Source of the DNA: Pelecanus crispus
Lineage: Eukaryota; Chordata; Aves; Pelecaniformes; Pelecanidae
Direction: 5' to 3'
Length of the DNA stretch: 64,000 bases
Assembly: GCF_030463565.1 (NCBI RefSeq)
Contig: NC_134659.1
Coordinates: forward strand, 8,006,511 to 8,070,510
Shown here: positions 1-64,000 of the stretch, in pieces
Position numbering within the stretch: the stretch's first letter is position 1
How the letters are laid out: every line of letters starts with the position of its first letter
Translations under genes and position numbers: made by a program
The notes under the pieces: generated by a model
The model's input: the letters and a program-made list of their open reading frames with translations, nothing else
Database searches by the model: none
What the model was told of the DNA's origin: nothing

Positions 1-2596
1 CCGACTGTTGAATAGCCTTTCTTCTCTTTAAACCAGCTATTTATACAGCTGGGGGCAGTCCCTCTTTTGCCATAGCAGCCTGGTTTCTGTAAAACTATTG
101 TGAAGGAAGTCCAGGTAGATGATTGACCATAGATCCCTGTCTACCAATTCCTGTGGTAAATGATACTGGATTTGAGGCAGGTCTTGTCTTGACTGAACCT
201 GCAGAGACTTCTCCTTGGTTGTAGAGAATTGTAATAGAAAAGAGAAGACCCGTCTGGAGAGAGAATGAACAGCCATGGGAGCAGCAGAAGATACAAGCGG
301 CCGGAGGGCTGTGAGAATGGCAGGGGTGGATGGCACTGAGATTAGCAGGTCATCGAGATCCCAGCGCATCTGTTTGCAGCTACTGAGGACTTCCAGCTCA
401 GGAAACTAATGACACTCACAAAAAGGCAACAGCTTAAAATGAAAACTCAAGCCTTTAAGAGATGATGGTGGGAAAATAGGGTAGGAATCACAAGACACCC
501 AGACAAGAAGGAAAAGGGCAGTTAGTAAATACAGATGGTTCACACAAGTTGGGAAGGATGGACAGACAAAAAGATCAATCTGTCAGCTCCTAAAGGGTAT
601 GAAAGGTACTTTCAAAGCTGATAGATGGTTGGCAAAGTCAGAACCACCCAGGAGATGCGAGGAGGATTTGGAAGCTGGTGTCATCCTCTGTGTCACAGCA
701 AGCAACACTGTGTCCAGCTTGTCAGCTGCCTGGATACAGGTGTCTTGGGACCAAGCTACTGGCCAGACCACGTGGACACCTACCTTGGTTATGCCTGTGG
801 TTATGAGCATGAGAGAGGGTTTTAATTTAAAATAAAATCACCTTCTCCAGTAAGATCTACCACTGAAATTTACTACATTGTTCTGCAGTGTCATCTTTTC
901 CTATGCAGTCTAGCATTTATTCCATTATTCTGTCTTTATTACAATTTCTACCTATTTTATTGGTATCAACAAGAAAGTCCTGCTCTTAATGGCTCCATAG
1001 ACATCCCTGGGAATGCTTCAAAAAGTTGGTGGTGTGTTTGCCGCTCTCCCGTCCTCCAGTACTGAAGCAGTTCTCGATGAGAACTTATTTCAGCTGTTTC
1101 ATCTTTTACTCCTTTAGGGTTCTTGGTTGAACACGAGGGTATAATCCTGTTCATTCATAAACTCATTGCTGTTCATCAGTTGTTTTGAAACTTCTTACCC
1201 TCATCTCAGTTTCAGACAGATCCATCAGTTCCTTGTGATGAAAGGATGGGAACCTTGCTGGGGTCTTCTGTGGTGGTCATGGATACCAATATCTTAATTT
1301 TTTCTGATAGACTTTTCTTTGAAGACTCATTTTATACCTTGATTTTAAAAACCTTCTGGCCAGCTTCCTCCTGATGTTTGAAAACACGTTTGTTGTCCCT
1401 GAAGTCACTTGCTCATTTGGATGCATGTTCAATTTATCCAAGGCTTTTTTTCCCTACATCTAATGGCTGCCTTGACCCAGTGTAGCCATGCTGGCTGCCC
1501 CCCTCCCTCTCCAAGTCTTTTTGGGTTAGGTGGCACGCATTTGCTCTCTAAACAGTCTCCAGCAGCTTGCATAGGTTTTGCCCTTTGGGCTAACCCTTTT
1601 AATTCTCTTTTTTTTTTTAAATTGATGGTGGCCTCACTTGCTAATAATTTTTCTTTTAATAATAATAATAATAAAAATAAAAAAAAAGAATAAAAGCATT
1701 AAGACCTTGTTTGAATGCATAAAGGATGAGTCAGCTGGAGCAGTTTCCTTCTGTAACACTACAAGCTCATAACTAGCTTCTGCCCCATCTTCTCATGCTT
1801 CTCTGAAGATAATGCTCAGTCCTTGCCATGTTCTCTGTTGGTTTTTTTCTTTGCATTTTTACCACATCTTTCTTGCACATTCTTCTGTCTCACCAAAGCT
1901 GCCCCCTCAAGCTGGCAGCCTCCCATTTGGCTTTGGGTGGAAATACATGCTTATTTTTGTACTCCACCTCTCACACCTGACAAGTGGTTTTTAAGCTTAA
2001 CGCAATCTGACAAACCTGAGCTGTCCAGGTGGTAGGATGAGGGTTCACCAAGAATTTGAGCAGCTGCTGGATGTTGCTGTTTTAGCAGGTTTTTCTCCAT
2101 TTTTAGTAGATGTCTTATGTTAGCATTCCTGTCACTCTTCCCAAGAGGGCTGTGACTCAGCGGCATGCTTCATCTCCAGTCTTCAGCTGCCGACAGATGC
2201 CTCCATTCTTGCTGTCCTTGCAGCGGGGTGTGGGGCTCATTTCAGGAGTAACACTATAGAGCCACCTTGCACACCAAGCACGTGCGAAAGTCAGCCCTGC
2301 TTTCAGTTACGGTCTCACGAGAAGACACTGGTGTCATTCAGGTGGCAGTTTCTCTAGGCCAAGCCTGTGCCGTCAGCCAGGAGCAGAGGAAGAAGTTCAC
2401 AGGAACTGGCAAGGACAAGAAGTATGAATGCAGCCACTCCTTAACAAGGAAACGCTGATTAACTCAATAGGAGTTGACTGAAACATCTCAGCTTCTCAGG
2501 GAGCAGCAGGAGTGGGGCTACTCCCCAAGGAAGGATGAGCTGGAGGTCGCTAGGGCACAGGCAGTGCCCTCAACAACCAGGGAGCTGGGCCAGGTA
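1..2596. other. Intergenic DNA left of the CR1 element
   Basis: I recognise no gene here. The longest open frame (minus, 37-369, 110 codons) has no family motif, no signal peptide and no clear splice context. A short A/T-rich simple repeat of AAT units lies near 1,657-1,690. In human the next gene beyond DRAM2 on this side is LRIF1, but I see no LRIF1-like coding sequence in this stretch. Confidence 0.5.
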
Positions 2597-3324
2597 TAGA
2601 ATCATAGAATCACAGAATGCTTTGGGTTGGGAGGGACCTTTAGAGGCCATCCAGCCCAACCCCTGCAGTGACAGGGACAGCTTTAACCAGATCAGGGTGC
2701 TCAGAGCCCCATCCAACCTGGCCTGGGATGTTTCCAGGGATGGGGCCTCCACCGCCTCTCTGGGCAACCTGTGCCAGTGCCTCATCACCCTCATTGTAAA
2801 AAACTTCTTTCTAATGTCTAGTCTAAATCTATTCTTCTTTAGTTTAAATCCATTGCTCCTTGTCCTGTCACAACAGGCCTTGCTAAAAAGATTGTCCCCA
2901 TCCTTCCTATAGGTCCCCTTCAAGTACTGCAAGGCCGCACTAAGGTCTCCCCGCAGCCCCCTCCTCTCCGGGCTGAACACCCCCAGCTCCCCCAGCCTGG
3001 CCTCGTAGCAGAGGGGCTCCAGCCCTCGCATCATTTTTGTGGCCTCCTCTGGACCCACTCCAGCAGCTCCATGTCCTTCTTGTGCTGAGGGCTCCAGAGC
3101 TGGACACAGGGCTGCAGGTGGGGTCTCACCAGAGCGGAGCAGAGGGGCAGAATCCCCTCCCTCGACCTGCTGGCCATGCTTTTGATGCAGCCCAGGACAC
3201 GGTTGGCTTTCTGGGCTGCAAGTGCACATTGTTAGCTCATGTCCAGCTTTTCATCCCCCAGTACCCCCAAGTCCTTCTCCGCAGGGATGCTCTCCATCCC
3301 TTCATCCCCCAACCTGTACTGATG

Positions 3325-4131
3325 TCAGGGGTTGCCCCGTTCCAGGTGCAGGACCTTGCATTTGGCCTTGTTGAACCTCACGAGGTTTACAGAGGCCCAC
3401 CTCTCCAGCTTGTCCAGGTCCCTTTGGGTGACATCTCGTCCTCCTGGCGTGTCAACTGCACCACTCAGCTTGGTGTCGTCTGCAAACTTGCCGAGGGTGC
3501 ACTCGATCCCACTGTCTGTGTCATTGATGAAGATGTTAAACAGCACCGGTCCCAGTACGGACCCCTGAGGGACTCCACTTGTCACCGGTCTCCATGTGGA
3601 CATCGACCCATTGACCACGACCCTCTGGATGCCACCATCCAGCCAATTCCTTATCCACCGAACAGTCCACCCATCAAACCCATATCTCCCCAATTTAGAG
3701 AGAAGGATGTTTTGGGGGATTGTGCCAAAGGCTTTACAGCAGCCCAGATAGATGACATACTTTGCTTTTCCCTTGTCCACTGATGCAGTCACTCCTTCAT
3801 AGAAAGCCACTAGGTTGCTCAGGCAGGACTTGCCCTTGGTGAAGCCGTGCTGGCTGTCTCGAGTCACCTCCCTGTCCTCCATGTGCTTGAGCACAGCTTC
3901 TAGGAGGATCTGCTCCATGATCTTCCCAGGCACAGAGGTGAGGCTGACAGGTCGGTAGTTCCCAGGGTCCTCCTTTCTTCCCTTTTTAAAAATGGGCACA
4001 AAGTTTCCCTTCTTCCAGTCACCAGGGACTTCACCTGACTGCCATGACTTTTCAAATATCATGGAGAGTGGCTTGGCAACTATGTCAGCCAATTCCCTCA
4101 GGACTCTGGGATGCATCTCATCAGGTCCCAT
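3325..4131 (-). pseudogene. CR1 ORF2 reverse transcriptase fragment
   Basis: This is a 268-codon open stretch of a non-LTR reverse transcriptase. It starts with the M-G-P-D-E-M-H-P-R motif that precedes the palm domain in CR1 ORF2. It then shows the N-Y-R-P-V-S-L-T block, the [11 protein letters not shown] block and the catalytic F-A-D-D box (K-F-A-D-D-T-K-L). One detail is degraded: the usual D-F-S-K-A-F-D catalytic block reads as L-G-C-C-K-A-F-G, so two expected aspartates are missing. A stop follows G-N-P, and the usual continuation (Y-R-L-G-D-E-G-M) appears just after it, which shows a premature stop. The copy is non-functional. Confidence 0.9.
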
Positions 4132-4723
4132 AGACTTGTGTACATTCAGGTTCCTCAGGTGGTCTCGAACCTGATCTTCCCTTACAGTGGGAGGGGCTTT
4201 ACCCCCCTGGTCCCCATTTTGCGGTCCATTGACTCGGGAGAGGCGAGGAGAGAGGTTGCCGGTGAAGACTGAGGCAAAGAAGTTGTTGAGTACCTCAGCC
4301 TTCTCCTCGTCTGTTCATACTAGGTCGCCATTCTTGTTCAGCGGGGGGGTACGCTTTCTTTAACCTTCCTTTTCTGGTTGACATACCTGTAGAAGCCCTT
4401 CTTGTTATTCTTTGCATCTCTTGCCAAATTCAGCTCCAGCTGCACCTTGGCCTTCCTGACACCCTCTCTACACAACCGGGCAGCGTCCCTGTACTCTTCC
4501 CAGGACACCTGTCCCTGCTTCCACTGCCTGTGCAGCTCCCTCTTGCTCTTTAGTTTGACCAGCAGGTCTCGACTCAGCCATGCTGGTCTCTTCCCTTCCT
4601 TGCCTGGTTTCTTACACCTGGGGACTGAGAGCTCTTGCGGTCTATGGAAGGTGTCCTTAAAGATCTGCCAGCTCTGTTCCGTTCCCCTGTCCCTGAGGAC
4701 CGTCTCCCAGGGGGTCCTTCTGA

Positions 4724-5060
4724 CTAACTCCTTGAAGAGCTGGAAGTTTCTTTTCTAAAATTTAGGGTCCTGACTGTACTCCTCGCTTTTCCCATGTCCC
4801 TCAGGAGCGTGAACTCCACCAACACATGATTACTGCAGCCCAGGCTGCCTCCAGTCTTGACGTCACTGATGAGCTCACTTGCATTGGTGACCATCAGGTC
4901 CTGTATTGCATCCCCTCGGGCAGAGGTGTCTATTACCTGGCTTAGGAAGTTATCCTCAATGCATTCTAGGAATCTCCTGGATTGCCTACAGCTCGCCGTG
5001 TTGCTTTTCCAGCAAATGTCGGGGTGGTTGAAGTCCCCCAGTCGGGGTGGTGATGTCAGG
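4724..5060 (-). pseudogene. CR1 ORF2 endonuclease C-terminal fragment
   Basis: The translated minus strand contains G-D-F-N-H-P-D-I-C-W and, further on, the S-N-H-V-L-V-E-F block expected in the apurinic-type endonuclease of CR1 (canonical form S-D-H). The usual catalytic D of S-D-H is N here. The reading continues through the domain's C-terminal part and stops at 4,724. Sequence upstream of about 5,060 no longer resembles CR1, so this is the truncation point of the element. Confidence 0.75.
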
Positions 5061-7809
5061 GCCCATGGACAGCCCCAGGCAAGGCGACATGATGAATGAG
5101 GTTCTGAATCCATCCAGGATGTTCAGTCAGGAGCAGCAGGCGATGGGAGTGGAGACAGGACTGACTGCACATTTGAGGTCTGTGGAGGAGATCAGGTTGG
5201 AGGAAAGTTACCTACAAGCTAGGTCTGAGGTCTGTCCGTAAAATCAAGCCAGAGGCAGAACTGAAGGCATGTCTACCCGCAACATGGCTCAGGCCAGGAC
5301 TGGGTGCTCGAGCCTGGGCTCACATGGAGCTCCTGGGCCATGGGCAGAAAGTGTGTGAGGAGGTCCCAGGTGAAGCTGGTCAGGGCAGTTGAGGTATATT
5401 AATGCCCTCAGGGGCCTGTAAGTCCTGTAGAAGTGAGGGAAGCAGATCCTTGGGTTGACCGCTTGAGTCTTCAGCCTTTCCTCAGCCAGCGCAGTCTGAC
5501 TGTGCCCAACTTCCTGCAGGGGGTCTGGCTGTCAAAAGCCTTTAGTAGGAGAGGTAAGACCTGGCCCAGCCCCCAGGAGCACTCCTCTGTGTTGGTGGGA
5601 CTGCAGGGGAGGGGGAGAAAGGGGCAGCGATGCTGTGGGGTCACGTAACTCTGGAGCAGGCAGTCGGGAGTACGGAGCTGTTCCTGGGTGCTGCTCATCC
5701 CTGTCCCTTTGGTAAAGGGTGAGAGAGGAGGAAGAGGGTTTTCCTTGTGTTGGGGAGATTGTTAAACCGCGAAGAGTTCGATGCTCTGAGGCTGAACTTC
5801 TGTGGCTCTGCAGATGAGCGAAAAACCCAACAAGTGGTGCTGAGCTGGGTGGGGTAGCTTTGGGGTGGTTTGGGGGGCTGTGGGCTTTTAACTGCAGGCT
5901 CAGGAATGTGCTGGTTTAGGTGGAACTCAAACTCTTGCTGGAGCTCAGAATCCTGATTGCCCCCAGTCTGTCTTGGCTGGCTCGTCGGAGTGCTGCAACT
6001 ACAGAGAAATTTGGGGCTCTCTGGAGTGGGAATGGCTTCTGGGGAGAGCCGGTCTGATGCTTGCTGTTGGGAACAACCTCTCTGTGCTTGATAGTGATCC
6101 ATGGCAGAGAGAGGGAAGGGAAGGTGATGCCAGGCACCAAGGGGAAGGAGAGAAAAGCCCTCTGGGCAGGCACAGTCCTACTAGAGCCTTCCTGAGAAGC
6201 TGCATGAATGTATCAGGCTTTTGTTTCTCCCCTTTTTGTACCAGGAAAAGGGCGCTCTCCCTCCTTCCCAGTGGGGATCAGGGCTCTGCAAACCCAAGGC
6301 AGTACGTCACTGGCGTGGCATCCTCCTGGTTAAGCCATTTGCCTAATGAGACCTAAATGAGGCTTAGGAAATGGGTTTCTGCTGGCTTAGACATCATGTT
6401 TTCTAGGTTGAGGCAGTTAACTAGAAACTGGGGTTTGTGTATTGCCTCATATTAGAGAGCGTGTAGCCAAGCGTGCAACTCTCCAGGGAGGCCCTGATCC
6501 CTAGGGATTTATCAGCAGCTAAAATATAACACTTGGGGAAATCTTCCCCAAGCCATAGAGCCCTTGGGGTCTCTGTGACTCCATGTTAATCGTACATACT
6601 TGTCCTCTTACTCCACTGGCTTCAGTAGTTTGGCAGGTTTTTGTCTCCAAAGCTTGTTCTCACCACGTGAACTGTGAACTGTAGGCTGAACCAGGCTGCA
6701 AGTGCAAATAAATTACAACTGCAATGGAGATGTCCTATTCTAATCTGGGAGAAAGAAGTTGCCCAGGGCAGCTGCTGGGATTTCCAGGAGGCCTCCAGTT
6801 TAAATTCCTCTCCTGGTCCTTTACCTGCCCCTCCAGGGAAGGGAAGATGCCAGCGTAAGCTATTTTGGTGTGGGAGGAAATACATGCTGGAGCTTATGTA
6901 GATGTAGACTTGAGCAATAATTTAGGAAGGAAGCTGAGCTATTCCTGCTAAGTGGGGCAGCTGTTGATAATATATTCTGTTAGTCTGTGTAATCAAATAG
7001 CCCTTTACTTTGCTAGACGTTGGTAGAACTAGAGCAAACGTGTATTTTTAAGGCTTCTGGCTTGGTCTGGACATGACTCCGGTGTGTGGGAGGTTGTCCC
7101 TATGAAAACGCTCAGTATAAACCCCTGGCACGCAACGCTTTTGGAAGCAGCGAGAGGAATGCAGCTGGCTCTTGGGTTGGGGACTGTCTTGGGGAGCGCT
7201 AGGGACATCAAGGCTATAAGGACACGCGCTGCGCTCTGCTCTGCGCTCATGTAAGAGTCAGTGCTTCCCCTTGAGTGAGCCGGACACGGGCTGCGTAGTC
7301 TGACTCTTCCTAGACTTGTGCAACGGAGACTGCGTGTGGGCTCTCGGATGAACCTGTCCATCAGCTCAAACAACTGCCAGGAAGAGGGAGGGAGGAAAGG
7401 AAGGGTGGAACTTTAGAGCAGGGTGGTTTGACCTCGGAGCAGCCCACGCAGGTCGCCGTTCCTGCGTGTGACCTCTCCAGGAGCAGCTGCACGGCTGCGC
7501 TCCCAGCAAGAGGGGAGCTGGTCAAGCTATCGGCTGCCTCCTGTCCTCCCGAGGAAGCTGTGGTGTAAAGAGGACTTTCCTTATGGGTTGCTCAAAGGAC
7601 GAGGGGGCTTCGGGGTCCTTCCGAAGGACCTCAGCATGCAGGTCATGGGTCGGCCCCAGCTGCCATGGAGGGAGCCACAGGTGCGGATGAGGCTGGAGCC
7701 CAGCTCGAGGCTGGGGGCTCCATGCATCCAAAAGGATTTGGCCTGAGGAATGCTGGAGAGAGCAGGACAAGGGGCTGAGGGAGGTAAAATTGGGTGTGGT
7801 GGAAATGAT
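5061..7809. other. Intergenic DNA between the CR1 element and the DRAM2 3' end
   Basis: No gene or mobile element is recognised. Several open frames of 60-135 codons occur on both strands, but they overlap one another and carry no family motif. The stretch at 7,380-7,760 is moderately GC-rich. Confidence 0.5.
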
Positions 7810-8058
7810 GAGGAGACACAACCCTTTAATAACCTTCATTTAATTCTTTCATGACGTTGGCATGTGTAGAAATGTTACAGGCTTGTTTACAATACTGATA
7901 ACATTTGCATTGCTCTGTGGGTTAATAGCAAAGCCCTTTATGTCAAGTACAATACAATCACTTCATATTTTTTTACATAAAATAAATGCTTAGAAATATC
8001 AACCATTATTGCTATTAAATTCCTGAGTTATGCCGAGAACGTGTTCTCTTCACCTTCA
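7810..8058 (-). other. DRAM2: DRAM2 3' untranslated region (probable end near 7,810)
   Basis: The minus strand after the DRAM2 stop codon is A/T-rich. ATTAAA polyadenylation hexamers (plus TTTAAT) lie at 7,839-7,844 and 7,825-7,830. A G/T-rich stretch follows the second on the minus strand, so cleavage near 7,805-7,815 is plausible. The endpoint is inferred; an AATAAA further left is not excluded. Confidence 0.5.
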
Positions 8059-8166
8059 TTAGATGCTCCCCGCTACCAGCAGTGTCTGCTCCTCAGTCAC
8101 AAAGCTCTGCGGTGCGTTATAAAGGGTTTGTCCATGCAAGCTGACAACTGCACGCAGGGAAATTTT
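8059..8166 (-). CDS. DRAM2: DRAM2 last coding exon (stop 8061-8059)
   Basis: This 108-nt exon encodes the cytoplasmic tail from K-I-S-L-R through [11 protein letters not shown] to the stop. L-H-G, L-Y and the terminal S-x-I match the human tail as remembered, and the rest differs. The acceptor is a short pyrimidine tract ending CTATATAG. Confidence 0.9.
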   Translation of the reverse strand, partial: KISLRAVVSLHGQTLYNAPQSFVTEEQTLLVAGSI

Positions 8167-11100
8167 CTATATAGGAAAAAGGAAAGAAAAATCAAGTTAG
8201 CCAGCTTGTCACCGTCTCAGCATGGACAACTTCAGCAGTCAGCTGAAACACCGAAATGCAGATCGGTTCCAGAACTCTAAGCCTGACTCCCAAGCTGTGC
8301 TCCTGGGCTGACGCCATCATTCGCCTTGCAATCCTACAGCAAACTTCCCCTGTGACCGTGAGGGATCTGGCGAGTGAGGCTGGTTAAAGCCGGTCTGTGT
8401 GTGAACACAGCAGGGGCAGATCCTGCCGAGGAAGAGAGGACTGCTTAATGCTGTTCGTGCTACAGGTCTTCCAGCCTTGACGGCTGCTAATATACGGCAG
8501 CCCGTCCTGCATCTGTTTAGAGCTTGGAGAAGCAGAGCACTTAGAATCATAGAATCGTTTAGGTTGGAAAAGACCTTTAAGATCATCCAGTCCAACCATT
8601 AACCTACACTACCAAGTCTACTCTAAGCCAATCAAGGGTAGACTAGACTAAAACTTAACGTGAACCTTCATTTTACCTGAAAGTCACGGATATAGGTGAG
8701 GAAAAAGCTGAGGAAGGAGAATGCTAACGACCACTCTGAGACGGTACTGATGATGTGAGCTGTGTAGCCCTGTGTAATAGTGAGAGGGAAAAAAAAAAAA
8801 CAAATCCGTGTGAAAAGCTCCTCTTGAACCTGCAATAGCACAAAGATGGCTTGCACATACGACATCCCGCATCCACAACTATCCCCTTTGGAGAGCAAAG
8901 TTTCTTAGCGTATCTAGAGTCTCTAAGAATGAAGTGCTGAACTTGGCAGAAGAGTGAGAATGACCAGGAAAACATCTGCTCTACACAACTGGGATGACCC
9001 CCACTGGGAATCCAACATCCACCTGCAAAACCCGAAGGCTCAATCAAGAGCTTGGCATGACTAGCAGGAAAACCTCTTTACAACAGTAAGGTTCAAGGCC
9101 ATCCTTGGACGTAAGCAGACTTCGGAGAGGCTCCTTATGCTTTAAATAAAGGGAGGGGAGGGAATAGCCCTCAAAACCAGCCTGCATAATACTACCTCCA
9201 GCAGTGCCTGGAGAGGATGAGGAGGGCCAGGGAGCCAGGCAAGAGCTGTTAAGATCTACCTGCCCTTTGTGTCCCATGTGGGACCCCCCACTGCCCAGCA
9301 CTTACACTTCAGTGCCAGCTCCATCCCTTGCATCCTTTGGCCTTTTTCTCCTCCTGACTCCACCAGACACCCACCTGGCCGCAGTCAGGAACTCTGCTTC
9401 GCTGCAACCAGCTGGCACGTGAGACTCGTTATTTCCAGTTACCGTGTTAACAGTGGCCGGGAAGCGCACAGACCAGACAGGCTGGTAGTTTGACATCTCG
9501 TTAAGGCAGTTCAATTACTGCCTGTGAGTGAGATTAATTGAAAATAACTGTTGAAGCTGCAACCGTTTTCCTCGGAGCAGTACTTCAGCAAGTAGGTGCG
9601 TACTGGTTCAACTGGTAAAGCTCACTTGTGCTCTCCTGTTCCAAGTACATGTACACAACTGCAGTAAGCGCCCAGAAGCATTTGTCACTGCAAATAATGC
9701 AGCTATCTTTTGTTCTCTGTTTATTTTCTCCGCTCAATCACTTACTTTTTCCTGTGGGTCCCAGTGCAACTTCTGCACTAGATTCATTCCATACAGGCCG
9801 CTGTATAAGACAACTGAGGAAACAAACACTGTAAAGAAATCTGTTAAGAAAGATTCAAGACAAAGAATGAGCAACTTGAAAATTTCAGTCTCAGCTCTGG
9901 ATTGTGTCAAGCTGAGGCTGTAAGATCTCTGTGTGTTTTCCACAAGGTCTCCTCAGCATCACGAACAGTAATGGTGACGCGGGCTGCTTCACATCGCTCA
10001 TCGCTCCCTTCAACTTGCAGGTTGTTCCATCTAACCAGTTACTGTCACATGAAAAGGTTAATTCTAATCTAAATCAATTATCTTTGTTCTCTGTATGCTG
10101 CATCATGTTATACCTCCTTGAGCAAACATAGCATCCTCATGAAAGCACTTAAATTGTGATCAAATGTGAATACTTACTTAGCATTTTGAATTATTTTTTA
10201 GTGGTATTTTCTGGGCTTACAGGGCCTGGACCTTTTTTCTCTGATTGCTTTTCAACTTCTCAACCACCTTGAATTCTTGATATGTGGGTTACAGGTTGGA
10301 ATTCTACATCATTTGCAACAGAGAGGATTATTAGCTTTCCTGGTTCCCTCTTAGTTCACTCAAGGTTTTATAACTGCTTTGGTACAGCAGCCAAGGAAAA
10401 ACCCCACGTGGCAATGATTCCTCATTTGATCAGAGACCTGGGTTACTTCTGGAGCGATTGAGATGTCACTTTTTCAGCATCTTACAGAGGGAAGGTATGC
10501 TACATCGGTGCTACTGCCTCTATAAATGAAACTTGGTGCATTAAGTTATAGCAGATCTGATTTTCACAGGATTAAGATATTAACTTCTTCAATCGTTAAT
10601 GAGGTTAAACATCAAGAGCCTCCTGATACAAAAGATTAATTTTGGTGGTGAACAAGGCTGAACTTCCTGGCACAGACAAGTCTTTGAAAACCCAGACTTC
10701 CAAAGCTTATTAAAAAAAATGACGTGAATGGTCCAGGGAGCTCTGGTTACTGATCTGAATGCAATTCTCTGCTAATTAAAATGTACAGCTTTAGTAGCTG
10801 TTAGTTACCTGCCTGAGTTACTACTGCAGTGGAAAGAATTTAATCATTGTGATACAAAAATAACTGGCTCCCATCTTCCCTTCATCACAGAGCGGGTAAT
10901 TAACTGTGTTGCTCTTCCTGTGTTGGCAATTCTGCTGTTTCACTCCAGCAGAGGATTGGAGCGTTTTTAGGTTTCCTTCTGTCCTCCAATACCAGTTACG
11001 ACCCTCTCACCTATGGCCATAGATTTCTGCCTGTTACCATCTTTCCCTTATTACATTATGAACTGTTAATTTAGAAAATACTCTGACAATTTCCCTTCTC

Positions 11101-14100
11101 TTCCCCTTCCATACATACATATCGTTATTTCCACAGCTGTCTTTACCTCCCTCTAATTGTGGTTAGACCACGCTGGTTTAAAAACCTCTATAGATTTTGG
11201 GCTTGTGGGTTTTTTGATAACTGTAAAGGCTCTTAACTTGCAGCAGATCATATCATTCCATTTTAGTCTTCCCCAATTGCATTTGGCTCCTAACTGTTCA
11301 AAGCTGATAATCTTGTTCTTTGCTAGCACCAAGAAATTCTGCCAGGGACTGCAAATCTCCAAGTCTCACAGATGATCTCCTTGCTCTGTGTCAAGCCTCC
11401 TCAGGAGGTAAGGGTCCTTCTCGCTTCTTGACACACAACCAGCCTGTGCCCGGACTATCGCTTTTCGTCTGACTAGTACAGATTATATAAATGTGCAGTA
11501 GACGGGAGCTCAGCGAGATGCTCCGTCACTGGGAAATGGGGCGTATGGTTTGGTGCTGGTTTTGGCTGCCAGCCTGGAAATAAGTGGAATTGGTGGGGAT
11601 TAAACTGGCAGCCTTGATTCAGCTGAAGAAGGGACAGCATTTAAGCAATGAGTTTTGCACTCGTGTCTTTAGAATGTAAATTTGAAAGCTTTAGTGTTGT
11701 AGTCCTGTTTGACACAAAACTGAGTCATAATTTTCAAAATGCAGTGGCTAGGCCCAGCAGGGTGAGCAGAGGAACCACTGTGGTTCAGTTTCCTGATTGT
11801 TAAATGGCTCTGGACAGGAAAAACGCCTTTCTTTCTGGATGGGTTTGCCCATATTTCTGTAAAACCCACAGCTGCTTCCAGCACTCAGAATTCAAAGTTA
11901 AGGGACATGATGGATTCCAGAGCCGAGGGAAGGTTGTAGGGAATCCCGCTAAGAAATATCTTGTCTTTTGAACCGTAGGATGGGCAGGGCAGGAGACCAG
12001 AGGTCAAATGTCTCTTCTGACTCAACCCTGGCAATACGCTCCAGAATTGTGTCTCTGACAAATGCCACACTTCAAACCTGCTCTGGGAGCCAGCTGGCAC
12101 AGTGCAGCACTGCTGTGCATGGTTAGGTTAGTACTATTTTCTCTTATGCTACGTTCTGTACTTCTCTTTTAGTTGTATCCAACTATAAAACTTGCTGCAG
12201 CATTCCTGTCACCAGGGAACAGACACTTTTATTCTTACCTGGCTTTTTTCCCCCCATTAAAACTACCCATTTCTTAAGTACACTTCCCCTTCTCCCCATC
12301 TTTCATAATCTACAGTCAGACCTCTTTGTGATTAAACTCTTATTTTGCCATTTTCAGTCTCTGGTGTGCAGAAGGAAAGGAGAGGAGAAAGGGTGGTAAC
12401 CATCCCTCTTACCCTTTTTTTTTTTATTATTATCCAGTGACTCACTTGTGGTGAGCCTGACGGTGCCTTTTAGGATAAAGTTCCCAGGTTGCAATACAGA
12501 ATACGAATAGGTAGCACGATACAAGCTGTACCTGTAAAGATGAGAGGCCTTCTGTGGCACAGCCTTTCACACTGGCAGGTTAAATTAACGTAGATATCTT
12601 TCATTTACATCTTTCACTGTCACTTGTGAAGGCTGCTCTGTTTTACGGCGACGCTGCACAGCAAAAGGATACTGCTCACAATGCTTGAACAACACCAGAC
12701 TAGCATGGTCAGACGGATCCAAAAGACGTCTTTGCTGTGAACTTCTGGCTGCATCAGGTAGGATAGGACGGTCTGAACCAGCATATAAATGGCCCCTATT
12801 CCGAATGTCAGGCACGCTCCAACCACGTGTATGTAGTACAGAATACATTTCTAGGGAAAGAAAGCGCTGCTTGTACAGAACCTGGTTTCATTTTAAACTT
12901 TGAGAACAATTTTCTTCTGTAAACCTTTGGCACTCCACCCACTCAGTTACCTTCTCACATCCCAAGCTAAGCAGTTCTGGAACGTGCTAGTACTTAGGAG
13001 ATTTTTCTTGCAAACCCCATACAGAGTTAGCTGGAAGCCAGCACCTGCCAGCCCTCTGTATTGCTGCTTTTGTTAAGTTCTTGTGGCCGACTTACAGGTC
13101 ACAGCTATATCTGAACTACAGGAATTTGTAAGAGCTGTTCTCATTAGCCATAATGGACAGTCATACAGCACCTGGATGAAGGAATCCCTGCAGTTGGGCA
13201 GGGAATGAGAGTAAGAACAGGCTATCTACTGAGCATTTCTATCCCAGGAATCTGTACGTCTATGAAAGATAACGCGATACAGGATAAACACAACACAGTT
13301 CTAGTACCCCAAATGGGATTAAAAATAACAAGGTTTAGTGCTTCTCTGAATTACTCTAGTTTGAATAAGCCTTGTTTGTCAAATTAGTATCTTGGAATAT
13401 TCAGAGGGAACGAGGTTGAATCAAGCAGTAATACTTCTTAACTTAAACACTATAGGAGAATGAACTGTCAAATAGTAAAAATGTTAAAACTAGAAGGCAT
13501 TCCAAGAAAAACAACCCAACTTAAAATTTATGCCCTGAAAAATCACATTGTGTTCAGTCCTTTCCTCTCATCCCTGGCTAAGCACAGTATCCACACACAG
13601 AAACTAAAAAGAGTTACCTTGCCAATTGTGCAATGCAAGGCCTGGCAGCCTCCCTGCACGCCAATCGTGCGGGTGATCTTTTATGCCCTAAAGCATGAGA
13701 CTGTGTAGTTCACTGAGTAACTATTAAGATTGGGAATTGGAGTCACCCTTTCCTCGCAATCCCCATGTGCCCCTTATGTGCGCAAATGAATCTGAAGTGC
13801 TGCATCCACAGTGCAACAGAGGTGGGACTTTATATTTAAATAGTGAATAACCAAGTTGCACAGGCGTGTGCTCCAGAATCATGTGCTGCTCAGCGATGAG
13901 GTGTCATCAGAGGGAAATCTTTGCCCTGGGTGAGAGGAAATCAATAGCCAGAGCTAGAAGAAAGCAATAGTACTGGCTAAACAGCATGAATTAAATCTCC
14001 CATGAGGACGAGCCCTGTGCTACTGCTTTGACTCCCAGCAGTGAGAGCTGTGTGATGGCTGTTCCCGTATCCCCTTTGTTCATCTTCCTATATTTTCACA

Positions 14101-17096
14101 CTTCAGTTGTTTTCAGTAACTACTGGATTGCAGGGGGCTTGAGCTCCTTTTGCCTCTGGGGTGGCCCTCAGCCAGCCCTCGGTATCACTTGGATATGCAG
14201 GTACCTCACTTCCAATTTTTGTCTTGCTCAAGATTAAAGGTTACACAAACTAGTTAACAAATTAACATGCACCTTCTATATTTTGATTATCTTGAAACCT
14301 ACAGAAAGTAGACATAACCTCTCCTGACCAGTGGTGGAGGGAAATCGTGGAGTTGAACACAGCCTGGAAGCTTTTGCTTGGTGGGTGTGGTAGGGGAGGC
14401 TGTGACCTCTGGGTATAGCTAGGGCTCTAGAAAAAATTAGATTGAGGCCTCCAAAAAAATAAAACCCCCAAAGCTCAAAAAAACCCCAAACAAACCCCCC
14501 AAAACCCCAACACACAAACAAACAAAACCAACCCCAAGTGTGCTGAGTTTTCTAAGACAGGGGCTGCTGAAGCACTAGGAGAAAAGGAGAACAGAAAAAG
14601 GTGGAGCTCTCCAGGAGCTTTTCCTCTTTGCTTTTCCCTGGCCCTAATCCAGCAGGAGACAAAGGTGACACTCAGCCTCTAGTGGCTAAAGGCACCACTA
14701 CGGATCCCGGAAAAATCCAGCAGGTTTAATATGATGAGGCTGACATTGTACAACTGTCTTTCATGTAACAGCCAACGATGTAGAATGTGGCCCTGCTGAT
14801 GGTGTGGTATGTGAGAGTATCAGATTTTTTTGGTTTTTTGAGGGGTTGGGAAGTATTGTAGAGGGAAAAAACCAGAGACGCTGGGATGGAGAAATTCAAA
14901 AGCTGGTTAACATTGCAGTATGTGCAAGAATTGCACAGGTTTAAAGAAAAATATACCTAAGAGGGTGGATTTTTCAGAGCTGAACTTCTTGTGGGGTTGG
15001 GTGTTTATGTTGGCTCTACTTCTAGCTGTAACGATTTTTGACTATTTGATACCTGATTCTCCTGAGAATACAATAGAGTTGTGGTCTTTTAATCTGGAGC
15101 TAGGGCTTTCAAATCTCCTATAAGGAGATCCAAGAAGAGTTTGCTTTCTGCAAAACTTGTGGGGTCTTTTAATGTTTTGAAATTTCTTGAATTTTTCTGC
15201 TCAAAAGTCCCAGTGGATAAAGCGAATAAGTAAGAAATTATAAACCAAACCTTAAAATTTTTAAAAGTTTTTGGTAGGGAATTGGACAAAGCCCAGGTTT
15301 GCCCCAAAAAGTCTTGTTTTCAGCAAAATCCCCATTTTATCAGGTAGCTCGGTAAACAAACAAACACACAACTCTGGACAGCTTCAGAACATTGCAAGCA
15401 AAGCACAAACCTGGAAATTTGCAATAATGCAAAGTCCAAAACAGCTCATCAATCCTAGTGTAAGGCCAATCTTATTAAGCTTGATGATCTTGGATTTTTC
15501 TGGATTCAAAGCGTAAACTTGTTTATAACGGACATACATGGTAGCCATACCTGTTAATGAAGAACCCAAATGCAGTAAGATTTTCAGCTGATGAGTAGAC
15601 TGTCCTTTTTTAACTGGGAAGATGCTGGGTGACAGAGACAACTATTTAAAATACAAAAACTGTCTTATGGTACACTGAAATAGGAAAGCTGAGAATCTGG
15701 AAGCCAAAACTGAAATAATATAATGGTAAACAAGTCAACTTACTAGCTTTTTCTGATCTCTTTCATTTGAAAGACATACTAGGTTGCTTTTCCCCCTCTC
15801 CATAATCACAGCACGAGTAAGGCGACTGCCTTGAATTTGCATTTCTATTTCTTTTACTAGTCCGTCAGGTTTTTTTTAAACACAACTTTGGCCTTCTGGA
15901 ATCTGCAGTTGTCATGCTGGCTTTGTGGATAACATCCCTGACATACACTTTCCTCTGAATTGCTTAAGAGAATTAAGACTGATTGCTTAGAACTTAGTTT
16001 TTGACTGAGAATTATGGGCTGTCTAATGATCTGAATAAGGAAATTAAATTATTTAAAACTGTGTGCATTCCAGAACTGCCTGCAGTTCGCCAAGGACAGC
16101 TTTCTATACTCACCCAAGAAAGCTGAAATATTTAACATGATCCCAAATATGCATCTTTCAGGTGGTATTGTCCCTGTATCACTGGAAGAGATAAATGGGG
16201 TGATATGTATCTATCTATACTAAAAATACTTGCAACACAACTGTACTTATTTCAGTTTACAAAGGAACCATAAGAAACATGTTTGTAAAAAAAGAAAAAA
16301 AAACCCAACCCCAAAACCTCCAACAACAACAACAAAAAAACCCCAAACAAACAAAAAAACCCACAAAACCCCCCATCCTTCCAGCTATTTTTCACTGATT
16401 TTTTCATTACTCAAACTACACTGTGCTAGTTTTAGAGCTGTAGAAATAAGCATGGTAAAGACGTGCTACGCTTAGAACAAGGAATGAACATACATGGTGT
16501 TAACTATTTCTTTTATATTGATCTTGAGCCCCTAAAAGGTGAATAAAGAGTATTAAAACTGGAAAAATGAAGAACCTAGAAAACTAAAAGACCAAAACTA
16601 CAGCCTCGATGCAATGCAGTTGGGAATGTAGATTATGGTGTGGATTTACTGGTGCAACCAGACCTGGTGACAGCAAGACACTCTACTCTGAAGAGAGCGT
16701 TGGAGATGCACCCCCAGCTTGCTTGTTCATCATAACTTCCAGGATACGTTCACAGAGCCACAGCTTAAAGGTTAGGCTTTGGCACAAAAATATACAGCTT
16801 TAGAGTGACACACAAATAACCACAAACAGCTAGTAACTTTAGAGCTGGAGCTGTTAGGTAAGAACTGCTGTTTAAAGTTTGGAGTTGGGGAAAAATTCAC
16901 CGGAGTGAGAGGCCAATTCGATACCATGGTAGAGTTTACAGGGCAACTGTGTGACCATTACTGACCTGATGTAGGGCACCAAGGGGTCGACGTGGTGTAG
17001 GGCGATTGCAGTAATGTATGAGAACACAAAAGATGCAGCTGACCAAACAACCAAAGCCACAGGCAAGAAAGAGAGGCCTTGCTGAAACCACCACAT
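8059..17096 (-). CDS. DRAM2: DRAM2, DNA-damage regulated autophagy modulator 2 (seven coding exons)
   Basis: Joining minus-strand exons 17096-16966, 16181-16114, 15550-15411, 12850-12673, 9828-9746, 8769-8677 and 8166-8059 gives 801 nt, or 266 codons plus a stop, with all phases matching and GT-AG at every junction. This equals the human length as I remember it. The product is a six-pass membrane protein of the DRAM/TMEM150 (Frag1/DRAM/Sfk1) family. Its N-terminus is [12 protein letters not shown]. Other family blocks are Y-V-R-Y-K-Q near residue 72, V-F-W-I-R-L in exon 5, Q-K-L-H-W in exon 6 and F-L-T-Y-I-R-D-F-Q in exon 7. Family knowledge places it in lysosomal membranes, promoting autophagy; human loss causes retinal dystrophy. 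It is head-to-head with CEPT1. The last exon diverges most. The start is the family's conserved N-terminus. Confidence 0.95.
8543..8625 (-). mobile_element. CR1 LINE 3'-end fragment in a DRAM2 intron
   Basis: The plus strand starts AGAATCATAGAATCG and continues with a GTTGGAAAAGACC-type segment, the reverse complement of a CR1 3' end of the kind common in Neoaves. Only about 80 bases remain. It lies between DRAM2 coding exons 6 and 7, in the same orientation as the gene. Confidence 0.85.
8677..8769 (-). CDS. DRAM2: DRAM2 coding exon 6
   Basis: This 93-nt, 31-codon exon encodes [14 protein letters not shown] and the last transmembrane helix ending T-Y-I-R-D-F-Q. The acceptor is ATTACACAG and the donor is GTAAAA. 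Confidence 0.93.
9746..9828 (-). CDS. DRAM2: DRAM2 coding exon 5
   Basis: This 83-nt exon encodes the end of a helix and the luminal loop with [10 protein letters not shown], a family block. The acceptor is TTCTTTACAG and the donor is GTAAGT. Joined to the previous exon it creates M173. Confidence 0.92.
9829..12672 (-). other. DRAM2: DRAM2 intron between coding exons 4 and 5
   Basis: This intron is about 2.8 kb. I see no mobile element, RNA gene or alternative exon with family similarity. Open frames here are short and unsupported. Confidence 0.7.
12673..12850 (-). CDS. DRAM2: DRAM2 coding exon 4
   Basis: This 178-nt exon encodes residues 114-172 plus one base. It begins K-C-I-L-Y-Y-I-H and holds G-A-C-L-T-F-G-I-G and V-F-W-I-R-L. 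Two donors are possible: GTGAGC at S-S-I, which would put the next exon out of frame, and GTATCC eleven codon-bases later, which keeps frame and restores the family spacing. I chose the second. Confidence 0.88.
12851..15410 (-). other. DRAM2: DRAM2 intron between coding exons 3 and 4
   Basis: This intron is about 2.6 kb. Its notable content is an A/C-rich tract at 14,455-14,530, which is T/G-rich with several G runs on the transcribed-sense (minus) strand. Otherwise nothing is recognised. Confidence 0.7.
14465..14508 (-). repeat. G-run tract (possible G-quadruplex) in DRAM2 intron
   Basis: On the plus strand four C runs of 5, 4, 6 and 4 bases lie at 14465-14469, 14484-14487, 14495-14500 and 14505-14508, separated by A-rich spacers. 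The DRAM2 transcript has G runs here with loops of 14, 7 and 4 bases, enough in principle for a G-quadruplex. Confidence 0.6.
15411..15550 (-). CDS. DRAM2: DRAM2 coding exon 3
   Basis: This 140-nt exon completes codon 67 and encodes residues 68-113. They include the conserved Y-V-R-Y-K-Q cytoplasmic segment and a transmembrane helix ending A-N-F-Q. The acceptor is ATTAACAG and the donor is GTTTGT, which is weaker than the others but matches the family boundary. Confidence 0.92.
16114..16181 (-). CDS. DRAM2: DRAM2 coding exon 2
   Basis: This 68-nt exon encodes [14 protein letters not shown], the first luminal loop and the start of the second helix. The acceptor is CTCTTCCAG and the donor is GTGAGT. 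It is too short to stand out as an open frame and was found by matching phase and family sequence. Confidence 0.92.
16290..16375. repeat. A/C-rich low-complexity tract
   Basis: Poly-A is interspersed with CCC and CCCC runs and a CAA microsatellite (around 16,321-16,335). It lies in the DRAM2 intron just upstream of coding exon 2. It reads as T/G-rich on the gene's strand. Confidence 0.75.
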
Positions 17097-17123
17097 TTCA
17101 GTGCTGACTTCTAACTCTGAACC
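16966..17123 (-). CDS. DRAM2: DRAM2 first coding exon (start codon 17096-17094)
   Basis: A 27-nt stretch of 5' UTR precedes the ATG; the acceptor (minus CTCACAG) ends at 17,124. The exon encodes residues 1-43 plus two bases of codon 44 and holds the first transmembrane helix. The donor is CAG then GTCAGT, just below 16,966. Confidence 0.92.
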
Positions 17124-18019
17124 CTGTGAGGAATCAAATACAAAGGTTTACTAAGATTTCTCAAAGGTTTTGCTTTTCTTGAGGCAAGCTGCTTCAAGTA
17201 CAGCGATTCGATATTGCTCTCAGTCCTGTCCTGCAAACCCAAAGTGAACATTTGACTTCACGGCAAAGAAGCGATCATATATAAGCAGAAATAACTTCTG
17301 GAAATGTTAATTCTGAAATTCTTAGAAGATCATGAGAAAAACAGCCAGTAGTGTCACTTTACTACATGTCTTGACATTTGTTGCTGCCAGAATAAGGTCA
17401 AATGGGTCACTGTGAATAACTGATTCTATTTTCTTCTCACCCTTGTGTCATAACACCATGTTAGAATTAGTGAGGCTGACAGAGAACGTGTCCCAGTAGT
17501 GACAGTTTAAGTGATAGTGGCTGTTGTGGAGCCTCTAACTTCCATTAACAATCCACTGGGCAGACATGGGAGAAAATGACCTAAAATTACTTTAATATCC
17601 GCACTCATTTACTACCTGTCATGCTGCGTGACCCAACATCCGTTACAAGCATCACTTAAATGAGCTCACAGACGTCCATGAGCAAGAGCTGAGCGCTACC
17701 AACCACAACCTTCAAACTCCAGGGCTATTTTTTCCTGGTGGCAGTGTAGCAGCTGCCATGTTTTTAGAGGTGGGAGGAAACAGTCCATTCACAGTGGAGT
17801 GAAATGGCTAACTCTGTAACTCATGCTATCCAGTTCCATAAGTCCCAGCCTGACAGCAAATTGGTGCCTCTACCTCCAGCTCTCCAAGAGCAATAACGTG
17901 CAGCTGTGTCACGCTGGTGAGCTCACGCAGAAGGAACTGTGACTCCTCTCGACTCTTGCTGCTAGAGGGAAGTAATTTTCTATCGGCTTCAAATACAAAG
18001 TTAAGCAGAGCTGATTTCA

Positions 18020-18365
18020 GAAGCCCAGAATGGCTGAGGTGGGAAGGGACCTCTGGAGGTCGTCTTGTCCAAGCCCCTGCTCAAGCCGGGCCATGCAGAG
18101 CCAGCTGTGCATGATGGCTTTTGAGTATCTCCCAAGGATGGCGATACTACAACCTCTCTGGGCAACCTGTGTCAGCGCTCAGTCACCCTCACAGTGAAAA
18201 AGTGCTTTCTTATGTTCAGGCAGAGCCCCCTGTGTTTCAGTCTGTGCCCGCTGCCTCTGCTCCTGGCACTGGGCACCACTGACGAGAGCCTGGCTCCGTC
18301 CTCTTTGCACCCTCCCTCCAGGCAGGGAGATGAGATCCCACCCGAGCCTCCTCTTCTCTAGGCTC
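18020..18365 (-). mobile_element. CR1 LINE 3'-end fragment
   Basis: The plus strand reads AGAATGGCTGAGGTGGGAAG followed by the CR1 3' UTR in reverse complement, including the CCTCTCTGGGCAACCTG block. The element is minus-strand, 5'-truncated, about 345 bases long and distinct in subfamily from the copies at 2.6 and 56.9 kb. Confidence 0.88.
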
Positions 18366-20329
18366 TACTCGTCCCCGTGTTTTGTGCCATTTTACTGACA
18401 GCATTCCCTTACATTTACACTGGTGAGGAGAGTACAGGAGGTGTTTAAGTATAGTTGAAACTGGAGACTGTACATGGAATATGAAACAGGGCAAAGGTGA
18501 AGAGCTAATAATAAAGAGTACAGATCCAAGGGCATTCAGGCAAAGATCAAACACTATGTGAGAAAAGCTAAATAATGTTGAGACAAAATAGGAAGGAGTG
18601 CAGCACAGAGAGGTTTTAGGAGGCAGGTATTGCCTAGAGTGTGGGAGACTGAAAAAAAGGAGAAAGAGAAAAGGAAGAAAGAGATAGGAAGCACCAAGAC
18701 TAGAAAGTCTCATGGGAAGAAAAAACAAGTTGAAACAAAAGTGGGTGATCTTGCAACAGATCAGAGCTGATCAACTCCTTTGCATCTCACTCAGGAGACC
18801 TCAGCACTCTTCTGATGCGGACTTACTGCACGCAGCAGGTATTCGGTCACAGGCAGACCTCTGTCGTATCTTTTTGCTGACCTCTGCCAGCACGCATGTC
18901 TAGGAGAGCTTGCGGAAAGCTAGGCTGACAGATTCATCACATAATGCATAATGAGAATTGCTCATTTACCAGAAACTGGTGACTTGTGTTTGTGCTGCTT
19001 TTAAGCCTAGAATACTAGTGGTTCAGGCAGGAGCAAATGAGCTCTGGCATCCTCCTGGGAGGGAACAAGAGCCAACTCTAACTGATAACCCTTGAAAAGA
19101 ATGTACAGTTACATCCTTGTAGAATTAAAGGTTCAGCTGCTTGTAAGGACGATGTTAGGTAGCAGACGAAGGTGTCTGACAGGAGATGTAGTGAATAAGA
19201 ACAGAGTGATAGAATTAAAGTTGCTTGCTTTCTTTCCCTTAAGCTTTCATTTTTAAGCTAACATTTACCCTTTAATGTTGACTTTCATTTTCAGACTGTA
19301 ATGCAGTAAAAATAGTAATGAATATAACTTCACAATCCCATCTCTCATATGAGTAAATTGGAAATTTGAAAGAGAAATGCGTATTTTGCGTGGCATTCTC
19401 TGTTACAGATGTTAAGTGCTGGGCATGTAATTCAAAACTGCAAGCAGTCAGTCTGATGCTTAGATTTTACTTTTCCTTTAGCATTTAAATGTTAATGGTG
19501 CCTTAGCTTTATTTCTGAGCTAATAGATTTTTGCCTGAAAACAAACAAAACAATATACCACATACCTGAGAACAAGGGCATTGAAAGAAATGTCACCTCA
19601 AGGGGAATCCAAAGTCATCTTTCTGGTGAAGTTCCACATTCGCTTCATTTTTGTTCTAAATCTTTGAGACATAAAGGAAAATAATCAAGATGTGAGGCAC
19701 TTCTATACCTTTGACTCTGTATTGTTTGTTCTCCTTCTTAGCATCTTCTATCAGTCATTGCTGCTGACTGGACATTGGACTAGAGGGACTGTTGGCCTGG
19801 CACAGGGTGTTCCTCCTATGTTCCAAGTAGTTTAAGGAGTGAAGCTTGTGTATGGTGGGATGGTAGAAATGCAGAAAAACAGGTGCTTAAGACTTTTTGA
19901 TTTATAGGACTTGTCTACTCAAAGATTTAACTTGAAGTGAGAAGCTTTCAAGAAAAAAAAATGACTGCAACTGCTTTAATGTAATTAAAACCAGTGCCTA
20001 TGATCACTGCTTTCACATAAGGAAGAGGACAGGACATGGAGTCTTCCCATTTCATTGTGGATGGGCATCCCCATGTGATGCTGCGCTAGATATGCGGCAG
20101 GATAGGTGCTGAAGCAACCCGAATTTAAGCAGACATCCCACAACTCCTGTCTCCTCTTCACGTGAGCAGCTGCCATTGGCAAACACTGGAGGAGATACTG
20201 GGCTGCGTTCCTGTTGGCTGCTGTGGGAAAACAATGGAAGATCGGCGAGGAGGATTGAAAACACGCTCAAGTGACTTGCAGCTGGGGTGTCGAAAAACAC
20301 ATATATCATGCTAATTGTTGTTTGGCCTT

Positions 20330-20640
20330 GTAGAATATCTGTGTTTAGATGACACAGGCCTATGATAGACTTAGAGGCACCCTATCGAACGTGCTTGAGA
20401 TTCCTGCCCTGCTACGGGAGAGATCAAAGCATAGTGGTGAACTACGCCTGCACGAATCCCCAATAAGCAGCCGAAAAGAGCAGGTTTGGGGATACTCCTG
20501 CATGGACTGAGCTCCGCGGTACCTGCGTCCTTGCTTGCCTGCCTCTGCCCGGGTGCCGCTTCAGAGCTCCCCCGGTTGGCGAGGTAACAAAAATAAATTT
20601 ACTCTCCGCATTTCATCCGTGGTTTTGTGGTTGTTCCTGC
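20330..20640 (+). mobile_element. Candidate solo LTR of an endogenous retrovirus
   Basis: The segment begins TGTAGAATATCTG, becomes GC-rich, then has an AATAAA at about 20,591 followed by a T-rich stretch. That is the order of U3, R and U5 in an avian LTR. No internal retroviral genes are seen beside it. I could not find a clear target-site duplication, so both ends are approximate and the call is tentative. Confidence 0.4.
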
Positions 20641-23480
20641 ATCCTGCCTGTGCTGGCTCACACAGCTAGCAATATCCATAAGCTTGCACAGATGTTTGCA
20701 ATGTTCGGGTGCTGGTCTTTGGGGTACCGCTGCCACGTGGGTGCAGTGGGACTGAAGCTACGCGGGGGTAAAGGCTCACAGACAACGCAGACTCTCCGCC
20801 TGTTGGGAGTATTTGCGTGCGGATACAGATTAATTTACATGGACTAAGGCGAGGTTAGGAAAGCAGAACAGCTATTCCGAATTTCCCCCCTGGATATTGC
20901 TCTCATTACTTCATAAATGTGTCCACGCAGGCAGCTCCTCAGCAATGTCTGCTCCTGAGCAAGCCCTGCTGCAGCGAAGCCCTCGGTCAAGACTGGGCAT
21001 CTCTGCAACCTGTGCCGTCACTTAGCCCAGAGCTCGGGCCTGCACACAAATTATGATGGTTTTCATGTGGTCAGGCGTAAAGAGCAGTGCGGTGGCTTCA
21101 GTTGCAACCTGAGAGCTCTGGTGAGGCGTGACTTCTTACTGTGAGCATAGCTGCAGGCTGGTACATCCCAACGGCACAGGGATTAGCGCTGGTTTGGGCT
21201 CTGTCGGAATACTGCAGCCCTGATCCTCTCACTTTCACAGACCCCTGACAAACTCTCCTGACGCTTAAAACGGTTCTGTAAATTTTTTCCCCACTAAATT
21301 CTCTTTCTTAGCTCTGTCAAGATCTTCCCGGAATTCTTATCATCTCCCTTCATCTTCCTTCCTGTTTAATTTTTTTCAGTGAATTCAAGTCTTTTTTCAC
21401 GCTGTCATGTGGACAGACTGTATATACCAAACGCAGGCTTTGTTCCGTGCAAAGCGCCGTGTACACTTATGGCCCCGTCTGCTCGAGGCCGTCCAAACTT
21501 CGCGCTGCTGCAGACACACACTGCCAACTCACAGGGCTCTGAACGTCTGGGCAAGCACAGGCGCATACGGAGGCATCTCAAATCACTGGGAGGCAGGATG
21601 GAATTGCCTCGCAATTTGCCAGCTGGAAGGTCCTGAAATAAATTGTTATGAACACCTCATCCTGTCCTATTGTTTTCAACAGTGAGAAGGAAAACACACT
21701 CCACCTCCCTGTTTCTTCACGAGGTCCTTTGCCAACTGATTATGTAATGGCAATGGCCAGCCTCCCTTTTCAAGATAACTATAATTTTCTTGAACATTTA
21801 TCCTGATCTGTCGGCACTTTTGGGTCCTAAGGGGGTTTTTAAGCCCCAAACTGAGTATTATCACAGACCTTTCCTGCGATAGACATTACCAAATCATTAC
21901 CAAGAGCAAGTCAAAGAAGTGTTTCAAAAGCAAAGGAGATTTTAACCATCTGTGAGGTTTTTCTTTAAAGGCAGGAAGTGTGCAGCAGCATTCTGCACAT
22001 GCTTGAGCATGCGGAATAGAAACTACAAGTGAAAATGAAAGGTGGCCAAGACCATTAACAGCAGAGAGTTAATGTTATCTAGAATGACAATGCTCAAAAG
22101 ATTGTCAAAAGTACGTGTGGAAAAGGGAATTTTCTAAATTAAGGCTGATACCCTGATTGTCAGCCTGCCTCTTCCCTGCTCTCTCGGCAAGACAGGCAGA
22201 GATAATGCCGTACTAAGGGATACTCCTTTTTCTCTCCAGCAAAATACTCCGACAGACACTGTGCTGAAGGAAGAAAGACAAAGCAATTTGCCCTGTGCAT
22301 TCCTAAACAAACACGAAGGTTGGATGGGGATGAGTCAGAAAGGGATTGAACACGTTCATTTGCGCAATTTATCGTCAGGGTCAAACTGATAACAGTTCAA
22401 GGTTGCTAATCCTCAAAGGACTAGAAGTAAGAAAATAGGAGATGTGTCCCCTTTGTTGTTCCCACTGCAGGGTAATGATGGATGACTAATTTTGAGCGTT
22501 TTCTCGGTACAGACACCAAAAAAGTTGCTATTCAGTCTTCTGGATATGGGGGTCAGCTTCCAGAGAGTTGAGGCAAGGATCTTTACGCCCTCGCTAAGCC
22601 CCTGTTACCCAGCTGGGGAAGCGGCAGAATGGCACAGCACCAAACCAGACAGAGCCAGGCACAAGATACCGTAAGGATGTACCAAAGCCTGTTTTGGGAA
22701 CGTGGCGCGCCACGGCACTGGCCTGTCGCTACAGCTGACAGAGGAGCTCGGTGTCCAGGATGAACGCACTCTACCTGTCAGTCCGACCTGTCTAACCGGG
22801 GAAAAGCAGCTAAAAATAAACGAGTACCTGGAGCAGAGCATGGGAGGCAGGTTCCCACGTTACAGCCGAGGAGTCGAAGCTACCGCAAGGGCACGGCGAG
22901 GGCCCGGAGGTGCCCGGTGCGTGGGGGGCAGCTCAGGGTGGTCAGAGAGAGGGAAAAGGGACCGGGATGGAGGGAAGGTTTAGGAGAGCAGCGGGGCAGG
23001 AAGGAAGGGGAGATGGAGGGGGGAAATGGGGAGCCCTGGGGGTGAGGGGCCTGGGCGCAGGGAGGTGGGAGGCCTGAGGGGCTCGAGGGGGTCCCTGGGG
23101 CAGGGGGTCACTGGGAGCGACGGGGGCCGCGGGTGGTCGGGGGTCACCGGAGCGTCAGGGAGCGATGGGGGTCACCAGGGCTGACGGGGGGCGCGGGGAG
23201 CGGTGACCGGGGATTTGGCAGGGCAGGGAGGGGGAGCGCCTGAGGCACCTGGGGGTCTCCCGGGGCGCGGGGGGCGCCAAGGCGGCCGGAGGGTCGCTGC
23301 CGCGGCGGGGGGGGGGCGGTCAGGGCTGGCAGGGGCTGAGGAAGGAGGAGGCCGGGGGTGAGGCCGGGGGTGACACCGGGGAGGCGCAGGGAGGCCGGGG
23401 GTCGCCGTGGGGAGAACCGGGGAGGCCCCGGGAGAGGCGGGGCCCGCGCGTTGAGCCCCCCCCCCGCCCTCCCCGGTTAC

Positions 23481-23600
23481 CTCAGCCGCTCCCGCGCCGT
23501 CCCCGCGGCGGCCTCGCGCCGCCCCGCCCCGCTCCGCCCGGCCCCGCCCCGCCCCGCCTCGCCCCGCCTCTCTCCGCCCCGCCCCGCCCCCAGCGCGCGC
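23481..23600 (-). other. DRAM2: Probable DRAM2 non-coding first exon
   Basis: On the minus strand, GCTGAG is followed by GTAACC at 23,480-23,475, a reasonable splice donor at the left edge of the GC-box array. An exon ending at 23,481 would join to the 5' UTR acceptor at 17,123. The transcription start is not determinable from sequence. Confidence 0.4.
23518..23592. promoter_or_regulatory. Array of GC boxes (Sp1/KLF-type sites)
   Basis: About ten CCGCCCC or CCCGCCC units are packed into 75 bases between the two gene starts. An ETS-like TTTCCGG lies just downstream, near 23,621. Such arrays are typical of TATA-less housekeeping promoters that fire in both directions. Binding is inferred. Confidence 0.7.
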
Positions 23601-23639
23601 CTCTGCCACCGCCCATCTCCTTTCCGGCCGTCGCAAAAG

Positions 23640-23710
23640 CGGCGTAAAAGCGTCGCCCGGTGCGGGGAGGTTGAGGTGAATGCTGGGTTCTCCTCGGTGG
23701 CGGGTGGGAG
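23640..23710 (+). other. CEPT1: Probable CEPT1 non-coding first exon
   Basis: Just right of the GC boxes, GGGAG is followed by GTGAGG at 23,711, a good donor; an alternative GTGAAT lies near 23,675. Either would splice to the acceptor at 25,418. The start of the exon is a guess. Confidence 0.45.
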
Positions 23711-25418
23711 GTGAGGGGACGGGGTCCGCCCTCCCGGTTCTGTGCGCTCCCCCGCCGGCTGGGGCGGGGTCCCGGGGGGAGAGGGGCGCCGTGTGGGTGA
23801 GGGGGAGGCCCTTGAGGTCGGGCCTGGGCCTGTGCTGCGGGCTGGGCCGGGGGCTGGGGTACCCCCGCCCGGCCTGGGTGCGGGTGGGTCCTGGCCGCCC
23901 AGGGAGCTGCCTCCGGCGGGCTGGGGGCGAGGCGGTCGGTTGGGCCGAGAGGTGTCCTTGTCCTCCCTCCCCTCCCCTGGGTGTTTGCCGGCAAGCAGCC
24001 AGGCCCGGGTGAGAGTCCCGCGGAAGCCGGGCGGTGTGGGGCTGTTTGCTTTGGAGGGCGAGGCGGTCTTTGGTTGTTTTCTCTCCTGGGGGGGGGGGAG
24101 CCCTTCAGGAAGAGAGGAAAAGCATATAGTTTTCTCATTGGAGCTAATTTTCCTGGTCAACCAGGAGAACACCCACAGGGACTTCCTAGGTGACTGAGTC
24201 TGATTTCCTGGCAAACGGGTGCAAGTCTGCCTGCTCCCAAACTTATGAAGTTCCTGCATAACCCAGGCCCTGTTTGCTTGCTTTCTCCTCTCCTTGGACT
24301 GGCAGGGCTTTCTGAGGCTGGCTTTTCACTGTTGGAAATTGCCTTAATTAAGCTGTGGTGAGTGGTAATGAGAGCACTTGTTCTTATGCCGGTATCGACC
24401 TTTGACTTACATTGCCTATTTTCCCTATGTGGTACGTGCGTTGCTGATGGCTTTAGAGGTAGCTGTCGTCTTCCCCTCTCTAGCTTCATTCTGCTAGGCT
24501 TTGCAACTAGTTTGTTTGTTTGTTTTTTTTTCTTTTTCCGCTTGGCTTTTGTAGATAAATAGCAAACTTTTCTTTTTAGTCTGCTTTCTCTACTGCTTTC
24601 CCTCTAGTTCACAGGGAGAGTTACACGTTTCTAGTCACCTGCCTTCAAGGGAGATGGAACATTGCGAGGGTCCTTGTTTGCACTGGAAATGCTGTTCCTG
24701 ACCCTGTGTTTTCTTTTCACAGCTGCCTCATGCTGGTGTCTGTAGGCTGTCTTTGGCCAGCTAAGGCTCCTTAGCTCCTGCATGTTTCTTGCATATTTTA
24801 AAAATTGAATAGACAATGAGCTTTCACCTGAGCTGGGTTAAATTTGGAGAAGAAAAAAGCTACAGCAAAACTGAAATAAGGAACAGGGATGTGAAAAAAA
24901 TGCTTATAACTGCCTTTAGGTGATTGTTCAGCTTCACTAAAGAGACAAAGCTTCTTCAAACCAGTTAAACTAAACGCACTACAAATACAGAGAAATCTTT
25001 AGCGCTATCAATTGATAAGCGAAAGTGGTGGATGTCCGTTATGTACAGCTAGCTCTCCTATAAGAGGGATGCGAGGGGACTGACTGTGCCTTAGTCTGTA
25101 ACATAAGTCTGTGGTGTAAGTTTCTACTGCTGATGAAAATTAGGCCGGTGGCTGCAGGATATTTGCTTCACTAACAGCGAGGAAAGTAAGCAAGTGCAAG
25201 TTACTGTTTTATAACTGCACTGAGAACGTTTGTTTCCTGTCTTACCCTCAGCAATTCTCCAAACATCTTTCTTTTCTAAGGGAGAACTTTTATAAAATCT
25301 TCTTGGCTTGCTAATGGCAAATGAAATGTTCCTTAGAGCAGCGCCTAGAAACTTTTGATATGTTAAAATCCCATTTGTGCTCTTCACCTTCAGTATATCT
25401 CAACCCTTTATGTTGCAG
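23711..25418 (+). other. CEPT1: CEPT1 intron 1
   Basis: The first 400 bases belong to the CpG island and are G-rich on the transcribed-sense strand. The rest is ordinary A/T-rich intron with no recognised element. Confidence 0.55.
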
Positions 25419-25820
25419 GATCTTATGATTCTCCGTAACAGCTGCTACCTGCCAAATAAAAATTCTGAGGCTGCCCAATCCATGAGTGGGCATCGAAACA
25501 TAAAGAGGCGATGTGGGGAGTCGCACCTGGAATCCCCCGCGGGCTGCGGTCATGGTCCCGCTGCTGGATGCGTGTTAAGCAAACTAGTTCAGTTGCCTAC
25601 ACCTCCCTTGTCAAAGCACCAGCTGAAGCGGTTAGAAGAACACAAATATCAGAGCGCTGGACGATCCCTGCTTGAACCCCTAATGCAAGGTTACTGGGAA
25701 TGGTTAGTTGGAAGAGTTCCAGCCTGGATTGCCCCGAATCTGATCACCATCATTGGACTGTTAATAAATATATTTACAACTCTGCTATTAGTATATTACT
25801 GCCCAACAGCTACAGAACAG
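25419..25820 (+). CDS. CEPT1: CEPT1 exon 2 (5' UTR plus residues 1-113)
   Basis: The acceptor is TTTATGTTGCAG and the donor is GTAAGT. The start at 25,482 matches the human N-terminus M-S-G-H-R. An in-frame upstream ATG at 25,425 would add 19 residues (M-I-L-R-N-S-C...), and no stop lies between. Both ATGs have weak contexts (C or T at -3). The exon encodes a cytosolic N-terminus, the L-P-T-P-P-L-S and L-L-E-P-L-M-Q segments, and the first membrane helix near residues 82-108. Confidence 0.93.
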
Positions 25821-28800
25821 GTAAGTTGTGGACCTCTGACCATCTTTGTAGTTACTGTCATCTGGTAGCAGCTGGCACTGTTCTCTGGTGGGTTCTTGTC
25901 TTTGTGGAGAACTGTTTCTCATTGACCAGCCCACAGTTCTCGTACATTTAAGCTAATCTCTGTAAATGTTTGTAATGTGAGTGCTTGCATGCAAAAAGAG
26001 CAGATACGGATTCTGGGGTTAGCATGCTGCTTGCTGAGTGAAACAGTGGTTCCTCTGGCCACCGTGCACTGTATGAAGTGGGGTCTAGAACCAAAATAGC
26101 TGTTCCGGTAGCAGCTGTGAAGGATCTGCTGCATGAAAGCTGCAGCCCCACAAAGCTCGAGTGCATGTGCAGACAATTAAGAGATCGATTTGCAGCTGTC
26201 TTGCATGGCATGTGGAGTGTTTGCCCATTTTCTTTCTCTGCTTGTGACTGGGTTAGTCACCTTCAGCTTTCTGATCTAGAGTTACCACACAACAAGAAGT
26301 GCAAGGTGACACGATTGGCAGCGAGCTGAGTCTGCCTGCGAGCCCAGCTAGAGTTGCAACACAGCGAGGAACTCAAGCTCAGACAAGGGACTGAGCTCCA
26401 CAGTGGTGCAGCTTGGGAGATCAAGGCCGGCTGCTGCCTCCGTGGCTGGTGGGACTAAACCCAGCTTCCTAAAACAAAGGAACACCTTTCTTCATCCTGT
26501 GTGGGCCCTGGCAGTTCGCTATTACCAGGCAGCTCAGATCAGGACCTTAGGTACCGTGTATGATGAGCTGCGGGAACACAAAGTTGTCTTCTTGAGCAGC
26601 ATGCTGCTCAGGTAGTCTGTGCTGTGACAAGGCTGGATAAAAGTAGTTTTATTCTTTGTTCTGAATGCACTAAAAGCTCCTGACCTGTCCTCAAGAGAAC
26701 TGTCTTAACTTCCCGTAATTCCTGGTTTCAGGGATACAAAAGTCTTTACAAGGCATTTCAAGTTACTAGTTTCAAAGACTTTTCTCTCTGACTGGAGTTG
26801 CCTCATAAGGCACTTGAAGACTTATTTTTGTGCACTGGAAAAGTTTTGCCACTTGAATGTTGAGTCTTAAAAGCTGCTTATATCTATAAGGACTGAAAAA
26901 GGGAATAATTTTGTACAGAAAATGTATTACTTATCAAATAGCTGGAGAATGCCTCATGAGTTCCAGCTTTTAAAATATCTGAACTCCTTCATAATCAAGT
27001 CCTTCAACTGAGACTGGGAGAATGCTTCGTAGTCAAGCAGCATCAATTTGTTTCCATCCAGACTCTAAAAAACCCGCGTAGGTTGGAACACTCAATCTTG
27101 TGCATCCGTGTTCCACGTATGCCATAGTAAAGGGATGTTTGCCTCTTTTAGAGATCTGTTGAAATAGTTTCACAATAACTTGTGGGATTTGGCAGGTGTA
27201 AGATAAAAAATGAATATTAAGTTTGAGCAGTGAATACTTAGAGCAGCTCCTTCCTTTTTCAGACTAAGGCATTGTTGTGTGACTCAGTTTTAACTTGTCA
27301 CTTGTTCCCATAGCAGTACTACATGGGGACTGAGACTCTGAAATCCAGTTTGATAGACTTCCACCTCTCTGTATTGCAGGAACTTGGCAGCTAGTATAGG
27401 CCACTGAACCAGAGAGTAAGTTAAAATTTAGAGGACAGTTGTATTTTGGTTGGTAATTAAACTGAAGTATGCACTAAGCTACACTCGGTGTCAGAAAGTC
27501 ACAGTGTTAGCTGTAATCTGTATTAAAACACTGTCCTGTGTTTAACAGTTTGAGAGTTACTTTGTGCTAAGCGAATGAGATTGTCGTCTTGCTTTAGCTG
27601 AAAAATAACTTTCTGCTGAGGTAGCTTTCAGCCTGATCTGATTTGCCATATGGCACTGCAGCCCCCTGTGCTGGCACGACAAGGAGGATGCCATCTCAGT
27701 GGTGGAACTGTAAGCTTGTGCTTTTTAAGTGTCAAGTAGCTGTCTGGGGAAGAAAATGGGGCTTTGAAATTTCAGAAACAGATTTTTTTTTTTATTTTTT
27801 TTTTCTCTGAAAGCACTACTGCTTTCAGATGTAAATTGTCTCTTCCTTGTAGCTCAGTCTTAGTTCAGCTTTTTTCAAAAGCGACTTGTCTCTTCCTGTT
27901 GATGAAAGGTGTAGCCAAGGGGACGTAGCTATTGCTTACAGCTTCAATGGTAGCCAAATGAGATACAAATAGTTCTACTGCCTGCTTAGTTGGGAAGACC
28001 CCAGCTAGCAAAGCGCTGAGCGATGGAATGGTACCTGAATTTTTGTTTGTGGTTTTTGGGTTGTTTTTTTTTTTTTTTAAATTGGATAAGAGAGGGACCT
28101 GTGAGATCTTACGCAGATACAAAGAATATCTAAGTGGAAACACCTCCACTGGTAATGAAAGTAGTGTTTAAGGAAGAAGAGGAGCCACAGTCTGGTGGGG
28201 TTTTTTGAAGTTTATAGAGGAAAAATTGCATGATACGGAAAGAGAACTTAAACCTTGTGTATAAAATCTATCCATAAGAAATAGAAGTATCATTATGGGA
28301 TGGAATTCTGTAGCATCACAGCCTTGTCAAAATGTGATCCCCCGCTTTTGGGCGACACGCTTCCCCCTTACCTCTCTCCTTGTGATGGTTTGTATAGCTA
28401 CACTGCTAAAAGCAGAGCATGGTGCCAGCTTTTGAGGCAAAATGAACTGTTTTTAGTAAAATGCAGTAGCAGGAACAATGCAAGCTGTGGAAAGAATATA
28501 TTTAAGTTGTGCTACAAATGAATCATGGTTGGGTAGACCCAAAGAAGCTGGACTCCAGAGCTTTGAGAGGCGAGTCGGCTTGCTTAAACTACTTAGCTCT
28601 ATTTGGACTTCATTGGCATGGTCTATAAAATAGAGCTGCTCGTAAATGCTCACTTTATAAAAAGTGTGTCAAATGTGAAGAGCAAAATATCCAATAATAC
28701 CCGTTTTATGAATGTGTAAACTGAGATGGACTAATGGCAACCCTCTGGCTTTTGTGGTAATAATGGTTTATGCTTCAAATACTGCAAAAAGCTTGAATTG

Positions 28801-31800
28801 TAGTCTTTGGTCTAGCAGGATTTGGTATTGTTTGTATTTCCGTAGAAATAAGTCGCTATACAGGATGTGAATATTAAGGGTTATTAACGTAGATTGGGCA
28901 ATGCTGCTGTTGCCTGGTAGGAGAAAAAACAATTGGTGGTGGAGGTGCTGTACTGCAGAGCACCGAAGCTTTACAGAGCTCAGAAAATGTAACAGCTAAA
29001 CTTGAACTCTGAAAGTTTGAGCCCTTTGCCATAGTTCTCAAATGCCACTGCAGCCTGGTAATACGCTGTACTTGGCAGCGTTTTAGTACGTGACACCTCC
29101 TGAGGTCTTGTGAAGATGAGCTCAGTGTTTGTGACGCAGTTGCACATTTTGGGGGCTAAGAAAGCTTTCCAGCTTATAAATCACTCTATCAACTTACGCA
29201 TACCCCTACACGAAAGAGAAGCAAGACGAGAGCTTAATTGTGCACCGCTTTGCAGATGTAGTACTATAATTTTTTTCAGATGTACAATGCAGCTTGCTGC
29301 TTTAGAAAATGTGCTATGCCTATTAATCTAAGCTAGTAGCTCTTGTCACTGTTTTATTTACATTTCACATGTCATAAACCCCTCTGCCTGTCCCTGCAAG
29401 GACCAGCTACTGAAAAGTCCATGATGTGATGATGCAAATGAAAAACTACTGTATGAGAGTGTAAGATAGTTCAACTTCAGGCTTTTTTTTTTTTAAGGCT
29501 TAAAAAAATCTTTTACTCTCATTGACTTTCTTAGGCACCTCCCTGGGCGTACATTGCTTGTGCATGTGGCCTTTTCATCTACCAGTCTCTGGATGCTATA
29601 GATGGAAAACAAGCAAGAAGGACAAATAGCAGTACTCCATTAGGAGAACTTTTTGATCATGGCTGTGATTCACTTTCCACAGGTATTGTCATTTTTAATT
29701 GAAGTATGAGAATTAAATGACACTATTTCAGGGATCAAATCTGGAATACAGAAAAATGCTTCTTTACTGAAGAAGAGGACAACTGATATTGCTGAATGTA
29801 TAGCTTTTCAGTCAACCGTCTTTCCATAGACAGTACTCTTGATCAGCTGAATGTCTTCTCTTGTATGACACTGAAAAAATTAAGCATGTGACTAATTCAG
29901 TCTGAGCCAGCAGTCTTATGTGTATGCTTTATCAGAGTCTTGGTTCTAAAAAAAATTCTGTGAGAAGTTGTCAAAATGCTCTTCTATATTATTTTAGATC
30001 GAATCTATATAGAGCGATTGCAAGACAGGTATGAAGCCTAAACAATGGGACGGTAGAAGTCTGAGTTTAAGATTAGAATCAGCAAGATCAGTTCCTTTCT
30101 AGGTAGGTAGAGTTCATTGAGCCAGCCTGAAGTTTAACCCCATTGCAAAAGAATGATTAGATACTTTTCGTTACTTAAATTTTAAAGCTCTTACGCTTTT
30201 ACATTTTTATGAATGCTTTATCAAAGTCGTGTATTTAAAGGGGGGAGGGGAGGCATGAATCTTGAATGACAGACCTTGGGTTTTTTATAATGGCATAATA
30301 AAAATTCAGAAAAGGGGGGAAAATATGTCCAGCAAATCTTGGATACAGGAGAAAACCCCCAAACTCTGGCCACAGACTGCAATTGCATAAATCGCTCAAG
30401 CCCCTTGATGTATAATCCCATTAAGTTCAATAAAAATGTAGGAAACTAAGAAACCCTCAATACTGAGGACTTCTGATAACTGATAGGAATTTAAATACAC
30501 ATTTTACAGTCTGTACTTTTTTAAAATGGAAGTGTTTAATCTCTTATGTCTGTGAAATAAAACGCATCAGGATACCTTCACACTGTCTCTCCTTCTCTGG
30601 GTCCTTTTGTTAGATTTGTTTCTGGTAAGGATCTTTGCACACATACACACTTTATCTTTTTACTATGTGACTGATTTTCTTCTGCAGTCTTTGTGGTTTT
30701 GGGAACTTGTATTGCTGTGCAGCTGGGAACGAACCCTGACTGGATGTTCTTTTGTTGTTTTGCTGGAACATTCATGTTTTACTGCGCGCATTGGCAGACG
30801 TACGTCTCTGGAACGTTGCGCTTTGGCATGTAAGTACCTTGGCTGAAAATAAAAGTGAAAGTTAGGCTGCTTTCCTGTCTAGTTGCACTTTATGTGATTG
30901 TAGTTCAGGTATTTAGGGCAGTAGTAAATTGTTTGTATTCACATATACACGCTTAGAGCTTGTGGCAGCTATTAGCTGTTGGATCCGCAATTAATACCGA
31001 ATGTTAGTTGGCTTGTTTTAGGAGTGGTAAAATATCCTTTTGTCATATTAGTTAATTAAGAGCTTCTGAAGTCATTTAAACCTGAATAAATAGGGAAAGT
31101 ACCTGGGGTGTTTCATCCCCAAGAGTGGAGTGCTTTTGTCTGATGGTGGCACTCTGGCTTTAGTGTTCAGTTAACTACCCGTCTCTTGATCTTGCTTGAC
31201 TTGTGGTGATGGTATAGTTAACCTTTACTATTAAGCATAACTCTTAAAATACAGTGTATTCATTGACATTGTGCCTACAATTTAAAGTTCTGAATCCCTC
31301 TTAGTTAGCGTAGACTGTGGTTCTGTCAATAATGGGACCAAAATTGCAATGCCAAGAAAGTCAGGAGCTAAAGTCCTGTTTGCTGGTGGGTGAGGGTAGG
31401 TGGGGAAACGGAACACAAGCACTCGGTGAGCTGTGGGATTCACTAGCCTTAGTGTGGAAATGTATGTTTATTCTGTGTTTGCATTCATAGATCTAACAAA
31501 TATATTTCAAGTAAATATGCTGCAGAATGATTTTGCACCTGGAAACCTCTGAAACTTGTCCTTAGTTTGTATGGGACTTTGAGATAATGCTACAACATGC
31601 GCTGTTTATCTGCATTCTGTTGTTGCTGATCTATGGATACCCAGATACTGCTAAACCAGTACAATTATGGACCTCTTGTCTGTAACAGCTCTTATTGGCA
31701 GAATACTAATGCAGATTCTCTTGAGAAACTTCTGTGTTTCTGCTGGAAAAATGTAAGATGTTGGAGCAGTTTTCAGTGTCTACTGGAGAAATCAAAAAAG

Positions 31801-34800
31801 AAAATCTAGACCCCTGTTCTAATCCTGACTACACCAAAGCAGATAGAATACTTTCAGTCAATTCCCTGATGCTGAATCTTTCAAGTAAGACATCTGGCTC
31901 CTATCTTGTACTGTTTTAGGCTTCTAACTTTTCATGTTCTACCAAAGGTTCAACACTGAATGCTTTTAGCTTCCTTTGAACTTTACAGGGTCCTGATAAT
32001 CAAAGTTTTCCTGTTATCGACCAAAGAACACAAAAACCCCCAACCTTGGCACGTGCTTGACTTTACAGATGCAGGTATCAAAACCACCCAGTTTGCTTTT
32101 GTGCTCCAGACAAATGCGTACATTACTCCTGGTATTCACTGTTACTTTTGCTTTTTGCTTTTGTGAGGAATCTTTATACTTTGGAGACAACACTTTGTAA
32201 TGGATACTATTGTTCTGCATGGCCTTACATGATGAGAATTTGATGATCCATCAATATGTAGCTAATTTAGAGAAGGCAATAAGCACAGAAATGTGTGTGT
32301 ATCATTATTTTAGGTAATGGACAGCACTGTATAGTAAACACATTTGTTTCTTCATTTGCCCTGTGTCATAAGGTTAATAGACTGCCATAAGCTGATGTTC
32401 ATTTCTATGGCAAAAACTCTGAGATTATTTATCCAGTTAATTGATTCTTGCTGTTTGCTACTAGTTTTTTCTGAAGCTTTCATTTCACCAATCACAAAAC
32501 TGGAAAAAAGCCTATACTTTATCTACCCTTTCAGATTCTCTGGAGCAAGCAGGCTTAGGAATTCTTACTCCCGAATAAGTGGAATTGGAGACAGCTGTTG
32601 AAAGGAGCCGAAAAGGTCTCAGTGCACAGTAGCTTTTTCCTGTCTGTGTATCCTACGTAGTAACTCCATGTCAAAAATACACTGAGGGGGCTGTGAAAAG
32701 CAGTGATGTTTTAGGAAACATGACAGCATTTCTAACTTGCCTTCCATTCCAAATAAGCAGGAAAGAGCACACAGTTGGCTAGCACTTACTCTCTTTCTGT
32801 GATGAGATTATGTCCAAGAAATTGTATTTCATTACAGAGATCAACTCAAGCAAACTGGAAACAGCTCAGAGAAGAGCAGCAGGCTGATGGAGGGAGTGAT
32901 TAATATTTTACTCCTTTCACACAGCTCAAACTTGAACAGTTAAATGTATAATCAACTTTGCTTGCTGAAAGTCATGGTCTTAAAAAAGAAAAAAGATAAA
33001 TTAGTCTGTCAAATTAAGTGTATGCTTGCAGAACAATGTCAGATTCACATATGCTGTCACTGTATACCAGCCTTGACAATTCACTGGAGCTGTGCAGAGC
33101 ACGCTTTCTGTCAGATTCTGTCTGCAGAGCAAGAGCGTTCACCCTGAGGGAGGAGGAGGAAATGGATCATTTCTGCTAAATTCCTATGAGGTGTTGCAGG
33201 TGGAGCAGGAAAACCATTAGTTTAATTGTGCCCGCTTACCGAATACATCAACTGTGCTGGTTCTTTTTCTTCCCACTGACAACTGTGAGGAGCTGCCCTG
33301 CACTGCTCCAGGACTGCAGAATAATCAGTTGAGCTGGTAAGGTCCTGTGATCTGTCTCCATCTTAAATGATCATATAATTTTATTAATCTTGGCAGCTGT
33401 TGGCAGCCTTACAGAAAGCAACTTGAGTTGGTTCAATAGCTGGAAAAAATAGCTAGAGGTCAGTATTGCTTAAAAATTCCCCGTGAGGAAGCAGGAAGTG
33501 TCTCAAAGCAAGTTGGGCTGGCTACGGTAAAAGTCACTGTAAGTAACATCAGCGGTGCAAAGGCAGCAGGGAACAGCATGGATGGAGTCATATGCAGAAG
33601 TTTTGTTTAAGAACAAACACCTGACCTGGGAACGGGCTCGGGAAAGAGCAGGAATATACTGCACGTTTGAAGAAACAACAAGGTGATTCTGAATTGCAGG
33701 AAAACATTCAATATTAAAGCAGTCCAAATACCTTGTTCTCCTGTTCTGTTTTCCAGCACAGTAACTGGTTTATCTGGATTGTGGACTTGCTGTGCTGCAA
33801 TACAGAATGAGCTTTGTTTCAGGCTCAGTGTTGTATGGGTACAGCTGTGCCATAACCGGGGCATCTCTGGTTTGGAGAGAGTGCATTTTCTTCTGCGTAT
33901 CACAGAAATCAAACTGGCAAGCCCCAGTGGGCTTTTGCATGTCCATGTGGAAGCAGATCTGGTATTTTAGGAACACTGTGCAGAAAATAGAATCATTAGG
34001 GAATATCGTGCACAAACCCTGGAGGGAACTTGCCTGCCATTAGCCAGAGCCCGGTTGTGATTACTAGCTCTGGTTCTTCCAGATCCAAACTTATTCCACT
34101 TGGATTCAATACTGCACCTGCTCACTGTTCTGGCTTCGAGAAGTATATTAGATGTCTGTGCTTATGCAGGTTCAGCGCTGTATCGCACCGTACAAGGTCA
34201 GTGCACAGACAGTCTGACTCAGCAGGAGCCGTCTCAAATCCAGGGAAGTTAGAAGTGAAGCTAGAGCCATTAGTCCCTGTCAGATCTGAGCTGGGTTCTG
34301 CATTGCAACTTGAGTGTTGTCTTACGAGACATGAGACGCAGCACTGCACAGGAAAGACCTTGTAATGCTTGGCCATGCTGGGTGGGGGGAAGTGCTAGTC
34401 TTATTTTAAAAACCCAGTGGGCCCTCATCAAGGGTCCACCCAGAGACACGAGAGTGTTGCTGCACTGTGGTCTCCAGCATTTCTCCTATGAGTTATTGCA
34501 TTATCGGGTTTATCCCAACCTTTCTTAATAGAAATATGGAAAGCTGGTGATAGTAGCAATTATAAGGGGATGTGTGTGTGTATATGTATAAATATATATA
34601 CACACAATGACATGGGAATTGGTTTCTAAGGATGCTTCATAAAGGCATATCTGTAAACACTGAGAAGAAGGGTCAGCTCTTCCCAGCTTTCATAGAACTG
34701 AAAAGTTAAAAATGTTATTTCACTGTTTGAATAATAGTCCCTAGAGAAAGCAAAAGCACTCAGGCTGTCTAACAAAACAGCCATTATTGAGGAATGTTGG

Positions 34801-37800
34801 AGAATTTGGGGGAACATTCTTGTTCAGTGACACTGTAGCAGTTGTAAATAAGCAAGAGCCCGCTTGATAGTGGGTTGGTTTAGGAAGGGAAGGTGGTTAA
34901 TTTGGTTAGCCTTCTGAGCCTTCTTGCCAGTACTACCACTGGGGTTTAAAGGAAAGATGAGTAAATGAGGCTGTAGTTCAGAAAGCAGCTAAAATGAAGC
35001 CTTCCTCTTTAGCAGTTAGTGGAAAAGGAGTTAGTATGTTGTCCTGGATAGACAACTCACACCAAATATCAAAATACAGAGATGGAAACCTTCCAAGTCA
35101 AAGTTTAGCACATTGAGTTCTTGCTCTTGGGAACAGCTTCAGGATCTCAGGATTATGGTAGGAGATAAGACAGTAATCTCCATGATTATAGGGCTTAAAA
35201 CTTTCCATCTTACAGGTTTTTCCAACACTTCTTGAAGAACTTTAACACCTTGGTTATTTGCAGAGGCAAGTTTGAAGCTCAGTAGAGTCTCTCTTGATGT
35301 CGGGGGGAATTGGTTTCTCTACACTTGCAGGAAGTGTACGCTGAAGTAGTGTTGTGGTCGGCGTTGAGTTTGCTGCTTGCAACCTGCTGCCTTCTGCATC
35401 CTTTGGTCACTCATTGCCACCTGTCCGCATTTCTCTAGTGCTTGGTGTGTGTCATAAATATATTTAAGTGCCTTGCTACAGCATTAATGCAGCTGAAATT
35501 GCTGACGGCTGATGTAAATGATGAGCGGGGTTTTCCACATCATGATCCTCCTCCTTCTTCCTTTCCCTCTCACAAGTCCCTTAACAGTGTTTCAAACCAG
35601 GAACCAAGCAGTCATGCGTAGAGGTGCTGCTTCTGATTTTTCTGCCTTTATCATTGAAAGATGTTCTTAGTGCTCTGTGAAATAGTGAGCTTCAACGTAA
35701 TAGCCGCATGCTTCACCTCGTTATCTGACCTGTACAACTTTTAATCTATGTTAATAAGCAGCAAAAGGAAAAACTTGATCTATCATCTTAAGTGTATTAC
35801 AACAAGGAAAGGAGAAAAGCTTATGGCTCATTTCTAATATTTTTACCTCAAGATGAATTTCCTGTAGCTGGGAATAGTTTTAATTTGCTTACGCTTTTCT
35901 TTCTTCTGTACGGTTTGATTTATTCATGCTATTTGTATTTCATTATGTCCAAGTAAAATGCTGGGTTGGAACTCCATAACAACCTTTAAAACTAAACATT
36001 TGGACTTCTAGCATGGGACTTTTAGCCTTTTTTTTCTCGTGTTGTGAGGATGAACATTCTTTTCTTGCTGCAGTGGTTCCCTTAAGAAAACAATCCTTTG
36101 TCTCTTGCTCAGATTCGTAGTTCACTGCCCAGCCTGAGTAATCCCACTTGCACGCTTGGTAGATACGGATAAGACAGATGGAAGAATAATCATTGCTCAG
36201 ACCAGAGTGCTGCTGTGCGGAGTCTGAAGTGGTAGACATATCCTCTAGAGTTTCCCAGACTCATAACTTCTGTTTTCTGATGAGGCAAGGGTGTCTGTCT
36301 TGTCAGCCGTGTTTTGCTACATGGGACTATTGCAAGGAATTCAGTGCGTTGGGGAGGAGGAGGATGGTACATAAATGTGTGTCGTGTGCCCCCCCCCCCC
36401 CTTTAATTTCACACACTATTAAAAAGAAGCTGCATTAGATCAGCTGAATTGGTGGTGATTGACTTGATTTCAGAGCAATCTTCAGTGTAAGTATCTGTTT
36501 CCTGTTGTTCTTGGTTGGTTCATTTCTCAGGAAATATCTCAACTTTGAATTAAATCCTTTCAGTTCACTGTTCTGGACAAGGAAAGAATTGACTGCAGCT
36601 GTCTCTAAATTCTGAAACTTGATTCAGCGGTGGCCCTTGTAAAGTCTAATGGCTTGTTTAATCAAACAGGACCTTTTAAGAATTGTGCATGGAATACGCT
36701 CAATAAATTAGCGCTGACAGAGTATGTTCTGGGTGCATGACTAATCAATTGCGTGTTAATTGGCTCAAGACACCAGCTTGACAAGGGAACCCAGCGGAGC
36801 AGACAGCATACGAAATAAGACTTGTCACTACCAACATCTAAGAGTTAAGCACATGCCAAGGTTGATGGCCCCCTCCTAAGCTTTCCCAGATAATGCTTTA
36901 AAAAATGAATCCATGTCTGAATGCAAATATCGCTTGGAGTAACATAGGAAAAAAAGGAAAAGAAACTGCAGCTGTCCAAAAGTACCAAAGCTCTGTTGTT
37001 TGTATATGTGACTTTCTCTTCCCATATGCCCTAAAATACCAAATGTTACACTTTCTGACTAGATACTGTATTATGTGTTGTGATAATTAAACTGAAAATG
37101 CTGATCAGACTGAAATTCAGCGTACCCTCTCACCAGGGATGGGACTGCACATCGTACTGCACTTCTTAAGCTCTGTCAGTGCAATCACGATGAGCTTTGT
37201 TTCTCTGATGTACCTTTTTAATCAATTGGCGTGCTGCTGGATGGCAGTCTGCTTGCTTCTGTTCCACGCATACTTTGATAAGCACTGCAATAAACAGGAT
37301 CTCTGTTATGGCTGAATCTGTTATTGCTGAAATCTTTTTTTTGTTTGTTTTAACTAGATGGTGTGATGTAATTTTAATTTGATCACACTTTAAAATATTT
37401 TACTTATAAAATGCTATAAATTTGTACTGTACCATAAGGTAGTTGTGGCTGTGTTGGCTACAGCTTATTTTTTCATCCCTTTCTGTCAGGGGTGAAAAAT
37501 AAATGTATACAGAACAGAGTCTGGTTGCCACTGAGCAGGGGTCCGGAGCTCACTTGACTTCTTTTAGCATTATTTGCCAAAAAGCCAAGGAGCTGCGTGA
37601 GCAAGGAGGTGTAACTCCTTGTTTTCCCTTAGAGGTGGCAAACTGAAGATGCAGTCTGCGCTTCAGTGAATGAATATATATGAATATATATTCAGTGTCA
37701 TTCGGAGGTACAAGCATGGGGTAGGGAGATGAGAGGTCCTGGATTGTGTTTGATTATGAATTTTATTTGCTGTGACTTGCAGCAAGGAATTAAATTTTGT

Positions 37801-40800
37801 TTCCTCACGCACACGCTGATGATTGTGTTTGCCCATGTGTTGGAGTGGTACTGTAAATTGTAGAAGCTCTGAATGGAGTTTTGAATGTGTAAAATACTAT
37901 GTGGGTTACAATATTTTTGTTAATTCACTAATACTCTCATTTTTTGTGGTCATTAATTCCCTTCCTCTGACCTACCCTTTAAATTATCTCAATGCTGTAC
38001 AGTAGTTGTCTGGATTCTGTTCTTTATACCGTGACTGAAGATCCGTTCTAATGGTTCCACTTAACTGAAGTGCTCAGGAAAATGTTTTGAAATGTTTCTT
38101 TCCCTCACACGTAGATTTGATGTTACGGAGTCTATGCTCTGTACAATAACAATCCAGCTTCTCACAGGAACTCTGGGGCCCTGGTTCTGGAATTACACGG
38201 TAAAGTGAACGTTAATGCTACCTGGCGAGCAATGGCATGGACTAAGCAGAGACAGCACCTTTGTCATGCACATAGTAACTGGTATATGAAAAACAACATC
38301 TAAGGGTATTTCACAAGTGCTTTAATACAGGGGGAAAAAATGTTTGCAAAATATGAATGAGCAGGAAAAATCCGATCTAATGGAAATAAATTTTTTTGAA
38401 AGCGTCATGTTTTATTTGAAAACAAAGCGAAAACCTGCCCATTAAACAGAAAAGTTTGCTTTAAGCATTGCTTTTTACTTTGTCACAGTTCTGGCTTCAC
38501 CTAAAAGATAACCAGGGTTGTGGAAGCAGCAGGGTATAGATTAATTTTGTTGGAACTGCTTTTTAAAGTTGTAGAATTTTTTTTGTTGTTGTTGCTGTTT
38601 AAATACCTTTCCACCAAAAAAAAAAAAAAAGGATTTCTTGCCTAGTTCAGGGAACTGTATGCTGTGCAATAGCTTAAAAAGTCACCGGTTACTGGTTAAA
38701 AAATGCCTGTTTTGAACTGTGCTGCTTCATCCGTGTAGTCTGGTCACTTAACTGTGCTTGTAGCTTCATCGCTAAGTAACTTCATTTCCTGGTTGTCTTT
38801 ATTTTCAAAATGATTCTCCTTATGTCTGCTAAATATATCCTTCTCCACTCTGGTTTACTGTTCCTTTTGGAAAGGACTTTCTCTTCCTTATTTTGGCTCT
38901 TTTAATACAGTGTATATAGGTGGGGTTCCCCCCCCTCCCCCCAATAAAATGGTATCATTAAACGTAAGTTGGGTTCCTTGAAATTTCTCATAGTTGCTGG
39001 ATTATTAGCCAGGAGTTTCCCTTGAAATATTTGGGATATAAGAACAGCTTTTTGGTATTTTTGATAGCCTTCTTAGAACTGCATCAGATTTTAAATAAAA
39101 CTTTTTTAAATAAATTTTTTTTGGTGGCTTGTTTAGATACCCTTTGTTAAACTTGCATTGATGCAAATTACGCTGTTCTTTTGGCTTGTTCTTTTTCCTG
39201 TAATGGTTCAGCACAATCTCTGTTTTCATGAGGCTATTAGAAAGAGTCCTTAATTACCAGCTCTACTTGAGATCCAACAATATCAGCAATCTGGTAAATC
39301 ATGGTGTCTGCCGTATCTGCGGGCTGCATCTGACAGTTTCAGCCCAGTGACAATCAGGCGTGCTCTGAAGCGAGTCAGATGACATAATTTTTAAATACTT
39401 TTGTTGACAGTCTATGAAAGGCTGGAAATACTTACTGTCAGGAAATGGTAATGTGGGAAGAAATAATTCGAAGGAAGGAAGAGCTTAATCAAGATTTGAG
39501 CCCGTTGTGATAATGGCGTTATGACTCTTCCTGAGAAGTCACTTGGGCGGGGGGGGGGAAGAAATCCCTTAGTACCAAAACGCTCCGAGACTTCTGAAGT
39601 CCCCCATTGGCATGATAGTTAGGTGAGAGGAAGCAGCTCCAAATTCTGTAATGAAAGCGAGTTGTTTAAAATGGATGAGGGCAAAATGCCACCTGAGGGA
39701 GGAGTTCTGATCCTCTGCACAGGTGACCTGGAGCTGAAGGAGAAGTCAGTCTGTAGACCCTGCTGTGGTCTCCACCCTTGGAAAGGATGCCTTTGCTGTT
39801 CAAGACGACATTTGTTTTCCAAATAAATGCAGTGGTTGGTAGGGTTGGTGTGTGTAGCAGATGAGCCAGGCAGAGCGTTTTGTCACTTTTACTCCAGTAA
39901 CAGAATGCTGAGTGTTTGCTTCTGACAAGTCCCCTCATGCATGCTAATTTTAGCCAGTTTTTAGCATACTGAATTACGGAATAGACTTAATTATCTTCTT
40001 AAATTCTTGCATGTGTAGTTTCAGATGTCTTCTAGCATCTGTATTTTTAGTCTTAACTAATTAAAGATGCTGCTGCTTCTCAGTCACTCAGAACACGCAA
40101 AGCATCGCAGTTATTTTACACAGTTTGAGGTCAGGTGGTATAGATTTTTATTCCAGTATTGCACCATCTCTGAGATGGTTAAGCTACAGGAAATACGTAC
40201 TCATGCTATTCTCTTTCATCTGATAGCTGTTTCATGTAACTAACACTTGTAGTGAGAAAGCATAACCATATAGCCCTGTCTTGAAAGTACTACGTGATCT
40301 GGCAAAATATGAAGTGAACAGATTGCAATTCTTGCAACACAGATAAACCTTGTACTTAACGTGTGCTGGGTTGTAAGGGGGTTTTATTCATCAACGATGG
40401 AGAAAACTTTTTAAATTGTTAATGAATTTTGCTTATGCCTTTAGCCTCCAGAGAGGTTATTTAAAAGAACATGAAGGCTTTAAAGAATTGGGGTGGTGGG
40501 GGGAGATTTTGGGAATCAAGTTAAAAAGTGTAAATGTGCAGAATTCTAAAGAGCTTCAGCCCTGCATCCCTCTTCCTGCAGCTCTGCAATGTTGCCCATC
40601 AGTACTTGTAGTGGTGGAATGTGACTTTTGCTTGTAAACACCTCGCATTTTGGTGTTTTCCATAGATCAGAAGTGGGCAGTTTTAATACAGTTTAGCACA
40701 ATGTGTATTACATATAGAGGAATTGCAGATGAAGGTGTTTAAGATGAATGAATCTGGAAAATTCTTAGACTTTTATAGGAAATAAAATGTTAAAACACTG

Positions 40801-43800
40801 TTCCTGATAATCTTCCATTATGTCAGAAAACATAAGTTTGAAAACTAGCAAGTAATCTGTATCCAGGTTTGGCACGATGAGGAGGGGTGGATTAATAAAC
40901 GAGTTGCAGTGTGCAGAGCAGATCCGCTGCAGGAACGGAGAACGCCTTTGGCAGCTCTGTAGGCATTGTGCTGGCTTGTGAATTTACGCAGGTGGGGAGA
41001 GAGGGATGAAATGTGCCTTTAAAACCTCACAACTTTTATGCTTCCCTAACTTTATCTGAATTAAAACACTTAGATATTCGTGTTTACAATCTTCAGTTCA
41101 CAAAGGTAGCTGGTGCAGTGTTGACACTTTGACCTAGCCCCTACTTGCTGTCTTCAGTTCTGCAGAGCTGCTCTTTGTTATTCTTTCCTAACATCAGTTT
41201 GCTGCAGAATCAGTATTTTTCAGGGCCATTTTCAATGTTTTTCCCAGCCTTGCAATTAGATGTTCTGTCTAGGCATTTTTAGTTTAACAAACTAAGTCTA
41301 GGTTCTTTGTCGCTTTGTCTTCAGCGCCTGATCTTTGTTCCTTGGTTCTTTGCCTGGATGTTCCTGGTGATCTTAAAAACTCGCTTTTGGGGTCTTCTGT
41401 TTATTTGCTAGAAGATGAAAAAGTCCCTGGTTTATTTGAAGAAGTGATCTTTGGAACTAGGCTGCTTTGAGTCTGAGGAGCTGTTACAATCACTTCACAT
41501 CCATCTATTGTAGCATGAGCATGTCTTGGGGGAAACAGTTTGTTTCCTTTGCTCCATTTCATACGTATTAGGGATCCGCCACATACTGTGCACTATGTCT
41601 CTGCATCGTCCTAGCAACATAAACTGTTTGGGCAATGCTGACATCGTTGTCTGAAAAGCGGATTCACTGCCCAGTGTGCCATAAGCTGATTTCTACGCGC
41701 ACAGGTGAGATATTGCTTTATTTCATTTCTGCGCAGAGATAGGTGCTAGGTGGTAATTCCACCAAGCTAGCACACAGACGCCTCCTCTTGATCATATTTA
41801 TACAGCAGATTCCGCATGCCCTTCTTATGCATATATGCATTTTAATTTGCATACATTATGTAATGACACAGTTACAGAACACTTAGTCTAACCCCGCGTG
41901 CTCCATTGGGGTCTCTGGTCTTCGGTGGTCGCTCCAGCTTGTATCCCCCTTAGGCGTGTTGCCAAAGTTCACGTTGTGGTCATCCAAACCTTTTCTATTG
42001 TCCTTCTTCATTCATCTGTCATTTGCTCAAGTTCCCCCAGTGTTCCATTACACTACACTGAGTTCCTTTGATTATTACATCTACAGTAAATCTTCTGCCA
42101 TGTTCTGGCGTGGTCGGGACTACACAGGGGCCAAAAGCAGCTTAATGTTTTACTGATACCAGCATGACTCAATTCGGTAGGAAACATCAGGCAAAAAAAC
42201 TGTCAGGTTAGGGGAAGTGTGGCTCGAGTGATTGCTGAAAATATCCCAGTTAAGAGGCTTTAAGAAACCCCCTTACTTGAGCTGCAGAATTACATGCTGC
42301 TAACTCTTTCCGTTTGTTTTTTCTTAGGCTGTCCACTGTAGTGTTTAAATGAGTAAGTAAATACAAACACAAGGAGAAAACAGAATCTGATTTTGAACTG
42401 GCCAATATCTGTATTTGCTTTGAAATGTTCTTGCTTTCTGCAGGTCTGCTTATGGTACCAGGCTGCTGGTTGTGTTCTGTAATTAAGTGGAGGGGGTTGC
42501 AGCACCAAAGGCCTTTCCCCACTTTTGACTTCCCAATGCTGTGGGTTTTATTTTTTCCTCGTGGTACCTATCTTTTTTGCATTGAAGCTAAAAATACTTT
42601 CCTGCTATTAGTCGATAAATGATCCACTACTCTAGTTTGCATTTCCTTACCATAGGAAGAGGTACTCCAGTGTGCAACGGAAGTGTGTGTGGAAAAAAAA
42701 TATAGTGCTATTTATGTAATATTTAAGCAGGAACGTTATCGCCCTACTTTGCAAATAATTTCTGTAGCCACTAAAGCAAGCTATATATATTTTTCCGCAA
42801 AAGGCCAGCGTGGGTAGTACAGAAAGGCTTTAGTCAGTCTGCAGCCAAACTGAGCAAGCAGCTTTCCATGCAGCCCTGTTTTTCTCTTGTCTTTTTATTA
42901 GGTACCTTCCCAGTTCTACCAGAGTTTGAAACCGATATGGTGACTGAGGCAATTTATGGATCTTTTTATTACTAGCACATTTTTATCTTGAAGGAATTCA
43001 TATACACAAGTTAATCATTAAAGTGTAGGAAACGAATGTCCTCTAGGTGCCTGACGTGTTAACGTTTTCCAGGTGGTGCCGTGCATTACCTCTGCTCAGC
43101 ATCTTTCTTGACAAAACCACTGTTGCTTTGTTTTCTAAGTGCATTCTTTTGCTTTTTTTACTGTGTTACATTTTAAGGGCTGTTTAGGACTTTATGAATG
43201 CTGGTAGCGGTCCACTTGTGTCTCATTCGGAAGCCTTAACTCGTTCCCGTTTATTCCTCCTTATGCTGCCTTGTCATCCAAGCCTGTGGCTGCAGTCACT
43301 CAGCGCTCTCGTTCAGCTGCCGAAAGCAGCAGTGCAGACCTTCCACCGACCTCTCCTTTGTGCTTGCATCGTTCATGAGGCCACGCAAAATGGATAACGA
43401 ACGCTTATATGATAGGAACTGGGACAGGAACCTTTCTTTTCTTCCCCTTTTTTGTTTGGCTCACTTTAGCTAAGCTAATATCCCCAGTGCAGCTGATGGC
43501 ATGAGACCGCAGAGCTGGCACAAGGGAGAAAGTGGGACTGAGCCCTTGGGTTTTGGGGGTGGAAGTGGTTGGTCTTTAGAGAAGCCGGGATGACTGCTCC
43601 TTTTAGCAGCAGCATGAATGTAGTTGAGTTTAATGCTGTAGTTGCACAGTCATTTTAAATTCAAGATAAATGAATAGAGGAACAGTGTGCCTCTTTTCCC
43701 TTTCACCCAGCTTCCGTTTCCAAATGTTCCCTTTTGTGGTCTAGCTTTGAGGAGCTGCCTGTCCGGATTCCTGTATTCTTAGATTTCTAAGTAGTGGCCA

Positions 43801-46800
43801 TTTAACATTCTGCAAAAAAAAAAAAAAAAAAAAAATTCACTGGATAATTCCAGCATCAGGCATGTACTCTACAGTTATGGAGCATGTCTTTTTGAAAGTA
43901 ATCCAACAGTGATTTTAATGAGTGTAGGTGACGAGGATCCCCTATAGGTAAGGTGTTCCCAGTCCATTTTCATCCTTGGTATTAAGAACTTATGCTTTAC
44001 TTTAGGTGATAGTTTAGGTGTTTAGTTTCTCCTCAGTTGGTCTTACGTCTTTGCCTGCTCCTTAAGGAGCCCTTTAGTGCTAAAAATCTTCTCTTTATAT
44101 AGAATTGAAGTTAAGGCTAATATTTGTTCTGCAATATGAGATTCTTATTAAAAGTCAGGGAGGAGTTTTTAACCAAATATACTTGCAGTTCATTGCTGAA
44201 CCCTTCCCAGCTGCCTGATGCCATTTGTATTTGAGTTGCGGAGGGCAGAACTACGGGCAATGGAGCAAAGGTTGTACCATGGCTGTGTAAAGAAGATAAT
44301 GCTGTCTCCCTAACCTGAATCCAGGCACTGCTTCCATGGATTTAGCTGGGCTCCCAGTTTTGTGCAAGAGTTTGTTGTTCAGAATACCTTGTATTTTGTG
44401 ATCTGAAATTTTTTTAAAGTATATGCCCTTAATTTTATTTTGCATTAAGATTACTGCTGCCAAAAGAAACTTGTTTTACTGTCCAAGGAAAGCTACAAGC
44501 TTGTTACCTACAGCAGTTACTAGTCACTGTTCCTGTGAGCTTTCTCAATTGCTTTATATTCTTTTAGGTCGCTGACAGGAGTAGTGAAATAGGCTAAATA
44601 AAATGCATTCCTGCTTAACCTGTGCAGGTTCACAGAGCTGCTTCAGCCCTTCCTCAGCTGGACACACTGAAAACATGTTTCCATGCTGACTCCAAAAGCT
44701 AGGAGGGAGCAATTTGCATTTAATCAGATGTTTTGTGTATCACTCTTCTTGCATGGCTGAGCGTTTTTACTTTTTCTTGCAAGGTAGCTCCATTTGCATG
44801 AGGACTGAAAATAAGGATTCTTTTTAAGAACATTCTTTCCTCTTTGTGGAAATCAATTTTTCCCCAAGCTAGTTCTGATTGACTTACAGGATTGTTACTG
44901 AACAAATCAGAATATAGGAGGCCCCCTGAGGTTATTTCCTGTGCGTCTTGTATCTCCATGCTTGGCGTAGTGAAAAGAAAACTTACAAAGCAAAGACATC
45001 AAAAAGAAATAGTCTCTTATTGGAATCTTTAGCTTTTCTCCGGCAGCGTTGGCTGAGCGTTGCCATGACGTGCTGAGAGCCTGGCGAGTTCACGGGTGTT
45101 GCTGCTGTGCCGTCTCCATCCTGCATGCTCCCCTCGGCTGCTTCGCTGCAGGGAGGGAGCGGTGGGCGATCGCAGCCGCGATAGGCGGGTTGGGTGCCGC
45201 ATCCTGTTTGCCTGCTGGCGCTGCCGCGTGCCGATTCTGTGCTTGTTTCATAGGTGCGTGCCCTGCTCTTGGAGTTGTTCAGAAAGTCTCTTGGCTGACG
45301 GAAAGGTGAAGTTGTGCAGTGGGAGATGGATGCAGTGTTTTTACAGCCCACTGAAAGCAGCAGCCAGCATTTAGAGAATCCGTAGTAAGATAAGAAATTG
45401 CCTTGAATACTACGTACTGTTGCCCTTCTGCTTCCTTATGCTCTGGGGAATGTTCTACATGGAAGTTAGATGCAGCCTCGTAATTATCCCTTGTGCTTAT
45501 TTATCTGCTGCTGAAACAAAATTATATTTTGGCCAGACTGGAGATGCTCAAATGAGAGGATCCACTCCAAAGCTGGAACAAAGGCTGTAGAGAAAACTTG
45601 GTGGCACGCTGATCTGATATTAAACTTAATTACATGGTCTTGTAGTTCATTTAAGACAGGCAAAAAAACCTCCTGAACCATTATTTCCTGATGCCTATGC
45701 AGTTGATAATATCAACTGTATGTATGTAGCAGCGAGGCATGTATTCTCAAGAAGCGATTTTGAGTATTTCAGATAGAATTGCATTATTAGAGATAAAGAA
45801 TATGCCATAAATATTTCAGACTGTCTTGAAGGATTTTTTTTTACGGTACTCCAGTATGAGATAGTATTATACTGCTTCACGTTATACACCAGCAAGTCAG
45901 CCTCTTCATATTTCACTTGTATTTTTCCTTTACACCAGCAAGTCAGCCTCCTTATATTTCACTTGTATTTTTTTCTTTACTCTTGTTTCTGGAATTGGTT
46001 TGTATGGCCTTGTTTTTCCCTCTTGCTAGCTCCAAGGCTTTCGCACACTCTTTAAAACAAAGTCTTAAACTCAATCTTTTCTATAAGCCTTTCCTTCTTG
46101 CCCTTCTACAAAACCTACCAGCTGTGCTAGAGCCAGAAGTGGTTCCTCTTCTTGCTGCGTGCTGGAGACTGAAGCGTGGAATCTTCAGCAGTGCGGCTGA
46201 CTGTACCGTTCACGCTTGCATAAACTCCTCAGGGAGTTCTGTTTCTTTTTAAAAGTTTGATGCTCTTCAGAGTGAATATTGATATTAAAAAAGTAAGGTA
46301 GGGAATATAATAGGGATTAAAAATATCTTTCCCGAATTTTATAATCTGAAATAAATTCTTTTTTTTTTTGGTGGGCAAGGTTAAAACTGAATATTTATTT
46401 CTGCAACCAGCAGTGGTCAGTTAAGAGTTCCAACTGTTCCTTTTGACAAAATGGATTTTTATGGCACTGTGAAATAAAAAGTATAGTACAGCATGGCTCT
46501 TAATTTTAACAATAAAACTAAAATATTTGCTTTCTAAATTATTTATAAATTTTGCCTCTTTTCCTCAGTATTTTGGAGTTTTATACTGTGCATGATAGAG
46601 GAGAGCTGCTGAGCTTGCAAATAACTGACTCGAAATTGCTTTGAATAATTTTGCTTTTTTTGGCTTTTTGTACTTAATCAGAATTGATGTGACTGAAGTG
46701 CAAATCTTCATAATAATCATGCATTTACTGGCAGTGATTGGAGGACCACCTTTTTGGCAATCTCTGGTAATTTTGTTCATGTTCTTATTTTAAGCTTTGT

Positions 46801-49800
46801 AATAATCTAGTAGACATCTGGAAGAACTACCTGCAACTAGTTGCACAGTTTAATTTGTGAAGGGAAGGTCTTACTTTTCCTCCTAAATGGAAATGTACTT
46901 TCTTGAGTATAGATCACGTGGCAATAACTGTGCATTCTGGTTTTACCAGAGTTATTAAAACAAGCTCTTATTTTGTATCTTGTGTTTGCAGGTAGAAAGT
47001 TACCAAATGTTGCACAAACTTAAATGTCCCTTCAGTGAAGTCCAGCTTCCTTCAAGAGAGCTGGCCAAAACTTGAATGAATTTCATGCAACACGCTAAGT
47101 CAGCCAGAGAGGAGAGCTAAATTGGATTGAGGATATGGGGGAAGCTTTTGGAGAGCAGTTGGTAACCATCAGTAGATAATTTGGCCTGAACGTGGCTGAC
47201 AGCTCTTTACCTGTATGGGAGGGGGGAATCATCACATGGGTTTTCTGGTTTTTCGTTCTGTTTTTCCTGGCGGTTTTGGTTTTTTAGCAGTGAGCATCCT
47301 AATTAAGCAAGCTGACGATCCCGGGCTGGCTGCATATCGATCCCGCATAGTTACACAGGCTTGCCAGGCCGTGTCAGCTGGCAGTTTATGGGCTGTCATT
47401 AAGTTGACTTTACGTTTGCGTTACTGAAGCCACGTTGGGCTGTTGAAATAGCATTGCCCAAAGAAAAGCATATATGTGCATACATAAATATAACAGATTT
47501 CGGGAAAGAACATCTAAGGCATTGATTTCCTGGAAGGTTTTCCCTCCAGAGTGTTGATCTTGTTTGTGTACTTGATAAATGCAATTCCTAAGGTGCAGAA
47601 AGAAATTGTGATTTGCAATAAAACCAAGAGATGGTCAAAAATTACTGAAACATCTCACCCCAAATTGATGAATTTCTAATCTGCTTCATATAACTAAAGA
47701 AAAGGAAACCTCTAACATTGTAGAGAATTATCTAGAAAAAGGAGCTAACCTTGGCTACCCCAGTTTTGCTACACGTGCTTTCAGGCTTAACATCCCTCCC
47801 CCCTCCCCCCCCAATTAATTACGTAAACTGCAGAGTAAATACCATCTAAATGAATGAGTGTGGACAGAACTAATTCTAAAAAAAAAGGCTACAAATACCA
47901 TTTAAAGAGAATGAGTGTAGATAGGACTAATTCTAAAAAAATGAGGCTACAAGTCAGCTTATTGGTGCCAGACTCAGACTTTTCCAGAGAGATTAGTGTG
48001 GCCGGCATCCCCATGCAGCTATTATGCTGCATTACAAATAGGGATTTCCCAATTTATGTTCTCAGTTCTTCCCCCCCCCCCTTTTTTTTCTTTTTTTAAA
48101 AAAAATGGGGAAAAATACTGGCACATCAACCTCTGGCACAAATCACTGCAAGGTGGTATTTGTGTGAGCTTAGAAATTGTTCTCTTGTGTTATTAAATAA
48201 CTTAAATAACCCTTTTCAGCAAAATCTTGACATCTGTTAGAAGTTCTGGGTTCCAGCAGTATTTGACTAAGTCAGCTCCCAAAAGATTAAACTATTTTGA
48301 AGTCCGGTATTGGATTAATGGAGGCATTTCTCCAGAGAATGAACTTGATCAGGTTTCCCATGACAATTAGGAATTTTCCTTTTTCAGTCAACTTGTGAGA
48401 CTTTGTGTTTATTTAGAGATAAATGTTATTTACTACTTGCAGAGCAAAATATATCACACAACCCCTCCCTACCCACCTCCCCAATCCTTTAATATTTTAT
48501 GTGACAGCAGAATTGGTGGCTTGGTATTTTTGTTTTGTTTCTATCCGGGGGAGGGGGAAACAATGGAATAAAATGTGGTTGTATACTCAAACATTCCACT
48601 TTCTTATGCTAACATGCGAAAAGCAAAACAATCTGAACAGGCTAAATGCAGAATTGTGTATTTTGTCAACTGTTGCTTTCATTAGCTTTCTTTTTTCCAT
48701 GGAACGGTGTGTACCGGTACTGGCTTCCATCTTTCTGTCAGTGTAGGTTCTCTTTAAAGCGTGTTAAAATGCTGTTCTGCAAGGCTCCTGGAGCTCGGTA
48801 AGTTCTGGTGGATGGTGAGTACGACTGCATCAGAGATGCTCATTTGGAAAATGTAAGTAAAGTCAGCAAGCTTAGGTGCAACTTGTTTGACGCATTGAGG
48901 GTTTTTGCTGTTTGAAGTGAGAAAAGTGCTGCAATTGCTTGAGTCTTATTCCACAACATAATCTTTAAAAGCATAAACAGTTCATGAATATAAAGCAACC
49001 TTGGTTTTGGCCTGCTAGGCGTTGTTATTCCTCTTGCAGATGTGACTGAAGCGTGCGTACATACAGCTCTAAACTACAGCTGGGACCCAGCCTGGCGAGG
49101 GCTCCCAGAACACCGTGAGCTGCCCAGCTGGCTGCGGTGTCTGCGGCGAGGAGCTAGCCAAGAGGAGTTTCTGGAGGGAGTGCCTCTGGGTCCCCTTTCG
49201 GACGCGTCGTCTCTTGCACGCTCTTCACTGCTCCTTGCCTCAGCCCTTACCTGTGCTCCTTCCCTGACTGTTTCCTAAATTTTTTTTTTTAAATCCCAAT
49301 TCATGCTGCACAAAACTGATGGCATCTAGTCTGGAGGCCTGACATTAATTTTCTGCCAAATGATTCTGGACTTGCTTTAATCCAGGCTCTGGCAAGCACT
49401 TGTTAATCCGTTCTTTGCCTGCTGCCCCTTGGTTTTATTGACATGCATGGGTTTTTTCCCAGACAAAATTTGGAATGCTCCCTTTACCAGGATTTATCTG
49501 TACTCAGAAGCTTTCTGTGCAGTGTAGCCTTTCTCTTGTAATCGACTTCAAAGGGTTTAACAAAGAACATAATTTACCTGCAAAAGATCTGGCTTGTCAT
49601 ACTTCTCTGCATTACTGACGTAGTCTTGTGAAGTTGTGCATGCGTCTGACTTCTGGTGAAACCCATGCAGTTACCAGCAAGGTCAGAATAATTGCACGGA
49701 CTGTAGTGATATATGGAATACCAGGCAAGGAAGTCTTGTGGCTTGCCTTGTAGTGTCCTCTTACTTAAAAAATCAGGGGCTGCAGTGCCGTTTTGTGGGA

Positions 49801-52800
49801 AGATTTCTGAGTACAACTCCCTCTCTCCCTTTACTCAGATATTTTTTTTTTCTTTTTTCTCTGTGCTGTTTGCTTGCCTTCGCTGCTTCCAACTTTTGGC
49901 CTTGCTGCTTACATTTTGTATGCAAAGCAATTTAGCAGGCGCTGCCTTTGACTTCCCTCTGCCAAACTTCTGTATGTAGCTTTGTTTCCCCTTAGTTATT
50001 TCTGCCAGATAAGTGCAGTCTAATACCTACCACTGATGCAGCTATCAGTGGAAGCAAAAAGGAGAGTGTTAATAAAGCATGACTAGCCAACCTGGATGTT
50101 ACAACAACGTGGTCTCATCCTTCTGCTTTTCCTGAGCATCATTCTCAGATGTGTTGGTAATAGTTTGGAGTTCATGGGGTGTTTTTTCCCAGCAAACTCC
50201 CCTTGTTTTTGGGAAGCGTCAAGCTTAATGTCTTGACTCCTGCGTGAAGCTTGCCATTGTTTTCCTCTTCCTGTAGAAGAGCAAATTCACCCCATTCCTT
50301 AAATACCAAACTACGGTTACTGATGCGGAGGGCAGCACAGGTACCTTCTTCTATAAGATTGAGTGGAGACCTTGCGAAGTTCTGTGCCTCGTAGCGTTAC
50401 TGAATGATTGCAGTTAGCATTCCAGTCTGTGGCAACGTATGCCTTTTGTTTACTTGTCATTATTCTTTCTATGCTATCTTTCAGAAAATGTTTTTTGACT
50501 TAACAGTGCAGCCTGAGCAAGGGAGAAATACGCTTGAGTGTCATGAACTGTGCCAGTCAGCCAGCAGCCTGCAGGGCAGTGATTTGGAGAGGTGGTCTGC
50601 GTGCTCTTCTGTAGGCTGCCTAAAGGCAAGGCATGAAGAGTTAAAGCTGGCTCTGCCTCCCATTTGTGCCCTGACAAGATCGAGATATTAAGTTATTGAA
50701 CTCGGTAGAAAACTAATGATCTTTACCTGCTGAAAGCTACGCTGAGAGTATAATTGAAGAAAAACAGAAACAACTTGACCTTATTTGGGCTTCTGTATGT
50801 AGTTGGGCTCCTTGCTGTTGGGGAGCCAAGGGTGTTTATGTGGTTGAGTGCTATGACAGCAGTTCCTGAATTAAGAGCCTGTGAAGATTTTTTTGTAGTA
50901 GTTGTATAGATAAAGTTGGGAAGCTTTGGGTAGTTCTCTCTAAACCCTTGCTTCCATAACACATTTGCTGTGGCTTATTTTGAATGCTTTCTTCACTTCC
51001 AGTTTCTCCTGTTCTGCTTGAAACACTCCTATTAAAACATGAAGACGACGACTGCCTTTCTTTCAAAGCTGCCTGTACTCATTTTTCACGACTTTAGTAA
51101 ACTCATCGCTTGCTCTCCTAGGCTCACTGACTCCGAGATGATTTCTCTGATCTCTGTTTGCTTCCCTTGTCTTGTCCATAAGGTAGTATCCAGTTTCTTA
51201 AAGGGCTTTGTTTAATCATCTCCCGTGGCTCTTGCTTTGCCCAGTTTGATCTTGGGTTGCAGCTGTGAGTTTTCGAACCAGCTTCAGAAAAGATGCCCGA
51301 TGCATTTTTCTTCTGTGTGATAGCTGGGTGATTTAGCTAGCAAGTTCTTGGTTTGGGTCCACTTATCTGCTTTTGGTGGCTCTTTTTAGGTAACTGAAGA
51401 TACGTCTGGCTTTATGGGGAGCTTGATGGGAGGATTATTGGAAGAACACATGTTTCTCTGTGCCTTGTAGAAATTTAAATCTCTGCATAGCAGAGAAAGA
51501 AAAGCAAATGTGGTATTGGAAAGTGGAGTGTTTGAGTGCACCAGAAGTATTAAGCCCAATTTTGGTTTGCTTGTGCATATTTTAACTTCTTGTCTCTCTT
51601 CCATTAAGATTCCAATACTGAATATTCAGGTGAAAATATTCCCAGCTCTCTGTACTGTCGCAGGAACCGTATTCTCCTGTACAAACTACTTTGGTGTAAT
51701 CTTCACAGGTGGAGTTGGCAAAAATGGATCCACTATAGCAGTAAGTACTTTGTTCTGCTAGTTACTCTTCAGCACTCTGTGGCTTTTGAGCCATGCCTTT
51801 TAGTTTTTATTTAAGATAATGCCTTCTACATGTGAAATACTTTCAGTTCCTTGCTGGCGTGGGAAAAACAAGTGAATATTGTCTGCGTAAGAATAGTAGC
51901 TTTAGGAGTCAAGAGTTTTAAAATTGGAGTGATTAAAAGTGCTTATTGTACTTTGATATTTGCTTTTGAATTAATCCTATAAAACAGGTTATACAAATGC
52001 GCACGCCCCCAAAGAGTTCATAGAAAAGTCCAATGCAAAAATCCATTCAGAAGAAAGTTCGTCAAGAAGATTGGTTATGGCTTTGATCCTTCTAGAAGAT
52101 CTGTATTATTCATATTACTAGTGAAGAACTACAGGTGGAGGTATCTGCACAAGTACCTTCTGTTTCAGTGAAGATGATGATTGATTCTGGAGCCCCGGGA
52201 GTTTTCCAAAAAGCAATCCTATAGTGGCCTAATAATTAGTTGCTACCTAGAAGACTGTTTGAGTTGCTTTCTAGCTGAGAAAGCGATAGAAGTATTGTCT
52301 CCTGTCACTTGCTAAAAGTGTCAGCCACTGCCTGTGTGACACGTGTCACAGCTGTGCGCTTCTTGCTGCCAAAAACCTTATTTCCTCTCCCAGCACATGA
52401 AAGGTTCAACCATGTTCTCAGCTGATGCTCGCTCAAGTTTCACCATGCTTTGTTCCTGTTAGTACCGGTGTTCAGAAAGACATGTTTTTAATCTTACTTT
52501 AGTTAGAAACCACCAGTTGCATACCACGTGAGCGTCTGGCTTACTGAGGTTTCTTTGCAATGTGCATGTTTTGTTAACCTAACGCTTTAACTTTAATCCC
52601 ACTGTAGGGAACGAGCGTCCTTTCACCTTTTCTTCATATTGGGTCAGTGATTGCATTAGCTGCAATGATCTACAAGAAATCTGCTGTGCAGCTCTTTGAA
52701 AGGCATCCCTGCTTATATATACTTACTTTTGGTTTTGTATCTGCTAAGATAACAAATAAACTAGTGGTAAGTGTGCCAGAACCTTCCAGTTTCTTGTTAT

Positions 52801-54954
52801 TGCAGTAAAACTTTTTGTAGATTATTTAAAGTTCTCTAGTTATTCCACTGACTAACTTGCATCTGTTTGTGTACTGAAGCGATACTCGTGCTTTACTTAT
52901 TTTGAGTAGCTTGGAGGTGCAGCAGAGCCTTCCTTCTGTTCGAAAGGGGAGCGGTAAACCTCAAGTTAGTGCCATGGTTACACAGTCAGTGCCAGTACAG
53001 CTTAGAGTTGCCAAAGTTCTGTTTCTCCCACTTTCCCAGCTGTTCATTCACATTTTTGCAGTGTATTTGGGCATGTGGGCAATGAGCTGGGCAGGCACGG
53101 AGGTGGCTGAAACCCCCCTCAGATGCAGGTGCAGAGGGGGGAGGGAAGTTTGGGAGAAGGAGCGAAGGTGACAGAGGTGCTGAGGTTTGGAACAGTTGCT
53201 CAGGGTTTAACTTAAACAATTGGAGAGAAATAGTGGTTAAAATTAACAGGTTTGTACCCGGGAGCAGACGGCAGCGCTATTGGGAGCGGAGCCCGTTGCA
53301 CAGAGGGTGAATGAGGGATGAAACAACGGACATAACTCGGAATGGAAGAAAAGTTTCTTTCTTACCAAGGCTGGTTAACTACACAGTCACATCAACAGTT
53401 GTGCTGGTAAAAGTGAGGATGTGGTGTAGGACAGCCTCTGTGCCTGTGGGGGAGGGAGGGAATGTCACAATTTGGCATGAAAAGATGTGATCATCAAATG
53501 GTAACCAGAGAGAGGTGGTGATCCTTATGGGATGGGAACAAATAGGTGAAGTGAGAGGAACAGTAAGTGTCTCTGATTTTTGAAGGTCTAGCAGCTGTGA
53601 GTTTTGGTTTCCAGGCTCAACTAAACCTTAAAATTTACCAGTCTACTTCTATTTTACTGTTTTGTTTCTGGCCAGAGGAAAGATTTGTGGGCTGGAAAAT
53701 GTGTTAGGATTTTTTCCCTGTAGCTACGTTCTTTGTGCTAATAAAAGATACTTCTCTGCAAACCTTGCATCTCATAGCTGTAGACTTTTGTGGTTCAAAC
53801 AGTATTGCTGCTGCTACTTAAGTACCTGATACATCTTACGGTAATGCGGCTTGAACTATAACTTCTGTGGCTTTGTGTATTCTGAAATCACTCTGCGTTG
53901 GCTGGCATATGTTTATTTCTTAAACTTCCTTCTTTTGTTGTAGGTTGCACACATGACCAAAAGTGAAATGCACCTGCACGACACAGCATTCATAGGCCCA
54001 GCACTGTTGTTTCTGGACCAGTATTTTAACAGCTTTATTGATGAGTATATTGTACTCTGGATTGCCCTGGTAAGTATGGGCTCGCTTTGCTTGTCGGTAA
54101 TCATTGTGAGCGTTTGCGTGCTCTCTCACAAATATGGTTTGCGTTGGTTGAGCCTAGCTGACTCACCTAGAGGGTGATGGGACTGGGAACTTACTTTACT
54201 GAGTTGATTTTAAATAGAGCTCATGCAAACGGAGGTAAACATGGTTTGCTTGGTGCATAGTTTAAACAGTTTTAAAGCAACGTAGCAAATACTCAAAGCT
54301 TAGAATAGACTGTTTTGAAGATTTGTGTTGATGCCTTGTTAGCGAGGGAGTATATTATGTGCGGTGCAACTGTAGTACGGCTGTACCTTAAGCTCTTGAA
54401 AGCATGTACGTCTGTCACTACTAGCAGCATCCATTAGGAAAAGATACCTGAAGTTACTCATACGTGCTTATCAAGCACTCAAGTGTTATCTACCAAAATG
54501 CAGTGTTAACCTTTTAATGAAATCGGTATTTTGTGTATGGTTATCACAATTCAGAGTTAATGGGGCATTTCACAGTATCTGTATAGGTACTATAACTGTT
54601 TTCCCCTCTCTGACTACAGAATTAAGAGTCTGTATTCTTACAAAGCTGGAAGAAAGCGCAGCATACCTAGAAACTCTTTCTTCACTGAGTGATTATTCCT
54701 ACAGAGTTGGAGATTTAGTTTGTGAAAAGAAGACCCGAGTGCTTTTATTCTGAAGTGTGCAGGTGGTGTTACAATCTTGTGTTATACTCTATGCAAATAT
54801 AGATCTAAATGTGTGTAATTTTTTCCATTGGCAGATCTTTTCTCTCTTTGATTTGCTTCGATACTGTGTCAGTGTGTGCAATCAAATTGCTGCCCATCTG
54901 CACATCCATGTATTCCGAATCAAGTCGTCCTCCACGCATTCTAATCACCATTAG
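25482..54954 (+). CDS. CEPT1: CEPT1, choline/ethanolamine phosphotransferase 1 (eight coding exons, one with an alternative copy)
   Basis: Exons 25482-25820, 29535-29682, 30688-30829, 46682-46766 (or 38115-38199), 51609-51740, 52608-52766, 53944-54069 and 54835-54954 join to 1,251 nt: 416 codons plus a stop, with all phases consistent. The enzyme transfers phosphocholine or phosphoethanolamine from the CDP form to diacylglycerol, the last step of the Kennedy pathway, in ER and nuclear envelope. The CDP-alcohol phosphotransferase signature D-G-x2-A-R-x8-G-x3-D-x3-D is complete at residues 136-158 (D136, G137, A140, R141, G150, D154, D158; also D133). The protein is multi-pass (about ten helices in the family). 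The N-terminal M-S-G-H-R and C-terminal S-N-H-H match human CEPT1 rather than CHPT1. Introns are GT-AG. Transcription likely starts in the CpG island at 23.6 kb. Confidence 0.96.
25821..29534 (+). other. CEPT1: CEPT1 intron 2
   Basis: This intron is about 3.7 kb. T-rich runs occur near 27,782-27,805 and 28,064-28,078. No mobile element or alternative exon is recognised. Confidence 0.7.
29535..29682 (+). CDS. CEPT1: CEPT1 exon 3, catalytic signature
   Basis: This 148-nt exon encodes residues 114-162 and contains the whole CDP-alcohol phosphotransferase motif (D133, D136, G137, A140, R141, G150, D154, D158). These aspartates bind two metal ions in the family. The acceptor is TTTCTTAG and the donor is GTATTG. 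It ends in phase 1. Confidence 0.95.
29683..30687 (+). other. CEPT1: CEPT1 intron 3
   Basis: This intron is about 1.0 kb. Nothing is recognised in it. Confidence 0.75.
30688..30829 (+). CDS. CEPT1: CEPT1 exon 4
   Basis: This 142-nt exon encodes V163 to the split codon 210, including P-D-W-M-F-F and the conserved [17 protein letters not shown] block. The acceptor is TTCTTCTGCAG and the donor is GTAAGT. It ends in phase 2 (AT of codon 210), so it can join either exon 5a or 5b. Confidence 0.95.
30830..38114 (+). other. CEPT1: CEPT1 intron between exon 4 and alternative exon 5a
   Basis: This intron is about 7.3 kb. It contains a TG/TA-rich palindromic stretch at 34,571-34,607 and a C run near 36,390. 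No mobile element is clearly recognised. Confidence 0.65.
38115..38199 (+). CDS. CEPT1: CEPT1 alternative exon 5a (homologue of exon 5b)
   Basis: This is an 85-nt open exon with a strong acceptor (TTTCTTTCCCTCACACGTAG) and a plausible donor (ACG then GTAAAG). Joined to exon 4 it reads [12 protein letters not shown] and ends G-P-W-F-W-N-Y-T, then continues in frame into exon 6 (I-P-I-L-N-I). It has the same length and phases as exon 5b; 12 of 29 residues are identical, including D-V-T-E, L-L, G-P and F-W. The W-N-Y-T/I-P-I-L junction resembles CHPT1 (W-D-Y-T/I-P-I-L, from memory). It has no stop in the coding frame. I infer a second, mutually exclusive version of a transmembrane segment. Its use is not proven by sequence, but a decayed copy would not be expected to keep frame, length and splice sites. 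Confidence 0.82.
41690..42180 (-). mobile_element. Probable solo LTR of an endogenous retrovirus
   Basis: Read on the minus strand, the segment has a TATA-like TGTATAAATA near 41,803-41,812. About 100 bases further on, after a GGCGTCTGTGTGC block, comes GAAATGAAATAAAGCAATAT with an AATAAA hexamer (about 41,717-41,722), then a GT-rich stretch. This spacing of promoter, R and polyadenylation signal is typical of avian LTRs. No gag, pol or env remains nearby. Ends are approximate because no target-site duplication was identified. Confidence 0.55.
43815..43836 (+). repeat. Poly-A run
   Basis: About 22 consecutive A bases lie within the CEPT1 intron. The flanks are not recognised as a retrotransposon. 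Confidence 0.9.
45885..45976 (+). repeat. Two-copy tandem duplication, 46-bp unit
   Basis: Units 45,885-45,930 and 45,931-45,976 both begin TACACCAGCAAGTCAGCCTC and differ at only a few positions. The duplication looks recent. It lies about 700 bases upstream of CEPT1 exon 5b and contains pyrimidine-rich sequence. Confidence 0.92.
46682..46766 (+). CDS. CEPT1: CEPT1 exon 5b (canonical exon 5)
   Basis: This 85-nt exon encodes I210-L238: [10 protein letters not shown], a hydrophobic helix, then G-G-P-P-F-W-Q-S-L. This is the version that matches human CEPT1 as remembered. The acceptor is TTTGTACTTAATCAG, with a weaker pyrimidine tract than exon 5a, and the donor is GTAATT. It is the homologue of exon 5a, 8.5 kb upstream. 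Confidence 0.94.
46767..51608 (+). other. CEPT1: CEPT1 intron 5
   Basis: This intron is about 4.8 kb. It contains a two-copy tandem duplication (47,840-47,952) and C-, T- and A-homopolymer runs near 48,070-48,110. No other element is recognised. Confidence 0.7.
47840..47952 (+). repeat. Two-copy tandem duplication, about 57-bp unit
   Basis: Units 47,840-47,895 and 47,896-47,952 both start TACCAT and share GAATGAGTGT, ACTAATTCTAAAAAA and GGCTACAA, with scattered differences and small indels. Confidence 0.9.
51609..51740 (+). CDS. CEPT1: CEPT1 exon 6
   Basis: This 132-nt, 44-codon exon encodes residues 239-282: [14 protein letters not shown], a membrane helix with F-S-C-T-N-Y-F, and the conserved [11 protein letters not shown]. 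The acceptor is CTTCCATTAAG and the donor is GTAAGT. It begins in phase 0 and so accepts either exon 5a or 5b. Confidence 0.95.
51741..52607 (+). other. CEPT1: CEPT1 intron 6
   Basis: This intron is about 0.87 kb. Nothing is recognised in it. Confidence 0.75.
52608..52766 (+). CDS. CEPT1: CEPT1 exon 7
   Basis: This 159-nt exon encodes residues 283-335: [12 protein letters not shown], a helix, [19 protein letters not shown] and A-K-I-T-N-K-L-V. The acceptor is ATCCCACTGTAG and the donor is GTAAGT. Confidence 0.95.
52767..53943 (+). other. CEPT1: CEPT1 intron 7
   Basis: This intron is about 1.2 kb. Nothing is recognised in it. Confidence 0.75.
53944..54069 (+). CDS. CEPT1: CEPT1 exon 8
   Basis: This 126-nt exon encodes residues 336-377: [13 protein letters not shown], a conserved loop, then the helix with [15 protein letters not shown]. 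The acceptor is CTTTTGTTGTAG and the donor is GTAAGT. Confidence 0.95.
54070..54834 (+). other. CEPT1: CEPT1 intron 8
   Basis: This intron is about 0.77 kb. Nothing is recognised in it. Confidence 0.75.
54835..54954 (+). CDS. CEPT1: CEPT1 exon 9 (last coding exon, stop 54952-54954)
   Basis: This exon encodes residues 378-416: the last helix, then [14 protein letters not shown] and the terminal H-S-N-H-H. The acceptor is TTTTCCATTGGCAG. The C-terminus is CEPT1-type; CHPT1 has a longer, different tail. Confidence 0.95.
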
Positions 54955-55775
54955 TAAATGGGGAGTCACCATAAGAAGAAATAAGAGAGAGTTGGTTTTC
55001 TACATGAACGGATGTGAAGATATGTGGGAGACTAAGGCAAAAAGCAGATAAGAACAAAGTAATTTATAGTAATCCATGTTGTATAACTGCTATTCTTTGT
55101 TATCAGTAACACTCCTTAGCTAGTCTCCTGCCTGAGAGAGTGAATTCCAAGTACACCCTAGTCAACTCTACATGTAGTCAACTCTGTTGGTTCAAAGCCC
55201 GGGAAAGCATGCAGGGAGTAATGCTCTGTCTTTGTAATTACCTTGATTACAAAATAATCTATATATGGTGAATGGATCCCCAACAACTGAAGTTTCTAAT
55301 GTAGTATAATTACAGCTGCAATACAACTTGCTTTTAATTTTAATATTTCATCATCTCTTAGTGAAATACTTGTTTAGTGTCCACTCGAAATTTATTTACT
55401 AAAGACCTGAGCTGGTAAAAACAGAGATATCGCACTAGCTTGTGTAGCTGAAGCAGCTGTTGAGGTTTGAGTCCAGACTGATGTGGTTCTTTTGCTTATG
55501 CATTGCTGATAAAGCGGTTTCTTGCTGAAGAATAATGTGTTGAACAGGGTTCTGCAAGCGGAAGGGATGACCGGCATGCAAAATAGTATGGTATCTTTGT
55601 CAATTAATTTTATTTTTTTAAATAAACATTATCTAAAAAGACAACTTATTTCTCAATTTTCTTCAGTGGAAAGACTATGAAAAGAAAATTTTACTGTTTA
55701 CTTTTTTTATGTATGAAACTTAAGCAAAATTTCCTTTCTGCTCTTAATAAATAAGAATTCTGAGAGCAACCCTTG
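54955..55775 (+). other. CEPT1: CEPT1 3' untranslated region
   Basis: This is A/T-rich sequence after the stop. AATAAA hexamers lie at 55,621-55,626 and 55,746-55,751. The second is followed within 40 bases by a GT-rich stretch (TGTGTGTGTTGC), making it the better cleavage site, near 55,770. Confidence 0.65.
55746..55751 (+). terminator. CEPT1: CEPT1 polyadenylation signal AATAAA
   Basis: The hexamer is followed by a GT-rich downstream element at about 55,784-55,800. An alternative upstream hexamer lies at 55,621-55,626. Confidence 0.65.
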
Positions 55776-56341
55776 TCTTCAGATGTGTGTGTTGCTCTGT
55801 CCTACTTAGACTTCTGAAGTACAATTCTGCCTGCTATTTAGAAAGCTGCTTTCTAATGCTTTTATGTGTGTAGCGTTGTCATTCCAGGATCTCCAAGAGC
55901 TTTCTCTGCTACATAGTGCTGTAAGTTTGGGGTGGGTTTTTTTTGTTGTTAATACCATTTTAAATGTGGTGAACTGCATCAGGGAGGCTAAGTTAGATTT
56001 AATGGAGGGTTTAATCGCACGGTAGTGAAGTGCTGCAATGTGTGCCGCAGGCCCTGGCACTGAGGGGAACTTCAGACCCTGAGCAAAGTGCCTAGGCTTG
56101 CTGTGCAGAGCAAAGGGAGCGTCGCCAGAGCAGGATCTGCCATGGCTATCGGGGAGCTGCTGGGGAGCCAGGTGGTGGGGAATGCTAGGAGCTTGGCGAG
56201 GGGAATCCTAGCCCTCTCCCTATGGAGCATCTCTCTCAGCATGGTAAGAAAATGCTTCTTGTCTGCTGGGAACCCAGAGCCACAGCAGTACCTGAAGACA
56301 ACTGCATGTGTCTCTTCTTTCAAGGAATTAAACACAGCTCA

Positions 56342-56345
<4 letters not shown>
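55776..56345 (+). other. Intergenic segment before the poly-A tract
   Basis: No gene is recognised. A plus-strand open frame from 56,088 (M-P-R-L-A-V-Q...) runs into the A tract as poly-lysine and has no known domain. An ATTAAA lies at 56,325-56,330, about 15 bases before the A tract, so a processed retrocopy is possible. Confidence 0.45.

Positions 56346-56391
<46 letters not shown>
56346..56391 (+). repeat. Poly-A tract, about 46 bases
   Basis: Uninterrupted A run followed by an A/C-rich tail. It is the longest homopolymer in the window, and its length in an assembly is unreliable. Confidence 0.95.
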
Positions 56392-56393
<2 letters not shown>

Positions 56394-56881
56394 AAAAAAA
56401 CCCCAACAACAATAAATCAAAACTCCAGCTGAGCGTTTAGCACATGGATGTGCTCTTGTCTTGTGTCGTCTCTGGTTGGAAAAGTTTTGGTTCCTTTCTG
56501 TGGGGCGATACCATTTCAGCAAGTGAGTTGGAGGTCATGCCTCAGGATTGGGGCACTGGGGAAAGGAGGAATGTCTTCAGGATGAGGAGAAATTTCTGTA
56601 GGCTTCCCTACTTCGCCCTTGAACTTCCAGGCATTTGTGTCCTTGTGAGCAGCTATTATGTGGCAAGCGCAGCTGAGGGCTCTTTGGGGTACCTCTGGGT
56701 TTGCACTGGGGGTTCCCAAAGCGTCCCTGCCAGGCTGAAGCCTGAGGGAGAGTTTGGTTCCTGCGTCCTGACCACGCAGCTGTGGCACAGCTCTGAAGTG
56801 TCCTGGAAATGTTAATGGTCCCAGTGAGTAAGGTGGCAGCTGTCTCTTCGGTATCACAGTTTTACATGCAATGGGAATTTA

Positions 56882-56915
56882 GATAACTAGTTTATTTGGA
56901 TAACTAGTTTATATG
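56882..56915 (+). repeat. Tandem duplication, 17-bp unit, beside a CR1
   Basis: The units GATAACTAGTTTATTTG and GATAACTAGTTTATATG sit directly side by side. The second unit abuts the 5' edge of the CR1 fragment. Confidence 0.9.
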
Positions 56916-57310
56916 GAGCACCTCTCCTACAAGGCCAGGCTGAGAGAGTTGGGGTTCATCCTGGAGAAGAGGAGGCTGCGGGGAGACCTTACTGCGGCCT
57001 TTCAGTGCTGAAAGGGGGCCGATGGGAAGGATGGGGACAATCTTTTTAGCAAGGCCTGTTGTGACAGGACAAGGAATAATGGATTTAAACTGGATATAAG
57101 GAAGAAATTTTTTACACTGAGGGTGATGAGGCACTGGAAGGGGTTGCCCAGAGAGGCAGTGGAGGCCCCATCCCTGGAAACATCCCAGGCCAGGTTGGAC
57201 GGGGCTCTGAGCGACCTGACATGGTTAAAGCTGTCCCTGCTCACTGCAGGGGTTGGGCTGGGTGGCCTCTAAAGGTCCCTCCCAACCCAAACCATTCTGT
57301 GATTCTGTTT
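56914..57310 (+). mobile_element. CR1 LINE 3'-end fragment
   Basis: Plus-strand CR1 3' region: GAGAAGAGGAGGCTGCGGGG, the RNA-end block with GGGTGATGAGGCACTGG, and the 3' end with AACCATTCTGTGATTCTG. It is about 400 bases long, 5'-truncated, and closely related to the 3' part of the copy at 2.6 kb but in opposite orientation. Confidence 0.93.
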
Positions 57311-60300
57311 AGTTTTAACCACGTTCAGCTGGGTGAAGGTTTGATCTAGATAGTCAAGCCTCTGCTGCTGCCCTTCAAGTGGTGAGCAAGACAAAGTCTG
57401 CGAGGCAAAAGACTGGAAGGATTTTAAGGTGCTGAGGGCCTGCCTCCCCTTCGCAAAGCCTGTGTTTCTTTTCATCGGCATGAAGTGGGTGCAAAACTCA
57501 GTTGCTTGGATAGTCCCTCCCCGGAGTGCAAGAGGTTTTCTGGAGAAGCAAATAGGGAATTGTGCTCTTGGTCTTCAGGGTTTTAAGATTAAGCTGCTCC
57601 AAATAATTTGTCACTGATACTTGAGACTGGTGAAGAACTGAAGTCTTTGAAGGGTTGTCTAGGACCGAACTCTTGCTTACAAAACACGTCTAAGCTAAAG
57701 CCTGTTGATGTTCAGGAGATGCAATAGGGCACCTTATCCTCAGCCTTTTACTACCTGGAAGTTTGAGTGCCCTCCATGTTCAGCCAGCCAGGAAAAAATT
57801 CCCATTTCTATCCTGGTAAAGCTGGGAATCCAAGCCATATAGGGTTGCTATGGATATAGGTATTGTATAAATGAATGAGCTTTACCACTGGCACTTGTAC
57901 GTTACAACACTGTCTTGTGATCATAAGTTATCTTAGATCTGCTTGTAGAGCTAAGGCTGCTCAAGGAGTTGAGATGGGGAACAGAATTTTTGTGGGCTCG
58001 GCCTGACCTTGTGATGTGCTTTTTCACTTTCTGTTGCATCCAGAAGACACTTCGAAGGAAGAGCTTTTGCAACAGCAGGCTGTTGAGCTTGCTGGAACAC
58101 CTGCGTCTGAGTATACTCCCTGCAAAACAAATACAACCTGTTCTCTGGTAGGAAAGTTTTCCCCTAAAACTGTAAAGGCAAGCTGAAAATATCCACTTGG
58201 TGTTGGAGTGTTGCTGCTTCTAAGAACTGGTAAAGGAGTTCCCTTGCTTGGCAAGGAGTTTAACACAGGAAAGAGACAAGTCAAGGTACCTCAGGGCCTG
58301 TTTCTGTTCATCTGAGTGTCAGTTTTGTTTCATACCAGTATTTTTCTCTTCTTTCTTTCTGACCCTGCATGTACCAGGTGCATCCAGTGCTGCTATGGCC
58401 CATCTTTAGTTTGGAATGGAGTTGCAGAGAAGTTTAATCATTTCCAGAGAGCAGGATGTGAAGCCTTGCAGCAATTTTCAGAGGTTATAGCCAGGTGGGA
58501 AGTGATCTGAGGTAGGAGCTGTGTCTGTTATTGTTCTGGAGCAATCTGAAAGCACTTAGCAATGATGACTGCACTGACTCTGGTAGGTTAAATATGCCCA
58601 GGACTATTTGCTGTCACTGAGGCCAGCTGGCAGAGGGTGACACACACCATAACGTGAAACTTATCTTCCAAGCAGGGCAGCTGCATAGCAGGAATTGAAA
58701 CGCAAATCAGAAGCGACTCCTGAGCTGACTCCCAAACCATGCCTGGGAGTTGTTTGTACAAGTGCGAGTTGGCTAATACTATGCTGGGAACTATGTTAAC
58801 AATTTAGCAGAATAAATGAGTGCTTTCCAGTTCAGGGAGACATTTCTTGGCACTGTTTTATTTACGGTTGTAGTCTTAGTTCAAGCGTTAGTCAAATCTT
58901 GAGCAGGAAGAAGGATTTAAAAATACGCTGCAAGTTTTGCTGATACGCTGCAATGTGACCTGAGCCCAGCTGGATGTGTCCGTGCTCCTGGCAAACAGCA
59001 GCGGAGTTTACCCCGGCAGCAAACACAGTGTCCCCACCTACAAGCAGGTGACTGAAGAGAGGCAGACTGAATTCGAAGAAGTAAATAGGGTATTTTATTC
59101 AGCAGCTGCCCTTTCAGCACGGTGTCTTCTTTCTTCACCGGTCTTGAGCGATCATAGGGGTGTGCATAATTCTTGCAATATGCAGTCTGTCCATCTGGGC
59201 ATTAAAGGGAGGGCATTAAAGCTCTTGCCAGATTGCACCAGTCCGGTGAGTAAGCAAGCATGGCAATAACCAAGCTGCTTTTCAGTGTTGGGGCCAACCC
59301 AACCGAAGAAACCCTTAAACCTTGCTGATCAGGAATGATGTCAGTCACGCAGGCTTAGGAAACAAGGACAGAGCTGTCAGGCAGAGTAACAGCCTGCTGA
59401 AAGGGAAGAGATGTGAGAGGAGTGTGGGGGGAGATTTGGGGGTCCTGGGGTAGATTATGCCCCTGGGCTTGTTTCCTTTCTTTCCAGCATTGTCAGCCAC
59501 CACCTGTAGCTCTGAAGCTGCTGCTGGACGGTGGGGAGAGAAGTTCGTGCCAGAAAAGTGCCTGGTTGCTCCTGCTGCTCTGTACCTGTTCCTTTTGTCT
59601 TCCTGTAGCCCACTGAGAAGCTGAGCTAAGAGCTGATGTGCTTCCCAAAGGATGTTTTTCTGGGCTGGGCACTGGGAATGGCTCTAGGTCCCTTTTTCCA
59701 TAACAATACTAAAAGGAAAAGTGCTTCAGCAGTCATGCAAGGTAGCACCAACCCTTCTAACTCACTGTAGTTAACCCTTGCTGGCATCTGTAGCACTGGC
59801 TACATTTGAACAACATTTTTTGAAAATTTAAGGATCATTTTTTTGTGTATCTGTTTTCAGCAGCTAAGGAATAACCTTCTATTGCATTTTTCTCTAGCAG
59901 GAGTTAAGCAACCACACAATCCAGTCCCTGATGTGATTTCTAATTCTTCTTTTCTAAAGAGCTATCGCCAGCAAGGGCCACTTCCCGTTTTTCTCAATGA
60001 GCGGGTGTTAGCTTCACAACCAAAAAGGTTGGCATCTCCTCAAAATGGTAGTGAACAAGCAGGAGAAGGGGGAGGGACAATTCCTGATAGGTGCCCTTGA
60101 TTTTCCACACACCCCATTTTCTGCTGGCAGGTGAACTTTTTTAAATGAAAAAAACCTACAGAAAAAGACCACTAAGCTTTGATTTCCTGTAGTTAAACCT
60201 GTAACACTCTACCCATGAGGGGGAACTTGTGAAGCACCTGCGGTGCCAGAAATCCCCCTTTTTCAAAGAAATAATTCTTGTTCCCCCCTCCAAACACACA

Positions 60301-60770
60301 GGGGGGGCTGAACAAAAATCAACAATTTTCTTTCAGCGGGGCTAGAGAGTTTCCTTGCTGTTCAGCTTGCACCCTCTGTCCAACTGCGTTTCTCTCACTT
60401 GCATTTGTACATGACTGCACAAATAGTTACTTCTAAAATAAATACCCTTTACATCCGTCTCGTTTTCGTTAGATGTTCAACAGCTCTGAAAGCAAAAGCT
60501 GTCTGGCAGTCAGCCTGCTTTTTTTTTTTTTTTTTTTAGTGTTTATGTAAAATCTCTTACCGTGGCATTCGATACCACGGCAAAAGTTGCATTAAACTGT
60601 ATTTTTGACAACATTTGCATGTGTGCACATGTCTAGGGGGTACCGGGTGATACGGCACATGACATCCCAGAGAGGAGGATGAAGCTCTGCCTTCAACCCC
60701 AGCCCTTGCTGAGAGAAGTATCTGGCCCTGCTTTGTCTGGGAAGGAACCAGGCAGATCTGCAGCCAGCAC
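57311..60770. other. Intergenic DNA between CEPT1 and DENND2D (tail to tail)
   Basis: No gene is recognised in about 3.5 kb. A T run lies near 60,520-60,537. Open frames are short and unsupported. Confidence 0.5.
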
Positions 60771-61760
60771 CAGCTTCCCCTGCTGCAATGTTTATTCCCT
60801 GGATGAGTGCGTTAGGAAAGGAGGAGAACCATCATTTAGCTTTAAATCTGCTGCAGGCATCACATTTCAGAGACAGCACTTCAATGAGCTGCAAGGTTTT
60901 AAAAGAAGTTGGCATCAAAACCAGAAACAAGGAGGATGTCGACATGTTTTACTACTGGATTTAACAAATACTTCCTCCCTACCCAAAGCTGTTGGTTGGC
61001 CTTTTCCCTCTACTACAAAACACAGCCCTGCGGCCTTCACAGTTTGCTTACAGCACAAATAAATAACCTGTTGGAAAAGAGTATTTTTGTTTCTTTAAAG
61101 AGCTAAACTGGGCTCTAAGTGGTACCGACAAAGCAGACAGCTGCTATAGAGGAAACTGCTAAAATCCACTGCGACTGTTCCTGCTGATATTTAACAATGA
61201 GCTTACCTTGATAGAAAATAAAGTGAAACAGTTGTCAATAATAGAAACCTCGGAAACTTATTCAACAGGATGTTACTTATTTGCAAAACCTAGGTTTGTT
61301 TTGATTAGAAATTACACTAATAATACAATTTCCTACTCATCCTTTTTTTTTCTTCCCCCCCTCTAACAATTACTCTACAACCTTTGTTGTCCTGCAGCCA
61401 GCTCCCCGACTTCCCTCCCTCGCTGCGCGAGGTCCTGATGGGGCCAAAGGCTCTGCGCAGGGCCGGGCAGTTTGTCCCTGTTGCAAGACTGGAAAAGAAA
61501 TCACAGCCTGCTTGCTAGCTCTGTGCAAAAGAGTTTTCCAGTGCAATGATGCCCTGAGGAAAAAAGAAAGGGTAGAAACTGGTGTTCAGTGCTGCCCATG
61601 CATTTCATGAGTCACAGATGGGTAGAAACCGGCGGACAGATCCAGCAGAGTCCAGCGTGCTCTGCCCTTGGACGGGGCACGCGTGCAGTCTGCGCAGCGT
61701 GGTGCTGCTGGCGGGGACCTGCTCGGTCCCAGCCCGGCTCCCGTGTTCCCAGGCTGGACC
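60771..61760 (-). other. DENND2D: Possible DENND2D 3' untranslated region
   Basis: The first AATAAA on the minus strand after the stop is at 60,796-60,791, so a 3' UTR of nearly 1 kb is possible. The polyadenylation site is inferred only from the hexamer. Confidence 0.35.
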
Positions 61761-61822
61761 TCAGGAGTCCCTTCGGTGCTTTTTCTGTTCGTGGTACTCT
61801 GCTATTTTCCGCTGGAAATACG
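61761..61822 (-). CDS. DENND2D: DENND2D last exon (stop 61763-61761)
   Basis: This 62-nt exon encodes Y-F-Q-R-K-I-A-E-Y-H-E-Q-K-K-H-R-R-D-S and the stop. The acceptor is CTCATCCACAG. It matches the human tail (Y-F-Q-Q-K-I-L-E-Y, from memory), with a shorter basic end. Confidence 0.9.
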
Positions 61823-63667
61823 CTGTGGATGAGAAAAGGTCGTTAGTGAAATGGAAGCATTCGGGCTGGGGAGGATAGAGCGCCGCACAGCCCAGGTCCA
61901 GGGGAGCGCGTAGGCACCCCGGGAGCCAAACCGTGCTGGGTTACGGGCAGCTGCACCCAGGCGAAATCAGGGCTGTTGCAATTCCACCCATCCCTCTCAC
62001 CTGCCCCAAATAGGTTTTATTAAGCTGGGTTAGCATAAGTTTTTAACCCACGTGTTCACTCCTGTTCAGTTTTTGTGTTTCCTCTCCAACCAGCGAGGAA
62101 GAGAGAAAGCGGGAGACCCTGGGAATGTGAATAGCCAAAAAGGTGACGTAGACTGGGAATGTAATGAGAAAGCTGGGATTGTGCCATGCTCTCTCCCAAC
62201 CCCAGGCAGACCCAGGTCCGTGCCTGCCCTACAAAGTCTGACCTCAAAGGGCAGAGAAGGCAGCAACTGGGGTCAGTGGCTGATAGAGGGCAAGGACTGC
62301 ACCCTCTTGCACGCCCTCTGTCTGCAGCGAGACTTTGGGGGTGGCAAGTCCCAGGCCAGGATGTCTCTGGCCACCGGTAGATGTTTTGGGTGGCTTCCTC
62401 AACCTCCGTTGCCCGTTTGTCCTTGTCCCGGGCTGGGAGGAGGCTCGGCTCTGCCCAGCGCCCTGTAAATCCCCGGGAAGGGGGAAAGACCAACACAGTC
62501 GCCACGGGTCCGCGCTGGAGCCGGTGGCAGAGATGAGTCAGGGCTCGCAGGCAGCGCAGCCAGGAGCCAGCTTCCAGCTGCTGCCTGCGTCCAAGCCAAA
62601 TATTTGCGCTGTTACTGGCATGTTTGCCTAAACACTGAGCTCGGTAAGCCTGCCCCGACCCCAGTCAAGCGACAAGATCTAAAATGAGCCCAGGAATTTT
62701 TTCAATTGTTTGACAGGGACAGAGAAATGCAGCTGTTGAGAGCAAATGGGAGCTACTCGCTGCCCTGAGCATCCTCAGCCTCGAGCTGCATCCCTCTCCG
62801 GGCACGGGGCACCTCTTTTCCTTAACCACATAGCCCAGGACTTTGCAGAGCTCACCCGACCGGAGAGGGAAAGAGATGGGGCCGTTTACCTTCCTGTGGG
62901 ATCCTGCTCTTTTCTGCTTCTTCAATAAATAGGGAAAACATGTTTGTCTTCACAAACTTCTTGACAAACTTGCGGTTGGTCTTGGAGGCAATGGCTTTGC
63001 AGAAGGCTCGCTCCTGGAAGGTGCCTGAGCCATTTTTACTCCACTTGATGTGCGAGGCGTAGTGGCCAACCACTCGGACAAAGAACTGCACGAAGGCTTC
63101 AGAGACGAGCGCGTTCACCTGCTCGGATGCTGGAAGAGGACAAGGAACGTGAGAGGTGGGGATGGGACCTCTGAGCGTAGAAAGGATGGACCTATTTTAA
63201 CCTGGCTGGTTCGCAGTCTCTGTTTGCATCCCAAGAAATTATTTGCTTAAAACCTCCCTCTGCCAGTAAATGAAGATCAGACTAATTTTGCTGAGAGAGC
63301 ACTGGCTGTATTTGCTTTCCAGGGTGGTGGCATCTTTGCGGGCCAAATATTGGCAAAACCTGATTTTTTTCAGCAGAATTAATTGTTCCTGCTCTCATGT
63401 TTTGCAGGACAGGGGAAAGGCTGAGGGATTTCTCTCCTGTGGCTGCATTTTATTGCAAATTGGGGCAGAAACGTCCCAGGCCAGGTCTCTTTAGGAAAAC
63501 CATTTCACTGAAGACTCTGGCCATCTGCGGAGGGCAGCTTGCATCCTTTTTACCATATCTAAAGAGACGCCCTTACTGTGTACGTTGTTGTTGTTGTTGT
63601 GCCTGTTCAGAGACGTCAGCATCTCAGTCTGCAGCTTAACGGGCAAGATCTCCTCCTCATCGCCGAC
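61761..63667 (-). CDS. DENND2D: DENND2D, last three coding exons (gene continues beyond the right edge)
   Basis: Minus-strand exons 63667-63577, 63129-62890 and 61822-61761 join in phase (0, 1, 1) to 130 codons plus a stop. They match the C-terminal part of the DENN module (dDENN region) of DENND2D. The sequence opens V-G-D-E-E-E-I-L-P-V-K-L-Q, then V-Q-F-F-V-R-V-V-G-H-Y-A-S, F-Q-E-R-A-F-C-K-A, S-K-T-N-R-K-F-V-K-K-F-V-K-T and F-S-L-F-I-E-E-A-E-K-S, ending with a basic tail Y-H-E-Q-K-K-H-R-R-D-S. Family knowledge: DENND2 proteins are guanine-nucleotide exchange factors for Rab9-type GTPases in endosomal traffic. The order CEPT1-DENND2D, tail to tail, is as in human. Odd feature: a run of five asparagines. 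Upstream exons (the rest of DENN and uDENN) are not in the window. Confidence 0.93.
62890..63129 (-). CDS. DENND2D: DENND2D second-last exon
   Basis: This 240-nt exon encodes S-E-Q-V-N-A-L-V-S-E-A-F-V-Q-F-F through the F-V-K-K-F-V-K-T block. The acceptor is TCCTCTTCCAG and the donor is GTAAAC. It is the strongest family match of the three. Confidence 0.94.
63577..63667 (-). CDS. DENND2D: DENND2D third-last exon
   Basis: This 91-nt exon encodes 30 residues starting V-G-D-E-E-E-I. The acceptor is TTGCCTTCCAG and the donor is ACA then GTAAGG. It includes an AAC trinucleotide run encoding N-N-N-N-N. An in-exon GTACAC is an alternative donor but would break the frame into the next exon. Confidence 0.9.
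63585..63600 (-). repeat. DENND2D: AAC microsatellite inside DENND2D coding sequence
   Basis: Five consecutive AAC codons on the minus strand (GTT units on plus) encode five asparagines within an exposed linker. Confidence 0.9.
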
Positions 63668-64000
63668 CTGGAAGGCAACAGGGCTGTGAAGCATCCAGCA
63701 CCGGTGGGAACTTGGCTCAGATGGCTGCAGGCAGCGGTTAGTGCAGCCCATCAGCGGGCTCATTAATTAATTGTCATTGCAGGGCACTCCAGTAATGCTG
63801 GGATGCCCAACACACGGCCCCTGCTTCTCCGGCTCACAAGAGAGATGCAGCGGATGGAGACATCCCTTCGTGGGACATTATCCCTGCATGGGCGACACTG
63901 AGATGTCTCTGTCCCCAAAATGTGAAAGCTGCCAGGTCGCTGGGACCAAGGGTGGAAAGGGGCCCTTCCCAGGGCTACCCAGGCGAGCCCACCCCCCACG
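63668..64000 (-). other. DENND2D: DENND2D intron (partial, to the window edge)
   Basis: No exon matching the preceding part of the DENN domain is visible. The upstream coding exon must lie beyond 64,000. Confidence 0.7.

Follow-up and report, generated by a model that had tools for sequence, protein, structure and literature searches.

The CEPT1 gene of Pelecanus crispus carries two homologous versions of exon 5, here called 5a and 5b, and their status as an exon pair is well supported. Both lie in the window (the whole stretch of 64,000 nt that was analyzed). The explanation we consider probable is that they form an old, mutually exclusive pair, and that choosing 5a swaps the transmembrane helix TM5 to give a working enzyme with a changed diacylglycerol preference or a changed rate of diacylglycerol entry or release.

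Judging from sequence comparison, the gene is CEPT1 and not CHPT1, and a separate CHPT1-like gene is present on contig C1. When a human CEPT1 sequence was used in tblastn searches, seven of the eight canonical exons aligned at 81%–96% identity, and exon 8 fell within a mixed alignment. The coding exons are as follows:

25482-25820, forward strand: exon 2, the first coding exon, containing the start codon; 81% identical to human CEPT1 by tblastn, donor site
29535-29682, forward strand: exon 3, carrying the CDP-alcohol phosphotransferase motif DxxDGxxAR...GxxxDxxxD; tblastn, splice sites
30688-30829, forward strand: exon 4, the common upstream exon, ending with two codon bases; tblastn, splice sites
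38115-38199, forward strand: exon 5a, alternative TM5; 85 nt, 28-residue peptide, with a counterpart in 22 proteins from other vertebrates
46682-46766, forward strand: exon 5b, canonical TM5; 85 nt, 28-residue peptide
51609-51740, forward strand: exon 6, the common downstream exon; tblastn, splice sites
52608-52766, forward strand: exon 7; tblastn, splice sites
53944-54069, forward strand: exon 8; tblastn, splice sites
54835-54954, forward strand: exon 9, the last coding exon, with the stop codon; tblastn, splice sites

The second half of the exon 3 motif reads GELFDHGCD, and Pfam PF01066 was found in all three of the 5a proteins scanned (P0003, P0011, and P0019).

Exon 5b is the canonical version, as 27 of its 28 residues are identical to those of the CEPT1 structure 8gyw. 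A preliminary description had reported two homologous 85-nt exons that enter in phase 2, leave in phase 0, and have intact splice sites, and we confirmed this in the sequence: each is preceded by AG and followed by GT. At 30829, exon 4 breaks off two bases into a codon, which either exon completes to Ile, and exon 6 (from 51609) is reached in frame from both. The encoded peptides share 11 of 28 residues, or 12 of 29 if the Ile of the split codon, common to both, is counted, which reproduces the identity given in that description. None of 200,000 shuffled versions of the 5b peptide had 11 or more identities. The interval from exon 4 to exon 6 holds 25 stop-free stretches of 85 nt flanked by AG and GT, counting 5a and 5b, and the summed BLOSUM62 score against 5b is 44 for 5a and −2 for the best of the other 23. 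A DNA search of the genome with 285 bases around 5a returned only the match to itself. Given these scores and the single DNA match, an origin of 5a by chance or from a repeat was rejected. No Rfam family matched within the window.

The reading frame offers a simple basis for exclusive use. If both exons are spliced in, a stop falls at the second codon of 5b, and if neither is, a stop falls at the fourth codon past the split codon; either message would be frameshifted and presumably degraded. The earlier proposal that the two are mutually exclusive agrees with this logic and with most gene models (see below). Steric exclusion is unlikely, because the intron between 5a and 5b is 8,482 nt long with GT-AG sites. 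A tblastn search with human CEPT1 found no further coding exon between them.

The preliminary description had suggested looking for 5a in other vertebrates, and protein searches place it far beyond birds. Of 23 proteins returned, 22 have the 5a form (P0021 has 5b), and they come from seven birds, two squamates, seven mammals or mammal-like sources, one salamander, the coelacanth, and two entries each of sturgeon and paddlefish; P0011, counted once, is the representative of a cluster with 215 members. Stops or broken splice sites in related birds had been named as grounds for doubt, and the exon is open in the proteins of seven other birds (one a partial model). Queries with the sturgeon, coelacanth, and salamander 5a peptides yielded six proteins from 17 candidates at E-values up to 10, all from sturgeon, paddlefish, coelacanth, or salamander. 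Protein searches requiring shared five-residue words returned no teleost, shark, lamprey, or invertebrate 5a, a result that does not imply true absence.

Exons 4, 5a, and 6 are joined without extra sequence in 14 of the 22 models, and in none is 5a joined directly to 5b. Three (P0002, P0004, and P0016) include both exons, each with extra in-frame sequence between them; P0005 and P0008 have inserts adjoining 5a, and the camel model P0017 continues past 5a and terminates early. Errors in the models or genuine mixed transcripts may account for these cases. P0007, from a mammal-like source, lies on a 2,442-base contig in which the coding exons are already joined in the 5a form; apart from exon 5, two of its 352 resolved residues differ from human CEPT1. 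Thus, that source has a spliced 5a RNA or a DNA or RNA derived from one. In the coelacanth, both forms are present as predicted gene models (P0009, 5a; P0021, 5b) that match elsewhere, except that exon 7 is absent from P0021.

All 20 complete 5a peptides (that of the window and 19 of the 22) are 28 residues long, and D212, V213, E215, G228, G231, P232, W235, and N236 are invariant among them. In a tree built from only 28 columns and arbitrarily rooted, 5a forms one group (support 96/96) and 5b another (95/87). Between bird and mammal, 5a changes faster (21/28 residues identical) than 5b (27/28). From this distribution we conclude that 5a is an ancient exon; an old tandem duplication would have produced the two copies, each encoding a full version of TM5, and both would have been kept.

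Exon 5 encodes TM5, which walls the acyl-chain chamber on one side and borders the slit proposed for diacylglycerol entry (PMC10156783, PMC10182977). The preliminary description was right that the segment includes a transmembrane helix. However, it placed the segment merely after the catalytic region, and the catalytic domain comprises TM1-6, so that TM5 is part of it and of the lipid chamber (PMC10156783). Within TM5, V213, V216, F219, and I220 contact the lipid tails, Q217 apparently bonds with the sn-1 carbonyl, and V216A reportedly changes how diacylglycerol is used (all as given in PMC10156783). Contact residues 216 and 219 differ between 5a and 5b in every sequence compared (V216 becomes Ser or Thr and F219 becomes Cys or Ile), and the far end of the segment changes from GGPPFWQS to LGPWFWNY. 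D212, V213, E215, G231, and W235 are common to both forms. The contacts are not preferentially changed, as no residue is shared between 5a and 5b at two of the five TM5 contacts versus nine of the 28 positions overall. On the reading we prefer, choosing 5a would swap tail-contacting residues and reshape the far end while leaving the conserved residues in place, and the enzyme should still work, with a preference for other diacylglycerol species or with another rate of entry or release.

An alternative, which we regard as unlikely, is that the 5a form is weak or inactive and that the switch lowers phosphatidylcholine (PC) and phosphatidylethanolamine (PE) synthesis without changing lipid species. 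In human CEPT1, activity falls by 40% with V216L and by 60% with Q217L, each as a single change (PMC10156783). Bird 5a has S216 and M217 (Q217 is kept in mammalian 5a and lost in bird, squamate, and salamander 5a), and its mean helix hydrophobicity is 1.41 versus 2.53 for 5b, so that a poorer membrane fit or low activity is possible. Against this, all 20 peptides keep the 28-residue length with no indel, and D212, E215, G231, and W235 never vary; a change of D212 lowers activity (PMC10156783). Skipping alone would suffice as an off-switch. Poisoning of a partner subunit is also unlikely, because mutations in the dimer face left activity unchanged (PMC10156783).

It is likewise rather improbable that the swap acts through the far end of TM5 to alter the location or binding partners of CEPT1, with catalysis much alike. 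Residues 227-236 do hold five of the nine positions without a shared residue, but TM5 faces the chamber and the slit between TM5 and TM6 through which diacylglycerol entry is proposed, and dimerization occurs via TM7-10 (PMC10156783, PMC10182977). Very improbable, in our judgment, is that 5a serves mainly as a poison exon whose inclusion with 5b, or read-through, yields degraded RNA and so tunes CEPT1 level. The immediate stop when both are included and the camel model would fit; against this, 5a is a clean coding replacement in most models, and a poison exon needs no conservation at the protein level. That 5a is a decaying relic, or an open stretch that arose by chance and was annotated purely through homology, we discount almost entirely, despite its faster change, given its intact length and invariant residues across bony vertebrates, the spliced contig, and the other 23 open stretches, which are unlike 5b.

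CEPT1 makes bulk PC and PE. Differences in acyl pattern among tissues are usually ascribed to the supply of diacylglycerol and to subsequent remodelling. If a conserved exon switch exchanges the very helix holding the tails, splicing would have a direct, testable route to setting such a pattern, and it may decide which fats CEPT1 builds into membranes. Because the solved human chain is the 5b form, its structure and kinetics do not describe the 5a form.

The paralogue CHPT1 also encodes TM5 in an exon 5 at the same gene position. Unlike CEPT1, it has one copy in the Pelecanus genome, 5b-like with V216 and Q217, and the interval from its exon 4 to its exon 6 showed no second, 5a-like copy. Two distant loci (L024 and L025), highly diverged and little covered, gave only chance-level weak matches to any exon 5 type. 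We know of no duplicated-exon case in any Kennedy pathway enzyme. The exon 5 pair of SNAP25 swaps no membrane helix. In being a duplicated vertebrate exon whose copies are used in a mutually exclusive way (PMC2581893), it resembles that of CEPT1, although SNAP25 is a synaptic fusion protein rather than a lipid enzyme. The CEPT1 exons are probably tandem duplicated exons, like the 236 substitution events of this kind listed for 214 human genes in PMC9741552, which also involve adjacent homologous coding exons of old origin, one of which is chosen. A term search of the main texts of PMC9741552, PMC5740500, and PMC4465641 did not find CEPT1 named. The preliminary description knew of no account of the pair, and the literature searched yielded no publication on it, although predicted "isoform X" entries exist: database isoforms of Calonectris (X4), Latimeria (1b X2), and Acipenser (X2) have the 5a form. 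These are computer predictions, with names silent on a homologous alternative TM5.

The choice between 5a and 5b may be under tissue control, perhaps by RBFOX. Both donors lack the +5 G that is present in five of the six other donors, and they score 5.4 (5a) and 6.6 (5b) on a rough scale built from base frequencies. Other donors score between 4.5 (exon 3) and 12.6, with exon 6 at 6.1, so those of 5a and 5b are not uniquely weak. Two motifs offer weak leads:

38235-38239, forward strand: GCATG, possible RBFOX site, 36 nt downstream of 5a
46589-46594, forward strand: TGCATG, possible RBFOX site, 93 nt upstream of 5b

Another GCATG occurs at −191 of 5b. As a rule, UGCAUG lies downstream of exons that RBFOX enhances and upstream of those it represses. 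GCATG and TGCATG are held by 10.9% and 3.9% of 100-nt stretches, and RBFOX was one of seven motif classes tried. It is doubtful, taken as a whole, that an RBFOX-type factor in brain or muscle moves splicing from 5b to 5a, that the swapped TM5 alters the diacylglycerols entering PC and PE, and that this has been kept since the bony-vertebrate ancestor; if true, a splicing programme would set membrane acyl composition. Other motif matches near 5a are PTB-type (−95 and −19) and CELF-type (−289), with others further downstream. In a sheep RNA-seq study, CEPT1 is one of 124 genes whose exon skipping differs stably between fat- and thin-tailed breeds; the text consulted does not name the exon.

The CEPT1 exon 5 pair is real and old, and its members are apparently mutually exclusive. 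The complete coding part of the gene lies on the forward strand within the window, which falls on contig C17 of the 1.31 Gb genome, and both versions of exon 5 sit between 30829 and 51609 (the first coding exon is counted as exon 2):

25482-25820, 29535-29682, 30688-30829, forward strand: CEPT1 exons upstream of the exon 5 pair
38115-38199, forward strand: exon 5a, the alternative form, 85 nt
46682-46766, forward strand: exon 5b, the canonical form, 85 nt
51609-51740, 52608-52766, 53944-54069, 54835-54954, forward strand: CEPT1 exons downstream of the pair

Exon 4 ends with two bases of a codon, which either 5a or 5b finishes as Ile, and each then encodes 28 residues, ending at a codon boundary. 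A message with 5a alone or 5b alone encodes 416 residues; inclusion of both, or of neither, shifts the frame and brings a stop after a few codons. Exon 5b is the known form (27/28 residues identical to the CEPT1 structure 8gyw), and 5a matches it at 11/28. Chance similarity is a poor explanation. The interval from exon 4 to exon 6 contains 25 stop-free AG-85 nt-GT stretches, counting 5a and 5b; against 5b, 5a has a BLOSUM62 sum of 44, and the top score among the other 23 is -2. None of 200,000 shuffles of 5b reached 11 identities. A DNA search with 285 bases around 5a gave no match besides itself.

Of the 23 proteins that three protein searches brought up (18 from the first), 22 carry a 5a-like exon, the exception (P0021) being the coelacanth 5b form. 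The holders are seven birds (Calonectris, Neopelma, Nyctibius, Pipra, Cuculus, Empidonax, Mesitornis), two squamates (Sceloporus, Heteronotia), mammals (cow, muntjac, camel, three bats, and entry P0007), the salamander Lissotriton, coelacanth, and two entries each from sturgeon and paddlefish. The contig of P0007 (2,442 bases) has its coding exons already joined and thus derives from RNA or a copy of RNA; because the protein differs from human CEPT1 at 2 of 352 resolved residues outside exon 5, we have taken it as mammalian. Given this spread, the pair most likely predates the split between ray-finned and lobe-finned fishes, about 430 million years ago.

Exons 4, 5a, and 6 are cleanly joined in 14 of the 22 proteins. 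Others have both exons with extra sequence in between (P0002, P0004, P0016), inserts adjoining 5a (P0005, P0008), a different start upstream of 5a (P0014), reading that continues past 5a to an early end (P0017), or a cut within 5a (P0018). A direct 5a-to-5b join occurs in none of the 22. The cow (P0002) and camel (P0017) entries continue after 5a with near-identical sequence (VTARI-MLS-EQWRELNKD...), which suggests either a second donor downstream or a common model artefact.

For comparison of 5a we used 20 complete peptides, one from the window and 19 from those 22 proteins; P0018 was left out as cut, and P0020 and P0023 as duplicating the 5a of P0019 and P0022. All are 28 residues long, with D212, V213, E215, G228, G231, P232, W235, and N236 invariant. 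Nine of 28 positions (211, 216, 219, 223, 227, 228, 230, 233, 236) share no residue with five 5b peptides. Exon 5a is the faster evolving, with bird-to-mammal identity of 21/28 versus 27/28 for 5b. In an arbitrarily rooted tree of 24 distinct peptides (28 columns), 5a forms a single group (17 rows, 96/96) and 5b a separate one (4 rows, 95/87), with three peptides of the paralogue CHPT1 on the 5b side. CHPT1 of the same genome has a single exon 5 that carries V216/Q217, as 5b does; the interval from exon 4 to exon 6 of that gene yielded no further copy.

The pair is located in a helix that handles fatty-acid tails; what makes it interesting is which enzyme is affected and where the swap falls. 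In human CEPT1 structures, according to the accessible text of PMC10156783, the exon 5 segment takes in TM5, within the catalytic domain (TM1-6); acyl tails of bound PC contact V213, V216, F219, and I220, and Q217 apparently bonds the sn-1 carbonyl. The same source gives activity losses of 40% for V216L and 60% for Q217L, reports older work in which V216A lowered activity and altered diacylglycerol use, and proposes diacylglycerol entry between TM5 and TM6, a route also proposed for Xenopus CHPT1 (PMC10182977, accessible text). In 5a, position 216 is Ser in 18/20 peptides and Thr in 2/20, 219 is Cys in 13/20 and Ile in 7/20, and 217 is Gln in 10/20, the rest having Val, Met, or Glu. Compared with 5b, the bird 5a helix is less hydrophobic. 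The evidence for a role of the swap in selectivity is suggestive rather than statistical, because TM5 contacts lack a shared residue no more often than chance (2/5 versus 9/28 positions overall).

Crowding cannot enforce the choice, as the intron separating 5a and 5b is 8,482 nt long. Both donors lack G at +5, as does only that of exon 3 among the six others. GCATG lies 36 nt downstream of 5a and TGCATG 93 nt upstream of 5b, RBFOX being one of seven motif classes tried near the exons; 10.9% and 3.9%, respectively, of 100-nt stretches of the window hold these motifs. Where RBFOX favours an exon, its motif is expected after that exon and before the other. The layout of these putative sites fits RBFOX favouring 5a, as a lead only. 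CEPT1 is among sheep genes with differential exon skipping, the exon being unnamed in the accessible text of PMC10825154.

Such systems are a known class, and the 5a form is already in databases as a prediction. We found the CEPT1 pair undescribed in the main text of searchable, mostly open-access papers, including the duplicated-exon surveys PMC9741552, PMC5740500, and PMC4465641, as covered by term search, and passages of PMC4600267, PMC3316567, and PMC7066660; it may be listed somewhere already.

Three other features of the window were observed:

3325-4314, reverse strand: reverse transcriptase fragment (PF00078, 106.5 bits), presumably from a CR1-type LINE
16872-17147, reverse strand: open frame with a weak Frag1/DRAM family match (25.7 bits, under the 30.3 cut-off)
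about 23140-24330, both strands: numerous long frames that overlap and have abundant Pro, Arg, and Gly; possibly a CpG island

We take the second to resemble the first coding exon of DRAM2, in which case DRAM2 and CEPT1 would be arranged head to head; the third is possibly a shared promoter. Elsewhere in the genome, two more CDP-alcohol phosphotransferase loci (L024 and L025, contigs C2 and C3; 45-49% to CEPT1) are perhaps of SELENOI type, and the genome may therefore hold two such genes.
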